Made by a program: the position numbers and the translations under genes
Notes under the pieces: model-generated
The model's database searches: none
Seen by the model: the letters and a program-made list of their open reading frames with translations, nothing else
What the model was told of the DNA's origin: nothing
Shown: positions 1-64,000 of the stretch, piece after piece
How positions within the stretch are numbered: the first letter of the stretch is position 1
Layout of the letters: each line of letters starts with the position of its first letter
NCBI GenBank assembly: GCA_000310025.1
Contig: FN649733.1
Location: 49,147 to 113,146, forward strand
Direction of reading: 5' to 3'
From: Ectocarpus siliculosus
Lineage: Eukaryota > Sar > Phaeophyceae > Ectocarpales > Ectocarpaceae
DNA: 64,000 nt

Positions 1-29
1 CCCCCCCCCCCCCCCCCCCCCCCCCCCCC
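1..29. other. poly-C run at window edge
   Basis: The first 29 bases are all C, directly followed by ordinary sequence. Both internal gaps in this window are also bordered by long G or C runs, so this is probably a contig edge or an unresolved homopolymer rather than biology. Confidence 0.6.
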
Positions 30-122
30 GACCGCTTAGCTTAATCCGAACGCACGCCGTCTTGATCCCTTCCTGCACCCCTCGTCGCGAAACATACCGG
101 ACCACACTACTGGTGTCACCAG

Positions 123-3100
123 CCGTTTGGGGTTCAAGCGCTAATTCCCGGCGAAGGGTTACAAAGCGGGGGAGGAGTGCTGCACCGAAAGGTCACGGAG
201 AAGCTCAACAGCCTCAAGGAGCTCGCCGGCCGGCAGGTGGAGCGGGCCGATCGCATCGAGAGGGCTGGTCGTGCGAAGGTTAGTCTTGATGGGGCTACTC
301 GGCTGCCGCAGTGTAGGTTGTGGTATAGTCGGAGATACCGCACACCCAGGACCGATCGTCAAATCTCGACTACTATTATGTTAGTCTGCGACAACAGCAG
401 TGACGGCGCCGAAAATGGCGGGAGGCGTTGAGACAGACCGTCCCGCCGCTGAGAATTTTCCGAGAAGGTTCCAGTTGGCTTTTGTGGCCTCTTGGTCGCG
501 GAGTAGTCGAGCGTTTGAAGATCGGCCCAGGGGGTGTGGTAGCGACCTGCAGCATTCTTCCGCTGAGAATTTTCCGAGAAAGTTCCAGTTGGCTTTTGTG
601 GCCTCTTCGTCGTGGAATAGTCGAGCGTTTGAAGATCTCCCCAGGGGATGTGGTAGCGACCTGCGGCATTATTGTCTTGAACCAACTCTCGATGTCGAAA
701 GGGTATGATCCTTCGAGGTGTAGCAGTAGCAGTAATAGTAGTATCCGTCATCTGGTTGGGGCCGCACCCGTTGTGTTGCCTGACTTTGTGGCGTATGCAT
801 AGCAGCGTGCAGGCTGCCATTGGTCATTGGTCATGCCTGTGAGTAGGTAGACATGTCGGAGTGCGGGGTGGGTGGATAGCGTTTTCCTAAGAAAATCGTT
901 TGAGGGTCGTTCATTTCTCAGCTACTGCAATAGCTACAACGCTTTTCTTGCGGTACAGCTGCTGTCGTGACGTAATCAAAAGCTCTGACAAACGACATCG
1001 ACAGTTGGACATGTATTTATTTGCCGATATCATTACCACCTCCAACGTCAACCTCTACTATTATGCGCGGCAACAGGACCCGGACCAGCGGCAACAGCAA
1101 CAGCAGGACAACGGCCAGTCTGCGGGGGCCCTTTCTTCTTCAAAGAGCGCTTTGTACTCGAACGCCTTCCAAGTCCCTGTCGGTGAGACGAGATCACATG
1201 ATACCATGTTGCTGCTACTGTATGCATAGTGCATGTGCTAATCTAGACGGTACCATACGTGCCGCACAGTATCGGCGAGACCATGATGCTGCTAAATAAG
1301 ACATCAACCCATCCTCTTCGACTACTGCTGTGGTTATATCTCGAACTGGTATTATTGTCGTTCTTTGATTACAAGCATACTTTTCTACTTAGAATTCAGA
1401 CCTACACACACGACACACGCTTGCTTGGCAGAGGTGAGCAGCACGAGCGTGATAGCCAGGCACCACCTTGCGCCGATGAGGTTCTGTGGCTTGTGGCTCG
1501 ATGGACCGGAAGAAGAATGTCTCGATGGCCTCTACCCTCTACATCTACTTTTCGCCTTCGATAGCGCTATGATCGGTTTGGCAGTACAGTAAAGTACAGT
1601 ACAGCACAGTACAGTAGAGTACAGTATGCTGCTCTACAAAGGACAATCGTCAAAAGCGCTCGTCGTTTGGCCGTACTGGTACAATACAATAGGATTTAAT
1701 TTCTGCCGCCCTACCAAGAACAGTTCTCGAGAACGCTCGTTTGGCCGTAGAACTGAACGACTGCTCGTTACCGTACATCCGAATCTCCCCCCCCCCCGCC
1801 CGAGGACACGTGGTCTAACCGCTAAGGCATGCGAAACATAAAAGTACGCCCCCCCCCCTCTTGTGGATAATACAATACAAGGTGAACTCCTGTCTCAGTG
1901 GGAAATCATGCGCACGCAGCTCTTTGGTACGGGGGGAGCGACAGTCAGCGGTCTCTTTAGCGCCGGACCCGTCGGGCAGCGCCGCCTCTCCCCGCCCCGC
2001 CCCACGATCTCGCCGTCCGATTCTTCTCACAACGCTGTCGGCGACGGGGCCACGACTAGCGCCGTCGGGAGGGGTGGCAACCAACCGCTGCTGGACCGTC
2101 GAGAATCGTCCCGCAAGCACGAAGAGATTGCCAGCGGTGCCGTGTCTGGGTTTGTGGGGGAGGGGGGTAAGGCCGTCTTGCGGAGCCCCGTGCTGGCCTC
2201 CGTCGCGGAGTCGCTGGCCCCAGCGCGCAGCACTCACGAGATGAGTGATTTCATGACCAAGATGAAAGGGTGAGTGGCGAGGATTTTGGGAAGAGTTTTT
2301 TTTTACGGAAATGGCTGAGGAAGCATCATGACTGCGACGTACGTGACTGCGAGACCCTGCGCAGACTGCTGTAGAACCAGAAAAATCTGGAAGGGGGTGG
2401 GGTGGCTGCTAGGTGTTGTCCCTCTGCCCTTGGCTTTGATACATACGGCTGTACCGTCGAGTGCGGGGGGTGTTCAGCAGCGTTCGTCAGTCATTGATTG
2501 TCATCTTTACGTGCTGCCTCAATTTCGACGGTCGCATCGCCTCTCTCATGACCTGGAACGTGCTTCGCAGCATTTCACGTCACACTCAACTTGTTGTGCT
2601 CTGTGTGACCGACCATTCGAAACTACCCCCCACGTTGTTTGTTGTTTCGTCGCGCGTTCTCGTCTTTTTCTTGGGGGCAACGCAATATCAACGTGCAGGG
2701 TGGAGTTTCCCCGTGACCCAATGAGAGAACCTGGGCCTGACGAGCACATGCGGCAGGCTGGGGGGTTCCAGCGGCTGATGGCCGCAACAACGTTCGAGAG
2801 TCCCTTCGCCAAGAAAAAGAAGAAGAAACTGGGCATCGACTACAGCCCGCTAGAGCTAGACGAGGTGCGGCCCTTGCCTTTACTCGTGTTGTGGTTGGTT
2901 ATTGCTGGTATCGCTGTAGAGCGATGGGTTATTTATTGTATTCTTCGAAGTATGTAGGTGCCGTTGTTTTTGTACGTAGGCATATGAAAGACTTTTCGAT
3001 TTTCTTGCGTTGCGTTGCTCGGCCCGGTTAGCGTCTACCAGTATGAAGTACTTGGCATCGAAAGGCTGTTGCAGCAAAGGGAAGGGAACGATACTCGTAG

Positions 3101-6100
3101 AGTACAGTACCACGTGCAAGATTCAGGTTACCGCTGAATGTACGACGAGGTCTAATGCGCCTAACGGTGCAGTCGTTGCCCTAGTAAGGAATGTTTATTA
3201 TAATGTTTACATGTGTGTTCATTGTTACAACACCAAGGCAAGCCGGTGCACGTTCGTGACGTATGCAATCCCCCCCGGCGCCCCTCCCTCTCTCCCTCTG
3301 CTATGTGAATTTTAACACCACGCGACACCACACGACACCACGCGACACCACAGGCGGCGAACGAGTCTGCGGTTTTGGACATGGAGGACGAGGAAGACGA
3401 GGCAGCAGCAAATGCTAAGAACGACAAAAACGCCGCTGGAACAAAGGTAAATGTGTTTCCCATGCCTACCAGCGATCTGTACCATGGTATCGATCACACC
3501 CGAAAGAACATTGTTTGACGCGAGCTTTGCTGCAGAACGTGAACACGTTTGGATACAAGGCATCACATGACATGAAACGAATGAGCCCGAAGGTTGCGCA
3601 CACATATGGTATACAAGTAGTTTCAGGCAGGCAATACTGCGGCATGACAATAAACGCGTGCCGTGAGTCTCCTTTTTATTGTCGCGTTTAGACTGAGTTT
3701 GTGCGGCCCGGTCGTGGAACCCCCGTATGCATACTTCACTTTCAGAAACGCCGGTATTATTTAGAAGACACGGTGTGCAGTTTTGCACGTCACCATGCGA
3801 TCATCGCTCACACGCTCTTTCTTCAAGCACTCGTTCCCGATGCCAACATACCCTGCAGTCGCTCGAACAACCCCCCTTTCACGCCCGCTCTCTCCCGTCG
3901 CAATCGCTCCGCACGCCAGGTGGGCGACAACCAAGCCCCCGATAGTCCGGTACCCGGCGCCTCCGCTGCCCCCGACAGTAGTTCCTCTGCGGCAGGGGGA
4001 GGAAACGATGCGGCGGCCTCCTCCTCCTCCTCCTCCTCCCCGTCTTCCGGGGGTACGGCAGACCAACCCGGCGGCGGCACCGGAGGGGGAGGCATGAAAC
4101 GAATGTCGAGCTTCACGCGGAAGATGCTCCCGAAGCTCGTGGCCACGCGAGGGAGGCACAAGATGGGCAGGGACAGGGGGCAGCCGGCGGCGGGGGCGGC
4201 CGCGGCGGCTGGTGCTGCTGCCAGACGGGGCGACGCAGGTGGGGCGAACGGGTCTACCGGCCACCAACGACCTCCGGACGTGCCGCCGCTGCCGACACCG
4301 GGGACGGCGGCAGCCGCAGGCGTCAAAGACGTAAGGGACCTTGAGATGGAACAGCAGCAGCGGCTAAGAGAGGACCTGGACTTGGTGCCGCCCATGTCTC
4401 CGGCTCTCGCGGTGCCGCGCACGCCCGATTACTCACCGCCCGCTTCCCCGGCGTACCACGACGCCGAGCCCCCCTTCGAGGAAGACTCGCGCCACGAAGC
4501 CGGCGTGGAGCAGGGCGAGGTTGCGGCGTCGAAAAAAAGTGCTCCATTCCCTTCTTCCCCTGTGTCGGCCATGGAGGAGGAGGAGGAGGAGGAGGAAGAG
4601 GAAGAGGAAGAGGAGGGGGGGATAGAACCGTCAGATGGTGACCCTGCTACGGCTCCCGCCGCCGCGCCCGCCCCCGCCCCCACTGCCCCTGCCCCCGCCG
4701 CCCCTGCCCCGGCCGCCCCCGCCCCCGCCTCGACCAGCACTACCGGTACGAGCGTGTCGGGTCACGACAACGGTCGGCCAGCAAGTGCAGACAACGGCAC
4801 GAACGGGTGTTCGGCTGCGTTTGAGAAGACGCCCCAAGCTATCGCTATCGCTGGCATCCCAGCCCCATCGGCGGCGGTAGCGGCAGCGGTAGCAGCGGCG
4901 GCGGCGGCAGCTGCGGCGGCGGCGGCCAAGGCGGCGGCAGCGGCGGTAGCGGCAGCACCCAAGCCTGCGCACGCGGAGAGCAACGGGAGCGGCGCAGGAG
5001 AGTCAGTGCCAGTGCCGGTGAAGCGAGCACCGGTGACTCCGAAGCCACAGACGCCGACCCCCCCCCGGCCTCGACCGCCGCCTCCGAGACCGCCACCGCC
5101 GAAGCCCTCGCCTTCTTCTACTCCAGCCACGGCGCCGCCACCCCCATCAAAAGGACCAGCTGCATCCACAGCAGGGCCAAGCTTTGCTCCCACCAAGTCT
5201 CCGGCTACGCAGGCCCGACAGGCACCGCCCAAGCCGCGCCCGCCGCCCCCGAGACAGCCTCCACCGTCTGCTCCGGCGGCGGCGGCGGCGCCAGCTACTA
5301 CCGCTACTACAGCTACCACCGCTACCACCGCTACCACCGCTGACGCGGTGGACACTCAAGCCGCGGCGTTTACACCGACTACGTCGCCGGCCGCCAGGTT
5401 TACTCCCACCGCCTCCCCGGCGACGTTCACGCCCACCGCTTCTCCGGCTACCTTTACCCCGACAGCATCTCCCGCGACTCGTACCGTGGGGGGTGCACCG
5501 GCGTTTGCACTCACGTCGTCTCCGGCGTCTAGGGCTAATGTCGGTTTTCCTTCGGCGTCCGGGACTCCGCACAATGCGGCGTTATCGTTTACGAGGGGTC
5601 CTAGCCCTGGCAACGGCGCCGCAGGGGAAGAGAGGGGCGGGAGACTAGGTTCGGGTTCGGGTTCTGGTTCTGGTGCGGGTTCGTTTTCGTCTGCCGGTGT
5701 GGCTGCAGGGAGACCTTTGACGGGCTCTAGCGAGGTGAGTTAAGAAACAGGAAGGGGCCAGGCCAGGTGCCGTCCTGCACGGCAACATTATTGTTGGTTG
5801 CTGCCCTTGGTGTGGTTCTCAAGGCGCGCCAATGTTCAGTACTACATCATGCCTGGTAGTGCTGTGTTGTTGGACAAGCAAGCGTGTGGTGTGGTATTGG
5901 AGGTTGGTTCATATGTAGGGTATGAGACGGATGGAGGTGTAATCGTTGTCGACCACTGGAAGCTGCGTGAAGCCTCCGGATTCGACATGTAGAGTAGACC
6001 CCGTGGACGTTGACGGAAGCTACTCTATGTTGATGCCAGCGTGCGCACGCTGAACAACACCCATTTTTTTTTTCTGTACGGGTTGCGTTGTCTTGTACGC

Positions 6101-7178
6101 GAGAGAGTTGAGAGGGGCACCAACTGTGGCTTGGCTTCCCGCGATCTACATCCAGTACCTCGAGTAAACCGTGGCTTTCCGGCGGCTGCGCGCTCCGTAG
6201 TACCTCCTTATTCGACGACGGTAAAACCTGCCTTGTCCCAATCTAGACATGTCATGACACGAAAGAGCAAGACTAGATTTCGCAATACTGTACGAGGCGG
6301 AGAGGTTGGAGGTCATGGAAACATAAACATTCGAGTTGATCGACGAGCCTGACCCCAATTGCCATGCTGCCTGGTGGAACAATTTTCGCCATCCGGTTTC
6401 TGATGCAGCAGCAGCAGCAGCAGCGGTTAGCCGGGGGGAGCGGACATAGTGGGGACGCCAATGGCGGCGAAAGAGGCGTTGGTACGGCACCGGGGGCTGG
6501 GTCTATCGGTACCAGAGGTTCCGCGGAGGAGACGAGAGCAAGAAAACGCCAACGGGAAGAGCAAGAACAGAAGGTACGTGGAACAAGCGTAGTTGTACCA
6601 AGGCACACACGCGCATCGAAGTTGATGATAAGTACAGGCAGACTATGCATGCATACAGGCTGCTGACTAGCGGCAACAACCAGCATTGTTCTTTCATGTG
6701 TTTTTGCCGTAATGCTGTGCGATACCTATCTCACCTCAGACCTCACTTCAGTCAAGGCTTCCCGTGTACACCCACAACCCACACTAATGTCCACACTAAT
6801 GTCAAGAATTTGGTTTCGTCCCAGGTAAAAAAAAAAGAAAGACACGTCTTCGGTAACATGAGAATAATTTATCTTGGAGGTCTCGGGACGTGTCGCTGTT
6901 CGCTATTCGCTGCAAGACATCGGTATTCCCGGGGGTTCTCTGTACGTGGACGATGCGAAGTCCAGGCACAAAGACGGTGTGTTTGATATGACCCACTGAC
7001 GTATGCATACGTACTTTGTTGTGTCCTTCCACAGACACCGAGTCCGCACGACTACATTCTCCCCGATGGATGGATGGTGGCACGCTCGAAGAGAGAAAAT
7101 CGGGACTACTTCTTCAACAAGCGGAACAATTCCACACAGTGGCATCCCCCCGAAGGCAGTCGGCGAAGAAATACGTAG
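123..7178 (+). CDS. low-complexity protein with C-terminal WW domain (5' incomplete)
   Basis: Exons that join in frame: 123-278, 1899-2269, 2699-2864, 3042-3113 (weakest), 3354-3446, 3920-5734, 6409-6573, 7035-7178; about 993 residues are visible and no start codon is seen. Exon 3 has a KKKKKK patch, exon 5 is acidic, and the 1.8 kb exon 6 is rich in Ala, Pro, Ser and Gly with a Glu run, poly-Ala, proline-rich tracts and four TPTxSPA repeats of 9 residues (5370-5480). Exon 7 begins with a Gln run. The last exon encodes a WW domain: PDGW, YFFN, then W-H-P-P, with the two Trp 23 residues apart. WW domains bind proline-rich ligands, so this protein may bind its own PPRP tracts or a partner; that is inference. 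Intron 1 (279-1898) holds an inverted-repeat element. The domain call is firm; the overall function is unknown. Confidence 0.75.
332..663 (+). mobile_element. short inverted-repeat element (MITE-like), copy 1, inside WW-gene intron 1
   Basis: The left end (332-370) reads like GATACCGCACACCC..CGAT..TCAAATCTCGA. The right end (620-663) carries TCGAGCGTTTGAAGATC and GGATGTGGTAGC, which is the diverged inverted complement. The interior matches, in opposite orientation, the interior of the copy at 26275-26464 (shared GCAGTGACGG, GCCGAAAATGG, GGCGTTG). No protein is encoded, so it would be non-autonomous. Its right half is duplicated in tandem, making it longer than the other two copies. Confidence 0.6.
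446..673 (+). repeat. tandem duplication, two 114-bp units
   Basis: Two copies start at 446 and 560, each beginning CCGCTGAGAATTTTCCGAG and ending near the GTGTGGTAGCGACCTGC block. They differ at scattered positions. The unit contains the right terminal repeat of the inverted-repeat element, so that end is present twice. Confidence 0.85.
1585..1628. repeat. GTACA-rich short tandem repeat
   Basis: About nine imperfect copies of the pentamer AGTAC(A) follow one another (GCAGTACAGTAAAGTACAG and onward), within intron 1 of the WW-domain gene. Confidence 0.7.
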
Positions 7179-9626
7179 CAGCTTGGGCGAAGAGTGGAGT
7201 AGTCCCTCCTCCCTGCTGTTGTCGACGTTAACAACAAGTTTTTTGTGCTGGCGGGCGGTGGCGCCGGGGATGAATGTATGTCGGATACTGCTCATGTGCT
7301 GATGCTACAGGTTGCTGACTTGTACAGTCGGGCGAAGCATGCGAATGTAGTTTTGAGGTTTTGGAGGGAGATCTTGGATCGATCGATCGATCGATCGGAA
7401 GGGTGGCCAACGACACGCATGCCTTGCTTCCCTCATGTAACTAACGCGGTGCGAGGAGCCTGCAGCGGTCAAGCTTAAAATTTGTTGCTGACTTTTTTGT
7501 GTTCGATGTATCTATGCCTTGTCAAGGTGACCATCACGTCAAGGGCCAACGAAGCTGAACCTACTACAGACCGCCATTTTCCCCCCTTCCTGTCGTCGAG
7601 TACTCTCTCTCTCCCAGCATAAGCGTGTGGGACGGACTTTGATCTGTGCGCAACCACGTTCTACTTGCCCTTGTGTGTTGTGTTGTGTTGTGGTGTGTGT
7701 GCGCCTGGTTCTCTGCAGGCAGTCGTTTGCGTACGTGCAGGTATTGTTCAAGGAAGGCGTTTCAGTGCGACGCTGGGAAAGACTCCTGTTTACCCGTCGT
7801 CGCCTAAAAAAGTGCTAAAAACGTTCCTCACCCCGTGTACAGCTCTCTACATAGTGGTAGCACTTGGCCGCAGAGAGGTCTTCAGAGCGTGTCTTACGAA
7901 ACCCGTCTTGTCTAGTGTCGTGTAGAGTGTGGTGCACGTGAGTTTCGGCGATATGATTGAGGCGGAGAGAATCAGAGAGGGCTTGCCGGTGGTCGTAAGT
8001 GTGTTTCGGACTACAAAGCTAAATTAAGCATTCCGACGTTCCTTCCAAGACACGAACATCGTCCGGTGGTCCACTTTGGTGATGAAGGACGATCGATGTG
8101 TGTTGAAAGTATGAACAGTAAATTGCCCAGTGTTGCGCCTACAGGCAGACACAAGTGTTTCTTTGTGCTCCTTTCTTTCCTACAAGAGCAGGAGACAAGA
8201 TAAGTGTCACCACCGCCATAACCAAAGACCGGAAATCCCGAGGGGCGTCGTCGTAACGGTCGGTCGTAGAACGGCGTCACTGGCAAGCAAGATAGAGATA
8301 AATTGATACATGGTGACTTGCATCAAGTACCACAACCAACCCTGCGCCTGTGCACAACACGCACACAATCAACACGTACTGTAGATAGACGCCAAGTGAC
8401 GCCATGTTGGTGTGTGATGAATTGGTTACTTAAGTGTGCTTGCTATGCAAAGCTGAAAATATTGTTTCATTTCATCACCTCTTCCTCCGCGCTAGCTTCG
8501 TTTCGACTCTCGAGTATACTACACACGACAATCAATCCCCATCAGCACCTCTCCTCGTCAGCCCAAATTAGATTAGGTTGCAGATGAAACAGTCCAATAC
8601 TTTGTAAAAAAACTTGCTGGGGCTATACTATGCATATCAGCGGGCCCACGAATTTTGCCACCGCCGTCGTCATCGCAATAAAAAAAGTACTTCCTCAACA
8701 GCAGTACGCAAGTGTTCTTCGCGACCAACGAATCTCGACACATGCGTCCGTGGCGGGCCGAGTTCCAAAGTCGCTACTGCTCTGTATCATCTGCAGCTTC
8801 CTGTGGCAAGACCTACTTTGGTATACAAGGTAAAACATGCATGGTTGACTCAAAATCTCTTCACGTGTCAGTGGACAAGCGGACAAGCAACTACTTGTAT
8901 TAGCTGGGTTAGGAACGCCATGGACAACTTTAGACTTTACCCATGGGTGCGCCTACCCTACGAAAATATGCCTTCCGTGCTCTTCTTCCACGAACAAACA
9001 ACATCATATGAAATCAACGACGAAGCGCGCATGCCTACGTCCCTGGGAACCACATTGGTCAAGCATGCTTGCAAGAAGCACTAGGAGGATCACTCTTGCA
9101 TGAAAAGAAAACGACGCCTCTCGGTAACTCTCTCTGCTCGTGCCCGGGTGCGATTATCGCCTACATTACATTTGATGGGATCCACCTCTCTCAGCTTGTA
9201 ATCTGAAACGGTTTTTCCCAAATGAAACGTCTCTATTGTTCTTCCAATACTTACACACCCGGCCGTTGCCTGCTTACATCAACAACCCCAACAGGACGAC
9301 ACACGAAGGACAAAGGGAGACACGCAAACAAGGAAGCAATCTTCTGCAAAACACAACTACCGTAGTATATCGCACCACGAAGCCTTCGCAGGCACTCCTA
9401 GCCCTAGTCAGCAAAGCAAACGGTGACTGACTGAAAAACATCCACCCCGAAGACAAGAACAAGGAAATTGGAAAAAGGTTACAACAACAGACACCGTAGT
9501 GCATACGTACACGCCTGCGTTTCTCGACGGAATGATTCACCAAACGAGAAACGGCCTATCCTAGAAACTAATATGAGCAGCAGCAGCAGCAGCAGCAGCG
9601 AAGGGACGAACGACGAGAAGTGATCG
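7179..9626. other. convergent intergenic region
   Basis: Lies between the stop codons of the WW gene (+) and the bZIP-PAS gene (-), so it should hold both 3' UTRs. It contains a palindromic (GATC) run at 7376-7398 and TATGCATA at 8628. Reading frames here are short or have no family resemblance; I see no supported gene. Confidence 0.6.
9573..9599. repeat. (CAG)8 microsatellite in bZIP-PAS 3' region
   Basis: About eight perfect CAG units, 28 bases downstream of the bZIP-PAS stop codon. On that gene's strand it reads CTG and would lie in the 3' UTR. Confidence 0.85.
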
Positions 9627-12600
9627 TCATTGAGCCGCCTTGTTGTTGTAGTCGCCCCCCATCAAGATGAGACTCTGAACCGCAGTCTGGACGTCGTCTC
9701 CGAACTCCGTCCCTTCCGCCGAAGTGCCTTCTTCGGACGCACCGTCAACATCGCCGTCACCGTCCTCGCTGCTGTTGCCGCAATCCCGATACGAACCCCT
9801 CCCCTCCGGCGCGTTCACGCCGCCGCGGCCATCCCCATCCCCCCACTTGCTCGAGCCTTCGTTGTTTGAGCCCTCCCCGGTGGAGTCGGCTTCGTTGCTG
9901 CAGGAGACGCTCCCTTCGTGGGTGGTGGAACCTCCCGTGTCTCCCCCCGTGGAAGAGTTGTCCCCGCCAGACTTATCTGCGCCGCCACCGCCACCGCCGC
10001 CGCCGCCCCTGAGCTCTTCGTCCATGTGATTGCTGAGGCTTACGCGTTGCCGTTTCTTCGACAGCGACCGCTCTTCCCTGCCAACCGCGGGGTCAGCCGG
10101 CTCCGCCTCCGCCTCCGCAGCCCCTGCCATCTTGGGAGCACCGGTCGCCTCGGGCCCCTGCTTGGCGCTTGCACCGCTGGAGTCCCGAGGGCTTGGTGTA
10201 ACAGCGGCGCGCTTTCCCTTGCCACCCCCCCCCCTCGTGCCCCAATCCTTCCCGCTGCCGCTGTTGTTGCTGTCTTCTTCTGCCGCTTCCACCTCGCACT
10301 GGTACCCGTCGTCGTCTGCCTCCACGTACTCCTCTTCCGCGTCTTCCTCTCGATCCGCATCGTCTGCATCTGCATCCGCCGGCGCCGGCGCCCCCGTACC
10401 AACACACGCCTCCCCCGGCGGCGCCGAGGAGGGGCCCGTTGCCATGGAAAGCTGGCCGCCCGCGAACTCGCGCGCTACGGCCGTCTTTCCGCCCTCCGCC
10501 ACGGTGCGAAGGGTGAGGATGATCTCCAGCGGGACGGGGGCGGCGGTGCTGTTGCCGTCGTGCCTCTTGGCGTTCCGCACGCTCAGCCGGCTCTCGCACC
10601 ACACCGTGGTCTTATCGCCGCGGAAAATTCTGAGCATCTTCATCTTCGGCGGCCGTTGCAACGACAACGACGTCGGAGCGCTCCCTCCCCTGCCCCCGCT
10701 TCCAATTCCCGGGCATTCCCCCGGCTGGGACTGCTGCTGTCGACACCGCTGCTGGAGCCGTTCCCTGTGGTTCCCTTTTTTCTCGCGGCATTGCGGCTCG
10801 TCGTCTCCAGCCACCGCATCGGCGTCCCCCCCCACCCCGTCTCCATCCGCAGAGCCCCCGCCTTGCAATGATTTAGCCGACGACCAGCCCCCCGCCGCCC
10901 CGCCGGCGATGGACTTGACCGGACGCGAGAGGTTGTCCGAGATGATCTTGCGCAGCAGCGGGTGGCACTCTGGCGCGACGAGCTCGAAGATGTTGGCGCC
11001 GGTCATGTCCTCGGGCGAGTGCAGCAGCAGCCACTGGCAGGCCGGAGAGACGTACGTCATCTCGCCGGTGCGGCACACGGCTAGGACGAGGTCCGGTAGC
11101 ATCGACAGGACCAGGGCGTGCTGCTTCATCCGCTCGTTCTTGGCGGTCATGTCGTCCACGTACGCCTTCTTTCGCGCGCGGCTCGTGCTCGCGGACTTGC
11201 GATTCGCCGCCCGCTTGACGCGACGTTTCTCGTCCTGGCGCCTGTGCTCCTCGATAATTCGCTGCTAAGACCGAGGGGGGGAGGGGGGGAATAGGGTTAG
11301 AGTTGGGTGTTGGATAGTAATTCGTTGCACAACAATACAGCAGTACCTGTGATGCGTGATGCACGGATGCACGGGAGAAAGAGAGGGGGGGGGGGGGGGG
11401 GGGGGGGCAAACTTTATTTTTTGGGAAAAACCCACCCCCCGCTTTTTAATCGAAACCCCCACTCTTCCGGTCAAATGTTTTTTTTCATTGGCCCCCATGG
11501 CAATTTCCACCTCCACTACTGTCTCAAAGCCAAAAAAAAAAATTTCGCCTTTATTATTTAACACCCCAAAAAAAAACCCCAAAACCACAACCTCAAAAAA
11601 AACACACAACAACCCCCGAAAGGGCCCGCAAAAAAAACAAAATTTTTAAAAAAATTAGGAAAAAAATTTTTTTTGGTGTCCCCCCAAAAAAAAAATTTTT
11701 TTTATCTCCCACAAAAACCCTGGGCACAATCCCCCCGGGTTTAAACCACCCCCCCCCCATCCCACTTTTTTCCCCAAATTTAAAAAATCAAAAAACCCCC
11801 GCGAGAGGTTTAACTCTACACCCCCCATTTTNNNNNNNNNNNNNNNNNNNNNNNNNNNNNNNNNNNNNNNNNNNNNNNNNNNNNNNNNNNNNNNNNNNNN
11901 NNNNNNNNNNNNNNNNNNNNNNNNNNNNNNNGGGGGGGGGGGGGGGGGGGGGGCGTACGTTACTCTTGTGGGAGACATGCAGCCACGGCTTATGACGGTG
12001 AGCCACATCTGTGCTGTGCTGAGTTGTTTTTCATTCGTGCCATGTGTCAGTTGGACCAGCACGCATGCTTCAAGGCACAGAGCAGAGGATTCGGCTCTTA
12101 ATGTGAACACACGACAAGACAACCACAACAACAACAACGCAAGAGAAGCGACGCAGGAACCGGCGTAGGGTCGGCGACAAACAACAACATTTGACAAAAA
12201 TTCGGTAGGAATATTTTTGGTGGTGTCTACCATAAAAAATATTGATTCATCATGCGACGAGAACGCTGGGTCAGCTGCGCGCGGGGTTGAACCATGCCGC
12301 GCGCATCGACAGTTTTTCCGCCAATTTACAATATGCAGACACACCGGGCGGAGTGTTTCACTGCAACTCCCCGATTTACGCCTGGGCGGCACGTTTGAAT
12401 CGAGCCCACATTGCCGCACGGGTCAACTTCGGTGAGCTATCTTGCAGCGTTTGTTGCTACGGTGAAATAGACCAGCGCTAAATAGTAGTGCTGAAGCAAC
12501 GCAACACCAGAGAGTATTTTTTCCAGCTATTACAAAAGGTGCATCACGTCTCGGATTGTTTCCCCTGTCCCTTGAGCATGGGGATGCTAGGTGGTGTAGC

Positions 12601-13618
12601 GGAGTACTGCTGTAGAGGTCATGACGACGGGTGCTTAGGACCAAGGCAACAACCGGCAAGCAGCACTATCTAGACTACTTGTTCTTCGCTTTGCATTTTT
12701 AGCGACACCCCACGAGGAACGACGACAACTTGGTGGCCCAACTGCCGTGCCGTCGAGAGAGCGTTGTACTACACACCGCCAGCTCTATTGGTATTCTATG
12801 TACAATAGACACCTTCTCTGCATCTCTCTCGGCCAAGAGAGCGGACGCCCGTGGCCCAAGGGCGGACAAACACACGCCGCGAAAAAACATGCCTATTTAC
12901 TGTCCCTTGCGAGATTTCTCCAACACATATTTTCAAGACTGCAAGAGTTTCCGTGGCGTGTACACACATAGTACAAAGTGTATGCAACGCTTGTCACAAG
13001 ACATGACTGCGATGCCCTCTGCACGGCTGCCACGACAGTGTATCCCCCGTGGGTGTACTGCTGTACAAGAGCATTGTGATAGAAAAATATGCTGGTGAAC
13101 TTCCGTGTGCAGCTAAGGCCTGTATAGTTCGGTGTTTTAAATGTAAAATTTCGGCAAGAAAAAAATTGCCGCCTGCCACCTCACACCGGTGTCGACGTGT
13201 CCAAAAAGTCCGGGAACTTTGTTGTACACGTCGACACGTCGACTCACCAACAACCAAGAAAAATAGGACATGTTCTTTCTCGCATAAGTCTCACGGCTGT
13301 TGCGTGAAGACTAGGGGGATGTGGCGTGGCCATTGCCATGTTATGTATCATATCTAGGTTACTGTTAGGCGCGTGGTTTCGCATCGTCCTATATAGTCGA
13401 CACAGAACACCGAACATGAAACAAAAATGAAACAGCAAAACAGCGTGTTGTTTGTTGTGCATCTGCTTCGAGGACGCGTGAGATGCGTTGAATGAATTAT
13501 GAGCAATTTCGTTCGCCAAGAGTAACAGCAACAGCAACACCAAACACGATTGCTCTCTCACCGACAGTTCGAAACCCGAGCCAACAACATTGCTGCTGTC
13601 CCCTGTAGAGCTAGCCAT
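9627..13618 (-). CDS. bZIP-PAS transcription factor
   Basis: Model: exon 1 13618-13562 (ATG in GCCGCCATGG context, 19 codons, donor GTGAGA) and exon 2 11261-9627, joining in phase 0 to about 563 residues. Exon 2 opens with a basic region containing N-x7-R (NRKSASTSR, residues about 39-47) followed by RKK. A very short zipper follows with Met57, Met64 and Leu71 at heptad spacing. A PAS-like fold comes directly after (LPDLVLAVCRTGEMTYVSPA, about 72-130). The remaining 430 residues are Gly/Ser/Asp/Glu-rich low complexity and end in a hydrophobic patch, VQSLILMGGDY. Known relatives are stramenopile bZIP-PAS proteins. Aureochromes also join bZIP to a PAS-class domain, but the flavin-binding LOV motif (NCRFLQ) is not present, so blue-light sensing is not supported. 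Exon 1 is less certain because the intron spans the N gap. Confidence 0.8.
11388..11953. other. 100-N assembly gap with noisy left flank
   Basis: N bases occupy 11832-11931. To the left, 11388-11831 starts with a long G run and continues with homopolymer-rich, corrupted sequence. To the right is another G run. The noisy block loosely repeats the order of words found just right of the gap (TTTTTCATT..CCATG, then CAACCACAAC..ACAACAAC), so it looks like a poor read tail of the right flank and should not be used for annotation. Confidence 0.85.
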
Positions 13619-14506
13619 GGCGGCGTCCTCAAAACGGAAACCTTTTCGGGCGAACACATGGAGGAAGTTTTGACAAGAGGGCCAGATTGGCGGCTGCTGT
13701 GTCAGACCAAGTACGAGGAGTGACCTGCCCTGGAAGAAGGTAACAGCAGTGAACAATGACGTGATCTCTCCCATGAAAAATCTACCGTCCTCGCTGTGAG
13801 CGGTCTCTGAAGGCAGTTGCGGGGGCCTCTCGCCTGCTCTGCACTGCGGATTGGGTTGCCTTGGCCTTGTTAGCCGCTACCATGCTACCACCCCAACCGC
13901 AGAAGGAGCCAGGGAGAGAGAAGCTGGTACAAGTTATAAGAACCAACGCCGCGTGGGGAAGGAATAAAACCAAGGTCGGAACCTCACCCTCTTTCCCTCT
14001 CTGTCGAGCTGGCGAGGCGTGTAACCAGGATCCCTGGGGGATGGCCTCGTGCTGAGTACGGCGTGATCACGCGTGTTCGTAGCTGAGGGTGGGCGTGGAA
14101 GGTTGTCACTAAGCCTAAACGAGTCCGACTTAGCTGCTTCGCACACGGGACGGAGGTCGGATGTGACGGCCCTTGCCAACACGGACCAGCAGGTGGAGTA
14201 CTTGCTGACGTACCAGGCTGTTCGAGCCTTCCCGGGCTATTGGATCCTTGATGTTGAACGGAAGTGTTACTCTTCGGAAGTTCAAAGCTTCAAATCCCGG
14301 CCTGTTTAGTAGGAATCTTTTCTTGCCACGGGGCCCCCAAAATGGTAGCCACCTCGCCGTTGCAGAGTTTTGCCTCTGGCGGAGCTCCCGCGCCGCCTCC
14401 AAGCCTTGTGTGTCGCTGGCTTGGCCGGCCACAGAGCACAACACAGACAAATTGGCCGGTGGTTAGCAGGGGCTGGTGCGAGCCGTGACAGGAGGGGGGG
14501 TTGAAA
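13619..14506. promoter_or_regulatory. divergent intergenic region, bZIP-PAS / lipoyl synthase
   Basis: About 890 bases separate the two proposed start codons, which point away from each other, so both promoters and 5' UTRs should lie here. I see no recognisable TATA box or named operator. The role is inferred from position only. Confidence 0.4.
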
Positions 14507-17500
14507 ATGCGGTCGAATCTTCCTTCGGCGGCAGCAGCTTTGGCCATCACATGTGCTGCTTCGTGTAAAGCTTTCCATGTGCCGCCAAGTAGCGGTAGCA
14601 GCCTATGCATACGATCTGTCGCAGAGGCCAGCAGCAGCAGCAGCAGCAGCAGCATGCCAACAACCGAGGTCGATGGTCCCACGCAGACCAGTTATCCTGG
14701 ACCTGTGATACCGAGAGTAGGTGGGGCGATGCCAGAGCAGCGGCCGGGATGGTTCAGGGTGCCTGCCCCTGGGGGCAAACATACCAAGGTCGGTATACCC
14801 ATGGATACAGCAGTTGTACAGCAGTGACAGTAGTGCTGTGTTTTCCCGTTTCATTATGGAAGTTCTGGCTGTGTATTTGCTGCGTATTCTACACTACACG
14901 GTGGGTTATGTTCGTATCGCACACCTTGTCTACTTCCCCCCCGGTCTTGGTGAACGCCAACGCTCTCAGTTGCGACACTGCTACAATGCATACGCCTTGT
15001 GTGACGTCTTGTTGTATGCTGTGATCGCGACTGCTGAGCCTGATAAGATTGTGCCTGCTGCCTCTGATGTATCTGGAATGCTAATTGTAGCTCGTGTCAC
15101 CAAGCGTCCCACAGTAGACAAAGCTTTTCTATGCCAACCGTACATGCCGAATCCGAAGGGTAGCGAGCAGTGGCAGGCCGATTCTGGAGCGAGCGCGATG
15201 ATTTCGAACCAGATAGATCACATGTACGACATTCGCCACTTGGGCCAGGATGAACAATTTATTCAAATTGGAGACTCGGCTCTCATGAAGGTTGCAGCTG
15301 TAGGAAGCTTAGACCTTCGATTCCACCAAATCGGAGCCGACGGGAAACAGGAAGACATAGACATTACTGTGCCAGAAGTTTTGTTTGTGTCACTGTTTTT
15401 CTGAGCAAGATTTGCACAGGGTTGCTTCTCCGAGTCTGTCTGCGATGTTCGAGAATTATGAGAAGGAGACCGATTTTCATGAGCCTGATGCGATTGTGCC
15501 CGCTGTGACTGACGTGGTTGTGAGTACTGAGTCTGATGGGATAATGCATGCTGTCCATGATGTGAGGGTGCCCAACGGCCATTCCACCTTGTTTGTATGT
15601 GTCGTCCACATCGAAACACGCTCGCATGGGGCTTGTCCGTCGGTCTGCGGTTACCACATGGGATGTTGGCTTGTGTGGGATTGGAAATAGACAAGGTTGG
15701 CATCAGACAACGAAGCAGTTCGCCCTACAGGCACAGCAAGCAGTTGTAGAATTGGCAGCATAACCTTCACACAAACAAACCCTGGTGCTTTTGTTCGCCC
15801 TTCAGGTACAGCAAGCAGTTGTAGAATTGGTAGCATAACCTTCACACAAACAAACCCTGGAGCCTGCCCGCTCACCACCCACCTGCCTTCTTTCCTTTGC
15901 CTCCTAATCAGTACGAAGAGCTCAAGTCCTCGCTGAAAGAGCTCAACCTTCACACCGTGTGCGAAGAGGCCCAGTGCCCCAACATCGGGGAATGCTGGAA
16001 CGGGGGCACGGGCACCATCATGCTGCTGGGGGACACTTGCACAAGGGGTTGCAAGTTTTGCGCGGTTAAGACGTCGCAGAAGCCGCCGGAGCCGGACCCG
16101 TTTGAGCCATTCCACACGGCAGAGGTGCGGTTGGGTCCATGTGTGTTGTTTTGGGGGGTTGCTCGCGCGCTCGGCCCCTTTTTCCCGTCGGTGTTTTTGT
16201 CCGCTTAGTCTAGTTTTGGTTTGTCCGGCAGATTTGTCGAGCGCACACTTTCCAGACAGAGCGAGCTGTGTCGAGGGGGTGCTCGTGGTATGGCCAGGCA
16301 TCGTATTGTTCGATACATATGCAGGTGTACGTTTACCAGCTCATGCATGGCATCCTTTTGGACGGAACGTGAACCAATCAACAACAGGCCATCTCCAGAT
16401 GGGGAATCAACTACGTCGTGCTGACCTCGGTAGATCGTGACGACCTTGAGGACGGCGGGGCTAACCACTTCGCTACCACGGTTGAGCTCATCAAAACCGC
16501 GAAGTCGGACATGCTGGTAGAGTGCCTGGTCAGCGACTTCAGAGGGGACTACGCGGCCGTCGATGTGAGATAGCGATGAGGACAGCACGATACCATGCGC
16601 ACCGCTTGTCGCCGGAAGCCGGAAAATCATCCAATGCCATCGCGTTCCGTGAAGGGCTGTTTCAGAGAAGATTGGCCAGATGTAGATTAGACTCGTCACG
16701 TATCTGCTCCTTTTTCACATGTTTTGGCGACGTGGAAAGCCTGGCCGTCGGCTGGTACTTATACCGGCGGCGTTGTATTTTTCTTGTTTGGTAGTGCCTA
16801 GCTCCACAGCAGCTGCCGTCGTCAAGGACACGCCTCACGATTCAAGCTCACGATATTCCGTAAGGAACGAGTGCCAACATGGGAGCGCATGTATCACATC
16901 CAACTATGTTCGGAATGCTTGCACCTTGTGCGCATCTTGTTCTGGGATTCGTCCCCCCCCTTTAACCACAGAGGCTAGCGACGTCCGGCCTGGACGTGTA
17001 CGCGCACAACATCGAGACGGTCAGACGGTTACAGCCCTACGTCCGCGACAAGAGGGCGGGCTATGACCAGTCTTTGTCTGTGCTCCGTAGGGCCAAGATT
17101 GCCGGGGAAGCTACGGGGGTGTACACCAAGACTTCCCTCATGCTGGGGCTTGGAGAGACGGAGGAGGAGATATTGGAGGTGGGGTGTTTCTGGTGTTGTT
17201 CAGTTGAGATGGGCTTTTCTTCACGTTCGAAGAAGCGCATTTTCCAGCATTTCCAAATTCAGTCTCCACAGGCTCTGCAGAGACGCAGGAAGAAGTAAAT
17301 GCGAAGAAACCCTGTGGCATCGCCAACGATTGGATGCGATTTGCTGCCTTAACGTTTTCTAACCCCCGGAATTTCCCACAAACCTTGTCATCTCTTTGTA
17401 CCCAGACCATGCGAGATCTCCGGGAAGCCGGTGTGGACGTGCTGACGCTGGGCCAATACCTGCGGCCAACGGACCACCACTTGGCGGTTGTTGACTACGT

Positions 17501-17702
17501 TACGCCGGAGAAGTTCGACCAGTACGCACGGCAAGGGGAAGCGCTAGGCTTTAGTTACGTTGCCAGCGGACCGATGGTGCGCTCGTCCTACAAGGCTGGC
17601 GAGTTTTTCATGGAGAACATGATTCGCCGAGGTCGACAAGAGGAAGATGCCGTGGCAGCTGCGATGGCGGTTGCCGCAGGGATGGATCCCAATGACCGCT
17701 AG
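14507..17702 (+). CDS. LIP1: lipoyl synthase, plastid-targeted
   Basis: Exons 14507-14788, 15912-16124, 16388-16564, 16972-17178, 17406-17702 all join in phase 0 to give 391 residues, normal for the family. This radical-SAM enzyme inserts two sulfur atoms into octanoyl groups on lipoyl-dependent proteins. Visible residues: auxiliary 4Fe-4S cysteines C111, C116 and C122 ([12 protein letters not shown]), radical-SAM cysteines C137, C141 and C144 (CTRGCKFC), and the C-terminal RSSY motif whose serine ligates the auxiliary cluster. The start at 14507 gives a hydrophobic signal peptide ending SCKA|F, a heterokont plastid presequence with Phe after the cleavage site. A Ser run follows, encoded by (CAG)n. 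The plastid form would serve plastid pyruvate dehydrogenase. Intron 1 is 1.1 kb and hosts a retroelement relic and a tandem repeat. Confidence 0.95.
15020..15408 (+). mobile_element. Ty1/copia retrotransposon relic (protease region) in lipoyl synthase intron 1
   Basis: One open stretch encodes the retropepsin context of copia polyproteins: W-QADSGAS (active-site D-S-G, near 15181), then a [16 protein letters not shown] block and a [10 protein letters not shown] strand, in the order and spacing usual for copia. A stop follows at 15403, and no integrase or reverse transcriptase is seen nearby. The phrase EPDxIVPAxxDV occurs upstream (about 15038) and again downstream (about 15481), so part of the element may be duplicated. 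It lies in the same orientation as the host gene and is probably removed by splicing. Confidence 0.7.
15722..15871 (+). repeat. tandem duplication, two 75-bp units
   Basis: The words CAGCAAGCAGTTGTAGAATT and AGCATAACCTTCACACAAAC occur twice, 75 bases apart, almost unchanged. The second unit ends about 40 bases before the acceptor of exon 2 of lipoyl synthase and may extend the branch-point region. Confidence 0.9.
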
Positions 17703-18518
17703 CGTTTTGTAGTGGTGGAGAGGTTTTGGTTTTGGTTGCAGCATATATAGAGTGGGGAGAGTGGCGGTACGCTCAAGTCATGCCGATCGTAAGAGAGTGG
17801 GAAACGTTTACATGGTTTTGGCGAGAAGGGTGGGGCACCACGAAGAGCTGTTCGATGACACTGTGCGTTGCTCGATATCGCGACATGCTACAAAAATAGG
17901 TACAAGTTGCGTAACGAAACCTCCGCTTTGTCGCGGCGATGGCCGACATTGTCAGAGCGACGAAGCGCTGGAGCTGCACTTACCAATGTCCGTGTAAGTT
18001 TACGAAGTCAAGTTGATGACGTGCTGATTCCAATTTGGTCGATCATCGTTCAGACTTTTGGCCAGCTGTTCTATCTTTTGCATAGCATGGGGCATGGAGG
18101 AAAATTACCATGCAGCCATGAGAGCATCAACCCGCAATTTTATCCAAATCGCTTATCGCTAGCATTCTAGAGCGGCTGTGTTGACTGCCATGCTGGAGAA
18201 ATTCGAATTGGATTCTTGACTGGTGAATAAAGTGCACAAAATATTACCGTTACCACAACCATGTTGTATTATGCGACCTAAAGTGTACTATGCGACCTAC
18301 AGTGGCGCAGAAATCTTGAAGCCCGAACGAAATCATTTACACATTTCTTCGCTTTCATCCTTGCCTTCAAATTCATGGTTGGTTATTATGTGAAAACCAG
18401 GATTTAGGTATATATCGATCAGGTGATGACGAAATTTTTCGGTGAGCGGCGGGATTTCAACCCGTGTTTTTGTACACCCACCCGTGCTTTTTGCAATCGA
18501 AAGCAGACACCCTGACAT

Positions 18519-18569
18519 ATCTCTTCGTCGACGCCATTGTGAAAAGAGGGAATCGTCCTCGACAGACGT
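18519..18569 (+). repeat. dispersed repeat, copy A
   Basis: The block TCTCTTCGTCGACGCCATTG, then AGGGAATCGTCCTCGACAGAC, matches 61519-61570 with few differences. No open frame is shared at full length, and the family is not identified. Confidence 0.6.
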
Positions 18570-18889
18570 TGGGGAGATTGTACCTTTACGAAGAAGGTGG
18601 TTTCCACTGTTGGCGAGAGATCGTTCGTCGAAATGCACCAGCAACAGCTACTCCATTTATTGTGGTTGGTCTGAAAACAAGTGCCCTCCCTCACCTCGAT
18701 CGAACACGTGTTATGCTACATGTGTTTTGGCGGCCATCTGTGCATTCAGGTCAAAAGTGTACAACAATACAAATGTTGGTCGTACATCTGAGGTTGTCTC
18801 AACCCTCTCTACTCCGATCAAGACGTCTATCTATCACAATTCCAACAGTTTTCCGATCGGGTCATGCCATAGAAAACGAACTCATCCCC

Positions 18890-18890
18890 G

Positions 18891-18955
<65 letters not shown>
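18890..18955. repeat. (CT)n microsatellite
   Basis: About 30 CT units with a single interruption near 18901. Confidence 0.95.
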
Positions 18956-18964
<9 letters not shown>

Positions 18965-19937
18965 CCCTGTATGCGGTCGAATGCTACATAAAACAGCGGT
19001 TTTAACACAGCATATGATACTAACTTTTGTCAGAGTTGTCTCGTTGCTCTTGGTAAATTGATGTAAAGAAGCTCAGAAAATATAGGGATAAAACCGAAGA
19101 GAGAACCTGTTACGCAGCCAGTACAGTAGTAGTACCCATTCAAGGTAAGACGACAATGATCAATACTCCGTTCGAAACGGATGCAGTGTGTGCGGTCTAC
19201 AGCAGCAGTATAATATTATAGACTCCGTATTTCGTCGCCACCAGATACATATAACGAAGAGGCAGGGATAAAGGTAGCAATCGATTTCATAGTGTTGCGG
19301 ACACTATCTCACCTACCTCTAGATTGATTCTACGATTCCCCGAGAAACATACAGCGATATCCCCCCTGTGGTTGACAAAGAGAGTTTGGCGCCATTCTTA
19401 AAGGAATAATAAATACACACTCAGAAAGACTACCCATCTACCCATTCTAGGTATTTTTTCGGTTTCGTCGTTTCTTCAAATTAAAATGAAACCGTCAAAT
19501 ATCCGAACCGGTGGCAAACGTACCGACTTCCGGTGCGCAAACCGCAAGTACAACCCTTCACACAAGAAGCCGTTCTCCGCATGCGGACACGTCTCTTCGC
19601 CTAGGATCTTCTGCATGCAGACTGGATCCGATCTTTTGTTTTCGTTTCCTTTCATACTCGGCGGAGACTGCGATTAAATATTCGTTTGATATCACACGCG
19701 GCCGTGGATACCGAGAGGAACTCAACCAGAGCCGGGAGGAGGGACATATCACACTCCCATCATACGCACCCAGCCAAAGCGACAGCCATCTTCACCGCTA
19801 CGGGTCTTCGGCAGGATCGACGTCAAGTTTGGTGTAATTGGGCAAAGACCATAACGCCTACATTATCCATCCGCGACCGACGCAGTTATCCTGTCGTGTT
19901 GAATACATCATTGACCGGCGGACCTTGCTGGGTGCCA

Positions 19938-22156
19938 AATGGCGCGTACAAGGGGCGGTGGCGTAGTGAGCGGCTCGTCTGCCCGGCCACGTCGGAGTTT
20001 TGGGAAAGCAAGGTGAGTGAGGCGGATTGGTTGTGCAATGGATGAAGATGGAGAAGCAGAGGCTCGACACATGAATATCCATGCTCACCCATGGTGTGGT
20101 ACTACAGAGTACTGCTGACAGTAGTACAACAGTACAGCAGCAGTACAGACAGCCCACGGCGGCTGCAGACCAGCATGGTAGAGGCGCCCGAGAGAGGCAG
20201 CAGTATTCAGATGCGAATGTATGAAACACGACCCTGCATGCAGAGCGTGACGACAGGACCGCCGATTTTCGTATTGCATGGCCCCCACCATTTCAATTCC
20301 ATGACGTTGCTGTTGCTCTAGAGTTCATCAAAGGTTTATCATCTATCTCCCGTCGATGGTTACATGTAGGGTGATGCGTCCCTATGTACGTACTGTTGGA
20401 GTATCGTTCTACTTCCCATGTCCTCATGACATCAGCGTCCCGTCATCCCGTCGGCCTACCATTTGTCCTGGTGCATCATGATAGTTTGGCAGGAAAAAGA
20501 GGGAGCGGTGTGGTCGCGCTTCCTGGGCAACCTCCCGGTGGAACGGCAGGAACAGAGACCGTGGCCGCCGCTCCACCGCCGTTTCCTGGCTCTGGCAGCA
20601 CCTTCGCGAGACTGGCAAGGGAACCCCTAACGCTGTCGCCAAGGCCTCTTGGTGCAGGAAACTACGTGAATTTTCGATCGCAGAATAATGGAAGCTTGGC
20701 GATGGGGGGCAGGGCGATGGGAAATGACTCAATGTCAACGGGCACAGGAGCAGCAGCTGGAGACCAAGACGGCGGTGGGGGTGGAGGTGGAGATGACGTT
20801 GGGGATGCTGATTTCCTTCAAGGGATATTTGATGAGGCCATCGGTCTGGACGATGTTATCGCTGACTCCATCAGCTGTTATCCCTCGGTCGATGACTACG
20901 AGGACAGCAGGTGCGTGCGTGTTTATACCTGACGAAGAGAAGCCGTACCCGTCATAAGCCAGCTTGCAACAGAGCACGATCCGCCGATGATGGTCTGTGT
21001 ACTATTGAACGTGCAAGTAACTGCAGGGGAGCCGCGGGCGGAGGTAGTGCATGTAGCCACGATTGACTACAAAGACCGCGTGCGTTGGTTTGAAACACAC
21101 CACTTTTCGTGTGTCCTGAAATCTTGAGCAGCTTCTCTGTTTGGACTTCTCCTGGTGTTTCTGTATTCCAGGGGAGGTGCGGACTGCAACACAAATCAGG
21201 ATGACTCCCAGCGGTGCGCTGCTGTGCGAAGGTCAACGCTTTCTCCCCCAAAGGTCCCCGTGTGGCGCATGCTGTACATCGATCCCGATGCGGCCGACCC
21301 GAAACATGTCGCAGAACTGTTGGAGAGTGCCGCTTCGCAGGCGCTCGGATGGGCTTGCGTGTTCGACGTGGCGACAGACATCGTGGAGGCGCTGGCAGAT
21401 CTTCGCGGAGACACCATGTCGGTATACCGGGGGGTCTTCATCAACGAGTCGCTGTTCCGCCACAAGAAGCTGAACCAAGGGAAAGCACCGGACAAATCGA
21501 TCTTGGGCAAGCACCTGTCCAAGTTTCTTCGGGAAGCCGGCATGTCGAGCGCCCGCATCATCCTGCTCGTGGCTGGCGACGTCGACTTCGACACAGCCGA
21601 CGCCGGATTGCACGGCCTGAGCGCGGTCTTGCGAAAACCCTTCACAAAGACGGGCTTGATGGATATCTTGCGCGGCCTGTATCTCAGCAACGAGCCGAGG
21701 TCTGGAGCTGCTGCGGCCCCGTTGTCAAACCCGGAACCCCTCGGCGTTCCGTTTCCTGGGCAGTACAGATCAAGGCCACCAGAGGGAGTTCCATTGGCGG
21801 CGGCCGCGGCCGTGGCGGCGGCGGCAGCAGCAGCAGCTGGAACCACTCCATCTACCATCCACATGGGCGCGCCCGGTCTAGCATCGTCTCAATACCCGGC
21901 ATGCTTGGGATTCACGCCGTTCACTCACCCAATGTTCAATCCGTATAACTTGCCTCTAGCCTTGCTTCGATCGGGGAAGCCAAAAGCGTGGCCCCGGAGA
22001 AGGTACACTAACATCGCCCCGAGGGAGAAAGATGAGGACCTTGGTGATCAGTCTGCCCCGGTGCTGGATGGCGCAAGTCCGGATGTCACGGCAGCAGCCG
22101 ATGAGTGTGGTGCTGCTGCAGCCGTCGCGGAACAGACAGCTGGGCAGGCGATCTAG
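19938..22156 (+). CDS. protein with degenerate response-regulator receiver domain (5' end uncertain)
   Basis: Two exons are solid: one ending at 20910 (…DDYEDS, phase 2) and 21172-22156 (327 codons plus stop), joining in frame. The last exon contains a receiver-like fold: strand 1 RMLYIDPD, strand 3 GVFINES (Asn where the phosphoryl-accepting Asp should be), strand 4 ARIILLVAGD and strand 5 AVLRKPFTK with the conserved Lys-Pro. It therefore resembles a pseudo-receiver that cannot be phosphorylated conventionally. An Ala run and an unrecognised C-terminal region follow. The upstream exon is Gly/Asp-rich with an acidic stretch. A likely earlier exon ends at 20012 (donor GTGAGT). In one frame it would start at ATG 19938 (phase 2) and in another it reads PCWVPNGAYKGRW (phase 0). 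Acceptors at 20598, 20683 and 20712 are possible, so I could not fix the junction. Function unknown. Confidence 0.6.
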
Positions 22157-23376
22157 CCACATAAGGTCAAGGGCTGGCAGGAGGCGTTGCCCCAGCAAGT
22201 GGTGTGGCTGTGCAATAGCTCAAGGTTTTCTGGTCAGTTCGGCATCATTGATAGATAGAGAGCTTCCAGGTGAACACCGCGCGCGAGGTTGGGCTTGACG
22301 GGCGCGGTTTGTCCAGTGCCTCGAGATAAGACTCTTGTATCGTCGCCAGGCAGCTGCTTAGCGCGGTCGACGTGACGTACATTGAGAAAGACCGACTGCG
22401 CGTTGGTACAGCAGTGGTTGTAGCATTGTTCAAGGCGTGGGAGCTAGACTATGCATGTGCGCGCGGGGGGGAATGGGGGACCTCAGCCCTACTTCACATG
22501 CGTTGCGATCGATGCGCTATTGTTGTACGCTGTTCGATGGTTAGACCCCCATTCAACAGGTTGGGCTTGGAATCTCCCGGCCGTTCCCGGTCTTGCGGTA
22601 GGGTAGCCCCAATGGACCGAGTGCCAAGGCTGGGGGTAGAGTATGCCTACCAGCAGAGGGTCAATTCAGACATTTTTTCGCTTCTCTAACATGTAGAACG
22701 CGTGGTGTTCATTCTCAGCGCTGGAAGCGGCATGACCGATTTGCTATCACACAGCCGTCTAAGGACAAAAACGAACACGTACACGAGGTGACAATACCCG
22801 CACTTAATATCCACATGAGGGGGGTCGGTCCATATACGTGTCGAGGACTGTGCCATTGAGGTCCTGCCACTGCTTCCAGTCGACCTGAACGTCTCGCACT
22901 TACGGCACACTTTCACACCTTGGCCAACAACTGATAACAACTACGCGCGAAATGCCACCAAGTTTTGAACCTATGCATATGTACACAATCTGTTCTGCAC
23001 TACAACCCCGGCAGAGCACCCATGAACCCGTTCCAAGTGTAATACGCTCCAGTACGAGGGAAAAATTCAACGCGGCGTTGGCAACCGGGCAACTGCGGTT
23101 TGATCAACGTCGGTTGTCTCATTATTAAAAAAAACTAATAAAGTTCTAACACTCAACGAACGGTTAAGGTTCGCAAGCGTAACAACAGCAACACCCACGG
23201 TTACAGCGGAAATAGACAAACGCCATGGATGTTTGATGTGGTTCGCCTAACCTTGATGGTAACTCAGGGCTTCAAGACCTACAACCGCAACAGCCCATCA
23301 AAAAGGTGACAGCCACTGTAACTCCGAAGTCTCGAACGGACGAGCACGACAAGTGACCGTGAAACGCGAGCGGCGA
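22157..23376. other. convergent intergenic region
   Basis: Between the stops of the receiver-like gene (+) and a small gene (-). It contains TATGCATA near 22973. Reading frames are short and show no recognisable domain. Confidence 0.5.
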
Positions 23377-24011
23377 TCAAAGGTCAAGGAAGCCACTTGC
23401 TGGAGTTACGGCAGGGTCGCTTTGCCCCGCTGCAGCCGCCTCACTGTTGGCGCCATGTACGCTGTCCGAGCCGAGCGAGGATTGATTCCACGCAACGGGA
23501 TCCGGAACCGGCGCTGTCGCTGCAGCCGTAGCCGTAGCCGTGGCCGGGCTGCTGCTGCTGCTGCTGCTGTGACCTCCGCTGTCGCTACCATTGCTTAAAT
23601 GGGGTGTACGACTGCACATGTCGGGCGGCGATATCCCCTGCCCCTGGTGAAGGTACCACGCTCCCTTCGGGCGCAAGTTGTCGATGCCGATCGGCGGTGA
23701 GTCTCCCTGGCCGCAGAAGAAGTCCGGGTGCTCGATCGACAGCCTCTGCTCGTGGACCCACCTCTCGTCCTCCCCGTTGCTACCTGGCTCCGTCTTCACG
23801 GCGCTCCTCTGGCCTTGCCGGTCATGATCGAACGCGATTTGGAAGATCCCGCTGCGGTTCATCTGCCCGACGGAGGCAGTTGATTGGGGGGATAGACAAA
23901 GATCCTAATGTGTTAGAATTCAAACATCATGCCGGGCAACAATAATGGCGATTGTGTGTTGCTGATAGCAGTGACGTACCGTTGGTTTAAAAGTTCGTAG
24001 TCGTCGCTCAT
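23377..24011 (-). CDS. hypothetical protein, two exons
   Basis: Exon 1 24011-23980 (ATG, 10 codons, donor GTACGT) and exon 2 23851-23377 join in phase 2 to about 168 residues. An alternative acceptor 12 bases upstream would put a stop in frame. I recognise no family. The first 60 residues are mixed and charged (IFQIAFDHDRQGQ…). The rest is Ser-rich, with (CAG/CTG)n-encoded Ser and an Ala-Thr stretch, and ends ASGFLDL. Upstream exons may be missing because the first exon is very short. Confidence 0.4.
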
Positions 24012-25372
24012 GGTAGGATAGAAACGTACACTTGTCGACAAACCAAGCCAACTGCTGCTTGATAGCTCTCGGTGTGCTGCTTGTGGCCAACGGCTCTGCC
24101 GTCTTTCTGAGGAGACGAGACCGTAACCGCAGTTGGAGTGGGAGGGAGGAAACACGTTTCATGCATCTTGTGCGTACGGTAGCTGGTTGCGGATCGTGAT
24201 GAATGCGAAACACGAAATAGAAAGGAAATGATTGGGTGGAAGCAGAGAGAGACAAGCATCGCACTGCGAGTTGAGAAAGAGCCCAAGGGCCAACAGAAAA
24301 ACGAATCGCGAGATTACGCACTTGCTCGTGTATCTTTATCTATATTCGCAGTTGCTGATGCTCCCTCCCATCTCAAGCGTTTCAAGAAACTCTCCTGCTC
24401 TACAGCAGTGTCTTTGGAGAACTCGTTCACGAGGAGCGGATTGCTTTTGTGGCGCATCGTGGTACCCGGTAACCAGCACACGATGCGACGTGACTCTTCC
24501 GACGCACAAACGTCCAAGTCGAGTGGTCATGTTACAGTACGAGGAACCGCCGTGGTGAACGTGACGAGTCAATGCAATATCAAAACAGACGCTCAGTCAG
24601 TCGTCAGTCGTAGGGCTTCTCTCAACTCTAAACAAACAGGAACTCGCAATATCCTGTTCCCTGTTTCGTGTCTGTGTGCCTTAAGGAATGCTGTGAGAGG
24701 AACACCGGTGGCCAGAAATTCGTGTAGTGAAAGACTGCTTGCCAAGGAGATGACGTGTTGGTGAGTGCTGAGTGTCGTACGCCCTCTCGCTTGGCGTTTC
24801 TTTCTCTCGCTTGTGCTTCGAAGAGGGAACAGAAAAGCGCCGCTCGTCCAGCACCAACGCCGTGGGGGGACATAAAACTCTTGCGATCAACCATCGACTG
24901 CTTATAACAGAGTGTTTCGAAGCTCTGAAACTTTTATATATTGTATGATACGCATAAAAAGTAGCTTAACATGTACGTTAGTCCGGGAGTGGGGGTAGAT
25001 GGGTATGTAGATGGGTATATAGTCTCTCCGTAAAATTCAAACACAAATCGTTCACACTTCGTCTACAGCAGTACAGCAGTACATGACCAAAGTGGAATAC
25101 TGGGGATAATGAGTCAATTCGTTTTTGGTTATGCACTTCAGCCACTTGTTGGCCACCTATCAACTACAAAGTATGTACCCACACAGGCTGGTGCGCTGGT
25201 ACCACGTGTCACGAACGCATATGATACGGAGGCCGACTACGACTAAATAGCCAAGCGGACTGAGAGCAGTTCTCCCGCACCTCCACCTCTGCTCTACACC
25301 ATAATATTTGCTGCTTTTACTCCCCTACGATCGACAATACATGTTATACATCATCATGAGAAAAGCACCAGG
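24012..25372. other. intergenic region, no supported gene
   Basis: A 178-codon frame on + at 24228-24764 has no domain and ordinary intergenic composition. Two adjoining ACAGCAGT words lie at 25069-25084. Nothing else stands out. Confidence 0.5.
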
Positions 25373-26092
25373 TTAGCACCAGGGTAAAGACTGGTGCCGC
25401 TTGCTCACCTCGCGCACGACCTCGCCCTTGACCCACACCTTCTCCCAGGTGCCTCTCAGCGACACGTCCCCCAAGACAGACACGAAATCTCCGACCTTGA
25501 CACTCTTCCGAAGCTCACGCAAGACGACGCCGAAGCTCGTCTTCCTCTTCTTCGCCACCGGCTTCTCCGCGGTACTGGCCTGCTTCTTCCCCTGCGCAGG
25601 CCGCGGAGCGGGGTTATGCTGCCGCTTGGGTGACTTGCTCTTCGGCGGCGGGGCCTGCTTCGCGGGGGCGGTTTCTTCGTCTGCTACCTCTTTCGTCTGC
25701 TGAGTGTCTCTGCTGGCCGCTGCCGGCGTGCTGCCATTAGCTGGCTCGCTTGTGGTGGCCGGTGTTGTAATGTTGGCGGGCTTCTTCGAGCTCTTCTTGG
25801 CTGACACAGCCTTCGCCCGAGAACCGTTGACAGGAACTCGTGACATGTTGGTAGGGCCATTGCCTTGGGGACCACCAGCAGCGGCGAAGCTTGCAGTTTC
25901 GCCACCGCCACTACCACCGCTGGTAGGTGCGGTAGCCGCCTCTGTCGTTTGTTGCGCTCTCTGGCTGAAGAGGGTCGATAGCACCGTTTTGAGTTGATCA
26001 CCTTGGAGACCTTCATACGCGATGTTGTTCGCCAAAGCGTGCTTTACGGCCAGAATGTCATCCTGGATCACCTCGAGCTTAGACTTCTCCAT
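25373..26092 (-). CDS. lysine-rich protein with possible Tudor-like C-terminus
   Basis: Single open frame of 239 residues starting at ATG 26092. Residues 1-50 look helical (EVIQDDILAVKHALANN). The middle is Ala/Thr/Pro/Lys-rich with basic clusters such as AKKSSKK and KKRKTSF that could act as nuclear signals. Residues 195-230 (VKVGDFVSVLGD…GTWEKVWVKGEVV) have the look of a small Tudor-like beta barrel, but this is pattern only. A good donor (GAG|GTGAGC at 25409/25408, phase 0) lies near the 3' end, so the true gene may splice on to an exon I did not find, making the last 11 residues spurious. A nuclear or chromatin role is a guess. Confidence 0.6.
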   Translation of the reverse strand: MEKSKLEVIQDDILAVKHALANNIAYEGLQGDQLKTVLSTLFSQRAQQTTEAATAPTSGGSGGGETASFAAAGGPQGNGPTNMSRVPVNGSRAKAVSAKKSSKKPANITTPATTSEPANGSTPAAASRDTQQTKEVADEETAPAKQAPPPKSKSPKRQHNPAPRPAQGKKQASTAEKPVAKKRKTSFGVVLRELRKSVKVGDFVSVLGDVSLRGTWEKVWVKGEVVREVSKRHQSLPWC

Positions 26093-27433
26093 TGCATACC
26101 CCTATCTGTCTTGGACAGATACGCCCCGCATATACATCGCATCCCAGCGGCGACAAGGGCAGGGGCCCTTCTGCTGTAGATATACGTTCCGCGGTGGGGG
26201 GGGGGGGGGGGGGTCATACGTGGTTGTATGCGGTGTGTGTGCTTCAAAGGTATGTAGCTTATGATAGGTCACTTGCATACATAAGACACCACACGATTTT
26301 CAAAGCTCCATTACTCCACGACGGAGAGGATACTGAAATCAAAGGATACGCTGTCGGAAAGGTCTCGACGAGACGGTCCCAACGCCGCCCCATTTTCGGC
26401 ACCGTCACTGCTTTTCCTGCCGAGTAATCGAGTTTCGAAAATCGGCGGTTGCGATATCTTATGCAACCTACGGTGTGCGTGCTATGCATGCATGCAACAT
26501 GCATACCACGCACGGGCGATGATAACATGATAGACCATGATACCGCTGCCTGCCCGCTCTGCAAGTCTGTTCACTGCAAGTAAGTCTGTTCATAAAATAT
26601 GCCGACCTAACAGACAGAGATACTATACAATAGCTCTTTGTTACAGTATTGTTTGGCAGGCAGGCAGGGTCGCTTTCGTTGGGTGTTTGGCTAACGGACG
26701 GATGATCCTGGCGGTTTTGCCACACCACCCAACAGAGAAAATCAATCTGTCAGGAGGTTGAGGTATCTACCGAAAAAAATTGTGGTTCACAAGTCTGTAC
26801 CTGCTGAGTGGGGATCGTTCGCGAGAGACGTCCAGATACCAGATATATATTATATACTGCTGTACATTTCAATTATGCATGTAGACCTATGTGTTTTTTA
26901 GTGGAAATACGGAAGTGTACGCGGATCTGAAGCATGCCCGCACAGCATGTTTTCATTCGAAGCGCACGTTTGGTATGCTGGGCGTGCTCAAGGTAGGTGT
27001 AACACAATCATGTAAGGTTTCATAGGCGTTTTACAAAGCGTACTTCATGCACGGACGGGCATCCGCGCTCAGCAACACCGAGGAGCAATACCAATGGTAC
27101 ACGGCTAATCGTTGGCCTGTCGCCTGCATGATGCAGCAGTACAACACTCATTCTTCGGGGATCGTGAGTCCCGCCTGGAACACACAACGGAAGCACTATT
27201 GCAGGTGTCGCTTGGTAAGGAGGATTTCCTCTACCAAAAGTTACACCGCGTCAACCGCGACTAATAATTCATGATTAAGTTTGTCCAGCCATGATCATCT
27301 TACAACGTTCCGTGCAAGCCGTGACCCCTCCCCCGGCTACTGCTGTATCTTCAACCATGCGTTGACGATGTTGTGAGGTCGCACAAACAACCACAACCCT
27401 AACCATATCGCAACTTTCCTATCCTATCCTATT
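26093..27433. other. intergenic region with MITE copy and an orphan exon-like block
   Basis: Includes a poly-G run (26191-26213), the inverted-repeat element at 26275-26464, and a stretch 26902-26992 bounded by a good acceptor (TTTTTTAG) and donor (AAG|GTAGGT). Two of its frames on + are open, but it connects to nothing I recognise. Confidence 0.45.
26275..26464 (+). mobile_element. short inverted-repeat element (MITE-like), copy 2
   Basis: The left end (GCATACATAAGACACCACAC, then GATTTTCAAAGCTC) is mirrored at the right end (CGAGTTTCGAAAATCGGC, then GATATCTTATGC). The element is about 190 bp. Its interior shares CGGAAAG.TCTCG.CGAGACGG with copy 3 (37349-37541), in the same order. Non-coding. 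Confidence 0.7.
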
Positions 27434-30400
27434 CTAGTCCTCCTTGCGGGACCACAGCGAGCCTATCTCCTTTCCCTCCACTTCCCCGACAACCGAGGTG
27501 CCAATCTTCTGGATCTCGTCCTGAATGGACCCAATCTCCCGGTTGGCATCAATCAGCTGCCACGCCACCCCAGAAGCCTGCGTCGACACCGACGGCAACA
27601 ACGGACCGCCAAGAATCGGGTATTACAAGAACGAGTCTGTGCAAGCGTGGATCTATGCCCTACAAAAACACCCGTGCACAGCCGCCCGCGAGCTACTGGG
27701 AGCGCGATCATTTCGTCGGTGGGCGTCGCGCAATACAACTGGATCCCTATCCGCATTCACTCAGGGATGGGGAAAGTGCGTGAGGCGAGGCATTCACAGG
27801 GCTGACAATCCACCACAAACTCGAGATACAGAGTAGAGGAGGAGAGGAGAGAACTATCGTGTCATGAATACGGGAATCGTGTCAATGTGAAGCGCCCTTC
27901 GGTGCATGTACGTGCTGAATATGGAAGGACCGGTCGAGTCTAGAAGCCTACCTCCAATGTGACCGCATCGAGACCAGCAAAACAGAAACAAATTCATACC
28001 GAACTGACATCGCAGGACAGAGTGCAGGCCCAGTCGAGTCTGTACACCTTGGGCCCATTCATGGGGGGTCCAGGAGAACAAAACGTGGTGGAAACAAAAA
28101 ACTCCACGAAACGCTCATCAGAGTAATCAAAGTTGATCCTTGGGGAACGGAAGAGATACATACACACCTTGTCTTCTTCCATAAGAGCCAAGAACGTCGC
28201 CCGGACTGTTCTTTGAAACTCCTCCTTCTCGTAACGTTCTTCCCCAAATTGTCCTCGCTGCAGTGTAGTCATATCATAAGTTTTTGACCGTCAGGCGATT
28301 GTTAAGCAGCAGAAGCAGTGAGGCAGAGTGAGCTTCGTACAGTGTCGCTGCGAGAGCTAGTTGTGGTGGAACATATATTCTACCAGCGGCCGACATACAA
28401 CATGCTCGGAATCTTTGACTTTCTGAAATGGGGTTGGTTTCTGAAAGCGAATATTATGGGGGTGTTTGATTTAATTGATTGTTTTTGGGTTTGGGGAGTA
28501 CATATACATATGGAGGCAGGATCAATTATTTCGGACGCAAGCGCCTTGCGGTCGACGCTCTTTGGCCATGTGCGAAAATCGCCAAAGTTGGGGGAATCGA
28601 ACTCGAGGCGGGTAAGCTCACGGACAGAAGTCTGTCCCCTAGCACACACGCGGCCCACACTTCGATACAACTTATGGTGAAAAACTCCTTTCTCAACAGC
28701 AAAAAAACAACGAATGGCCTTGGTGCCAGGTGTCAGTCAGTGCAGCCCGGCTTCTGTACGAGCGAAATCGTGAACGGAGGAACAGTTCTTCTACGAATCC
28801 TCTCACACTTGCCACTGCTCTGGCAATTTTAATTATTCCATACAATCTCAAGAAATTAAGCAATTTTCGTTTTTTAGGAGACGATCTGGCAAATTTAATT
28901 AATCCATACAATCTCAAGTAATTAAGCAGTTTTCGGTTTTTAGGAGACGATTATATAGGGCTCGATATTGAGCAACATTTCCGCCGTGCGCTGATTACTT
29001 CCTGGCACCCCCCTGCAGGTATTGAGATGCCGGAGGCGAGAGTAATTCCAATACATGCTGATGCAGCAGCGTCGAGCGTTCTTGTGGCTCAGTTGGCTCG
29101 CACGACTTCCGGATAGGAAGACAATGGACGTCTGTGGCGTCCGTATACAACGACAATACCAGCACTTCATTTCGTCTCCAAGAGGCTTCATACGACGGAG
29201 GCGATTAGCACGGACCTTCATGGCATCCTCTACGGAGATGTCAAGGAAGAGTATCTTGTCCGGCGCCGGGAGTCCTCGATCGGGGTCTTTGCACCACCTC
29301 ACCGATAGCCCTGCTCGTAACAGCAACAGCAGTGCGAGACACAGAGACGACGCAGCATTGACGTGACTATCCAGCTGTGTGGTTGTTCTACGTCAGGGAT
29401 TCCTCTAGTCGAGGTGAGCGCTGCGGTGGAAACAAGAGTGATTCTTTGGGCGGCACCTGTTCATCATTCTCCAACCTGTCGTGTAAAGGACAACGGGACT
29501 CATGTCGGAGAGACGCGATGTTTTTGGTGTTATGATTGTTTTCTTCAAACTAGAAACCTTTCCGGTCGCTGCTCAGTACCTGCTACCACCTGCACCGGTC
29601 CAACTGACGCGGATGCCTCCGCATTCAAGTAGATTAAAGGTTACGGCAAAACGGTCATGCTAGCACGGGGAAGAGACTACCGTGAGGATGCCATGCGAAA
29701 AATATCAAGCGCTACGAAAAGTGGCATGCAAAGCCAGTCACCAACTACCGGCACCAGGGACAATCAACCCACAACAATCCAAGACGACCACCAGGCAGAC
29801 CACTACTGCAGCACTCACCGGGTTTGGAAGCTGAAAAGGCGACTCCGCTGTAGGCGTACCGGTCGCACACGACGGTAGTACCCGCCTTGAGCAGCTCTCG
29901 GATTTTCGATCTGTCCACAACGCAAAGCACGACCCACGCGTCAGCCATGATGGTGCATGCTGACTACTGCTGTTGCACCCGCACAGTTGAACGCCTGCAT
30001 CACGTCCTTTCCTTTGTACTTGAAAGGAAGTCCTTGTACTGGCGAGGCCGGTTTGCGTCGTGTGGCGAGCGAACGGTCTACTCTAGTTCACTGACGTGAT
30101 GCTCTAGTATCACTGGAGTGTTGAAAAATACACGATCCCCACGGTACCAGACAAGATATAGTGAAGCGCAAACACAATGACGACAGTAGTCGTTTGCCAG
30201 CTCGCACCCAGAACATGGTTTGTGCCGTGTGATATCTTCACTAGCTGTAGCCGGACCCAATCCTACACCCAAATGTGGTGGCGAGAACTCACTCCGCCTC
30301 CCATCGATTCGCAGAGAACAGGAGGTGCACACAGCGATCGTCGATGTCCGTAGTGTTTCGCAGGAAGCCGTTGATCATGTGTCCAATCGGCGTTGTTCGA

Positions 30401-31138
30401 TCTGTATGGAAGACGAGAGTCACCAGCACCGTGCGGAACAGCAATCAGTTGATTACACCCGCTATACGTATCTGGCGTTGTTCTGACAGCCCGCGGAGCG
30501 TGGATGATCATGATTCCCACCGATTCTGCTGCACAGCTGCACTCCTGCGACTGCTGCTCCCATGGTAGCGATATGGTAGTCCCCAAACACAAGACAAAGT
30601 TCTTCGCCTCACTGGTCACTGGTGTAGCCACGACCCCGTGGTGCATGTCAAAGAAACAGATAAAATCTACCGCACCAGTAGACTACTTGCTGTACAGCAG
30701 TTCACGCACGGCGGCAGACAACGAGTCCATCCATGTACAGCAGTACCAATGGCATGGTGTCGTCAAGAAACAGGACCGCTCGGCGGTTCAAAAATTTGAA
30801 AAGTCCGAACTTCGAACTACTGCTGTAAGCTGAGATTGCCGCAATGCTACCTCATTATTCCACTGCCTGTTTCAAAAAGCTCTCTCTCACGAGCAGGTGT
30901 TCGGTTGCATGCCACACACACGAGCCTCACGAGCAATTCCACAGAGGGCTTGAAGCAAACGTGCAACGTCAATGTTCTCACCGGGAAAGCGCATGAAGCA
31001 GGCGTCGTGACCAGCCTGCTTGAGACTCTCCACCAACAAATTCGCCTGCGTCGTTTTCCCGCACCTATCCACGCCCTCGAATAGAATGAACGCTCCCCTT
31101 TTTGCGGGCCCAGCAGTCGCGTCTTTGGTGCTCGCCAT
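27434..31138 (-). CDS. TMPK: thymidylate kinase (dTMP kinase)
   Basis: Exons 31138-30982, 30401-30293, 29910-29819, 29310-29216, 28257-28168, 27577-27434 join in frame through phases 1, 2, 1, 0, 0 to 228 residues, normal length. The enzyme phosphorylates dTMP to dTDP for dTTP synthesis. Motifs: P-loop [11 protein letters not shown] (residues 20-30), RFPDRTT with GHMINGFL, the DRY motif (105-107) followed by [21 protein letters not shown], the LID-like [15 protein letters not shown] (152-166) and the C-terminal WQLIDANR helix. The chosen ATG at 31138 has context GTCATGG. The frame stays open upstream to about 31330 and encodes a hydrophobic stretch followed by an Arg/Ser-rich stretch, but lacks an ATG. 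A longer, targeted form with an upstream exon is therefore possible. Intron 2 of the genomic order (28258-29215) has a tandem repeat. Confidence 0.95.
28821..28952. repeat. tandem duplication, two 66-bp units
   Basis: The word CCATACAATCTCAAG and the following TTAGGAGACGAT block appear twice, 66 bases apart, in the thymidylate kinase intron 28258-29215. The unit is AT-rich. Confidence 0.9.
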
Positions 31139-31584
31139 GACAGCAGCAGACCCGGTTCTGGTTGCCGCGGGCAAGGATCCGTTGCTTCGTGGAACGAAGG
31201 CGGTCCTCGGTAACGACGGTGACCGTGACAATCGTGCCGCGGACGCGAAGCAGACTCGACAGCCGAGCAGCAACGCCGTGATTGAGATGATGGCTCGAAG
31301 AATATTGACTTCGGTATCAACGTATCCCAACCTGGTGTGTGTGTGCGGGATAGCGACGCCCTCACTACACTGCTGCTGCCGGACGTGCAGCGACCCAAGG
31401 GCGGGGGATACGCGAATGAACTTCCTTTTCCCGCCGCTTCAGGGAGCTCCGCAGATTCATTTTTGAAATTCTCATGGTTGATTTGAAGCAGGAAGTGTGT
31501 CCCCTCTATGCCGTTGCCTGTGCGCTCTGTCGTCTACGTGTGCCTATTCGTCTGCGTGTGCCTGTGTGGGTGCGTGGGCGAGAC
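31139..31584. promoter_or_regulatory. shared divergent promoter region, thymidylate kinase / SAS-6
   Basis: Only 446 bases separate the two start codons, transcribed in opposite directions. If the upstream open stretch of thymidylate kinase is coding, the spacer shrinks to about 250. I see no clear TATA box. An E2F-type site (TTTSGCGC) is not obvious by eye. Shared regulation is inferred from the arrangement. Confidence 0.5.
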
Positions 31585-34500
31585 ATGGCAGAAGAGCTGG
31601 ATAGGGAGAGGCCGCTCTTCAACGATGAGGTGGCGGTGCAGGTCAAGCTTCCTGAAAACGTATGCAAGACCTTGGCTCTCACGGTGCGGGTGCTGCAGGG
31701 GTCACGTCTGGCGCCGGTGGGCAGTGGGGGCGGCCAGAGGGAGGGAGTCCTGCACATCGAGGTCACAGATGAGCTCGACCCTTTCTTCCTCTACACACTG
31801 CAGGTGCGTGCCTACGTTGCAATTCTTGCGGGGCAGATTTGACCGCACCTACATAAATTCGTGCGTTACCTTTTTCTTTTTTTTCTGTTCAACATTGCAC
31901 GCGTCTGCAAGTCTCTTGCAATGCCCAATGCGCTCGTCACGCAGCCAACTGCTGGTGCCAACTGCCAGTTGTTGGCGACTTGTGTTTGTGAGTCGATCGT
32001 GCCGATAACAACTAGAGCATGCGTGTTGCTCCCCCTTGCTCTAGTGCCCGCTGACGCTGCCGAGCATCCCAACGAACTCGCTTCGTTGACTCGTTTAGAA
32101 GTTAGATGACCCGGTCTTGCAGCAGTACAGCGGTCAGCAGCGTTGTAGTTCAACCGCACCGAACGTCATTCATATCAACCTGCAGGTTGGCGAAGATGAC
32201 TACCATCAGCTGAAGCACGACCAGTGCCTCCGGGTAGACTTCAAGTCTTTCCCGAGGAAGTTCATCGAGCTCCTCGAGAGCTGCCGCGCCAGCAGCGGAG
32301 CTGCTGCTGTCGATCCCGAGTCCCGGAACGGCTACACTCCAGGCGAGGAAGGAGGAGGAGGCAGGCCGTCGAGAGGGGAACCGCTGCTGCCGTCGTCAGC
32401 AGAGCCCTCTTTCTTGGCGAGGTTGGAGACCGTTGTCCCCGGAGGCTTCTCCCTGTTCTCGGTTGTGGAGACCAATCCGTTCAAGGAGCTCACCCACCTG
32501 AGCCTCAAGTTCCGGGTGGGGAACGATGCGTCAATCAAGACGTACCTTGCGGCGCGACTCCGACAGGTATGGTGATGTAGGGAAGTAGGGTACCGTGGGC
32601 ATGCTTATTGGTTTTCTAGTGTGGTACGTTGGGCGTTGGGCGTCTCAGTGTGTTTGATGTAGAAAACGTTGGAGTTGTGCTGGGTGCGGTCTACAGTATT
32701 CCAAACCTGGCTTCGCTCGTGCTTTCGACTGGTCTATACCATCTGTTCTCGTAAGGAAGGGAGCTACTACAGCAGTGGTTCCATATGGACCCCGCCCATG
32801 CTTCCCACACGTGAAAATAGAGGCAGCCACCCACGTGCAACACAGCAGTTACCGCGCCGGTTCCAAAAACAACGGCAGCACCTGTAGAAGTTGCACAACT
32901 GCCTGTCTTATAAGTCAAGGAGAATTTCAGTAGGTTCATGCGCCGCTGATCAGGCCCTCTCGAGGCCTTGCAGGATATGGACGTCACGCTCAGCGCTGTT
33001 GCACAGCTCACCTTCCTTTCGGCCGCTCCGCGCATGCGTTCACGGTTGTGTTTTTCTTCTTGGTACCTTTGGTATGCATACGTGCAGCTCAAGGCCGAGG
33101 TGTCGGTGACGTCATCCACCCTGGAGGACACAAGAACAGCCCTGACTCGAGAGGGTGACACGCGCGCACGGCTGGACTCGGAAGTGTCGGCGTTACGCTT
33201 GGATCGCGAACGGGATCTGCGGGACTTGCGGGCGGCACACAGCGCGGAGTTAACCGCGGCTCGGGAGGAGGGGGTGCGCAGGGCGGAGGAGGCGGCAGCA
33301 GCAAGATCTGTGGAGGTAAAAATGTGTGTACGGTGTAGTCTCGCTTCGGCGAACTCGTGTGTTCACTGCTGAGGCTGGGAGCACGGTTCACAATGACGTG
33401 CACAATCAAGGTTGGGCTTGATAGATTTGTTTGTTGCCCTCTTGCGTCTTACGTTCACTCTTCCGCCGTCTGTTCAAACATGAGTCGCGGCAGCAGAGTC
33501 CTCGACCTGAACCTCCGCCCCTCCCCTCTCCCAACCGGCCTACTCTACCCTTCCCCTTTGCCAAAGATGGGCGCGTTGCGACGGAAGGCCGAGGAAGACG
33601 TCGCCCAAGTCTCGCAGCGCCTGCGGCAGTCCGAGCAGCGGAGAGAGGAGCTGACCGATCTTAAGTTCGCGCACGAGGCGGAGCTGCGAGAGCTAAGGGG
33701 GAGGAGCGAGGCGGGCGAGGCCGGACGGGAAGCTGCCACTAGCGACGCCAAGGCTCTGAGGGAAGCGAACAGAGCGCTAGAGGCCAGGGCTTTCGAGGCC
33801 GAGAGGGAAGCCGACCGCCTCCGTCTGCATGGCGCCGCGCTCGCTCAGCAGGTATGCGGGAGGTTTGCGCGGGTCGACATGGGGCGGATGTCTTCCGAGA
33901 ACACATGTAGTTGTGGTCGTCTGGTCGACGTAGGTACGCTGTTCACGCATAGCGGCCGAAAATTCGCATTTTCAGTCCTTACACGCGTCTCTGCAAACAC
34001 TGCGTATCCGGCTCGATGCTGTGTGCCTCCCTTGTGGCCGTTCTTTGGCCATTCGTTGGCGGCGCGGCACTGGTCATTGGTACGGAAGACGGCTGTGGGC
34101 TAGGGTTACAAATAGCCAGGTGGTGCTCTCTCAGCCCTCTTGAATTCTTGGAGTCCCTCCACACACGCCGTTGCTGTATCTCATCATACCACACCCACTC
34201 TCTCACAATTCGTACTTGCAGCTACCCTTAGAACGCTTTTTGTGCGATTCGCCGCCGTGACTAGTGCTGTGCCGTTAAGGTGAGGCAGTGGCCCTTGTAT
34301 CGATCTACCGCGAGATAGCGCGGCAGCTCTCGAAGCTTACTCATAACTGCTCCATTACTTGCTCTAAATAGCTGAGCTGACACCATTAAACTTTACCTAT
34401 ATTTTCGACTCGAGACGCACAGCAGTGGAGACCCCCACCTCAAAAATGACGCACCCCACTGTTGTTGGTGTGTGCATTGGACTTAACGCTCGAAATCACC

Positions 34501-35530
34501 CACCCGCCACTTGATCCACCTCCACCACTTGAAGGTCACAGACGCCAAGGAAATGGCGGATAAGAGCCAGGCCCTGCAGGCGGCGTCAGCGGCGTCTGTG
34601 GCGCGGCTAGAAGAGACGCAAGAGGCCTACAAGGGCAGCGTGGTGGCCCTGCAGGAGAGGCTAGAGGCGAGCGTTCATGAGATCAACCGCGGCAACGCCA
34701 TCATCCAAAAGCTGCAGGGGCAGTACCGGGCCCTCCGCTCGAAAGCTAAGCTCAAGAGCGAAGTCATCAAACAGCAGGTGTGTTGGCGGATTGATTGTTC
34801 GATATTTGCTCGCTCTTCCGCTCCTTGCTCTGCTGTGCGAAACGACTTTTCTATTTTTTTACTCTCTTGCCTGCGGGCGTCCAAGATCCTGAAGGCGTGA
34901 ACCAGTTTGTGGCTTGCCTTCTACCGCGTCCACGCTTTTCGAAACCAATTGCACGTGGTGCACAGCAAACCTTCGCAGTATTTGACCCTCTCTGACTCGC
35001 CCTTTTCTAATGTTCTCCAATGGACCCGTGATACGATGTGGCCGCAGGAGCGACTGCTGTCGGAGCACGAAGCGTCCATAAGCGCGGGAGAGAGCAAGCT
35101 CAAGGCAGCGGCCGCAGAGCTAAGAGCAGCGGAGGCGAGCAGGGAGAGCCTGCAGCGGGAGCTGGCCGCGTCGGAAGGCCGCCTCGAAGAGAGCGCCCGT
35201 CTGCTCGCCTCGAACCAGCAGGTCATCAAGTGGCTCAACAAAGAGCTCAACGACGCGCAGATGGTCCCCGGTGGGATTAGCACGGCAGCAGCGGCAGCGG
35301 TGGCCGAGGCAGGGGCGGCGTACGGTGTCCGAGCAGCAGCGTCGTCGCCGCTGCCGCCCTTGGGGGAGTATAACTTTAGAGGCGTTGACGCTAGTCCGCG
35401 GGCGGGGGGTGTTGGAGGAAACGGGCGGGGTGGTGGGGTGAAAGACATGATGTTCACGACGGGGATCAGGGAGAGCTTGACCGGAGGAGGAGGAGTGAGC
35501 TGGAACCTTCGTGGGACTACGCTCGACGAC

Positions 35531-35564
<34 letters not shown>

Positions 35565-35896
35565 TTGGCGATGGTAACCAAACCGGTCGCTACTCTTCTT
35601 ATGGGGGCGAGGAAGAAGGGAAAGGTACGGCTACGCCCAACCGCGGCGTAGAAAGCACGCCTGATCACGGTGGCCGCGGCGTTGGCAGGGGGGGTTACAC
35701 TCGAATCGTCACGCCGGAGTCCGGGGGTGTGTCCGATCCGATGCAAGCTTCTTCCAGGTTTTTGGCGGGGGCGGAGGCGGCGACGCCAGGCAACACGATC
35801 AAGGAAGGCTGGTACGAGGAGGGAAGCGAGAGGGACAACGAGCTAGCGGGGGGCGCGGTGGGAGGGGACGCGATACGTGGTATTCGAGCGTACTAG
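31585..35896 (+). CDS. SAS6: centriole cartwheel protein SAS-6
   Basis: Exons 31585-31803, 32186-32566, 33088-33315, 33567-33851, 34535-34777, 35048-35896 all join in phase 0 to 734 residues. SAS-6 dimers build the ninefold cartwheel at the base of centrioles and basal bodies. Visible: the N-terminal globular head with DELDPFFLYTL, then DQCLRVDFKSFPRKFIELL, and the PISA region VVETNPFKELTHLSLKFR (about 166-183). A long coiled coil covers about 201-510. It contains two blocks typical of the family, AIIQKLQGQYRALRSKAKLK and NQQVIKWLNKELNDAQ. The head has a roughly 45-residue Gly/Ser/Pro insert before FLARLE. The last 210 residues are Gly-rich and disordered (a Gly9 run at 35534). Presence fits an organism with flagellated cells. 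A further small exon after 32971 cannot be excluded. Confidence 0.95.
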
Positions 35897-36579
35897 CCTC
35901 GTTGAAAGTCGATCGGTTTAATGTTGATATGCACGTTCTGGGTGTAAGATTTCGGAGTGCTGTACTTGTAAAGTGTCAGAGGAACATTGGGGATTTTTTT
36001 TATACAGTTATCTATAAGCAGTCGTCCAATGACGAGTTTGTACGAGTTGGTGCTGACTGCTGTTGTATCGTCGGGGCAGCGTTCTGAAACAACGGCTTAG
36101 CTTCCCTGGGTGGTGTTGGCTGCGTGACGCTGTGGGCCGTTGCGGAAGTTGCATACCCGCCTGCCTGTGTCTTGTTTGCATTTTCGCCGGGGTTCTCGTG
36201 CCCATTTGTTGGCGGAACCTGGTGTTTGGGAGTGTTTTTTAAACAGAATCAGCCGTCAGCGTTCGGCTAGGTTGCTACGTTTCGATTTATTTTACGTTCT
36301 CGGTGTCTTGGTGTTGTGCAGGCCATCTACAATATCTTCCATCTGTTAATGAATTGTTCGTGTGTCGTTCTTCTATCTATGCGTGGTGAGGATGACAAAC
36401 AACGTGCTGTTTTAATCCACCTCGGAGCTCTCACTCGGACATGGCGCTACTGCAGTAGGTGCACGCTATGAACGACATCACAAGCTAAATAACCGCACAC
36501 GAGTTTTGAGTCATGAGTGTAGAGACAGTATGATTCTGTTGGGGTGCGGAGTTGGCTCAGTCATGTCTTTCTCTACGGG

Positions 36580-36960
36580 GGGGGGGGGGGGGGGGGGGAA
36601 TTTTAAACGGAGGAGAGGATTAANNNNNNNNNNNNNNNNNNNNNNNNNNNNNNNNNNNNNNNNNNNNNNNNNNNNNNNNNNNNNNNNNNNNNNNNNNNNN
36701 NNNNNNNNNNNNNNNNNNNNNNNCGTTTTTCAATTTAGGGGGGGGGGGGATGACAAACAACGGGTTTTTTTATTCCCCTTGGGAGTTTTCATTGGGACAG
36801 GGGGTTACTCCGGTGGGTCCCCGTTATGAAGGACTTCCCAAGTAAAATACCCCCCCAGGATTTTTGATTCAGGAGTGTAGAGCCATTATGTTTTTGTGGG
36901 GGGGGGGAGTTGGTTCATTCATTTTTTTTTTTGGGGGGGGGGGGGGGGGTGGAGGAATTC
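36580..36960. other. 100-N assembly gap with duplicated noisy flank
   Basis: N bases occupy 36624-36723. Sequence right of the gap (36740-36960) is a corrupted copy of 36385-36600: GATGACAAACAACG, GGAGTTTTCA, TTATGAA, GTGTAGAG and the terminal G run recur in the same order with homopolymer errors. It is best explained as a low-quality read tail placed beyond the gap, not a real repeat. Confidence 0.9.
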
Positions 36961-37348
36961 TGAACCGTAGGTGATGATCTACTCAGCGACACTTGCTTCA
37001 CTTCTTCGCGTGTTCAGCTCCCCCGGCAGTTCGCACTATTATTATATTAACGAATGAATGAAGTACAACAGCAGTATCGCTCCATGTGACACTACCAAAT
37101 GTGTTTTTTTTTTTTGTCTTTTCCTGGTTTTTCACAAAAATGTTTTTCACCGTGCACCAGTGCAACACAGACTCGTGGGCAGCGTGTGGGGATGACTACC
37201 TCCAAGTACTGTTTGCAGCCAGTCATACAGAGACCCATTTGGTCGCGCCCCTATGCATACGTATGCATATGCTGGTCACTCGCCGCCGAACAGAAAAAGA
37301 ACCGCCCACGCGCCTGCCTACTGCCTACAACACGCAGTAGTGGTGGGT

Positions 37349-37541
37349 GACACAAGATACCACACCCCCTGAATCGATTTTCAAAGCTCGAGGACGCATA
37401 AACGACACGGTTCGTTTCCGGAAAGCTCTCGGCGAGACGGCTCCAACCCCGCCTTTTTTTCAGCACTGTCAAAATTTCTACTGCTGCTGTGGACAAACCG
37501 AGCTTTGAAAATCGGTTCCAGAGGGTGTGGTATCTTGTGTC
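37349..37541 (+). mobile_element. short inverted-repeat element (MITE-like), copy 3, best preserved
   Basis: Terminal inverted repeats of about 42 bp with only a few mismatches: GACACAAGATACCACACCC … GATTTTCAAAGCTCG at the left, and its inverse CGAGCTTTGAAAATC … GGGTGTGGTATCTTGTGTC at the right. Total length is 193 bp and it is non-coding. I could not identify a clean target-site duplication. It ends about 200 bp upstream of the start codon of the next gene, so it could lie in its promoter. Confidence 0.85.
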
Positions 37542-37740
37542 ATGTCATGTCACCTACGGCACGCGGCCGAGCGAGTGCCGAGAGCGCTCATACAAAGCTT
37601 CTTTTTTTTTACGTTGAGTTTCGCCGCTCTTCAGATTTCATCAGGCAATCAGGCGGCGCGTGTGTGGGGTATACCGGGAATATATCTACCGGTGTGTGTG
37701 CAGAGCTACTGTGTTCGCACGCACCAAGGACGCACCCGCC

Positions 37741-40700
37741 ATGGCTTCGAGAGGAGTGCTGCTGGCATTGCTGCCCGCTGCTTGCTTTGGCTTTGCTCCC
37801 GCGGTGACGACAAGGGTGGGAGGATGTAGTGGTGGCATGTCAGCAACGAGCGCACCAACCGGCTTCGCAGGGTGAGTAAGCGGAAGCGTAATACACACTC
37901 CAGGACACGCCTGGCAACGGCCTGTAGCCGGCCGTAGCTGCAAGAGGCCTCGTCACTATCGTAGGGATGTTGTCTCTCGATCTCAGATCATGGTCAGGTC
38001 GAAGGTTTCGGGAGCAACAGAGGTGACATGCGGATGATGTCGATCATGAACGCGCCGTTGGTCAGCTCGTATGCTCGTATGCTACCAGGCTCCCCCATCC
38101 TGGACGTACGCAAGCCCGCCTGGTTTTGGGGCTGAGTTGAGTGTCCACTGCAACACGCACAGCAAGCAGCTGGGCTTCTCTGCCACCACGAACACCTCGC
38201 CAGTCGGTGTTGTGTTACATGTCGCTGACACATCAAGGGCAGAGGGCTCACCTGTGTACAACCAACTGCGGTCTGTAGGTACATTATGTAGATAGCATAT
38301 CAACGCCTCTTCACCCTGATGTCCGACATACTATAGACTACATTGTATTCCATACCTGTGAAGCAGTTGTAGCTGGGTGTCCACAGCAGTCTATCGTTGG
38401 AGACAGGCCTTATCTCACAGACAGCGGCGGTTAACATCATAGCACTGTAGTCATGACACACACACACACATATGCGTCTCCTAAGGGTGCATGGGCGATA
38501 CAGAAGGCGTGACACGCAACAAGCAGGCCTGGCTCAGCTGCTCGCTACAAAAGCTTACATACGTAAACCATGCATGCCAAAAACATAATAGCAGTGAGGG
38601 AAGCAGGGAAGGGGCAACATGTTTCTCCGGACAGACAGAACAGCATGAGTACCTGTAACTGGGTGTGTATCTAACTTGCCACATTTTTCAAGGCATCCAG
38701 GTCCCTACGTCGTCAATATCCCCGTTTGTAGGTTATTGATCGGTCTGTTTGACCCAAACCTCCCAATAGCAGTTCACCTCCAGCACACCGTGGTAGCACA
38801 CGATGAAATCATGGATCGCTCTGCTCGCGTCTCTATGCCGCACAAGGTCGGCGGTGCAAGCGTTGGCGCGTTCTCGCACAACGAGACGCAGCGAGGGGCG
38901 TGGGTTGCGTATGGCCGGCGATGGGCCAAGCGTGCTGGAGGAGCAGCCTGTATCGGCAGACGAGGCAATCGCTTTGATCGACAAGGCCAAGACCATCGTA
39001 GAAGCTGACATGGGCGTGAAGGTGCGTGGTCTCCGTCATGTTACCCTTACGGCGGGGCAACGGGGGTGCTTTTACCAGGATGTCTCTCTCTGTGCGGCAG
39101 TATCATACGGCATGCTGTTGGCGTATGGCCGCGTACTAACCGTCGCTGGCGCGTAGCATGGTATAATGCTTCTCTGGCGGCAGCGCGGCTGGTTTGCTAC
39201 ATACATCGGACAACAAAAATGTGGCAACCGTCCATGTTGTCCGTGAAGCTTGTGACGACCACAGCCATCGCCATATAAGCCCTAGCAACGCAAGCTACAG
39301 GCTGCGCGCGACGTGCAATCGGTGCCCTGCAACCTGCATGTACGTACATTTACTGCTCAAAAGCAATAGCACCCACTATTAATACTATATTAGTGTACTT
39401 GCGCCAATGCCAACGTCTGCCAACACCCTCGTACATGCCCACGAGTTTCCAGGAACACCGTGCACCCCGCACGGTGTCCATCACAATGCGCATCGTGGTC
39501 TGGAATTTTCTGATGGCACTTGGTCTTCGATTTCTAGCAAGGTGTGGCCTACGGAAGGCTTCGGCGTCAGTCGGACCAGTACTAGACTATACGGATATTT
39601 AGAACGTACTAAGCGGGGACCGGAACGGTTTTTTAATGTCAATGCAACAACCACAACAACAACTTGGTACCAAACAGGTGGCGGATATGCTCGGGCCGGA
39701 CTTTCGGTTCTTGTGGCAATTTAACGGGGACATGGCCAGGGCCGACTACCTGACGGAAGGAACGGGACCGTACGCTACCTTGAGGACGGCTTTGCCCGAC
39801 CTCTTCTGGAACTCGTACGATTACAGGGTGAGGGGTTGCGCCGCCGTTAAGTTGCTACTCGTAGTGGCGGTGAAACGGCACCGTACTCAGTACCCAATGC
39901 CAGCAAGGTGTTGAATGCCGTTGTGCAACGTTATTAATAGTAGTACGGGTGAAAATCCGTCCTCACGAACAACCCGACTGACTATCAACGTGGAGTGAAG
40001 TGAACTGTAGTATTCCCACTGCATTGTTGTGACGTCGTCAGTCGTGTGTGTTGCGACACGTTCCTTCGATGTCGCCCTTGCTTGGGCCCTGTACAAGCGT
40101 CAGCGTAGGCAAAAGAATTGGCATTACACCGACCCACCCCCATGTTGTGTTGTGTTGTGATGTCGAAGGCTACTCTTATGCATATGCATACAACAGTGTG
40201 ATAACACCAATCCGCATTGCCTGAGCCCAGTCACGACCTGTTTTTTCTCGACGCTGTTCACTCGTTCTGCAACACGCAGCGTATGTTGCACGTCGGGATA
40301 CACCTCGTATCCACCCCTTCCGCTCCACATGCTGTCTATCCTGTTGACGTCATTGCGTGACGTATGATACATGATAGGTGGACAAGTACAACCGCAACCG
40401 TGTTTGGGCGACGACCCGACTCACGGGGACTCACAACGGACCCCTGGTCTTCGACGGGAAGGTAATACTAGTAATACTGCGGTAGCATGCATGCAGCATG
40501 CGTGCATACAAGTGACAGCAATTGGTTGATTGAGATGGACGCCCGAAGGCCAACTGCATGGGGACTTGGGGGTGCGGTGGTGTTTGTTGAGACCATGGAT
40601 TCTCGCGCGTTCGTCAATGCGTCCTCTCGTGTAGCGCGCTCTGTCGCCAATACAGGCACCGTCGATCACTGCTGGTCACAAAATACTCGTGCCAAAAGTC

Positions 40701-43700
40701 CTAAAAAATAGTCGTTTGCCGTTGTCTGGTTCTGCCACGCCGTTTGCCATGCCCTTGTGCCAAGGCAAAGGCCTGGGCTGTGGGAAAGGTACGCCTTCCA
40801 CTCCGGTTGTCCGTTTCGACTACTGACTAGTGACGCAGTACATGTGGCGATGACGGGCGAGACCGTGCCATCGATCATGATCGGGAATAAAGCAGCGCGT
40901 GCCCCCTGTTTCGTGACATCACAGTCTAGACTTGAAATTATCAAATGCCACCGATGCCCCCACACGCACGCATGTATAATCAACCACATGTGGCGTCACG
41001 ATAATAATCGATCACATGCATGTGACGTCACCAGGAGTACCCCCCCAGTGGCATCCGCGTGGAGGCGGCGCCGGAGTGCGTATCGGTGACTTTCGACGAG
41101 AAGTCGGGCCTAGCCACCAAGATCACGGGAGGGTTCTGCATCGACAGGGGGGTCGGGAACACGGGGCCGGCGGGAGGGATCTGGGGAGTTTTGCAGGCAA
41201 GAAGAGCCACAGGCTGCTGATGTTTGCTTTTTTTTTGTTTTTCCACCACAAGTGGTCGTTTTCGATACGACGGCGACCTGGTTGCACCCAAGTTTGAGAC
41301 AGCGAGGGGACTGAATTTGCTAAAATCTGTTCTGTTTTTGTATCTCTGGGTTTTTTGCATTGCCAAATCAGCTGTGGGCAGCGTTGGTGTCGTCCTTTTG
41401 CCCTCGCCGGTAGGAGGCCCCATGCAACATGCCAACCCTGGAGACCCTGGAACCCCGGAAGTCCTGCCAAAAGAAAAACATGAACGAAACGACCAAAATA
41501 AAGTTCTGACGAGTAAGTCTTGGGCGTTCGCCCGGACGCAACTGATAGCTTGTGTGTAGATATAGTATTCGACTTGATCTACACATCATACACTTAATAT
41601 TCAACGCGTTGCAAGTATGATGGTATGATGACATGGTATATCGAATGTTGAACCACAGGCTTGATCGTGTCGCTTGCAATGTTTTTGCACCTCAAGCAGA
41701 GACGTCTACTATGGATTGCATCTGATCTGTCTGTGTTTATCTGGATTCCCATGCTTCTGTACAGTCGTCCAGTGTCGCGTTTATATATGGAGGCGTTCAA
41801 GAGTTGCGAAGTAGACCCCAAACCAATGCTTTACGTATGTATGTACTTTCTCTGTCTCATACGTGTGTAGCGTTATGTGTGCACGACCACTTAACCGTGT
41901 CCGATGCCTTCGGCGATGGTTTTTTCGAAATCTTGAGCGTTTTTTGGGTTTAAAAGCCTTTACCAGGTATTTATTGATTTTTTTCGCGCATTTCCTTGCA
42001 TGGGCCAACGACCGGGAAAATATCAGTCGGCCCAATAATGGCCGTACTTTGCCCCGTTTCGGCGAGGGTACATTGACAACAAACACAACACACACAATTC
42101 TCAAGAAACATCCACAAATCGGGGATATTTCGGCTTGATTTTTGAATTGAAAAAACTTGTTTTTTTCTGGTTCGTTGTCGGTAGAGCATCCTCTGCACCT
42201 TTTCTTGCAACGAACCCAAGTTCATAACCATCGCCATCGCCACTACCGTTTCACCTCCAAAACTTCTCGCCAATATCGCTACAGACTTATGGGACAGAGG
42301 AAGTATGTGGTAGTTGTTTTAATGTTTAGATGCTTCGTTTGACGTTGCCTGGTTCTTCAATGTTTCCGATGCCCCCGACTTGTACAAGTACTTATTTTGC
42401 AAACGCTTCTTGTATGTATCAATTCCTTGTTTCCCACGGGGGTATCAGACTCCTTCACGTTGTCCATTTCACAACTCGAGGCGATTTGTGCAGTCGTACA
42501 ACCATTTGTTGATTCTTGTCAGTCACATCGCATGATGCGTTCATTCCCATCTCAGTACAAGTGTATTCGAGTGCCGGGAGAAAGACATGCGTCCACGGCC
42601 TAAAAGGCGTGTTTCTCTTCTCAAGGGAGTAGTTCACGCGGCATTTCTCTTCGGGCCACAGTTCGACATTCCCAAACATTACCAGTTATCGGAGCATGTG
42701 TTAAGAGTTAAGAGGGGCATCTTGACAACGTTAACATTAACATTGTTTGTCAGCGGGTTAGGGAAATTGTCACCTTTCGAGCGTTGCTGGAGGTCGCGGG
42801 AGCTTCAGATGCTTCTCGGAGTGTTCTTGGAGCGGGATTATTTGCAAATATCGTAGATCACAAAAACCTAGCCTGCTGCTGTATCCAGCGTACACAACGG
42901 AATATCTTGTGGATCGATCCATCGCATGACCCATGAAACGATCGACAAATGCCTAGCCTACTGATGCATCCAACGCAAATAACAAAATACCTCGTGGGTC
43001 TTCGATCAATGACATGATCCATGACATGACACTGCTGTATGACATGACATGACATGGCATGACATGACAGGCAATCGGAGAGCCAGTGTCGGCGTGGAAG
43101 TACTTCCCCCCCGTCAAGGTGCTTGTTGACGTGCTGGGCCCCACCTTCCGCCCTAAGGGCAGCCAGGGCAAGGCCAAGGCGCCCTACAGAGACTCTGTCG
43201 CCATCGCCCTCGCCAAGCAGGTATGGGATGGGATGGGATGGGATGGAGGTATGGTATGGTGTAGTATGGCTTAGTATGGTATGGTATGACGGTATGGCAC
43301 GTGGTATGGTATTGAATGGTATGGTATTGGGTGGTACAGCAAACAGCGTGCCTGTTTTGTTTTTGGCACCCCGTGCTCTTGTAAGCCATAATGGTGGTCG
43401 AGTAGATTATGTTGTGCGGGGTCGAGAACCTTCACTTCACGCCTCGCAAGGGGGTTGATCGCAACACGTTGTGTTAAGTTGCTCAAGCGCCCTCGAGGCA
43501 GTTACGCAGTGCTCATGACGGCCTCTGGAAGCGAAAGCACCAGAAAATATATAAAGTCATGCGCAGCTGTCATCCGTATGCAAGGAAGTAGGCACAAGAT
43601 GCCGAACACCCTTAGCATAATGCAGCGCACCTTCCATGCGACTCGCCGAATGCCTCACGGCGCTTCGCGCTTGGTGATATGAGAGCCTGGTCCGGCGAAA

Positions 43701-46700
43701 ACCCGGCTTATCGATCCGTCCTGGCATTCGCAGGGACGCGAGGTCAATGGTCTAACAACTACGGCATGCGTTTACATGAGAAATACACCCCCCCTACCGT
43801 GCTTCTCTCTGCTGCGATGGCTTGGTTTTGGTGTTACGAAGTCTGCATACCACACCTAAGAAAAAATGGGGTATTAGTAGTGTTTTCTTAGGGAGGACGA
43901 GGACGGCAGTTTTGATCATAATTCTGTTTCTGCGTGTGTGTTTTTCGTGGCGCGTCAATCGTATGCATACACAACTCGAGAGTAGTTAGATGCCCCGAAA
44001 AGGCCTTAAACAGTTCGGCCACTATTCTTAGCTGAAGGCCGTCTCAGCAACCTACATGTGTGTTACTGGTGCACAACCTCGCTCTGCCGTTGGTCGTGTT
44101 TGTTCATCCCGTGCCTCCTGCCCAACGCTTGTCAGCATCTCACTGCTGATGCTTTCTTCTCCTCTTCTACGACGCCAAGAATCTACGCTGATGCAGGATG
44201 ACATCTTTTGATGTTGGTATGGTGTTGTAACGATAACTGACGCTACAATCTGCTGTACCCACCGATTGATGTGATTGGATGGCACGATGGCAGGTGCTGA
44301 CGGCATTGAGGGACGACACTGGTGCGTTGGCCGATCTTCTAGCGGACGATTGCATGATATACGCGCCCATTCTCGGCCCCCTCAAGAAAAAAGAGGTGAC
44401 TCACTCATCATGACACGTGACACTCATCATGACACTCATCATTGGATCATCGAGTTAACCTGATGGCTTGTATGCAGATGCGTACCACGCTGCTGTTTTG
44501 GCGTTGTTGCGGTGGGTGTTGTTTTTGATGGTGTTGTCGGTGTCGCTTTTGTTAGCGTTTGTCCAGATGCCGCTGCCTGGAAAAACGGTGCCCCTGTCGT
44601 TTCTTGACGCCGTGCATGCATGAGGAGTCCCTTCCCAAGCCTGAAGGAACGCGATATGAAAAAAAAAAACGAGCTTGGGACTAGCAACGCCGACGATGTT
44701 CGTCGGGGTGCTTTAACGATGGTGTTGCAGTATTGGTGTTGGTGTTCATGGTGCTGTCTTGCGTTGTTGCTGTTTGTTGCTGTTTGTTGGAGGAGTTGGT
44801 GTTGCCGTGCCCCAGCTGAGCTTTCGGTTGTCCCCAGGCATTCTACAGTGGCCGTGCAAGCACTATGTGGCCTATTGCGCGTACCCCCCTCGCCTCATCT
44901 CGCCTTAACTTTCTTCCTTCCTTCCCATGCCATCCCAACACCGCACTACCTTATCCACTGTACCACGCCACAGATCGTGCAGAGCGCGACCGTAGATCTC
45001 GTAGATTTCTTCTCGGGGCTGGACACGGATGACAACTACCACGACGCCAGGGTGGACCCTTTCGAGCCGTCAAGGGTGTGGATCACTACGATACCGACTA
45101 CAAAGGTGGTGGGGGCTACGACGTGCTTCGGGACTAAGGTAAGGGAACGGTGCGGTGAAGGCCATCGTGTCGTGTCGTGCTTTTCGAGTGTGCGGTGCGA
45201 GGTGTTTCGTGTGGTGCTTTTCGAGTCGACACATAGCAGCGGCTGTGTGCTGTCGTTCGTTGCGAAGGTGTACGGTAGACGCGAACGTATATATTTCTCG
45301 TGCTTCGACGCCAAGGTCAGGTCAGGAAGGAAGTCGTCTCAGCATACAATATGCGTAGCTGTTTCGCATGTTCAACAGCTTCATTTCTCGTCTTCGTTTT
45401 CAAGCTCCCTCTCTGTTCTCCTCTCCTCTCTCTCCTCGCTTGTGCTTGATGTTGGTGTTGGGGGTTGGGGTGCGTGCGGCTCTTGTCTCGCCTTAGTCTT
45501 TCCTTCTTCGCGCCGGAGACGTGTTTCGTTTCCTCGTACCGTCTATACGCATTTCTGATTCACTGATACAGAATTGATACAAACTAATACAACAACTGAC
45601 CCAGCTATGCATGCCTCTTGTCTTTGTCTTGGGACGTGACATGACCTGACGCGACGTGATGTGATGTGCGGCAGTTTGAGCCGAAGAGGCAGTCGTTCGT
45701 GAGCACGCCCCAGACCTTTTCCGTTACCTTCGACAGCGATGGCTTCGCCTCCAAGATTACGGTGAGAAATTAGGACGTGTACTTCCTACGGTAAGTACTG
45801 TACTGCTTTAACGCCATGTACATGGTGTAGAGGATGCGCGTGCCGGTATCGCGGCGAAGGTGGTCGTCTCGTGTACATGTTGTAGTGTACAAGGACAACG
45901 GTAGTTTATTTGCAAAGGTGTCATGTGAGAGAGGTTCATGAACATTCTCAACTCGGTTTCTTTTGTTAGGTGTTGCTTGTTTTGTCCGATTTTGCGGCAG
46001 CATGTGCCAAAATGCCTGCTCGATCAATGTGCCGTTGTCATTACCATCAAACTGGCAAAGTTTCATGATTGTGACTTATGATCGGCATGTTGCCCTCGAG
46101 CCGAGCTCTGAGACACACGTGTGTTGTGTCGTCATATTTTCGTATCGAATCGATCGGTGTACAGTGGAGACAGACATCACTGCAGCATGCGCTCCCCTGC
46201 GATGGATAAGAATGAGATGACCTCGGAATCAGGAACACAGATGGATAGATGGGTGTGACATGATTGTGTTGGATTAAAATGATCTAGACGAGTCGAGAGA
46301 AAAGCTACGGTACGTCGGAGAACGACAGCTAGGCTAGAAGACGCGAACGACTTTAACCGAAGGAAGAGATAGTCGCTACACCCAAGTCGGAGAATGAAAT
46401 GATGACCGCTATGCTGGAAAATACGCAGCAGTCACGATTTGATTTTTTCCAAGAGGATAAGGCAAGCTTTTTCTTCTCATGTTAGATGTGGTATGCATGG
46501 AGACGTTGCAAGAGCGCCCGATCAGAGGTACACAGTGTCTCCGTGTGGACCAAATTATGTTGCGTATTGAACGGTCAAGCGGCACCCCCCCTCGACCCTT
46601 TCCCCCCCACACACAGCTTGGCTGCCCAATGGATACCGAAGTCGGCGACACGGAAGGGCTGACGAACTTCCAGGGTATTCTGGCAGGACTAGGCATCCCT

Positions 46701-49450
46701 CTCCCCGACCCGTTTGGCCGCCCGGCCCCCGATTCGTTCAGAAGGGTCTTGTCTTCCGTGTTCCCCAAGAAAAAGCCAGCACCGCCTGCCGTGAAGAAGT
46801 CCAAGCCCGCCAAGCCCGCCGCTGCTAAGCCTGCCGCCCCCGTCAAGAAGCCCGCACCGCCTGCTTCGAAGACTGGTGCGAAGAAGGCTGCACCGGCGAG
46901 GCCTGTCGCTAAGCCCGGCATGCTGAAAATGCCTACCGCCATGCCTGCGAAGAAGACCGCGTCGCCTGCGAAGAAGAAGCCGGTTCCGGCTAAGCCCGCC
47001 GCGAAAAAGCCTGCCATGCTGAAGAAACCCGCCATGCCGCCCGCCAAGAAACCCGCCCCGGCGGCCGCCAAGTCTGCCGCACAAAAGCCCGCCGCCGCAC
47101 CAAAGGCGAAGCCTGCCACGCCGCCAAAGAAAGCGGCGGCACCTGCGGCGGTGGCCGCTAGCAAGGCGCCGGCAGCGGCGAAGGGCGGCGGCGGGTCATC
47201 ATTCGGAGGGATGTTCAACTTCGGCGGCGGCGGCGGGTCGGGGGGGGGGGGCGCAGGAGGCGCTAAGACAGAGGCGGTAGCGACGAAGGCGAAGAAGGAG
47301 GCGCCCAAGCCGGCGGCGCCTAAGAAGGTGGCTGCTCCCAAGAAGGCGGCTGCCCCGAAAAAGGCGGCCGCTCCCCAAAAGGCGGCGGGTCCCGCGAAGC
47401 AGGTGCGTCTTCGTCATCTTGTCTTCCTCCACTTGTGCTGCTGGTGTACTTTACTTTATATACCGTACACCACGATGCCATCGTACCATACATGTAAAGC
47501 TGCTGCAGCGTTTGTTGCTTTGGCTAGATGCGATGGCGGTGTTTTGGATGATGTCCGTCGTGGTGGCCGTCTCCGGCTCTTTTGTGTACTTGCCAACCAT
47601 GGCATCGTGTTACAGTAGTAGCGTTTCACAACTCGCACCAACCGTCGAGTGTTGTTGTGTCTCCGCGTAGTACAGTTTGCCACCGGCTGATATCGGAGGC
47701 GTAGAAGATGCGGTACAGGCACTCATTCGTTCGGCGGTGTGTTCTTGTGTGATGTGATACATGCACATGCACATGTACATCTGGTGTGTGTGGTCGAGGA
47801 TGAAGCACTTGTTTACGAGGAGAAAGTTCTCGTTTGTTTGTTTCTGTCTTGTGCCTGAGTTTCTTGGGGGCCATTTGTCTGCTTGGCGGCACCGCAATAT
47901 TGTAGCTAGCCGTGTTTTGGTGGCGCTGCGTTCGCCGGATTTTCTCGATGGGTACGGGGCGTGGATGGTATCGTTGGACCTTGTGCCGAACGTATCGCTG
48001 GTTACTTTACGCTTGGTTGTCTTACGTGCCTTCGTGATTCGTGATGTTGACACTTACACTTCGCGAAAAGAGGACAAGTAGCGTGGCTCCGACTGCTGCA
48101 TCGTGCAATTCGTTTCCTTGAACAAGCGTGCCGATTGAGATGATTGGTATTTTTTTTCTGAAGGAAGCATGCAGAAATTTGGAGATCCGACTACCTGCGT
48201 TACTCCAGGACTTGTCCCTTTTCGATGGTTGTGTTCCCAACAACTCTCTCCTCTCTCTCTCTGTGTGTCTCTGTCTCTGTTTGTCTTTGCCTCTCTGCCT
48301 CTTTGTCTGTCTCTTTACCCCTCTCACGCACACGGATCTATCGTATCGTATCGTATCTATCGGCACACAGGCAAAACCGGCTCCGGCCGCTGCGAAAGCG
48401 ACGGGGAGCGTGACCTTCTCCCCTGTCTTGGCACAGAAGCTCGAGGAGGCGTTGGGCTCTGCCTCCAAGGTAGATCAGCTCTCCAAACGGACAGAACTCT
48501 TCGCCAGGGGCGGTATCTCCGCAATGGACTACTGGTCCACACTCAAGAATGTAAGTGCCCGGCCCATGGTTGTGTTTGTCTCTCTTAAGCGGGAGGTGAA
48601 GTGGCAGGGGATGTCATGATGATGTAACCGCCGTTGACACAAGTCCCTACATGGGACGATTGGGGCCATCGCCACCCTCCCCAGGGGGAAGAATCCATGG
48701 AAATATCCCCCATGTTTTGTTGTTGTGGTATGGTTGGGCGGACCTCGATGAAAGCATAAACATGTTGTATCTTGCGTCACGCGCAGGGCACACGGTACGT
48801 TGCTTTTCGTTTTGATGCTCACTCTAACGTCGATGTTTCTTGCGTTCGACTTCTCTGACACCTTCGGTGTGGTGTGGCGTGGCATGGTATGGCGATTTTT
48901 CTCTGTCTTGGAGGCACAGTAGTACTCTGCTATAGTCACCTGCTATAGTCACCTGCAAGCCTTTTACCGTCGGGTGAAAACATCGTGGTCTTGTCTTCAA
49001 TTTTTTGGTAAACATATTTTGCCCGCCGTCATGTCCTCAGAAAGACCGCGCGCACGCCGTGTTTGTGGGTCTTCTAAACCTAAAGGCAATTTGAAGGCTA
49101 CATACACGATTATTATTTAAAGCATTGATTGGTTTACTCGTCGTTCAAGCCAAAGGTCCCCACAAAGGGCTTGGCTAGACAGACCGCCCTGCCTGCAGCC
49201 TGACCTTAACCACAAACACACCAGAGCTCGTTCGTAGCGAGGCTTTTGAACTAATTCGAGTGAACCAACCCCCTTTGCCTTTGTCGTTGCCGCTCACTGA
49301 CCTCATTGGTTGGAAACCTTACATGTTCGTCTCTTGTGGATGCAGACGCTTGGTCCTGACGGAGTGCAGAACCTCGGGCCAGACATAATCGGTGCGCTGC
49401 CGTCGGGTAACCAGAAGAGCGCCATCTTTAAGCTCTACTCCACTAGCTAA
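37741..49450 (+). CDS. plastid-targeted protein with tandem NTF2/SnoaL-like modules and Lys/Pro/Ala-rich linker
   Basis: Twelve exons: 37741-37871, 38892-39021, 39678-39827, 40378-40461, 41035-41196, 43071-43220, 44294-44395, 44974-45138, 45675-45761, 46617-47402, 48371-48550, 49346-49450. All join in frame, giving 743 residues. Residues 1-20 are a signal peptide ending ACFG|FAP, a heterokont plastid signal. Module A (about 60-265) has PDFRFLWQFNGD, NRVWATTRLTG and VSVTFDEKSGLATKIT. Module B (about 270-435) repeats the pattern with SRVWITTIPTT and FSVTFDSDGFASKIT. Both resemble the NTF2/SnoaL-like cone fold; that assignment is by pattern, not search. Residues 436-650 are Lys/Pro/Ala-rich with a Gly-rich insert and look histone H1-like in composition. 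The last 90 residues (LAQKLEEALGSASKVDQL … KSAIFKLYSTS) are ordinary folded-type sequence. No catalytic role can be assigned. Intron 5 appears to use a GC donor. Confidence 0.85.
43221..43337 (+). repeat. GGGAT/GGTAT pentanucleotide repeat at start of an intron
   Basis: Starts exactly at the donor of exon 6 of the tandem NTF2-like gene (GTATGGGATGGGATGGGATG) and drifts into GGTAT units over about 115 bases. The sense strand is G/T-rich and nearly free of C. Confidence 0.85.
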
Positions 49451-50415
49451 GGTTGTGTGGCCAAGATGCGATGGTCGTGTGTTCGGGTAGACGTTCGCCC
49501 CGTGCTGCTAGAGTAGATACTGCTGTCAGTTGATCTGATGGGCAGGGTTGTGCGGCAACCGCCATACTTGGCAGAAAAGGGGGGGGGGGCGCAGCGGGCG
49601 AGAGCACCGCCCCAGTACGTACGTACGTGGCTGGTGGCTCCTGTTGTACCCGCCGCCATGCTATTTTCTCTTTCGATGCTTTGACACGAAGAAGAGCCCA
49701 TTCTCAGACAGACGGGAATGGACGCAGCGGGAGGGGTTTCATGGAGTCCACGAACGCACGGCGCTTGGATCTAACCCGTCGACTATTCTAGCACTAGTTT
49801 TGTCTAGGTGGCTGCCTGCGTAGACATACATGTATCATAAGTCATGGTAAAAATGGCAGTCTATTGTTGTAAACTTCACAATTTGAAACTGCTCTGTCGA
49901 GTGATTGCACAGAGACGCCACACGAGTTTACCGCTGTAGTTCATATATCGACGAATCGTGAACCGATCGTTTCGTCTGCATGGCTGAGGGTATGGTACTG
50001 TATTTACCAGAGAGTACGGCAATCAGGATCGTCTTCGATGCTAACTACAGTGCTGTAGTCCATGCGCATCCTTCTTGGTGGGCAGATTTTCGTTGTCATG
50101 GTGTATGTAGCTCGTCAAGAGTGGTGGCTGAGGCTACCGCCGACAGCATTGATTGATTGATCAACGGATGATTCCTTTTCTTTCTTTTTCACCGTTACCT
50201 GGTCCAAGCTCGCTCGGTCTTACCTTGAGGGCATAACCAACGGTACCTACGCGATATGTCTATCGCGCTGTGCTCAGCTGAATGGCATCGAGGAGCCTCA
50301 GATGTCATGGACGGTAGCATTGGAGGCGTGTACTCTGTACCTACGTGGAAGACGAAGAGAGTATGCATACCACACTACTTGTGTTTCGCGCGACCAATCA
50401 ATCTCTTTGACGTCC

Positions 50416-50443
50416 GTCGGTCGGTCGGTCGGTCGGTCGGTCA
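50416..50443. repeat. (GGTC)n microsatellite
   Basis: About six GGTC units followed by two AGTC variants. Confidence 0.9.
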
Positions 50444-51848
50444 GTCAGCGCGTGAGTGAGAGTCCGGTCGTTGGAACGCTTGATTGATTGTTAATTGATG
50501 CGGTCACGTTCCAGCAGACGTGTGTGAGTCTATAGTTAGCATTCCCGAGGAACCCGTCCTCCCTAAAAATATCAATATTATCGTGTAAGACTTCGAAATG
50601 TGCTCCGTCTTTCGAGTGTCTCCTAAACTCACCTTCTACTATGTAACAACGCATGCCCTGATCAAAGGCGGGGGTAGCGACGGTTTGGTCATTTTGCATG
50701 CACGCATGCATGACACACCATACAGAGTACGTGCGAAGTGAGTGTCATCTGACCAGAAGCACGGGAGTACTTGTCGGATGGTTGAAGACAGAGGAGACCG
50801 CAAACTCCACCCCACTCAACCAACGGTTGCCTCTTGCGCATAGATAGAGAGAAAGGCATGGATGAGACCGGAAGCGAGGTATTTTTCGGTTTTGTTTATA
50901 TTACTGCGCGCCCCACAACCCCTAACGCCCGGCAAGCAAGCGAACAAGCTTTTAAGTCCGACTATATTATCCCATCCGCCACACAGCTAGTTCACAAAAA
51001 ATATCGACAAACCACAAGCAATAGTGGTGCATCGATTCTTGAGCGTACACTTCAGCAACAGACCATCTTCATGTTAACACATACAATACCCTCAGCCTTG
51101 CTCGTACACCATCTCGCTTGCACACATGGCGCTCCGCTCTGTTCTCCGTGTTCTCGTACCACCACCAACACCCACTACTATGAAACCGACGCCACGTATG
51201 ACTACGTACTATACGGGTACCCGAGCAAAGATGAGTCCTCTCTTGTATTCGATATGCTTGTTTCCTGTCCTGTCCTGTCCGTTGTGCAACACCACCACGA
51301 CCACGACATGACACCCATCTCTACAACAACCGAGATGTTACACCACGTGTAGCACGCTTTTAACACGGGCTTGCGTTTTCACATGCCCCGCGATCCCAGC
51401 TTACAAAAATGCCACCTTGATATAGCGGGCATGCTGCTGCTGCTGCTGCCCCTTGTAATGCTACCGAGTATTGTATCTTAACTATGCGTACCACAACTTT
51501 AAAAGGAAATGGCAAGCAAAGCTTATGTATGTATGTATTTTCATAAAATCGCCATCATCGTGGGAGGTTCTAATACAGCCATGCAGCCGCAACACCGTGA
51601 GGCATCACCTGCTTACAACAACTCCCACGCATTGGCGACAACGCAACGACCATCGACCCCCGCCGCCCGCCCGTAACATTTGGCAATTCACCTACGATGG
51701 CACCACTCAGGCTTCCATGAGAAGGGCACCCGCACACCCTTGTAACGATGGGAGGTGCGATTTTCACGCAATAGACAAACACATTTTTATTTGCCGCATC
51801 TCTTCAGCAATGACACGACTATACTTCCAACAGATCCAAAAACGGGAG

Positions 51849-51851
<3 letters not shown>

Positions 51852-51887
<36 letters not shown>
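51852..51887. repeat. (GA)n microsatellite
   Basis: About 18 uninterrupted GA units. Confidence 0.95.
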
Positions 51888-51889
<2 letters not shown>

Positions 51890-53121
51890 CTTTCAAGACA
51901 TGCATACTGGTACGTGCCTATGGGATACAGAACAAAGACGGAAGACGCGAGTCTCGCAAAATGAAGGTGGAATCGACCAACAGCATCCGCTTCCAACACC
52001 AAGTTCCTGTTCTTGTACTAGTACTGTACTGCCACTTGCGACCAAGGGTGGCCGCCGAACACACACACACGGAGAGGGGCGTCAGTCAGGGATCGAAAAC
52101 AAACTCTCCAAGCAACCAAAAAATCCTGCTAGCAACTCAAAAGTCCCTGCATATATGCCGTGGCGCGTTCAACCAGACAAGGAGGAAGAGGAGGAGGAGG
52201 ACGAGGGCCGTGGCAAGAACCATACCCGACAAAATACATGGCCATTCGGCCTCAACCGGAGGCTTGGCGGGGCCGCGTGCTGGAGAAAGGCCTAACAATA
52301 CACCCAACAGAACGCATCGTGCTCACACCCTTACGGCACCACCTACTACTGCATACGGCAGGCAACACTAAATACTGCGTATGGCAAAAGACTCGAAAAG
52401 ACTCGAGTGAATCGATGGAGACGAAACAAGCATCACAACAAGACGTGAATTTATGCATAAAAAACATTTCCACAAAAACAAGGAGACACGGAATTGAAAT
52501 GCACGACCTCAAGTAATCTCAAGTAATGACACTGGTAAGACTTGATTCATGACAAGATAAAAAAAAGTGCCTGCAACGCAAGAAGCAACATACTACATGC
52601 ATATATGCATACACTTGAGCCATCCAGCTCCAAGGCTGCCAGACAAAGCGCTCAATCTACGCACTTCGGTTCCCCCAATTCATCTCCCCCCACCCAAGTG
52701 CGACTCCCAACGAACGCGGACAACGATACCTCCAAAACCAAGAGCAAATCCCTGACTCGACTCGATCGCGGTCTCAATTCGACTCCAAATCCTTCTCCAA
52801 AGAGAGGCGTTGCAGTGCACGCATGTCTTACGGCTTTAATATGGTAGCTTAGATGCTACGAGACTAGCTGGACTGGTGTCGAACAAAGACTAAAGACAAA
52901 AGACAAAAACAGGGTCCGCTTTTGTAACCGTTTTTGCCAGCACCGCACCGCGAACGAAAAAAATGTATGTCACGGCTGCTGGCCCGAAATACGAGTACGT
53001 CGCGTCAAGCTCGGCCAGCCGGTACGGTACGCCTGGAGTGTCCCGCCAAGTCCGCTCAGACAGACAGAAACCAGCGTCGCCAAGCGCCGCCCGTCTGCAT
53101 GAAGCGCCTTCCTTCCTTCCG

Positions 53122-56100
53122 TTATTCTGCATTGAAGACATTCGTCAGCACGACGGCCGAGAAGCCAAGGAAGACCCACAAGAAGAGCTGCACAAAAAAA
53201 AAACGACCCCCCCCGGAAGAATAGGAAAGCAGATCAGATGCAAGCACATGTATGAGAAATAGCCTATCGCAGAACAAGTGTTTGTTGTACATGGACGAGG
53301 GACATGGTGTGTTGCCATGCAGTAGGAAAGGACATCAACGGGACCAAAAACAAGCGAGAGGTCTGGGAACAGGGCTCCCAGCAACCTTGTCGGTGTCAAG
53401 GTCCTAGTAGAGCATGATGACAGCGACACCACCGCGACAATAATTATTGCTGTAGGTGCTGACTTCCCTTCCTCTTGATAGTGTCACAACAGCGCCCTTA
53501 CTTCGCGTTTAACAACACACGTTATTCGTGCCCTCGCCGCGGTCTCGACACAAGAACGCCATAACATCATCTCCCGACATGAGAGGGCCTGTGAATACTG
53601 TAACGCCTGTGCCCACCTTGATGTAGTAGAACGAAGGGATGCTCCACCCCAGGCTGAGAGACACCATAGGCCACAGCGCGTGCATCGCTAGCCCGGCGAC
53701 AACGACGATACTGAAGAAGTTGGCGTACCAAATCACGAACCCTGACAAACAACAGAGCAACCAAATCCAACAGCGTCCATTTAGTCAACGTCCAACTTCT
53801 CGCAGCAGCCTTGCAGCCATGACAAAACATACTTCGAAAGGGTATCGGGTGGGGGTGGCTGTGCTCAAGCGTGCAGAGGGCACATCGCCAACAGAAGGGT
53901 TCGACACACGTGTTGGAAACGAAACACGTCTCGACGGCGACGAAGGCGGACGGACGATCCACAAACGAACAAAGACATTCATCTATGTGGCTTTTACCGC
54001 AGTATTTCCAATGACATCGTGGTCACGTCTGGCGGCATTCCGTATACCGCAAAAGCACGGCCTCTATTCTACACTCCCACGACACGTCGTTCGTTTTCGG
54101 TTTACGCCTCCTCCTGCGGCGTGGCACGGGAGCTTGCCCTGCAGCGGGGCCGCCTGTACTCTCTTTCTGAAGTGGCACAATCAAAAACGATACTTGTAGC
54201 CAACATCCACTACGTACAACCACGTGCCAACACGCAAGACTAGAAAAACGGGGCACCCCGCCCTCTCGACAAAAAACGCCCATCCACAGCTCGTCAGCCG
54301 CCCAGTAGCGCTTTGACATGGCGTGGCTTGATTGAGTCGACTCACCCTTCTGTACCACCCAGTACACGCCACCGGCGACCGCAAACACCTGCCCCAGGAA
54401 GACGAAGGTGAGAGGCCAGGTAGGCACCTTGGCTACCCAGGCGTTCTCGGGGCTCTTGCGGGTCAAGCCCGTCCAAACAACCTGTATGTACATGACAAGA
54501 CAAGGTGCAGAGTGTCCTGTCAAGGGAAATTGACGCTAGGGAAGAAGAGCGAATCGTGCATTCGTGACAGAAGGCCTAGCAGCGGCACCAGCATTTGGTG
54601 GGGTACAGGCCAAGAAGGAAGGTAGACCGCATCACGACGTTAGTTTTCGTGCACCCACGGGCAGAAAAAAAATCACCCATGCAAGCTTGCAGCAGGTGTC
54701 CCGGCAATTTTTCGTATTTTAGTAGACTCAACACTGCCAGTAGCCGATGACATGGCGGATCGCATGCTTGCTTAGAGGGCCACAGATTCGTGAGCCATCT
54801 ATCGGGTATCGGACGAGCCCGTTCGTTCGTTCGTTCGTTCGTTCCTCACCTGAAGGAAGGCGTAGATCTGCACGTAGGTGGTCGAGAGCCAAGTCTGCTC
54901 GTCACGCGTCAGGCGGTGAGAGTCGATCTTGCGCCACTGGCTCGAGATGGCCGTGGGAAGCAGGGCCGTCACGATGAAGGGTGTGAAGTACTGGAAGTAA
55001 TCCTTCAAGCTGAAGGTCGAAATCAAAAGGCACCAAGCCGAGGAGGGGAGGGGGGGGCAAGCAAGCGGAGTTTGATATATACCCCACGAGTGAAACGTGA
55101 GACAGCAGGTAAGCTAGTCCACGCGATTTGGGGTCCGCAAAAAGTGCAACCAACCAATCAAATCCGATCAGTGTGACAACAGACTGACTCTCTCCTGTAG
55201 ACGCAAGACACTAGAACACGCGCGCTGAAAGCGGCAACTTATGCTCACAACAGACAACGAAAACAACGAGAGGCTAAGGTTTTAATGTTGAACGCATTGT
55301 CTAGTCTCGTCGAACCTGGTAACGAAGGGGGGGGTGCCCGTCACTCCGTACACGATAGGCATGATCAGCAGCACGTATCCGGGGATAGCCTGGAGGTAGT
55401 ACGTGGCCTGGTCGAAGGCGTAGAGGCGGTGCCACATGGTGGGGAAGTGCCCGCCGAAGCTCGTGTACCGGATGCCCTTGAAGAGCAGCAGCTGCACGGC
55501 GCCTTGGTGCCACCGCAGGACCTGCTTGATACGCCACGTCAGGCTGGACGGCTGGTGGGTGCACCAGGCCAGCACCTCTCCCGGCTCGTTCACGTACACG
55601 CTGCGCCACCCCTGTGGGAAAACGATCGCACAACCGTCCGTGGCAAAACGCAACGAAGCAAGGCCGGCCGACCGTCAGTGTGTATGAGCCTCTTGGAGTG
55701 TGTGGGGCTATATACAATACACAGCAGTGTGGTTGTTCGTCGTGTCCCATGAGAGTTTGAACGCCAAGTCAAGTGGATCCATTCCATTTCACCCGTACCA
55801 TGAAAGGGTATACACCAGCCAGCCCGGCAGACGGGAAAACACCGGCCGCTGTGTTTCACCGTCCCGTAAACCATAAGCGCCGGTAAAGAACGTCAAGACC
55901 CATTTCACCCGTGCCGTTAAAGGATACCAGCCAGCTCAGCCCGCAGACGGGAAAACGCCGGCCGCTGTGTTTACCGTCCCGTCCACCATGACGCCGACGT
56001 CAGGCAGGACACCTCAACACAGCAGCCAGCCGCGACAACAGCCAGCGAGTTTTCGTCCTACCATCTCTTCACAATAATGCAAATACCCCACCTGTCGGAA

Positions 56101-59100
56101 CAGCTCGATGGAGGTGTGCGTGTCCTCGATAAGCATCTCCGAGCGGAACCCTAACTTCTTCCCGACCAGGTCTAGCTCCGTAGGATCGTCCACGATCTTG
56201 CCATCAGGACGCTGGCCCTTGAGCGCCTCCACGCGCCACAGGCTGCCCTGTCCACTCGAAGAAACGGCGCCGATCCCGTCCTTCCCGTGGTTGATGACGT
56301 CGTACTGAGAGATGGCGTGGTTGCCGAGGGGGTCGTTGCTGAGCTCCATCCGGAAACGCTGCGGGGTCTGCACGAACGCCACCTGAAAGGAACGAGCGAG
56401 CGGAGACAGGCAAGGACATCAACCCACTGAAAACCCCGTTACGCCAAAGAATTTAGTCTGCGACTCTCTCGAGTGACATCGGCTGATATGTCAGATATTT
56501 ACACCGAAAGGCGTGTAGAGCGACGTCAGAAATAATGGGATGACCCACACACACGGCGGACAAGCCTATGCCATCACAAGGAGCAAGTCGGCACGGCAAA
56601 GCTAAAAACGTGGCCACCTATAATAAAGCCGCCGTACCTTGGCCCATCGATAGCGTCCGCCCGAGGCCACAGTAGGGTGTCCGCCCGCAAGCTCGAAGAA
56701 GTACGGCACTGTCCTTTGGAGGAAGTTGCCCTCCAGCTGGTGCCGCGCATCGTTGACGACCACGATCGTAGATTCTCCGGTGAGAGGGGTCATGGTGGGG
56801 TCATCCACGGGGAAGATGGCAGCGTTCCTGTCCACACCAATCATATTGTTGCCCCACACGGAGTTGTTCACAGGGAACACGAACGGCAGTATAGGGCGTC
56901 AGTACAGTAGAGTAGAGATACACGGTACCAGTATGCACGAGGTGAGACGAGAGTGAGCACAAGGGTGCTGGTGGCAAGGCCCGAGCACAAGAACGAAACA
57001 ATCTGTCCACGCCTCTTCAAACATTTGCGAGACAAAACTCGTCGCCCAAGAAGCAGTAGGTGTGCACTGTGCAGATGCCCGGGCCCTACATCCAAGCCGT
57101 GGTCACCCTTGTTTTCCATCTGCACAAGAGGAAAATTGCACCACAGGACTAGTCGTAGTCGTGTAAACGCTGCCTTCCGCGCTGTGGAAGTGTGACTCAA
57201 CACATCTGTAAGTCCCGCAGCAATCTCTCTTTGTCTTACATGTTTCCAGCCTTGGGACTGATCTTGGGGGTACCCGCGTTTTTCCTCGAGTAGTAGATGA
57301 GCGTGGGCAGCCCCTTCTGCACCTCTTTGCTTGTCTCCATGTTGTCAGGGTCAAGGTGCGTGCCGTAGACCTCGAAGAACCCTGGGCATCACCGAAAACA
57401 CCACAGGGTTAGGTTAGGGTACGGCAATCATGGAGGTGAGAAGAGAAGAGATGCGAAAGAGACCAAGACGCAGGTGCAGATGAATTGCGAATTCAGCACA
57501 GCAGAACAAGAGCCCAGAAATACCATACCATACCCGGCTAGAGGTACAGTTGCAAACAAGATCGCTACAACGGTGACATCACAAACAGATGGACACGCGT
57601 ACGGATGACCTATGCATACCACGAATTTCAACGAGACATGAAAAATCGAAGTATCTTGGGTATACCAAAAAATGACGACGCGAACGCCATGACTACATAG
57701 GTACGCGACCTGCCGAAACCGCTCACCTGGCGTGATGTTCATCGCCGAGGCCCCCAACATCTTCGCCTCCGCTTCCGACCGCGCCGCGTCGCTCATCTCG
57801 GCCATCGCTTCTACGCTCGGCTTGTTAGACTTCTGCGCCTGCGCGGCTGCGTTCCAGGCGGCCGCCGTGATGGGGTTGTACGTTGCGGAGGACGGCCTTG
57901 CCTCCAGGGCGAAGGCGTCCGTCAGCCCGTTGGCCAGACACATGGCGTCGAGGAGACGCAGCACCTTTTGTTGTGTTGCGCCGAACGTTGCATGGGAAGG
58001 GAAGGGGAAAACAGAGAAGTTGGAGTCAAGCGAGGGGGGGGGTGGTATCGTACACAGGAGTTAAATACTGCGGAAAAGTTCCGACGCGGCAACGACCCGT
58101 TACGGAATACGGTACGGGTCGTATGCGGTAAACGCCTCCGCAGGAACATTAAGACTAAAATGCGTTACGAACTGCGCCACATGGGACAGGCCAAAACACC
58201 AACACCTATGTATTACAGCTCTGAATGCCGGTGGATCGGTCGCGGCTACTACTGCTTTCGGCCAATTATTGCATCATACTATCGTACAACACACAGCACA
58301 ATGTTTTCCAAATCACCTGCACGGCTTCGTTGAGCTTCTTGTCGTCGTACAAGTGCTTGCGCTCGTAACCGCTCCCGTTGCGGCACCAGTCGATGAACCC
58401 CTTCTGCGTTAGCTCCGTCACGCCCTCAGCCTGCACCAAAGCAAACAACGCATCACCAGACGACAGGGAGCGTGAGTGAAGAGCGCACCACATCAATGGT
58501 GCGAATCATCACTACATGCACCACACCCACAGCGGTCGCCAAGTAAACTCTGGTTGCTTCCAACTGGTGGGAAAGACACCCGCAATCGCGCAATACCTCA
58601 AGGGCTCTGTGGCATCAACCGCAGCGACTTGCGCGCGACGCACGTACCCGGTGCCACAAAAAAAAAAGAAAAATCCCGTCAAGCCAATCTCTGCTTTTTA
58701 TATACAACGATGGTCGAGGTGAGTACCAAACAATGGATCCGCGGCAACACCAGACAAAAAAAAAAGAAACATCGCGTGAGCCGATCGGTGGTGGGATGGA
58801 TGCAAAGCACACGAGGATAGGCTAGGCTAGGCAAGGCAAGGCTAGGCTGGCTCACCATGAGAATCTGCTGGATTCGCCTCCCAGCCAGCAGCTCTCCTAT
58901 CCTGTGCACGCCGGCGGCCACGCGGTAGACCTCGAGGCGACGCTTCTCGTCGAGGACGATAACGCGAAGAGTCTGGCTCCCGGGCAGGCCAGAGTCCCAG
59001 AGACGCTGCGAGAGGGCTCCTACGAGCGCCTTGAACACAACCTCTAGGTTCTCTCCAGCCGTGGGGAGGAGGATGCACACCCTGTACGTCAAGGCATTCG

Positions 59101-62100
59101 TTGAGAAAACGTGATGGCACGGCACGACACGACACGACACGACAGCGTCAGGATGGCGATGACGCCTGCCGGGAGTCTTCCCCCGTAAATATGAATGCGA
59201 GCGGAAGAGCGCTGTTCGCAAGGTGCCACTCCCTGTATACTGCAATTCTTGCTATTGGATATTATACTTGTAGTGCTATTGGATAGGGTGTGTGATGTGT
59301 GATGTCATGTGATGTCATGTGTTGTGGCGTGGACGTCTCGCTTACCGTGCGTTGTAGCCGACTTGATCGTCGACGGACGTGATGTCGTCCATGGTGACCT
59401 TGATCCGCTGCACCGGGAAGAGACGTTGAGCCAGGCCGACCCACACGGCGATGGCCAGGAAAAACTCTGCCGAGAAGAACAGCCACCACCAGTACAGCTT
59501 CCAAGACATGTAATCCCAACGGCCGACCGTGGGCGGGAAGGTGCTCGTGTACCGCCACTGAAATGACAAGACATGACAGAGGAAGCGGATCGGCGATAGC
59601 AAGCACGACAGAGACACACAACGCATCAGACGTGAACATGTGTGCATAGCAGCTATGGTAGGTACAGCAGTAGCCGCACCGGCGCCAGCCGTGGAGTACA
59701 GAACCACCCACGCCAGTTGATACTGGTAAGTGTGGGTCAACAGATGGCCTCTTGACAGTATCACATCAGTCGACTTGGAGAGAGGTCATGCGAGGCCACT
59801 GAGGTGCAAGGTTTACGAGGTGCAGTCCGGTGCCTTCGACAAGCAAAATGCAACACAAGAACGGAAACATGTTGGCACACCACTACAAGCGCTTCACCAA
59901 TGCGTGCGCAGCCCTACGCACCACGTTTCACGAGACGCTTTGCAACACGGCACATCATCCAACAACGGTGGAATGCAGGTAAGGTTGGGCGAGGCCATGA
60001 TAGGGTATGCGATTACCTGCGGTGGCAGCCTCATGCACGAGAAGCAACGCTCCTACATACGAGTACATACGCCATTACCGTGTACGTATCATAACTCACG
60101 TGCAGGTAAAGAACGCCCAGGCCAGCGTTAGCGACGGCGAGAACCCGGACCAGGTGGGCCGACGGGAAGAGCCTCTTTTCCTAAAGTTTCGTCACGAGGG
60201 TGTGTGTGGAACACAAAAACACGGGGTGGCGCGGGAAAAAAAAACAGACGACTCAGCCATCGATAGTAACATAAATTGTGAGCTGCATGTTTTGGTGGGT
60301 GCGACTCGTTCAAACCTGAAGAGACCAATCTGCAATTGGTGCTGTCCGATACTGTAACACTCGACGAATGAGACCGACAGAAACAAAGCACACTGGACAG
60401 GGTTCCACCAACTCCTTTTAGGCGCGATGGGATTGGCCGCCGCAAGACGGGCAAGGCAACCAACAAACCACTGCCAAACGCCAGCACGCGAGAAGAGAAA
60501 CAAGGGGGGTACACCATACCGCTATGGTCCCGATACGACGGTGTAGCGAAAAGCAAAAACAACAGGGCAGCGGGACGTCGCACTATTGAGTGTGGGAATA
60601 CGTAGTTTAGTATAGGTAGCCAAATCAAGTCATAAGTGATAATAACCGCGGTATTTCAGGACCCGCGACCTCCGTGTAACGTAGCGTACCTGCGGGTTGG
60701 CGCAGTAGACCCGGTCGAAGAAGAGGTTCGAGTCTTGGTCATCATCCTCCATGCCCGAGGCCCTCTTGAAGGACCCCATCCTCGACCCCGTCATGAAACG
60801 CCGGACAGAGAAGCGGCTGCCCACACTGGAAGGGGCACGCTGCCAGGGGCCCGGTTGGGGGGTACCGGGGGTTTGAAGCCCGGAGACCTCTGACTGCCTA
60901 CTAGGGCTGCTTCTGCTTCGTCGCGTAGGGTTGGGTTGGGTGGTTTGTGGTACGAGGTGTGAGCATGTGTGTTGAGGAACGGGACAGACAGCCAAACATC
61001 CAACGAGTTCATGAAAGGAGAAAGGAGCAGCCGATACAGAAGTAGTCAATAGTCAGCACGTTACGGCTTGAACGGAAACTGTCTTTGTAGGGCCTGTTGC
61101 CCACAGGGGAGGTACAGCAGCATCACTGGACGTTTCATCTGCGGATAAGGGAAGAAATCGCATTGGCCATTGGGCCTTGGCGTTGTGAAAAGAGGAACGG
61201 TCGTATTCGACAGACAGATGTACGCTTCTTGAAGGTCGCTCAAGGTAACCTCCATGCGACTGCTGTAACCCCCTTGCTTGCTACAACCAGGAGGAGGCTG
61301 ATAGTGGTACAGCAGTACAGTAGCTCGGCCCGAGCGGCGAGTGCGATTCGCGTCGTTGCAATTATGCATACAATTATCCTTCGGTGCGTGTTGTTGACGG
61401 GTACACCAGAGACGTACATCACGGTGCACCAGATAGACACTACACAAGTCTGACAAGGTTGTTCTATTGGTCCTCCCATCACATTTTGGAACGCGGATCT
61501 TTTCCCGCCAAGATCAGGTATCTCTTCATGCACGCCATTGCGAAATGAGGGAATCTTCGTCGACAGACGGATGGATACAAGGGCGATCTCCACATCTCCG
61601 AATCTCTACGTATATATAAACAGGGCACGAAGAACTGTTCCGCATCATCGACCTCTGGTAGGGTAATTGAATTCAAAAACCAAATACATATAAAAATCGA
61701 GATTTGACTCGTCGAAGACAACAACGAATCCTCGTTTTCCAGCAGAGAGCCCATATTTGATATCCCGACTTGAAAAGTAAGGCCCAGCGGGCCTTCTTTA
61801 TGGCCAGGATTTCAAATAGGTTCTCGTCATCTCGGCCAACCGAGCGAGTTTTGCTTTTTCGCGACTTTGATCTTTTAGAACCCCGTTTGTACTGGGCCTA
61901 GTCTCCTCTCAACCTGCTCACCAAGCCGTATGTTATGATAGAACAGCGCTACTTGCTACATATGCATACGAGGACAGGAGAGAGAGAGACAAACACACAC
62001 GATCTACATACTAATAACATACAATATACAAGTACATACCCCTTCTGGTGGTGGCTGGGGAAGTTCAGTCGTCCGAGATGTCTGCCCAGCATGGTGCCTG

Positions 62101-62218
62101 GAGACGCCGCCACGGATCCCTCTCCGAGCATGCTCTCCTCCCTGCTCTGGAGGTAGCTCCGTGGGGGCTCGTCAGGGTCAAACCTGTTGCAGTGTGCCGC
62201 GCATCGCAACGTGCCCAT
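53122..62218 (-). CDS. cellulose synthase-like glycosyltransferase, family GT2
   Basis: Fifteen exons join in frame: 62218-62040, 60897-60690, 60180-60100, 59557-59346, 59081-58856, 58430-58317, 57964-57727, 57381-57240, 56827-56638, 56382-56092, 55611-55316, 55009-54850, 54481-54346, 53741-53617, 53187-53122; 887 residues. It should make a beta-glucan or related cell-wall polymer from a nucleotide sugar at the plasma membrane. Order: cytosolic N-terminus, two membrane segments (about 135-205), a GT2 catalytic domain with VIVLDEK (D271), PKAGNMNAA, VVVNDARH (D493), FVQTPQRF, IEDTHTS (D617) and QVLRW (657-661), then about six membrane segments. D,D,D,QxxRW is complete, but the usual DxD reads D-A-R. 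The start is uncertain: ATG 62218 is in frame, yet an acceptor at 62184 would imply upstream exons. The last exon adds only a membrane helix (LFLWVFLGFSAVVLTNVF). Confidence 0.92.
54821..54844. repeat. (GTTC)n microsatellite
   Basis: Six GTTC units on +, in an intron of the cellulose synthase-like gene, ending a few bases beside the donor of the exon 55009-54850. Confidence 0.9.
55785..55990. repeat. direct repeat, two copies about 116 bp apart
   Basis: CATTTCACCCGT, CAGACGGGAAAAC, CCGGCCGCTGTGTTT and ACCGTCCCGT occur in the same order at 55785-55876 and 55901-55990, with substitutions and small indels. Lies in the intron between exons 10 and 11 of the cellulose synthase-like gene. Confidence 0.9.
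61519..61570 (+). repeat. dispersed repeat, copy B
   Basis: Carries TCTCTTC, CACGCCATTG, AGGGAATC and TCGTCGACAGACG in the same order as 18519-18569. A weaker third trace (AAAAGAGGAACGGTCGTATT, then CGACAGACAG) lies at 61188-61218. In the first intron of the cellulose synthase-like gene. Confidence 0.6.
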
Positions 62219-64000
62219 CGTGTCCAATTTGTGTTGCTTGCGTTGTGCTATTCAATCTTCCTGCCATCATCAAATACTGCCGTAACCTGCCGCCAATAGT
62301 CAATGGTATAACAATACCCCGGTCGCCGAGTAGCAACATATGAAGGGAAGGCTGATCGGTCGGAGAATCTATCTACAATATCATCATTGGATGAGATCAG
62401 AGGGGCGAGAAGTACGCACTACGTAGAATATAGCACAAACAAACTATTGTGCCTTGTACTTAGAATAATGTAACATGTACGTCCGGAATCGTCATCCGTC
62501 ACACATCCAAAACATACCATGGTGGCGTGAAACAGAAGAGACTCCAATCCAACAAGATAGAACGCAGCCCCGCAAAAAAACCATAAAAACCGAGGTGGCT
62601 CTGACAAACAAACAACACCCCAAAGATAACGTGGAGCAGTCCTTCCAACGGATTGTTGCTCACGATACGCAGGGAAAACTGAACAATAGTTATTGACGGA
62701 ACGACGGCCCACAGAAAAAGCGCTGACTCTGTAACCAACTGCTGTATAACCCTGCCTGAGGAGCGTCCGTCTCCACCGGACATTTGAATACGCAAGCTGT
62801 GATCATGTAAAAAACGCTCCGATTTACGATTTCAGTTAAGACACAACATGTTCAACATCCACGCAATCGTCGTACAAATCATTCGACCGCCCAACCAAAC
62901 CACTACCCAGCTCAAAAGCAAGCAATACGCGCAGACACTGCTATGGTAAATAGATCCATTATTATAGAACAGAGAGAGATTCGCAAGGGCCCCAGAAAGC
63001 AGTCGTCTCGTCGCGATCGGCTTGTCAGACAAATAAATCCAACGCAATGATACTAAACAAGAAATGAAAGTATGCCACTGCCGAACCCGTGGGTAGAGCT
63101 AGGCCCGTTAATAAAGCAAATACAACGAACGCCCCCGACACAACCCATTCTCTGCTGCTGTAGCTGTAACAGACCATGACTTCTTTTGACGCCTACGAAA
63201 CATTATTAATAGCCGCTAGCCGACTTTCGGTACATGCTATCGTGCTGCTACACGATAGTATTACCATAACTCCTTTTGACGCCTATGAAACAATATTAAC
63301 AGCCGAGTTCCGGTACTGCAACGAAGTATTGTAGGTACACGAAATTACGTGTCCTGGGAAGCAAACTTGACGTTCGGGACAACGAAAATGTACAATTTAC
63401 CAACGCTTTCTGCTTTGTAACATCGCACATCCTGAGAGGTAATGTAATGTCCGAAGCTATGTATTTATTATAGTAGAAATCCAGGGTTCGGCTAAGAACC
63501 TTCCCACATCGTCATGTATCCGTCCTCTGCTTCAAGTACAATGTCCGAAATCTATTTATACCGGCGGGACGTCTGTCTACGGTTGGCAGCCAGCTGCCTG
63601 GTCGGAATACAACACAGCAATAACCAACATGCTATTTGTACACTTTCTTCCTTCCCAACCAAATTCCTCAGCAACCTACAGGGATCATTTCTAGGCTACG
63701 CACCAAGAATGAGGCATTTTCCGGCAAGGCCACCAAAAAGCATCTATGCATACTGATGCATAACATGGATACGACACAAAAACAAGGTATAGGTACATTT
63801 GTAGATAGTACAGGAGCAGACATCCCGCCAAGGTGTGTATTCTACCTCTCGGAAGTGCGCATGCATACAAACGTTGTCAATGCATACATACGACGTCTGT
63901 ACACAGCTGTATACCGGAGAAGTACTTGTATGGAAAAACGTACACGAAAAACAAAGCACTGGCCATTCATAACATTTTTCTACTGCTGTTATGGTATGTG
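62219..64000. other. region upstream of the cellulose synthase-like gene
   Basis: Should contain the promoter or missing first exons of the minus-strand gene. I found no exon with a clear start and matching phase. A near repeat CCTTTTGACGCCTA.GAAAC occurs at about 63182 and 63271. TATGCATA lies at 63743. Confidence 0.4.

What the first reader, a model, noticed from the sequence alone, without database searches (positions are those of the whole stretch)
37741..49450. Plastid-targeted tandem NTF2-like protein with histone-H1-like linker
The combination of a heterokont plastid presequence, two diverged NTF2/SnoaL-like modules, about 200 residues of Lys/Pro/Ala repeats and a separate C-terminal region is not an architecture I recognise. 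The basic linker could bind nucleic acid, membranes or acidic polymers inside the plastid. It is the best candidate here for an undescribed system.
Basis: partly seen in the sequence, partly recalled or inferred. Interest (0 to 1): 0.78.

Follow-up and report, generated by a model that had tools for sequence, protein, structure and literature searches.

The report
Algal plastid protein, flexible charged arm
A single intron-rich algal gene encodes a protein probably sent to the plastid, with two related folded domains, a long flexible positively charged arm and a small helical tail; the combination is unusual and its job is unknown, with a tethering or scaffold role the best guess.

Summary
One coherent 12-exon gene model (37741-49450, + strand, 743 aa) joins an ASAFAP-type N-terminus, two homologous modules, a 223-residue Lys/Pro/Ala arm and a C-terminal region. 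GC3 of the exons is 0.75, intron GC 0.50. The modules are an internal duplication (BLASTP E 6e-17). Module 1 resembles SnoaL-like ester cyclases (0 of 500 shuffles reach its score); module 2 alone (31 of 500) and the two-row profile do not stand out. Pfam, NCBIfam, PHROGs and PDB sequence searches gave no SnoaL/NTF2 match. A second gene (C306) has a similar arm with Phe-Gly patches and PAH-like domains, though genome-wide searches did not link the two tails. 'Histone-H1-like' is loose: presumed H1 tails of this genome have about twice the charge density. Best guess: a plastid tether or adaptor. Location, transcript and fold remain untested.

The parts
37741..37871 (+). exon A: N-terminal presequence (MASRGVLLALLPAACFG/FAP...), ends phase 2
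   Evidence: model; motif control; rule set post hoc
38892..39021 (+). exon B: end of presequence and first part of module 1; alternative acceptor at 38847, alternative start ATG within the same frame upstream
39678..39827 (+). exon C: module 1
40378..40461 (+). exon D: module 1, contains the RLTGTHNGP stretch that aligns with SnoaL-like ester cyclases
41035..41196 (+). exon E: module 1, followed by a GC-AG intron; two strands predicted at low confidence (mean pLDDT 50.8)
43071..43220 (+). exon F: end of module 1, connector, start of module 2
44294..44395 (+). exon G: module 2
44974..45138 (+). exon H: module 2
45675..45761 (+). exon I: module 2
46617..47402 (+). exon J: end of module 2 (50 residues), then Lys/Pro/Ala arm from 46767
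47184..47261 (+). Gly-rich patch with SSFGGMFNFGGGGG inside the arm; the 3 Phe of the arm lie here (2 of 5000 shuffles as extreme; rule set post hoc)
48371..48550 (+). exon K: last 11 residues of the arm, then first part of the PAH_ZNF598-like domain (three helices predicted, mean pLDDT 74.8, single sequence)
49346..49450 (+). exon L: end of the PAH_ZNF598-like domain and stop codon

Best explanation
Shown: one gene model codes for two homologous modules of about 185 residues (aligned over 157), a 223-residue low-complexity cationic arm with one Phe-Gly patch, and a C-terminal helical domain of PAH_ZNF598 type. Inferred: the protein is imported into the plastid and works there as a non-catalytic tether or adaptor. 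The paired SnoaL-like modules are the head that binds a small ligand or a protein surface, the arm is a flexible spacer that can also hold polyanions (nucleic acid, acidic protein surfaces, anionic thylakoid lipid), and the PAH-like tail docks on a partner helix. The C306 gene, with a longer arm, several Phe-Gly patches and two PAH-like domains, would be a related scaffold in the same cell.
For: Coherent gene model. Modules duplicate, acidic (pI 4.94 and 4.63) beside an arm of pI 11.34. SnoaL-like profile score of module 1. PAH-like tail: 25.7 bits isolated; pairwise BLASTP E 2e-12 to the second C306 PAH and 6e-9 to the first (single-comparison E-values), the first scoring 45.5 bits for PF23202; exon K predicted as three helices. 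Phe in Gly-rich patches in both arms beyond shuffles. On C3, PAH-like domains lie near EH domains, which are adaptor-type domains (recalled); that they belong to one gene is inferred.
Against: No function, partner, location or expression was tested. The adaptor role is by analogy of domain types. PF23202 is below its cut-off when the whole protein is scanned (20.4), and exon K alone reaches only 17.2 bits, E 0.93, in the genome search, where 2 of 14 control genomes also ring below the cut-off. Genome searches with the window tail found only itself (2 of 2), and searches with the two C306 domains listed no place in the window gene (4 and 2 matches). Module 2 does not score as SnoaL-like by itself, nor does the two-row profile (20.5; two of 60 shuffles are higher). 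The heads could be active enzymes; catalytic residues could not be assigned because the spliced modules were not folded here. The 5' end of the C306 gene was not found, so its location is unknown.
Confidence: 0.4

Rival explanations
1. Plastid nucleoid or RNA-binding protein: the basic arm binds plastid DNA or RNA much as a histone H1 tail does, and the folded parts organise or regulate the nucleoid.
For: Net +49 arm with 50 K to 1 R; a plant plastid precedent exists, SWIB-4, which has a histone H1 motif and induces compaction of nucleoids (PMC4154389, passages read).
Against: Charge density is about half that of presumed H1 tails of the same genome (0.22 against 0.33-0.42 per residue; those tails were picked by a rule that asks for at least 20% K); [ST]PKK motif count is 0; no DNA-binding fold by Pfam; a third of the arm is Ala and it carries a Gly/Phe patch.
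Confidence: 0.2
2. Tandem SnoaL-like enzyme (cyclase, isomerase or hydrolase of a plastid metabolite); arm and tail only place the enzyme.
For: Module 1 matches ester cyclases, best over RTALPDLFWNSYDYR...TGTHNGP; a relaxed alignment extends over residues 2-161.
Against: Only weak similarity (probability 33%); outside the core the alignment is at low confidence; module 2 is more diverged; Pfam and NCBIfam assign neither module to an enzyme family.
Confidence: 0.17
3. Rubisco or pyrenoid condensate linker: sticker-and-spacer arm plus folded heads gather a stromal enzyme.
For: Arm with a Phe-Gly patch here and several in C306; plastid-type presequence.
Against: Only one patch in the window protein; three paper searches on pyrenoids returned 0, 1 and 2 papers, seen as listings, none about such a protein by its title; whether this alga has a pyrenoid is unknown.
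Confidence: 0.1
4. Gene-model artefact: the presequence exon belongs to another transcript, or J-L belong to a separate gene.
For: Two possible acceptors for exon B and an alternative start in exon B; exon A has the lowest GC3, 0.54.
Against: Junctions from B on are phase 0 with GT/GC-AG sites; module 2 runs straight into the arm inside exon J and the arm continues over the J-K intron into the tail; GC3 is 0.68-0.85 in exons B to L.
Confidence: 0.1

Closest known systems
SnoaL-like / ester cyclase branch of the NTF2-like superfamily
   Same: Module 1 aligns with a profile of 11 bacterial and archaeal proteins (10 annotated ester cyclase, 1 hypothetical); 0 of 500 shuffles reach its score.
   Different: No match in Pfam or NCBIfam; tandem; GNTGPAGG loop before the last helix-like stretch; arm and tail are foreign to the family (recalled).
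PAH_ZNF598 domain (PF23202)
   Same: C-terminal residues match; above cut-off when isolated; helices predicted.
   Different: ZNF598 itself is a ubiquitin ligase (recalled); here the domain ends a protein with a plastid-type presequence in which Pfam finds no RING or zinc finger.
C306 gene of the same genome (unnamed)
   Same: Lys/Pro/Ala-rich arm with Phe-Gly patches followed by PAH-like domains; shared RT.L.ARGGI.A..Y motif.
   Different: Two PAH-like domains, arm of lower charge (0.10 per residue), no SnoaL-like module seen by eye in the part read; 5' end open.
Histone H1 tails and the plastid nucleoid protein SWIB-4
   Same: Lys almost without Arg, Ala- and Pro-rich low-complexity composition.
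   Different: About half the charge density of presumed H1 tails of this genome; Pfam finds no H1 or SWIB domain.

Membership tests
SnoaL / NTF2-like superfamily | Sequence profile match over curated threshold | tested here: not met
   Pfam, NCBIfam and PHROGs list no family for either module at E up to 10 (HMMER filters drop most matches above 0.1); no PDB sequence match; SnoaL_2 and SnoaL_4 searches of the genome do not list these exons
SnoaL / NTF2-like superfamily | Remote profile similarity beyond chance in the right register | tested here: inconclusive
   Module 1 alone: hhalign score 28.3, probability 33%, 0 of 500 shuffles as high (met). Module 2 alone: 31 of 500 as high (not met). Two-row profile of both: score 20.5, two of 60 shuffles higher (not met)
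SnoaL / NTF2-like superfamily | Cone-shaped alpha+beta fold | tested here: inconclusive
PAH_ZNF598 (PF23202) | Score over the Pfam cut-off of 25 bits | tested here: inconclusive
   25.7 bits for the isolated 93 aa, 20.4 bits in the whole protein; exon K alone 17.2 bits, E 0.93, in the genome search
PAH_ZNF598 (PF23202) | Homology to a clear member | tested here: met
   Pairwise E 6e-9 to the first C306 PAH (45.5 bits) and 2e-12 to the second (26.5 bits), single-comparison E-values; genome-wide searches did not join them
Linker histone H1 | Globular winged-helix H1 domain | tested here: not met
   No PF00538 in the protein; the genome's 9 listed PF00538 matches at E up to 0.1 do not include this gene
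Linker histone H1 | Tail charge density like H1 tails of the same genome | tested here: not met
   0.22 net per residue against 0.41 to 0.42 in 4 of 5 stretches near PF00538 matches and 0.33 in the fifth; 6 loci looked at, 5 gave a stretch
Heterokont plastid-imported proteins | Signal peptide followed by ASAFAP-type motif with F at +1 | tested here: met
   ACFG/FAP after a hydrophobic core; rule of my own set post hoc, 1 of 648 frames; no trained predictor was available. The motif as a plastid criterion: PMC5462543, one passage read
Heterokont plastid-imported proteins | Plastid location of the protein | not testable with these tools
   needs tagging or organelle proteomics

The most novel reading that the evidence does not exclude
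An undescribed algal family of plastid scaffold proteins, of which this gene and C306 are two members, in which Lys/Pro/Ala arms with Phe-Gly patches join ligand-binding heads to PAH-like docking tails and gather a stromal body such as the nucleoid or the pyrenoid.
Probability: 0.14. Interest if true: 0.75.

Novelty: new variant of a known kind. Interest (0 to 1): 0.4.

Why it matters
If the protein is in the plastid, it would be a nucleus-encoded candidate for what organises nucleic acid or enzymes in complex plastids, a field with few known architectural proteins outside green plants (recalled). It also places a PAH_ZNF598-type domain, known by name from ribosome quality control (recalled), in a presumed organelle protein, and gives a second gene (C306) with which to test the idea.

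Tried and rejected
Sequence searches for relatives of the modules led nowhere: Pfam, NCBIfam and PHROGs, PDB by sequence and by two-row profile, tblastn on plasmids (5 and 4 records, best E 4 and 0.4, none labelled NTF2 or SnoaL), genome contigs and viral contigs with the module alignment (178 and 86 pattern matches, none confirmed; the patterns that the tool chose were not from the stretch that I think most telling). No paralogue of the modules was listed in the own genome (9 of 9 matches lie in this gene). The genome's 3 SnoaL_2 matches, all below the cut-off, lie on other contigs; one (L023) looks like an ordinary small SnoaL-type exon by eye.

PDB matches of the tail (best E 0.91, best E 0.012 to REV1 and 0.046 to FliG) were judged chance. 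The D/E and H/I introns fall within one codon of each other in the module alignment (by eye), but with four introns per module I estimate (no call) about one chance in four, so I do not use it. The hhalign test is insensitive: a SnoaL_2-like exon of this genome, meant as positive control, reached a probability of only 0.99%. In the same call the two-row profile of the modules (score 20.5) did not stand out: two of 60 column shuffles were higher. Scripts did not pick up H1 tails (search rule too strict); one search did, for 5 of 6 loci (L042 gave none; L045 and L046 carry the same sequence), as stretches with at least 20% K, so this yardstick is selected for K and the joins to the H1 domain were not verified.

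Literature: ten searches in an open-licence library listed no paper that by its title describes such a protein; most subscription papers are missing there. Passages read: PMC4949667 (it lists an Ectocarpus 'NTF2-like domain' protein of 28 kDa, too small for the whole of this one; its sequence was not compared), PMC4154389, PMC5462543. All others were seen as listings only.

Full report
What is there. Twelve exons on the + strand, from ATG 37741 to the stop ending at 49450, give 743 residues. Ten of eleven introns are GT-AG and one is GC-AG; every intron from B/C on is phase 0. The coding model is supported by third-position GC of 0.75 against a GC of 0.50 for the introns; 1000 random concatenations of intron pieces never exceed 0.60 in their best frame. 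Exon A is the least certain (GC3 0.54): two acceptors for exon B are possible and exon B holds its own upstream ATG in frame. The gene lies in a 189.5 Mb, 492-contig genome held as G000. That it is an ochrophyte, perhaps a brown alga, is inference from the presequence, gene structure and genome size; it was not tested.

Presequence. MASRGVLLALLPAACFG/FAP has a hydrophobic core, then F at the presumed +1 and P at +3, the ASAFAP pattern that PMC5462543 gives as consistent with plastid targeting in ochrophytes (one passage read). Under a rule that I wrote after seeing it, 1 of 648 ATG frames in the window passes, and it is this one; Markov sequences give 0.12 per window. This supports plastid import but does not show it.

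Modules. Residues about 60-247 and 254-437 are homologous (49 of 157 identities, E 6e-17) and acidic. The NTF2/SnoaL label was put to several tests. Against it: no family listed at E up to 10 in Pfam, NCBIfam or PHROGs, none in PDB sequences, no NTF2-labelled record in tblastn of plasmids; module 2 alone does not pass the profile test (31 of 500 shuffles as high), and neither does the two-row profile of both modules (score 20.5; two of 60 shuffles higher). For it: hhalign of module 1 against 11 bacterial and archaeal proteins (10 labelled ester cyclase, one 'hypothetical protein') scores 28.3 (probability 33%); 0 of 500 shuffles reach it, the best shuffle being 24.2; the main alignment covers YATLRTALPDLFWNSYDYR to SGIRV, and a relaxed, low-confidence alignment runs over residues 2-161 of the module. 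I conclude that module 1 is probably SnoaL-like and module 2 is so by descent.

Arm. Residues 438-660 are 22% K, 32% A, 18% P, with 1 R and 2 E, net +49. The same genome's linker-histone loci (9 PF00538 matches at E up to 0.1) offer a yardstick: K-rich stretches from 5 of the 6 loci fetched have net charge 0.33 to 0.42 per residue (four of the five at 0.41-0.42, two of these being the same sequence) and 32-43% K, against 0.22 and 22% here. These stretches were picked by a rule asking for at least 20% K, and their splicing to the H1 domain was not checked. With that caveat the arm is more a flexible Ala/Pro spacer with charge than an H1 tail. In its midst is a Gly-rich patch, SSFGGMFNFGGGGG; the 3 Phe of the arm lie in it (2 of 5000 shuffles as extreme, post hoc rule).

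Tail. Exon K is predicted as three helices, mean pLDDT 74.8. In the genome, PF23202 finds three places at E up to 10: C306 (32.3 bits, over the cut-off), C3 (22.9) and this gene (17.2, E 0.93, exon K only); 2 of 14 control genomes also ring below the cut-off. With exons joined by eye, C306 carries two such domains (45.5 and 26.5 bits) and C3 at least two (28.1, and 24.9 just below the cut-off). The window tail aligns pairwise with the second C306 domain at E 2e-12 and with the first at 6e-9 (single-comparison E-values). Genome-wide protein searches did not make that link: the window tail found only itself, and the two C306 domains found themselves and, for the second, C3.

A sister architecture. 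The C306 gene has, before its PAH-like domains, a Lys/Pro/Ala arm (404 residues taken; K 14%, net 0.10 per residue) with repeated patches such as SSMFDGLFGSGGGGG and SMFGGMLGGGG; 10 of its 14 Phe lie in Gly-rich surroundings (0 of 5000 shuffles). Its 5' end was not found; the contig end beyond it is a repeat, so its targeting is unknown, and no SnoaL-like module was seen by eye in the part read. The C3 stretch combines PAH-like domains with EH domains (35.1 and 35.3 bits, cut-off 22), probably in one gene of another kind.

How it may work. A folded, acidic double head, a long cationic and flexible arm and a helical docking tail suggest a tether. Which cargo the head holds, whether it keeps enzymatic activity, and which polyanion the arm touches are open. 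I hold the tether reading at 0.4, a nucleic-acid role at 0.2 (plastid SWIB-4 is a precedent, PMC4154389, passages read), an enzyme role at 0.17, and a pyrenoid-type linker at 0.1.

Novelty. The parts are of known kinds; the combination did not show up in the listings of ten literature searches of an open-licence library nor in the sequence collections searched, which hold no ochrophyte proteomes. Orthologues may well be present, unnamed, in published brown algal genomes. Hence 'new variant of a known kind', interest 0.4.

Noticed in passing
G000:C306:about 19260-26283 (L010, L015, L016): Gene on the - strand with Lys/Pro/Ala arm, several Phe-Gly patches and two PAH_ZNF598-like domains; 5' end not found before the contig end, which is a dispersed repeat.
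   Followed up: partly
G000:C3:3741001-3750000 (L017): Stretch with, on the - strand, EH domains and at least two PAH_ZNF598-like domains (one at 24.9 bits, just under the cut-off), probably one gene.
   Followed up: partly
window 9630-11264, - strand: Open frame with a basic, bZIP-like stretch (by eye) followed by a weak PAS match (18.9 bits, cut-off 22.6).
   Followed up: no
window 30890-31438, - strand: Exon of a thymidylate kinase (34.2 bits, cut-off 27).
   Followed up: no
window 11832-11931 and 36624-36723: Two runs of exactly 100 N, gaps or withheld stretches.
   Followed up: no
window 41197-43070; C306 intron after the second PAH exon: Both this gene and, by eye, C306 use a GC-AG intron (donors GCAAGA and GCAAGT).
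   Followed up: no
G000:C241:281668-281835 and 296233-296400: Two linker-histone loci about 14.5 kb apart on opposite strands with identical Lys-rich stretches.
   Followed up: no
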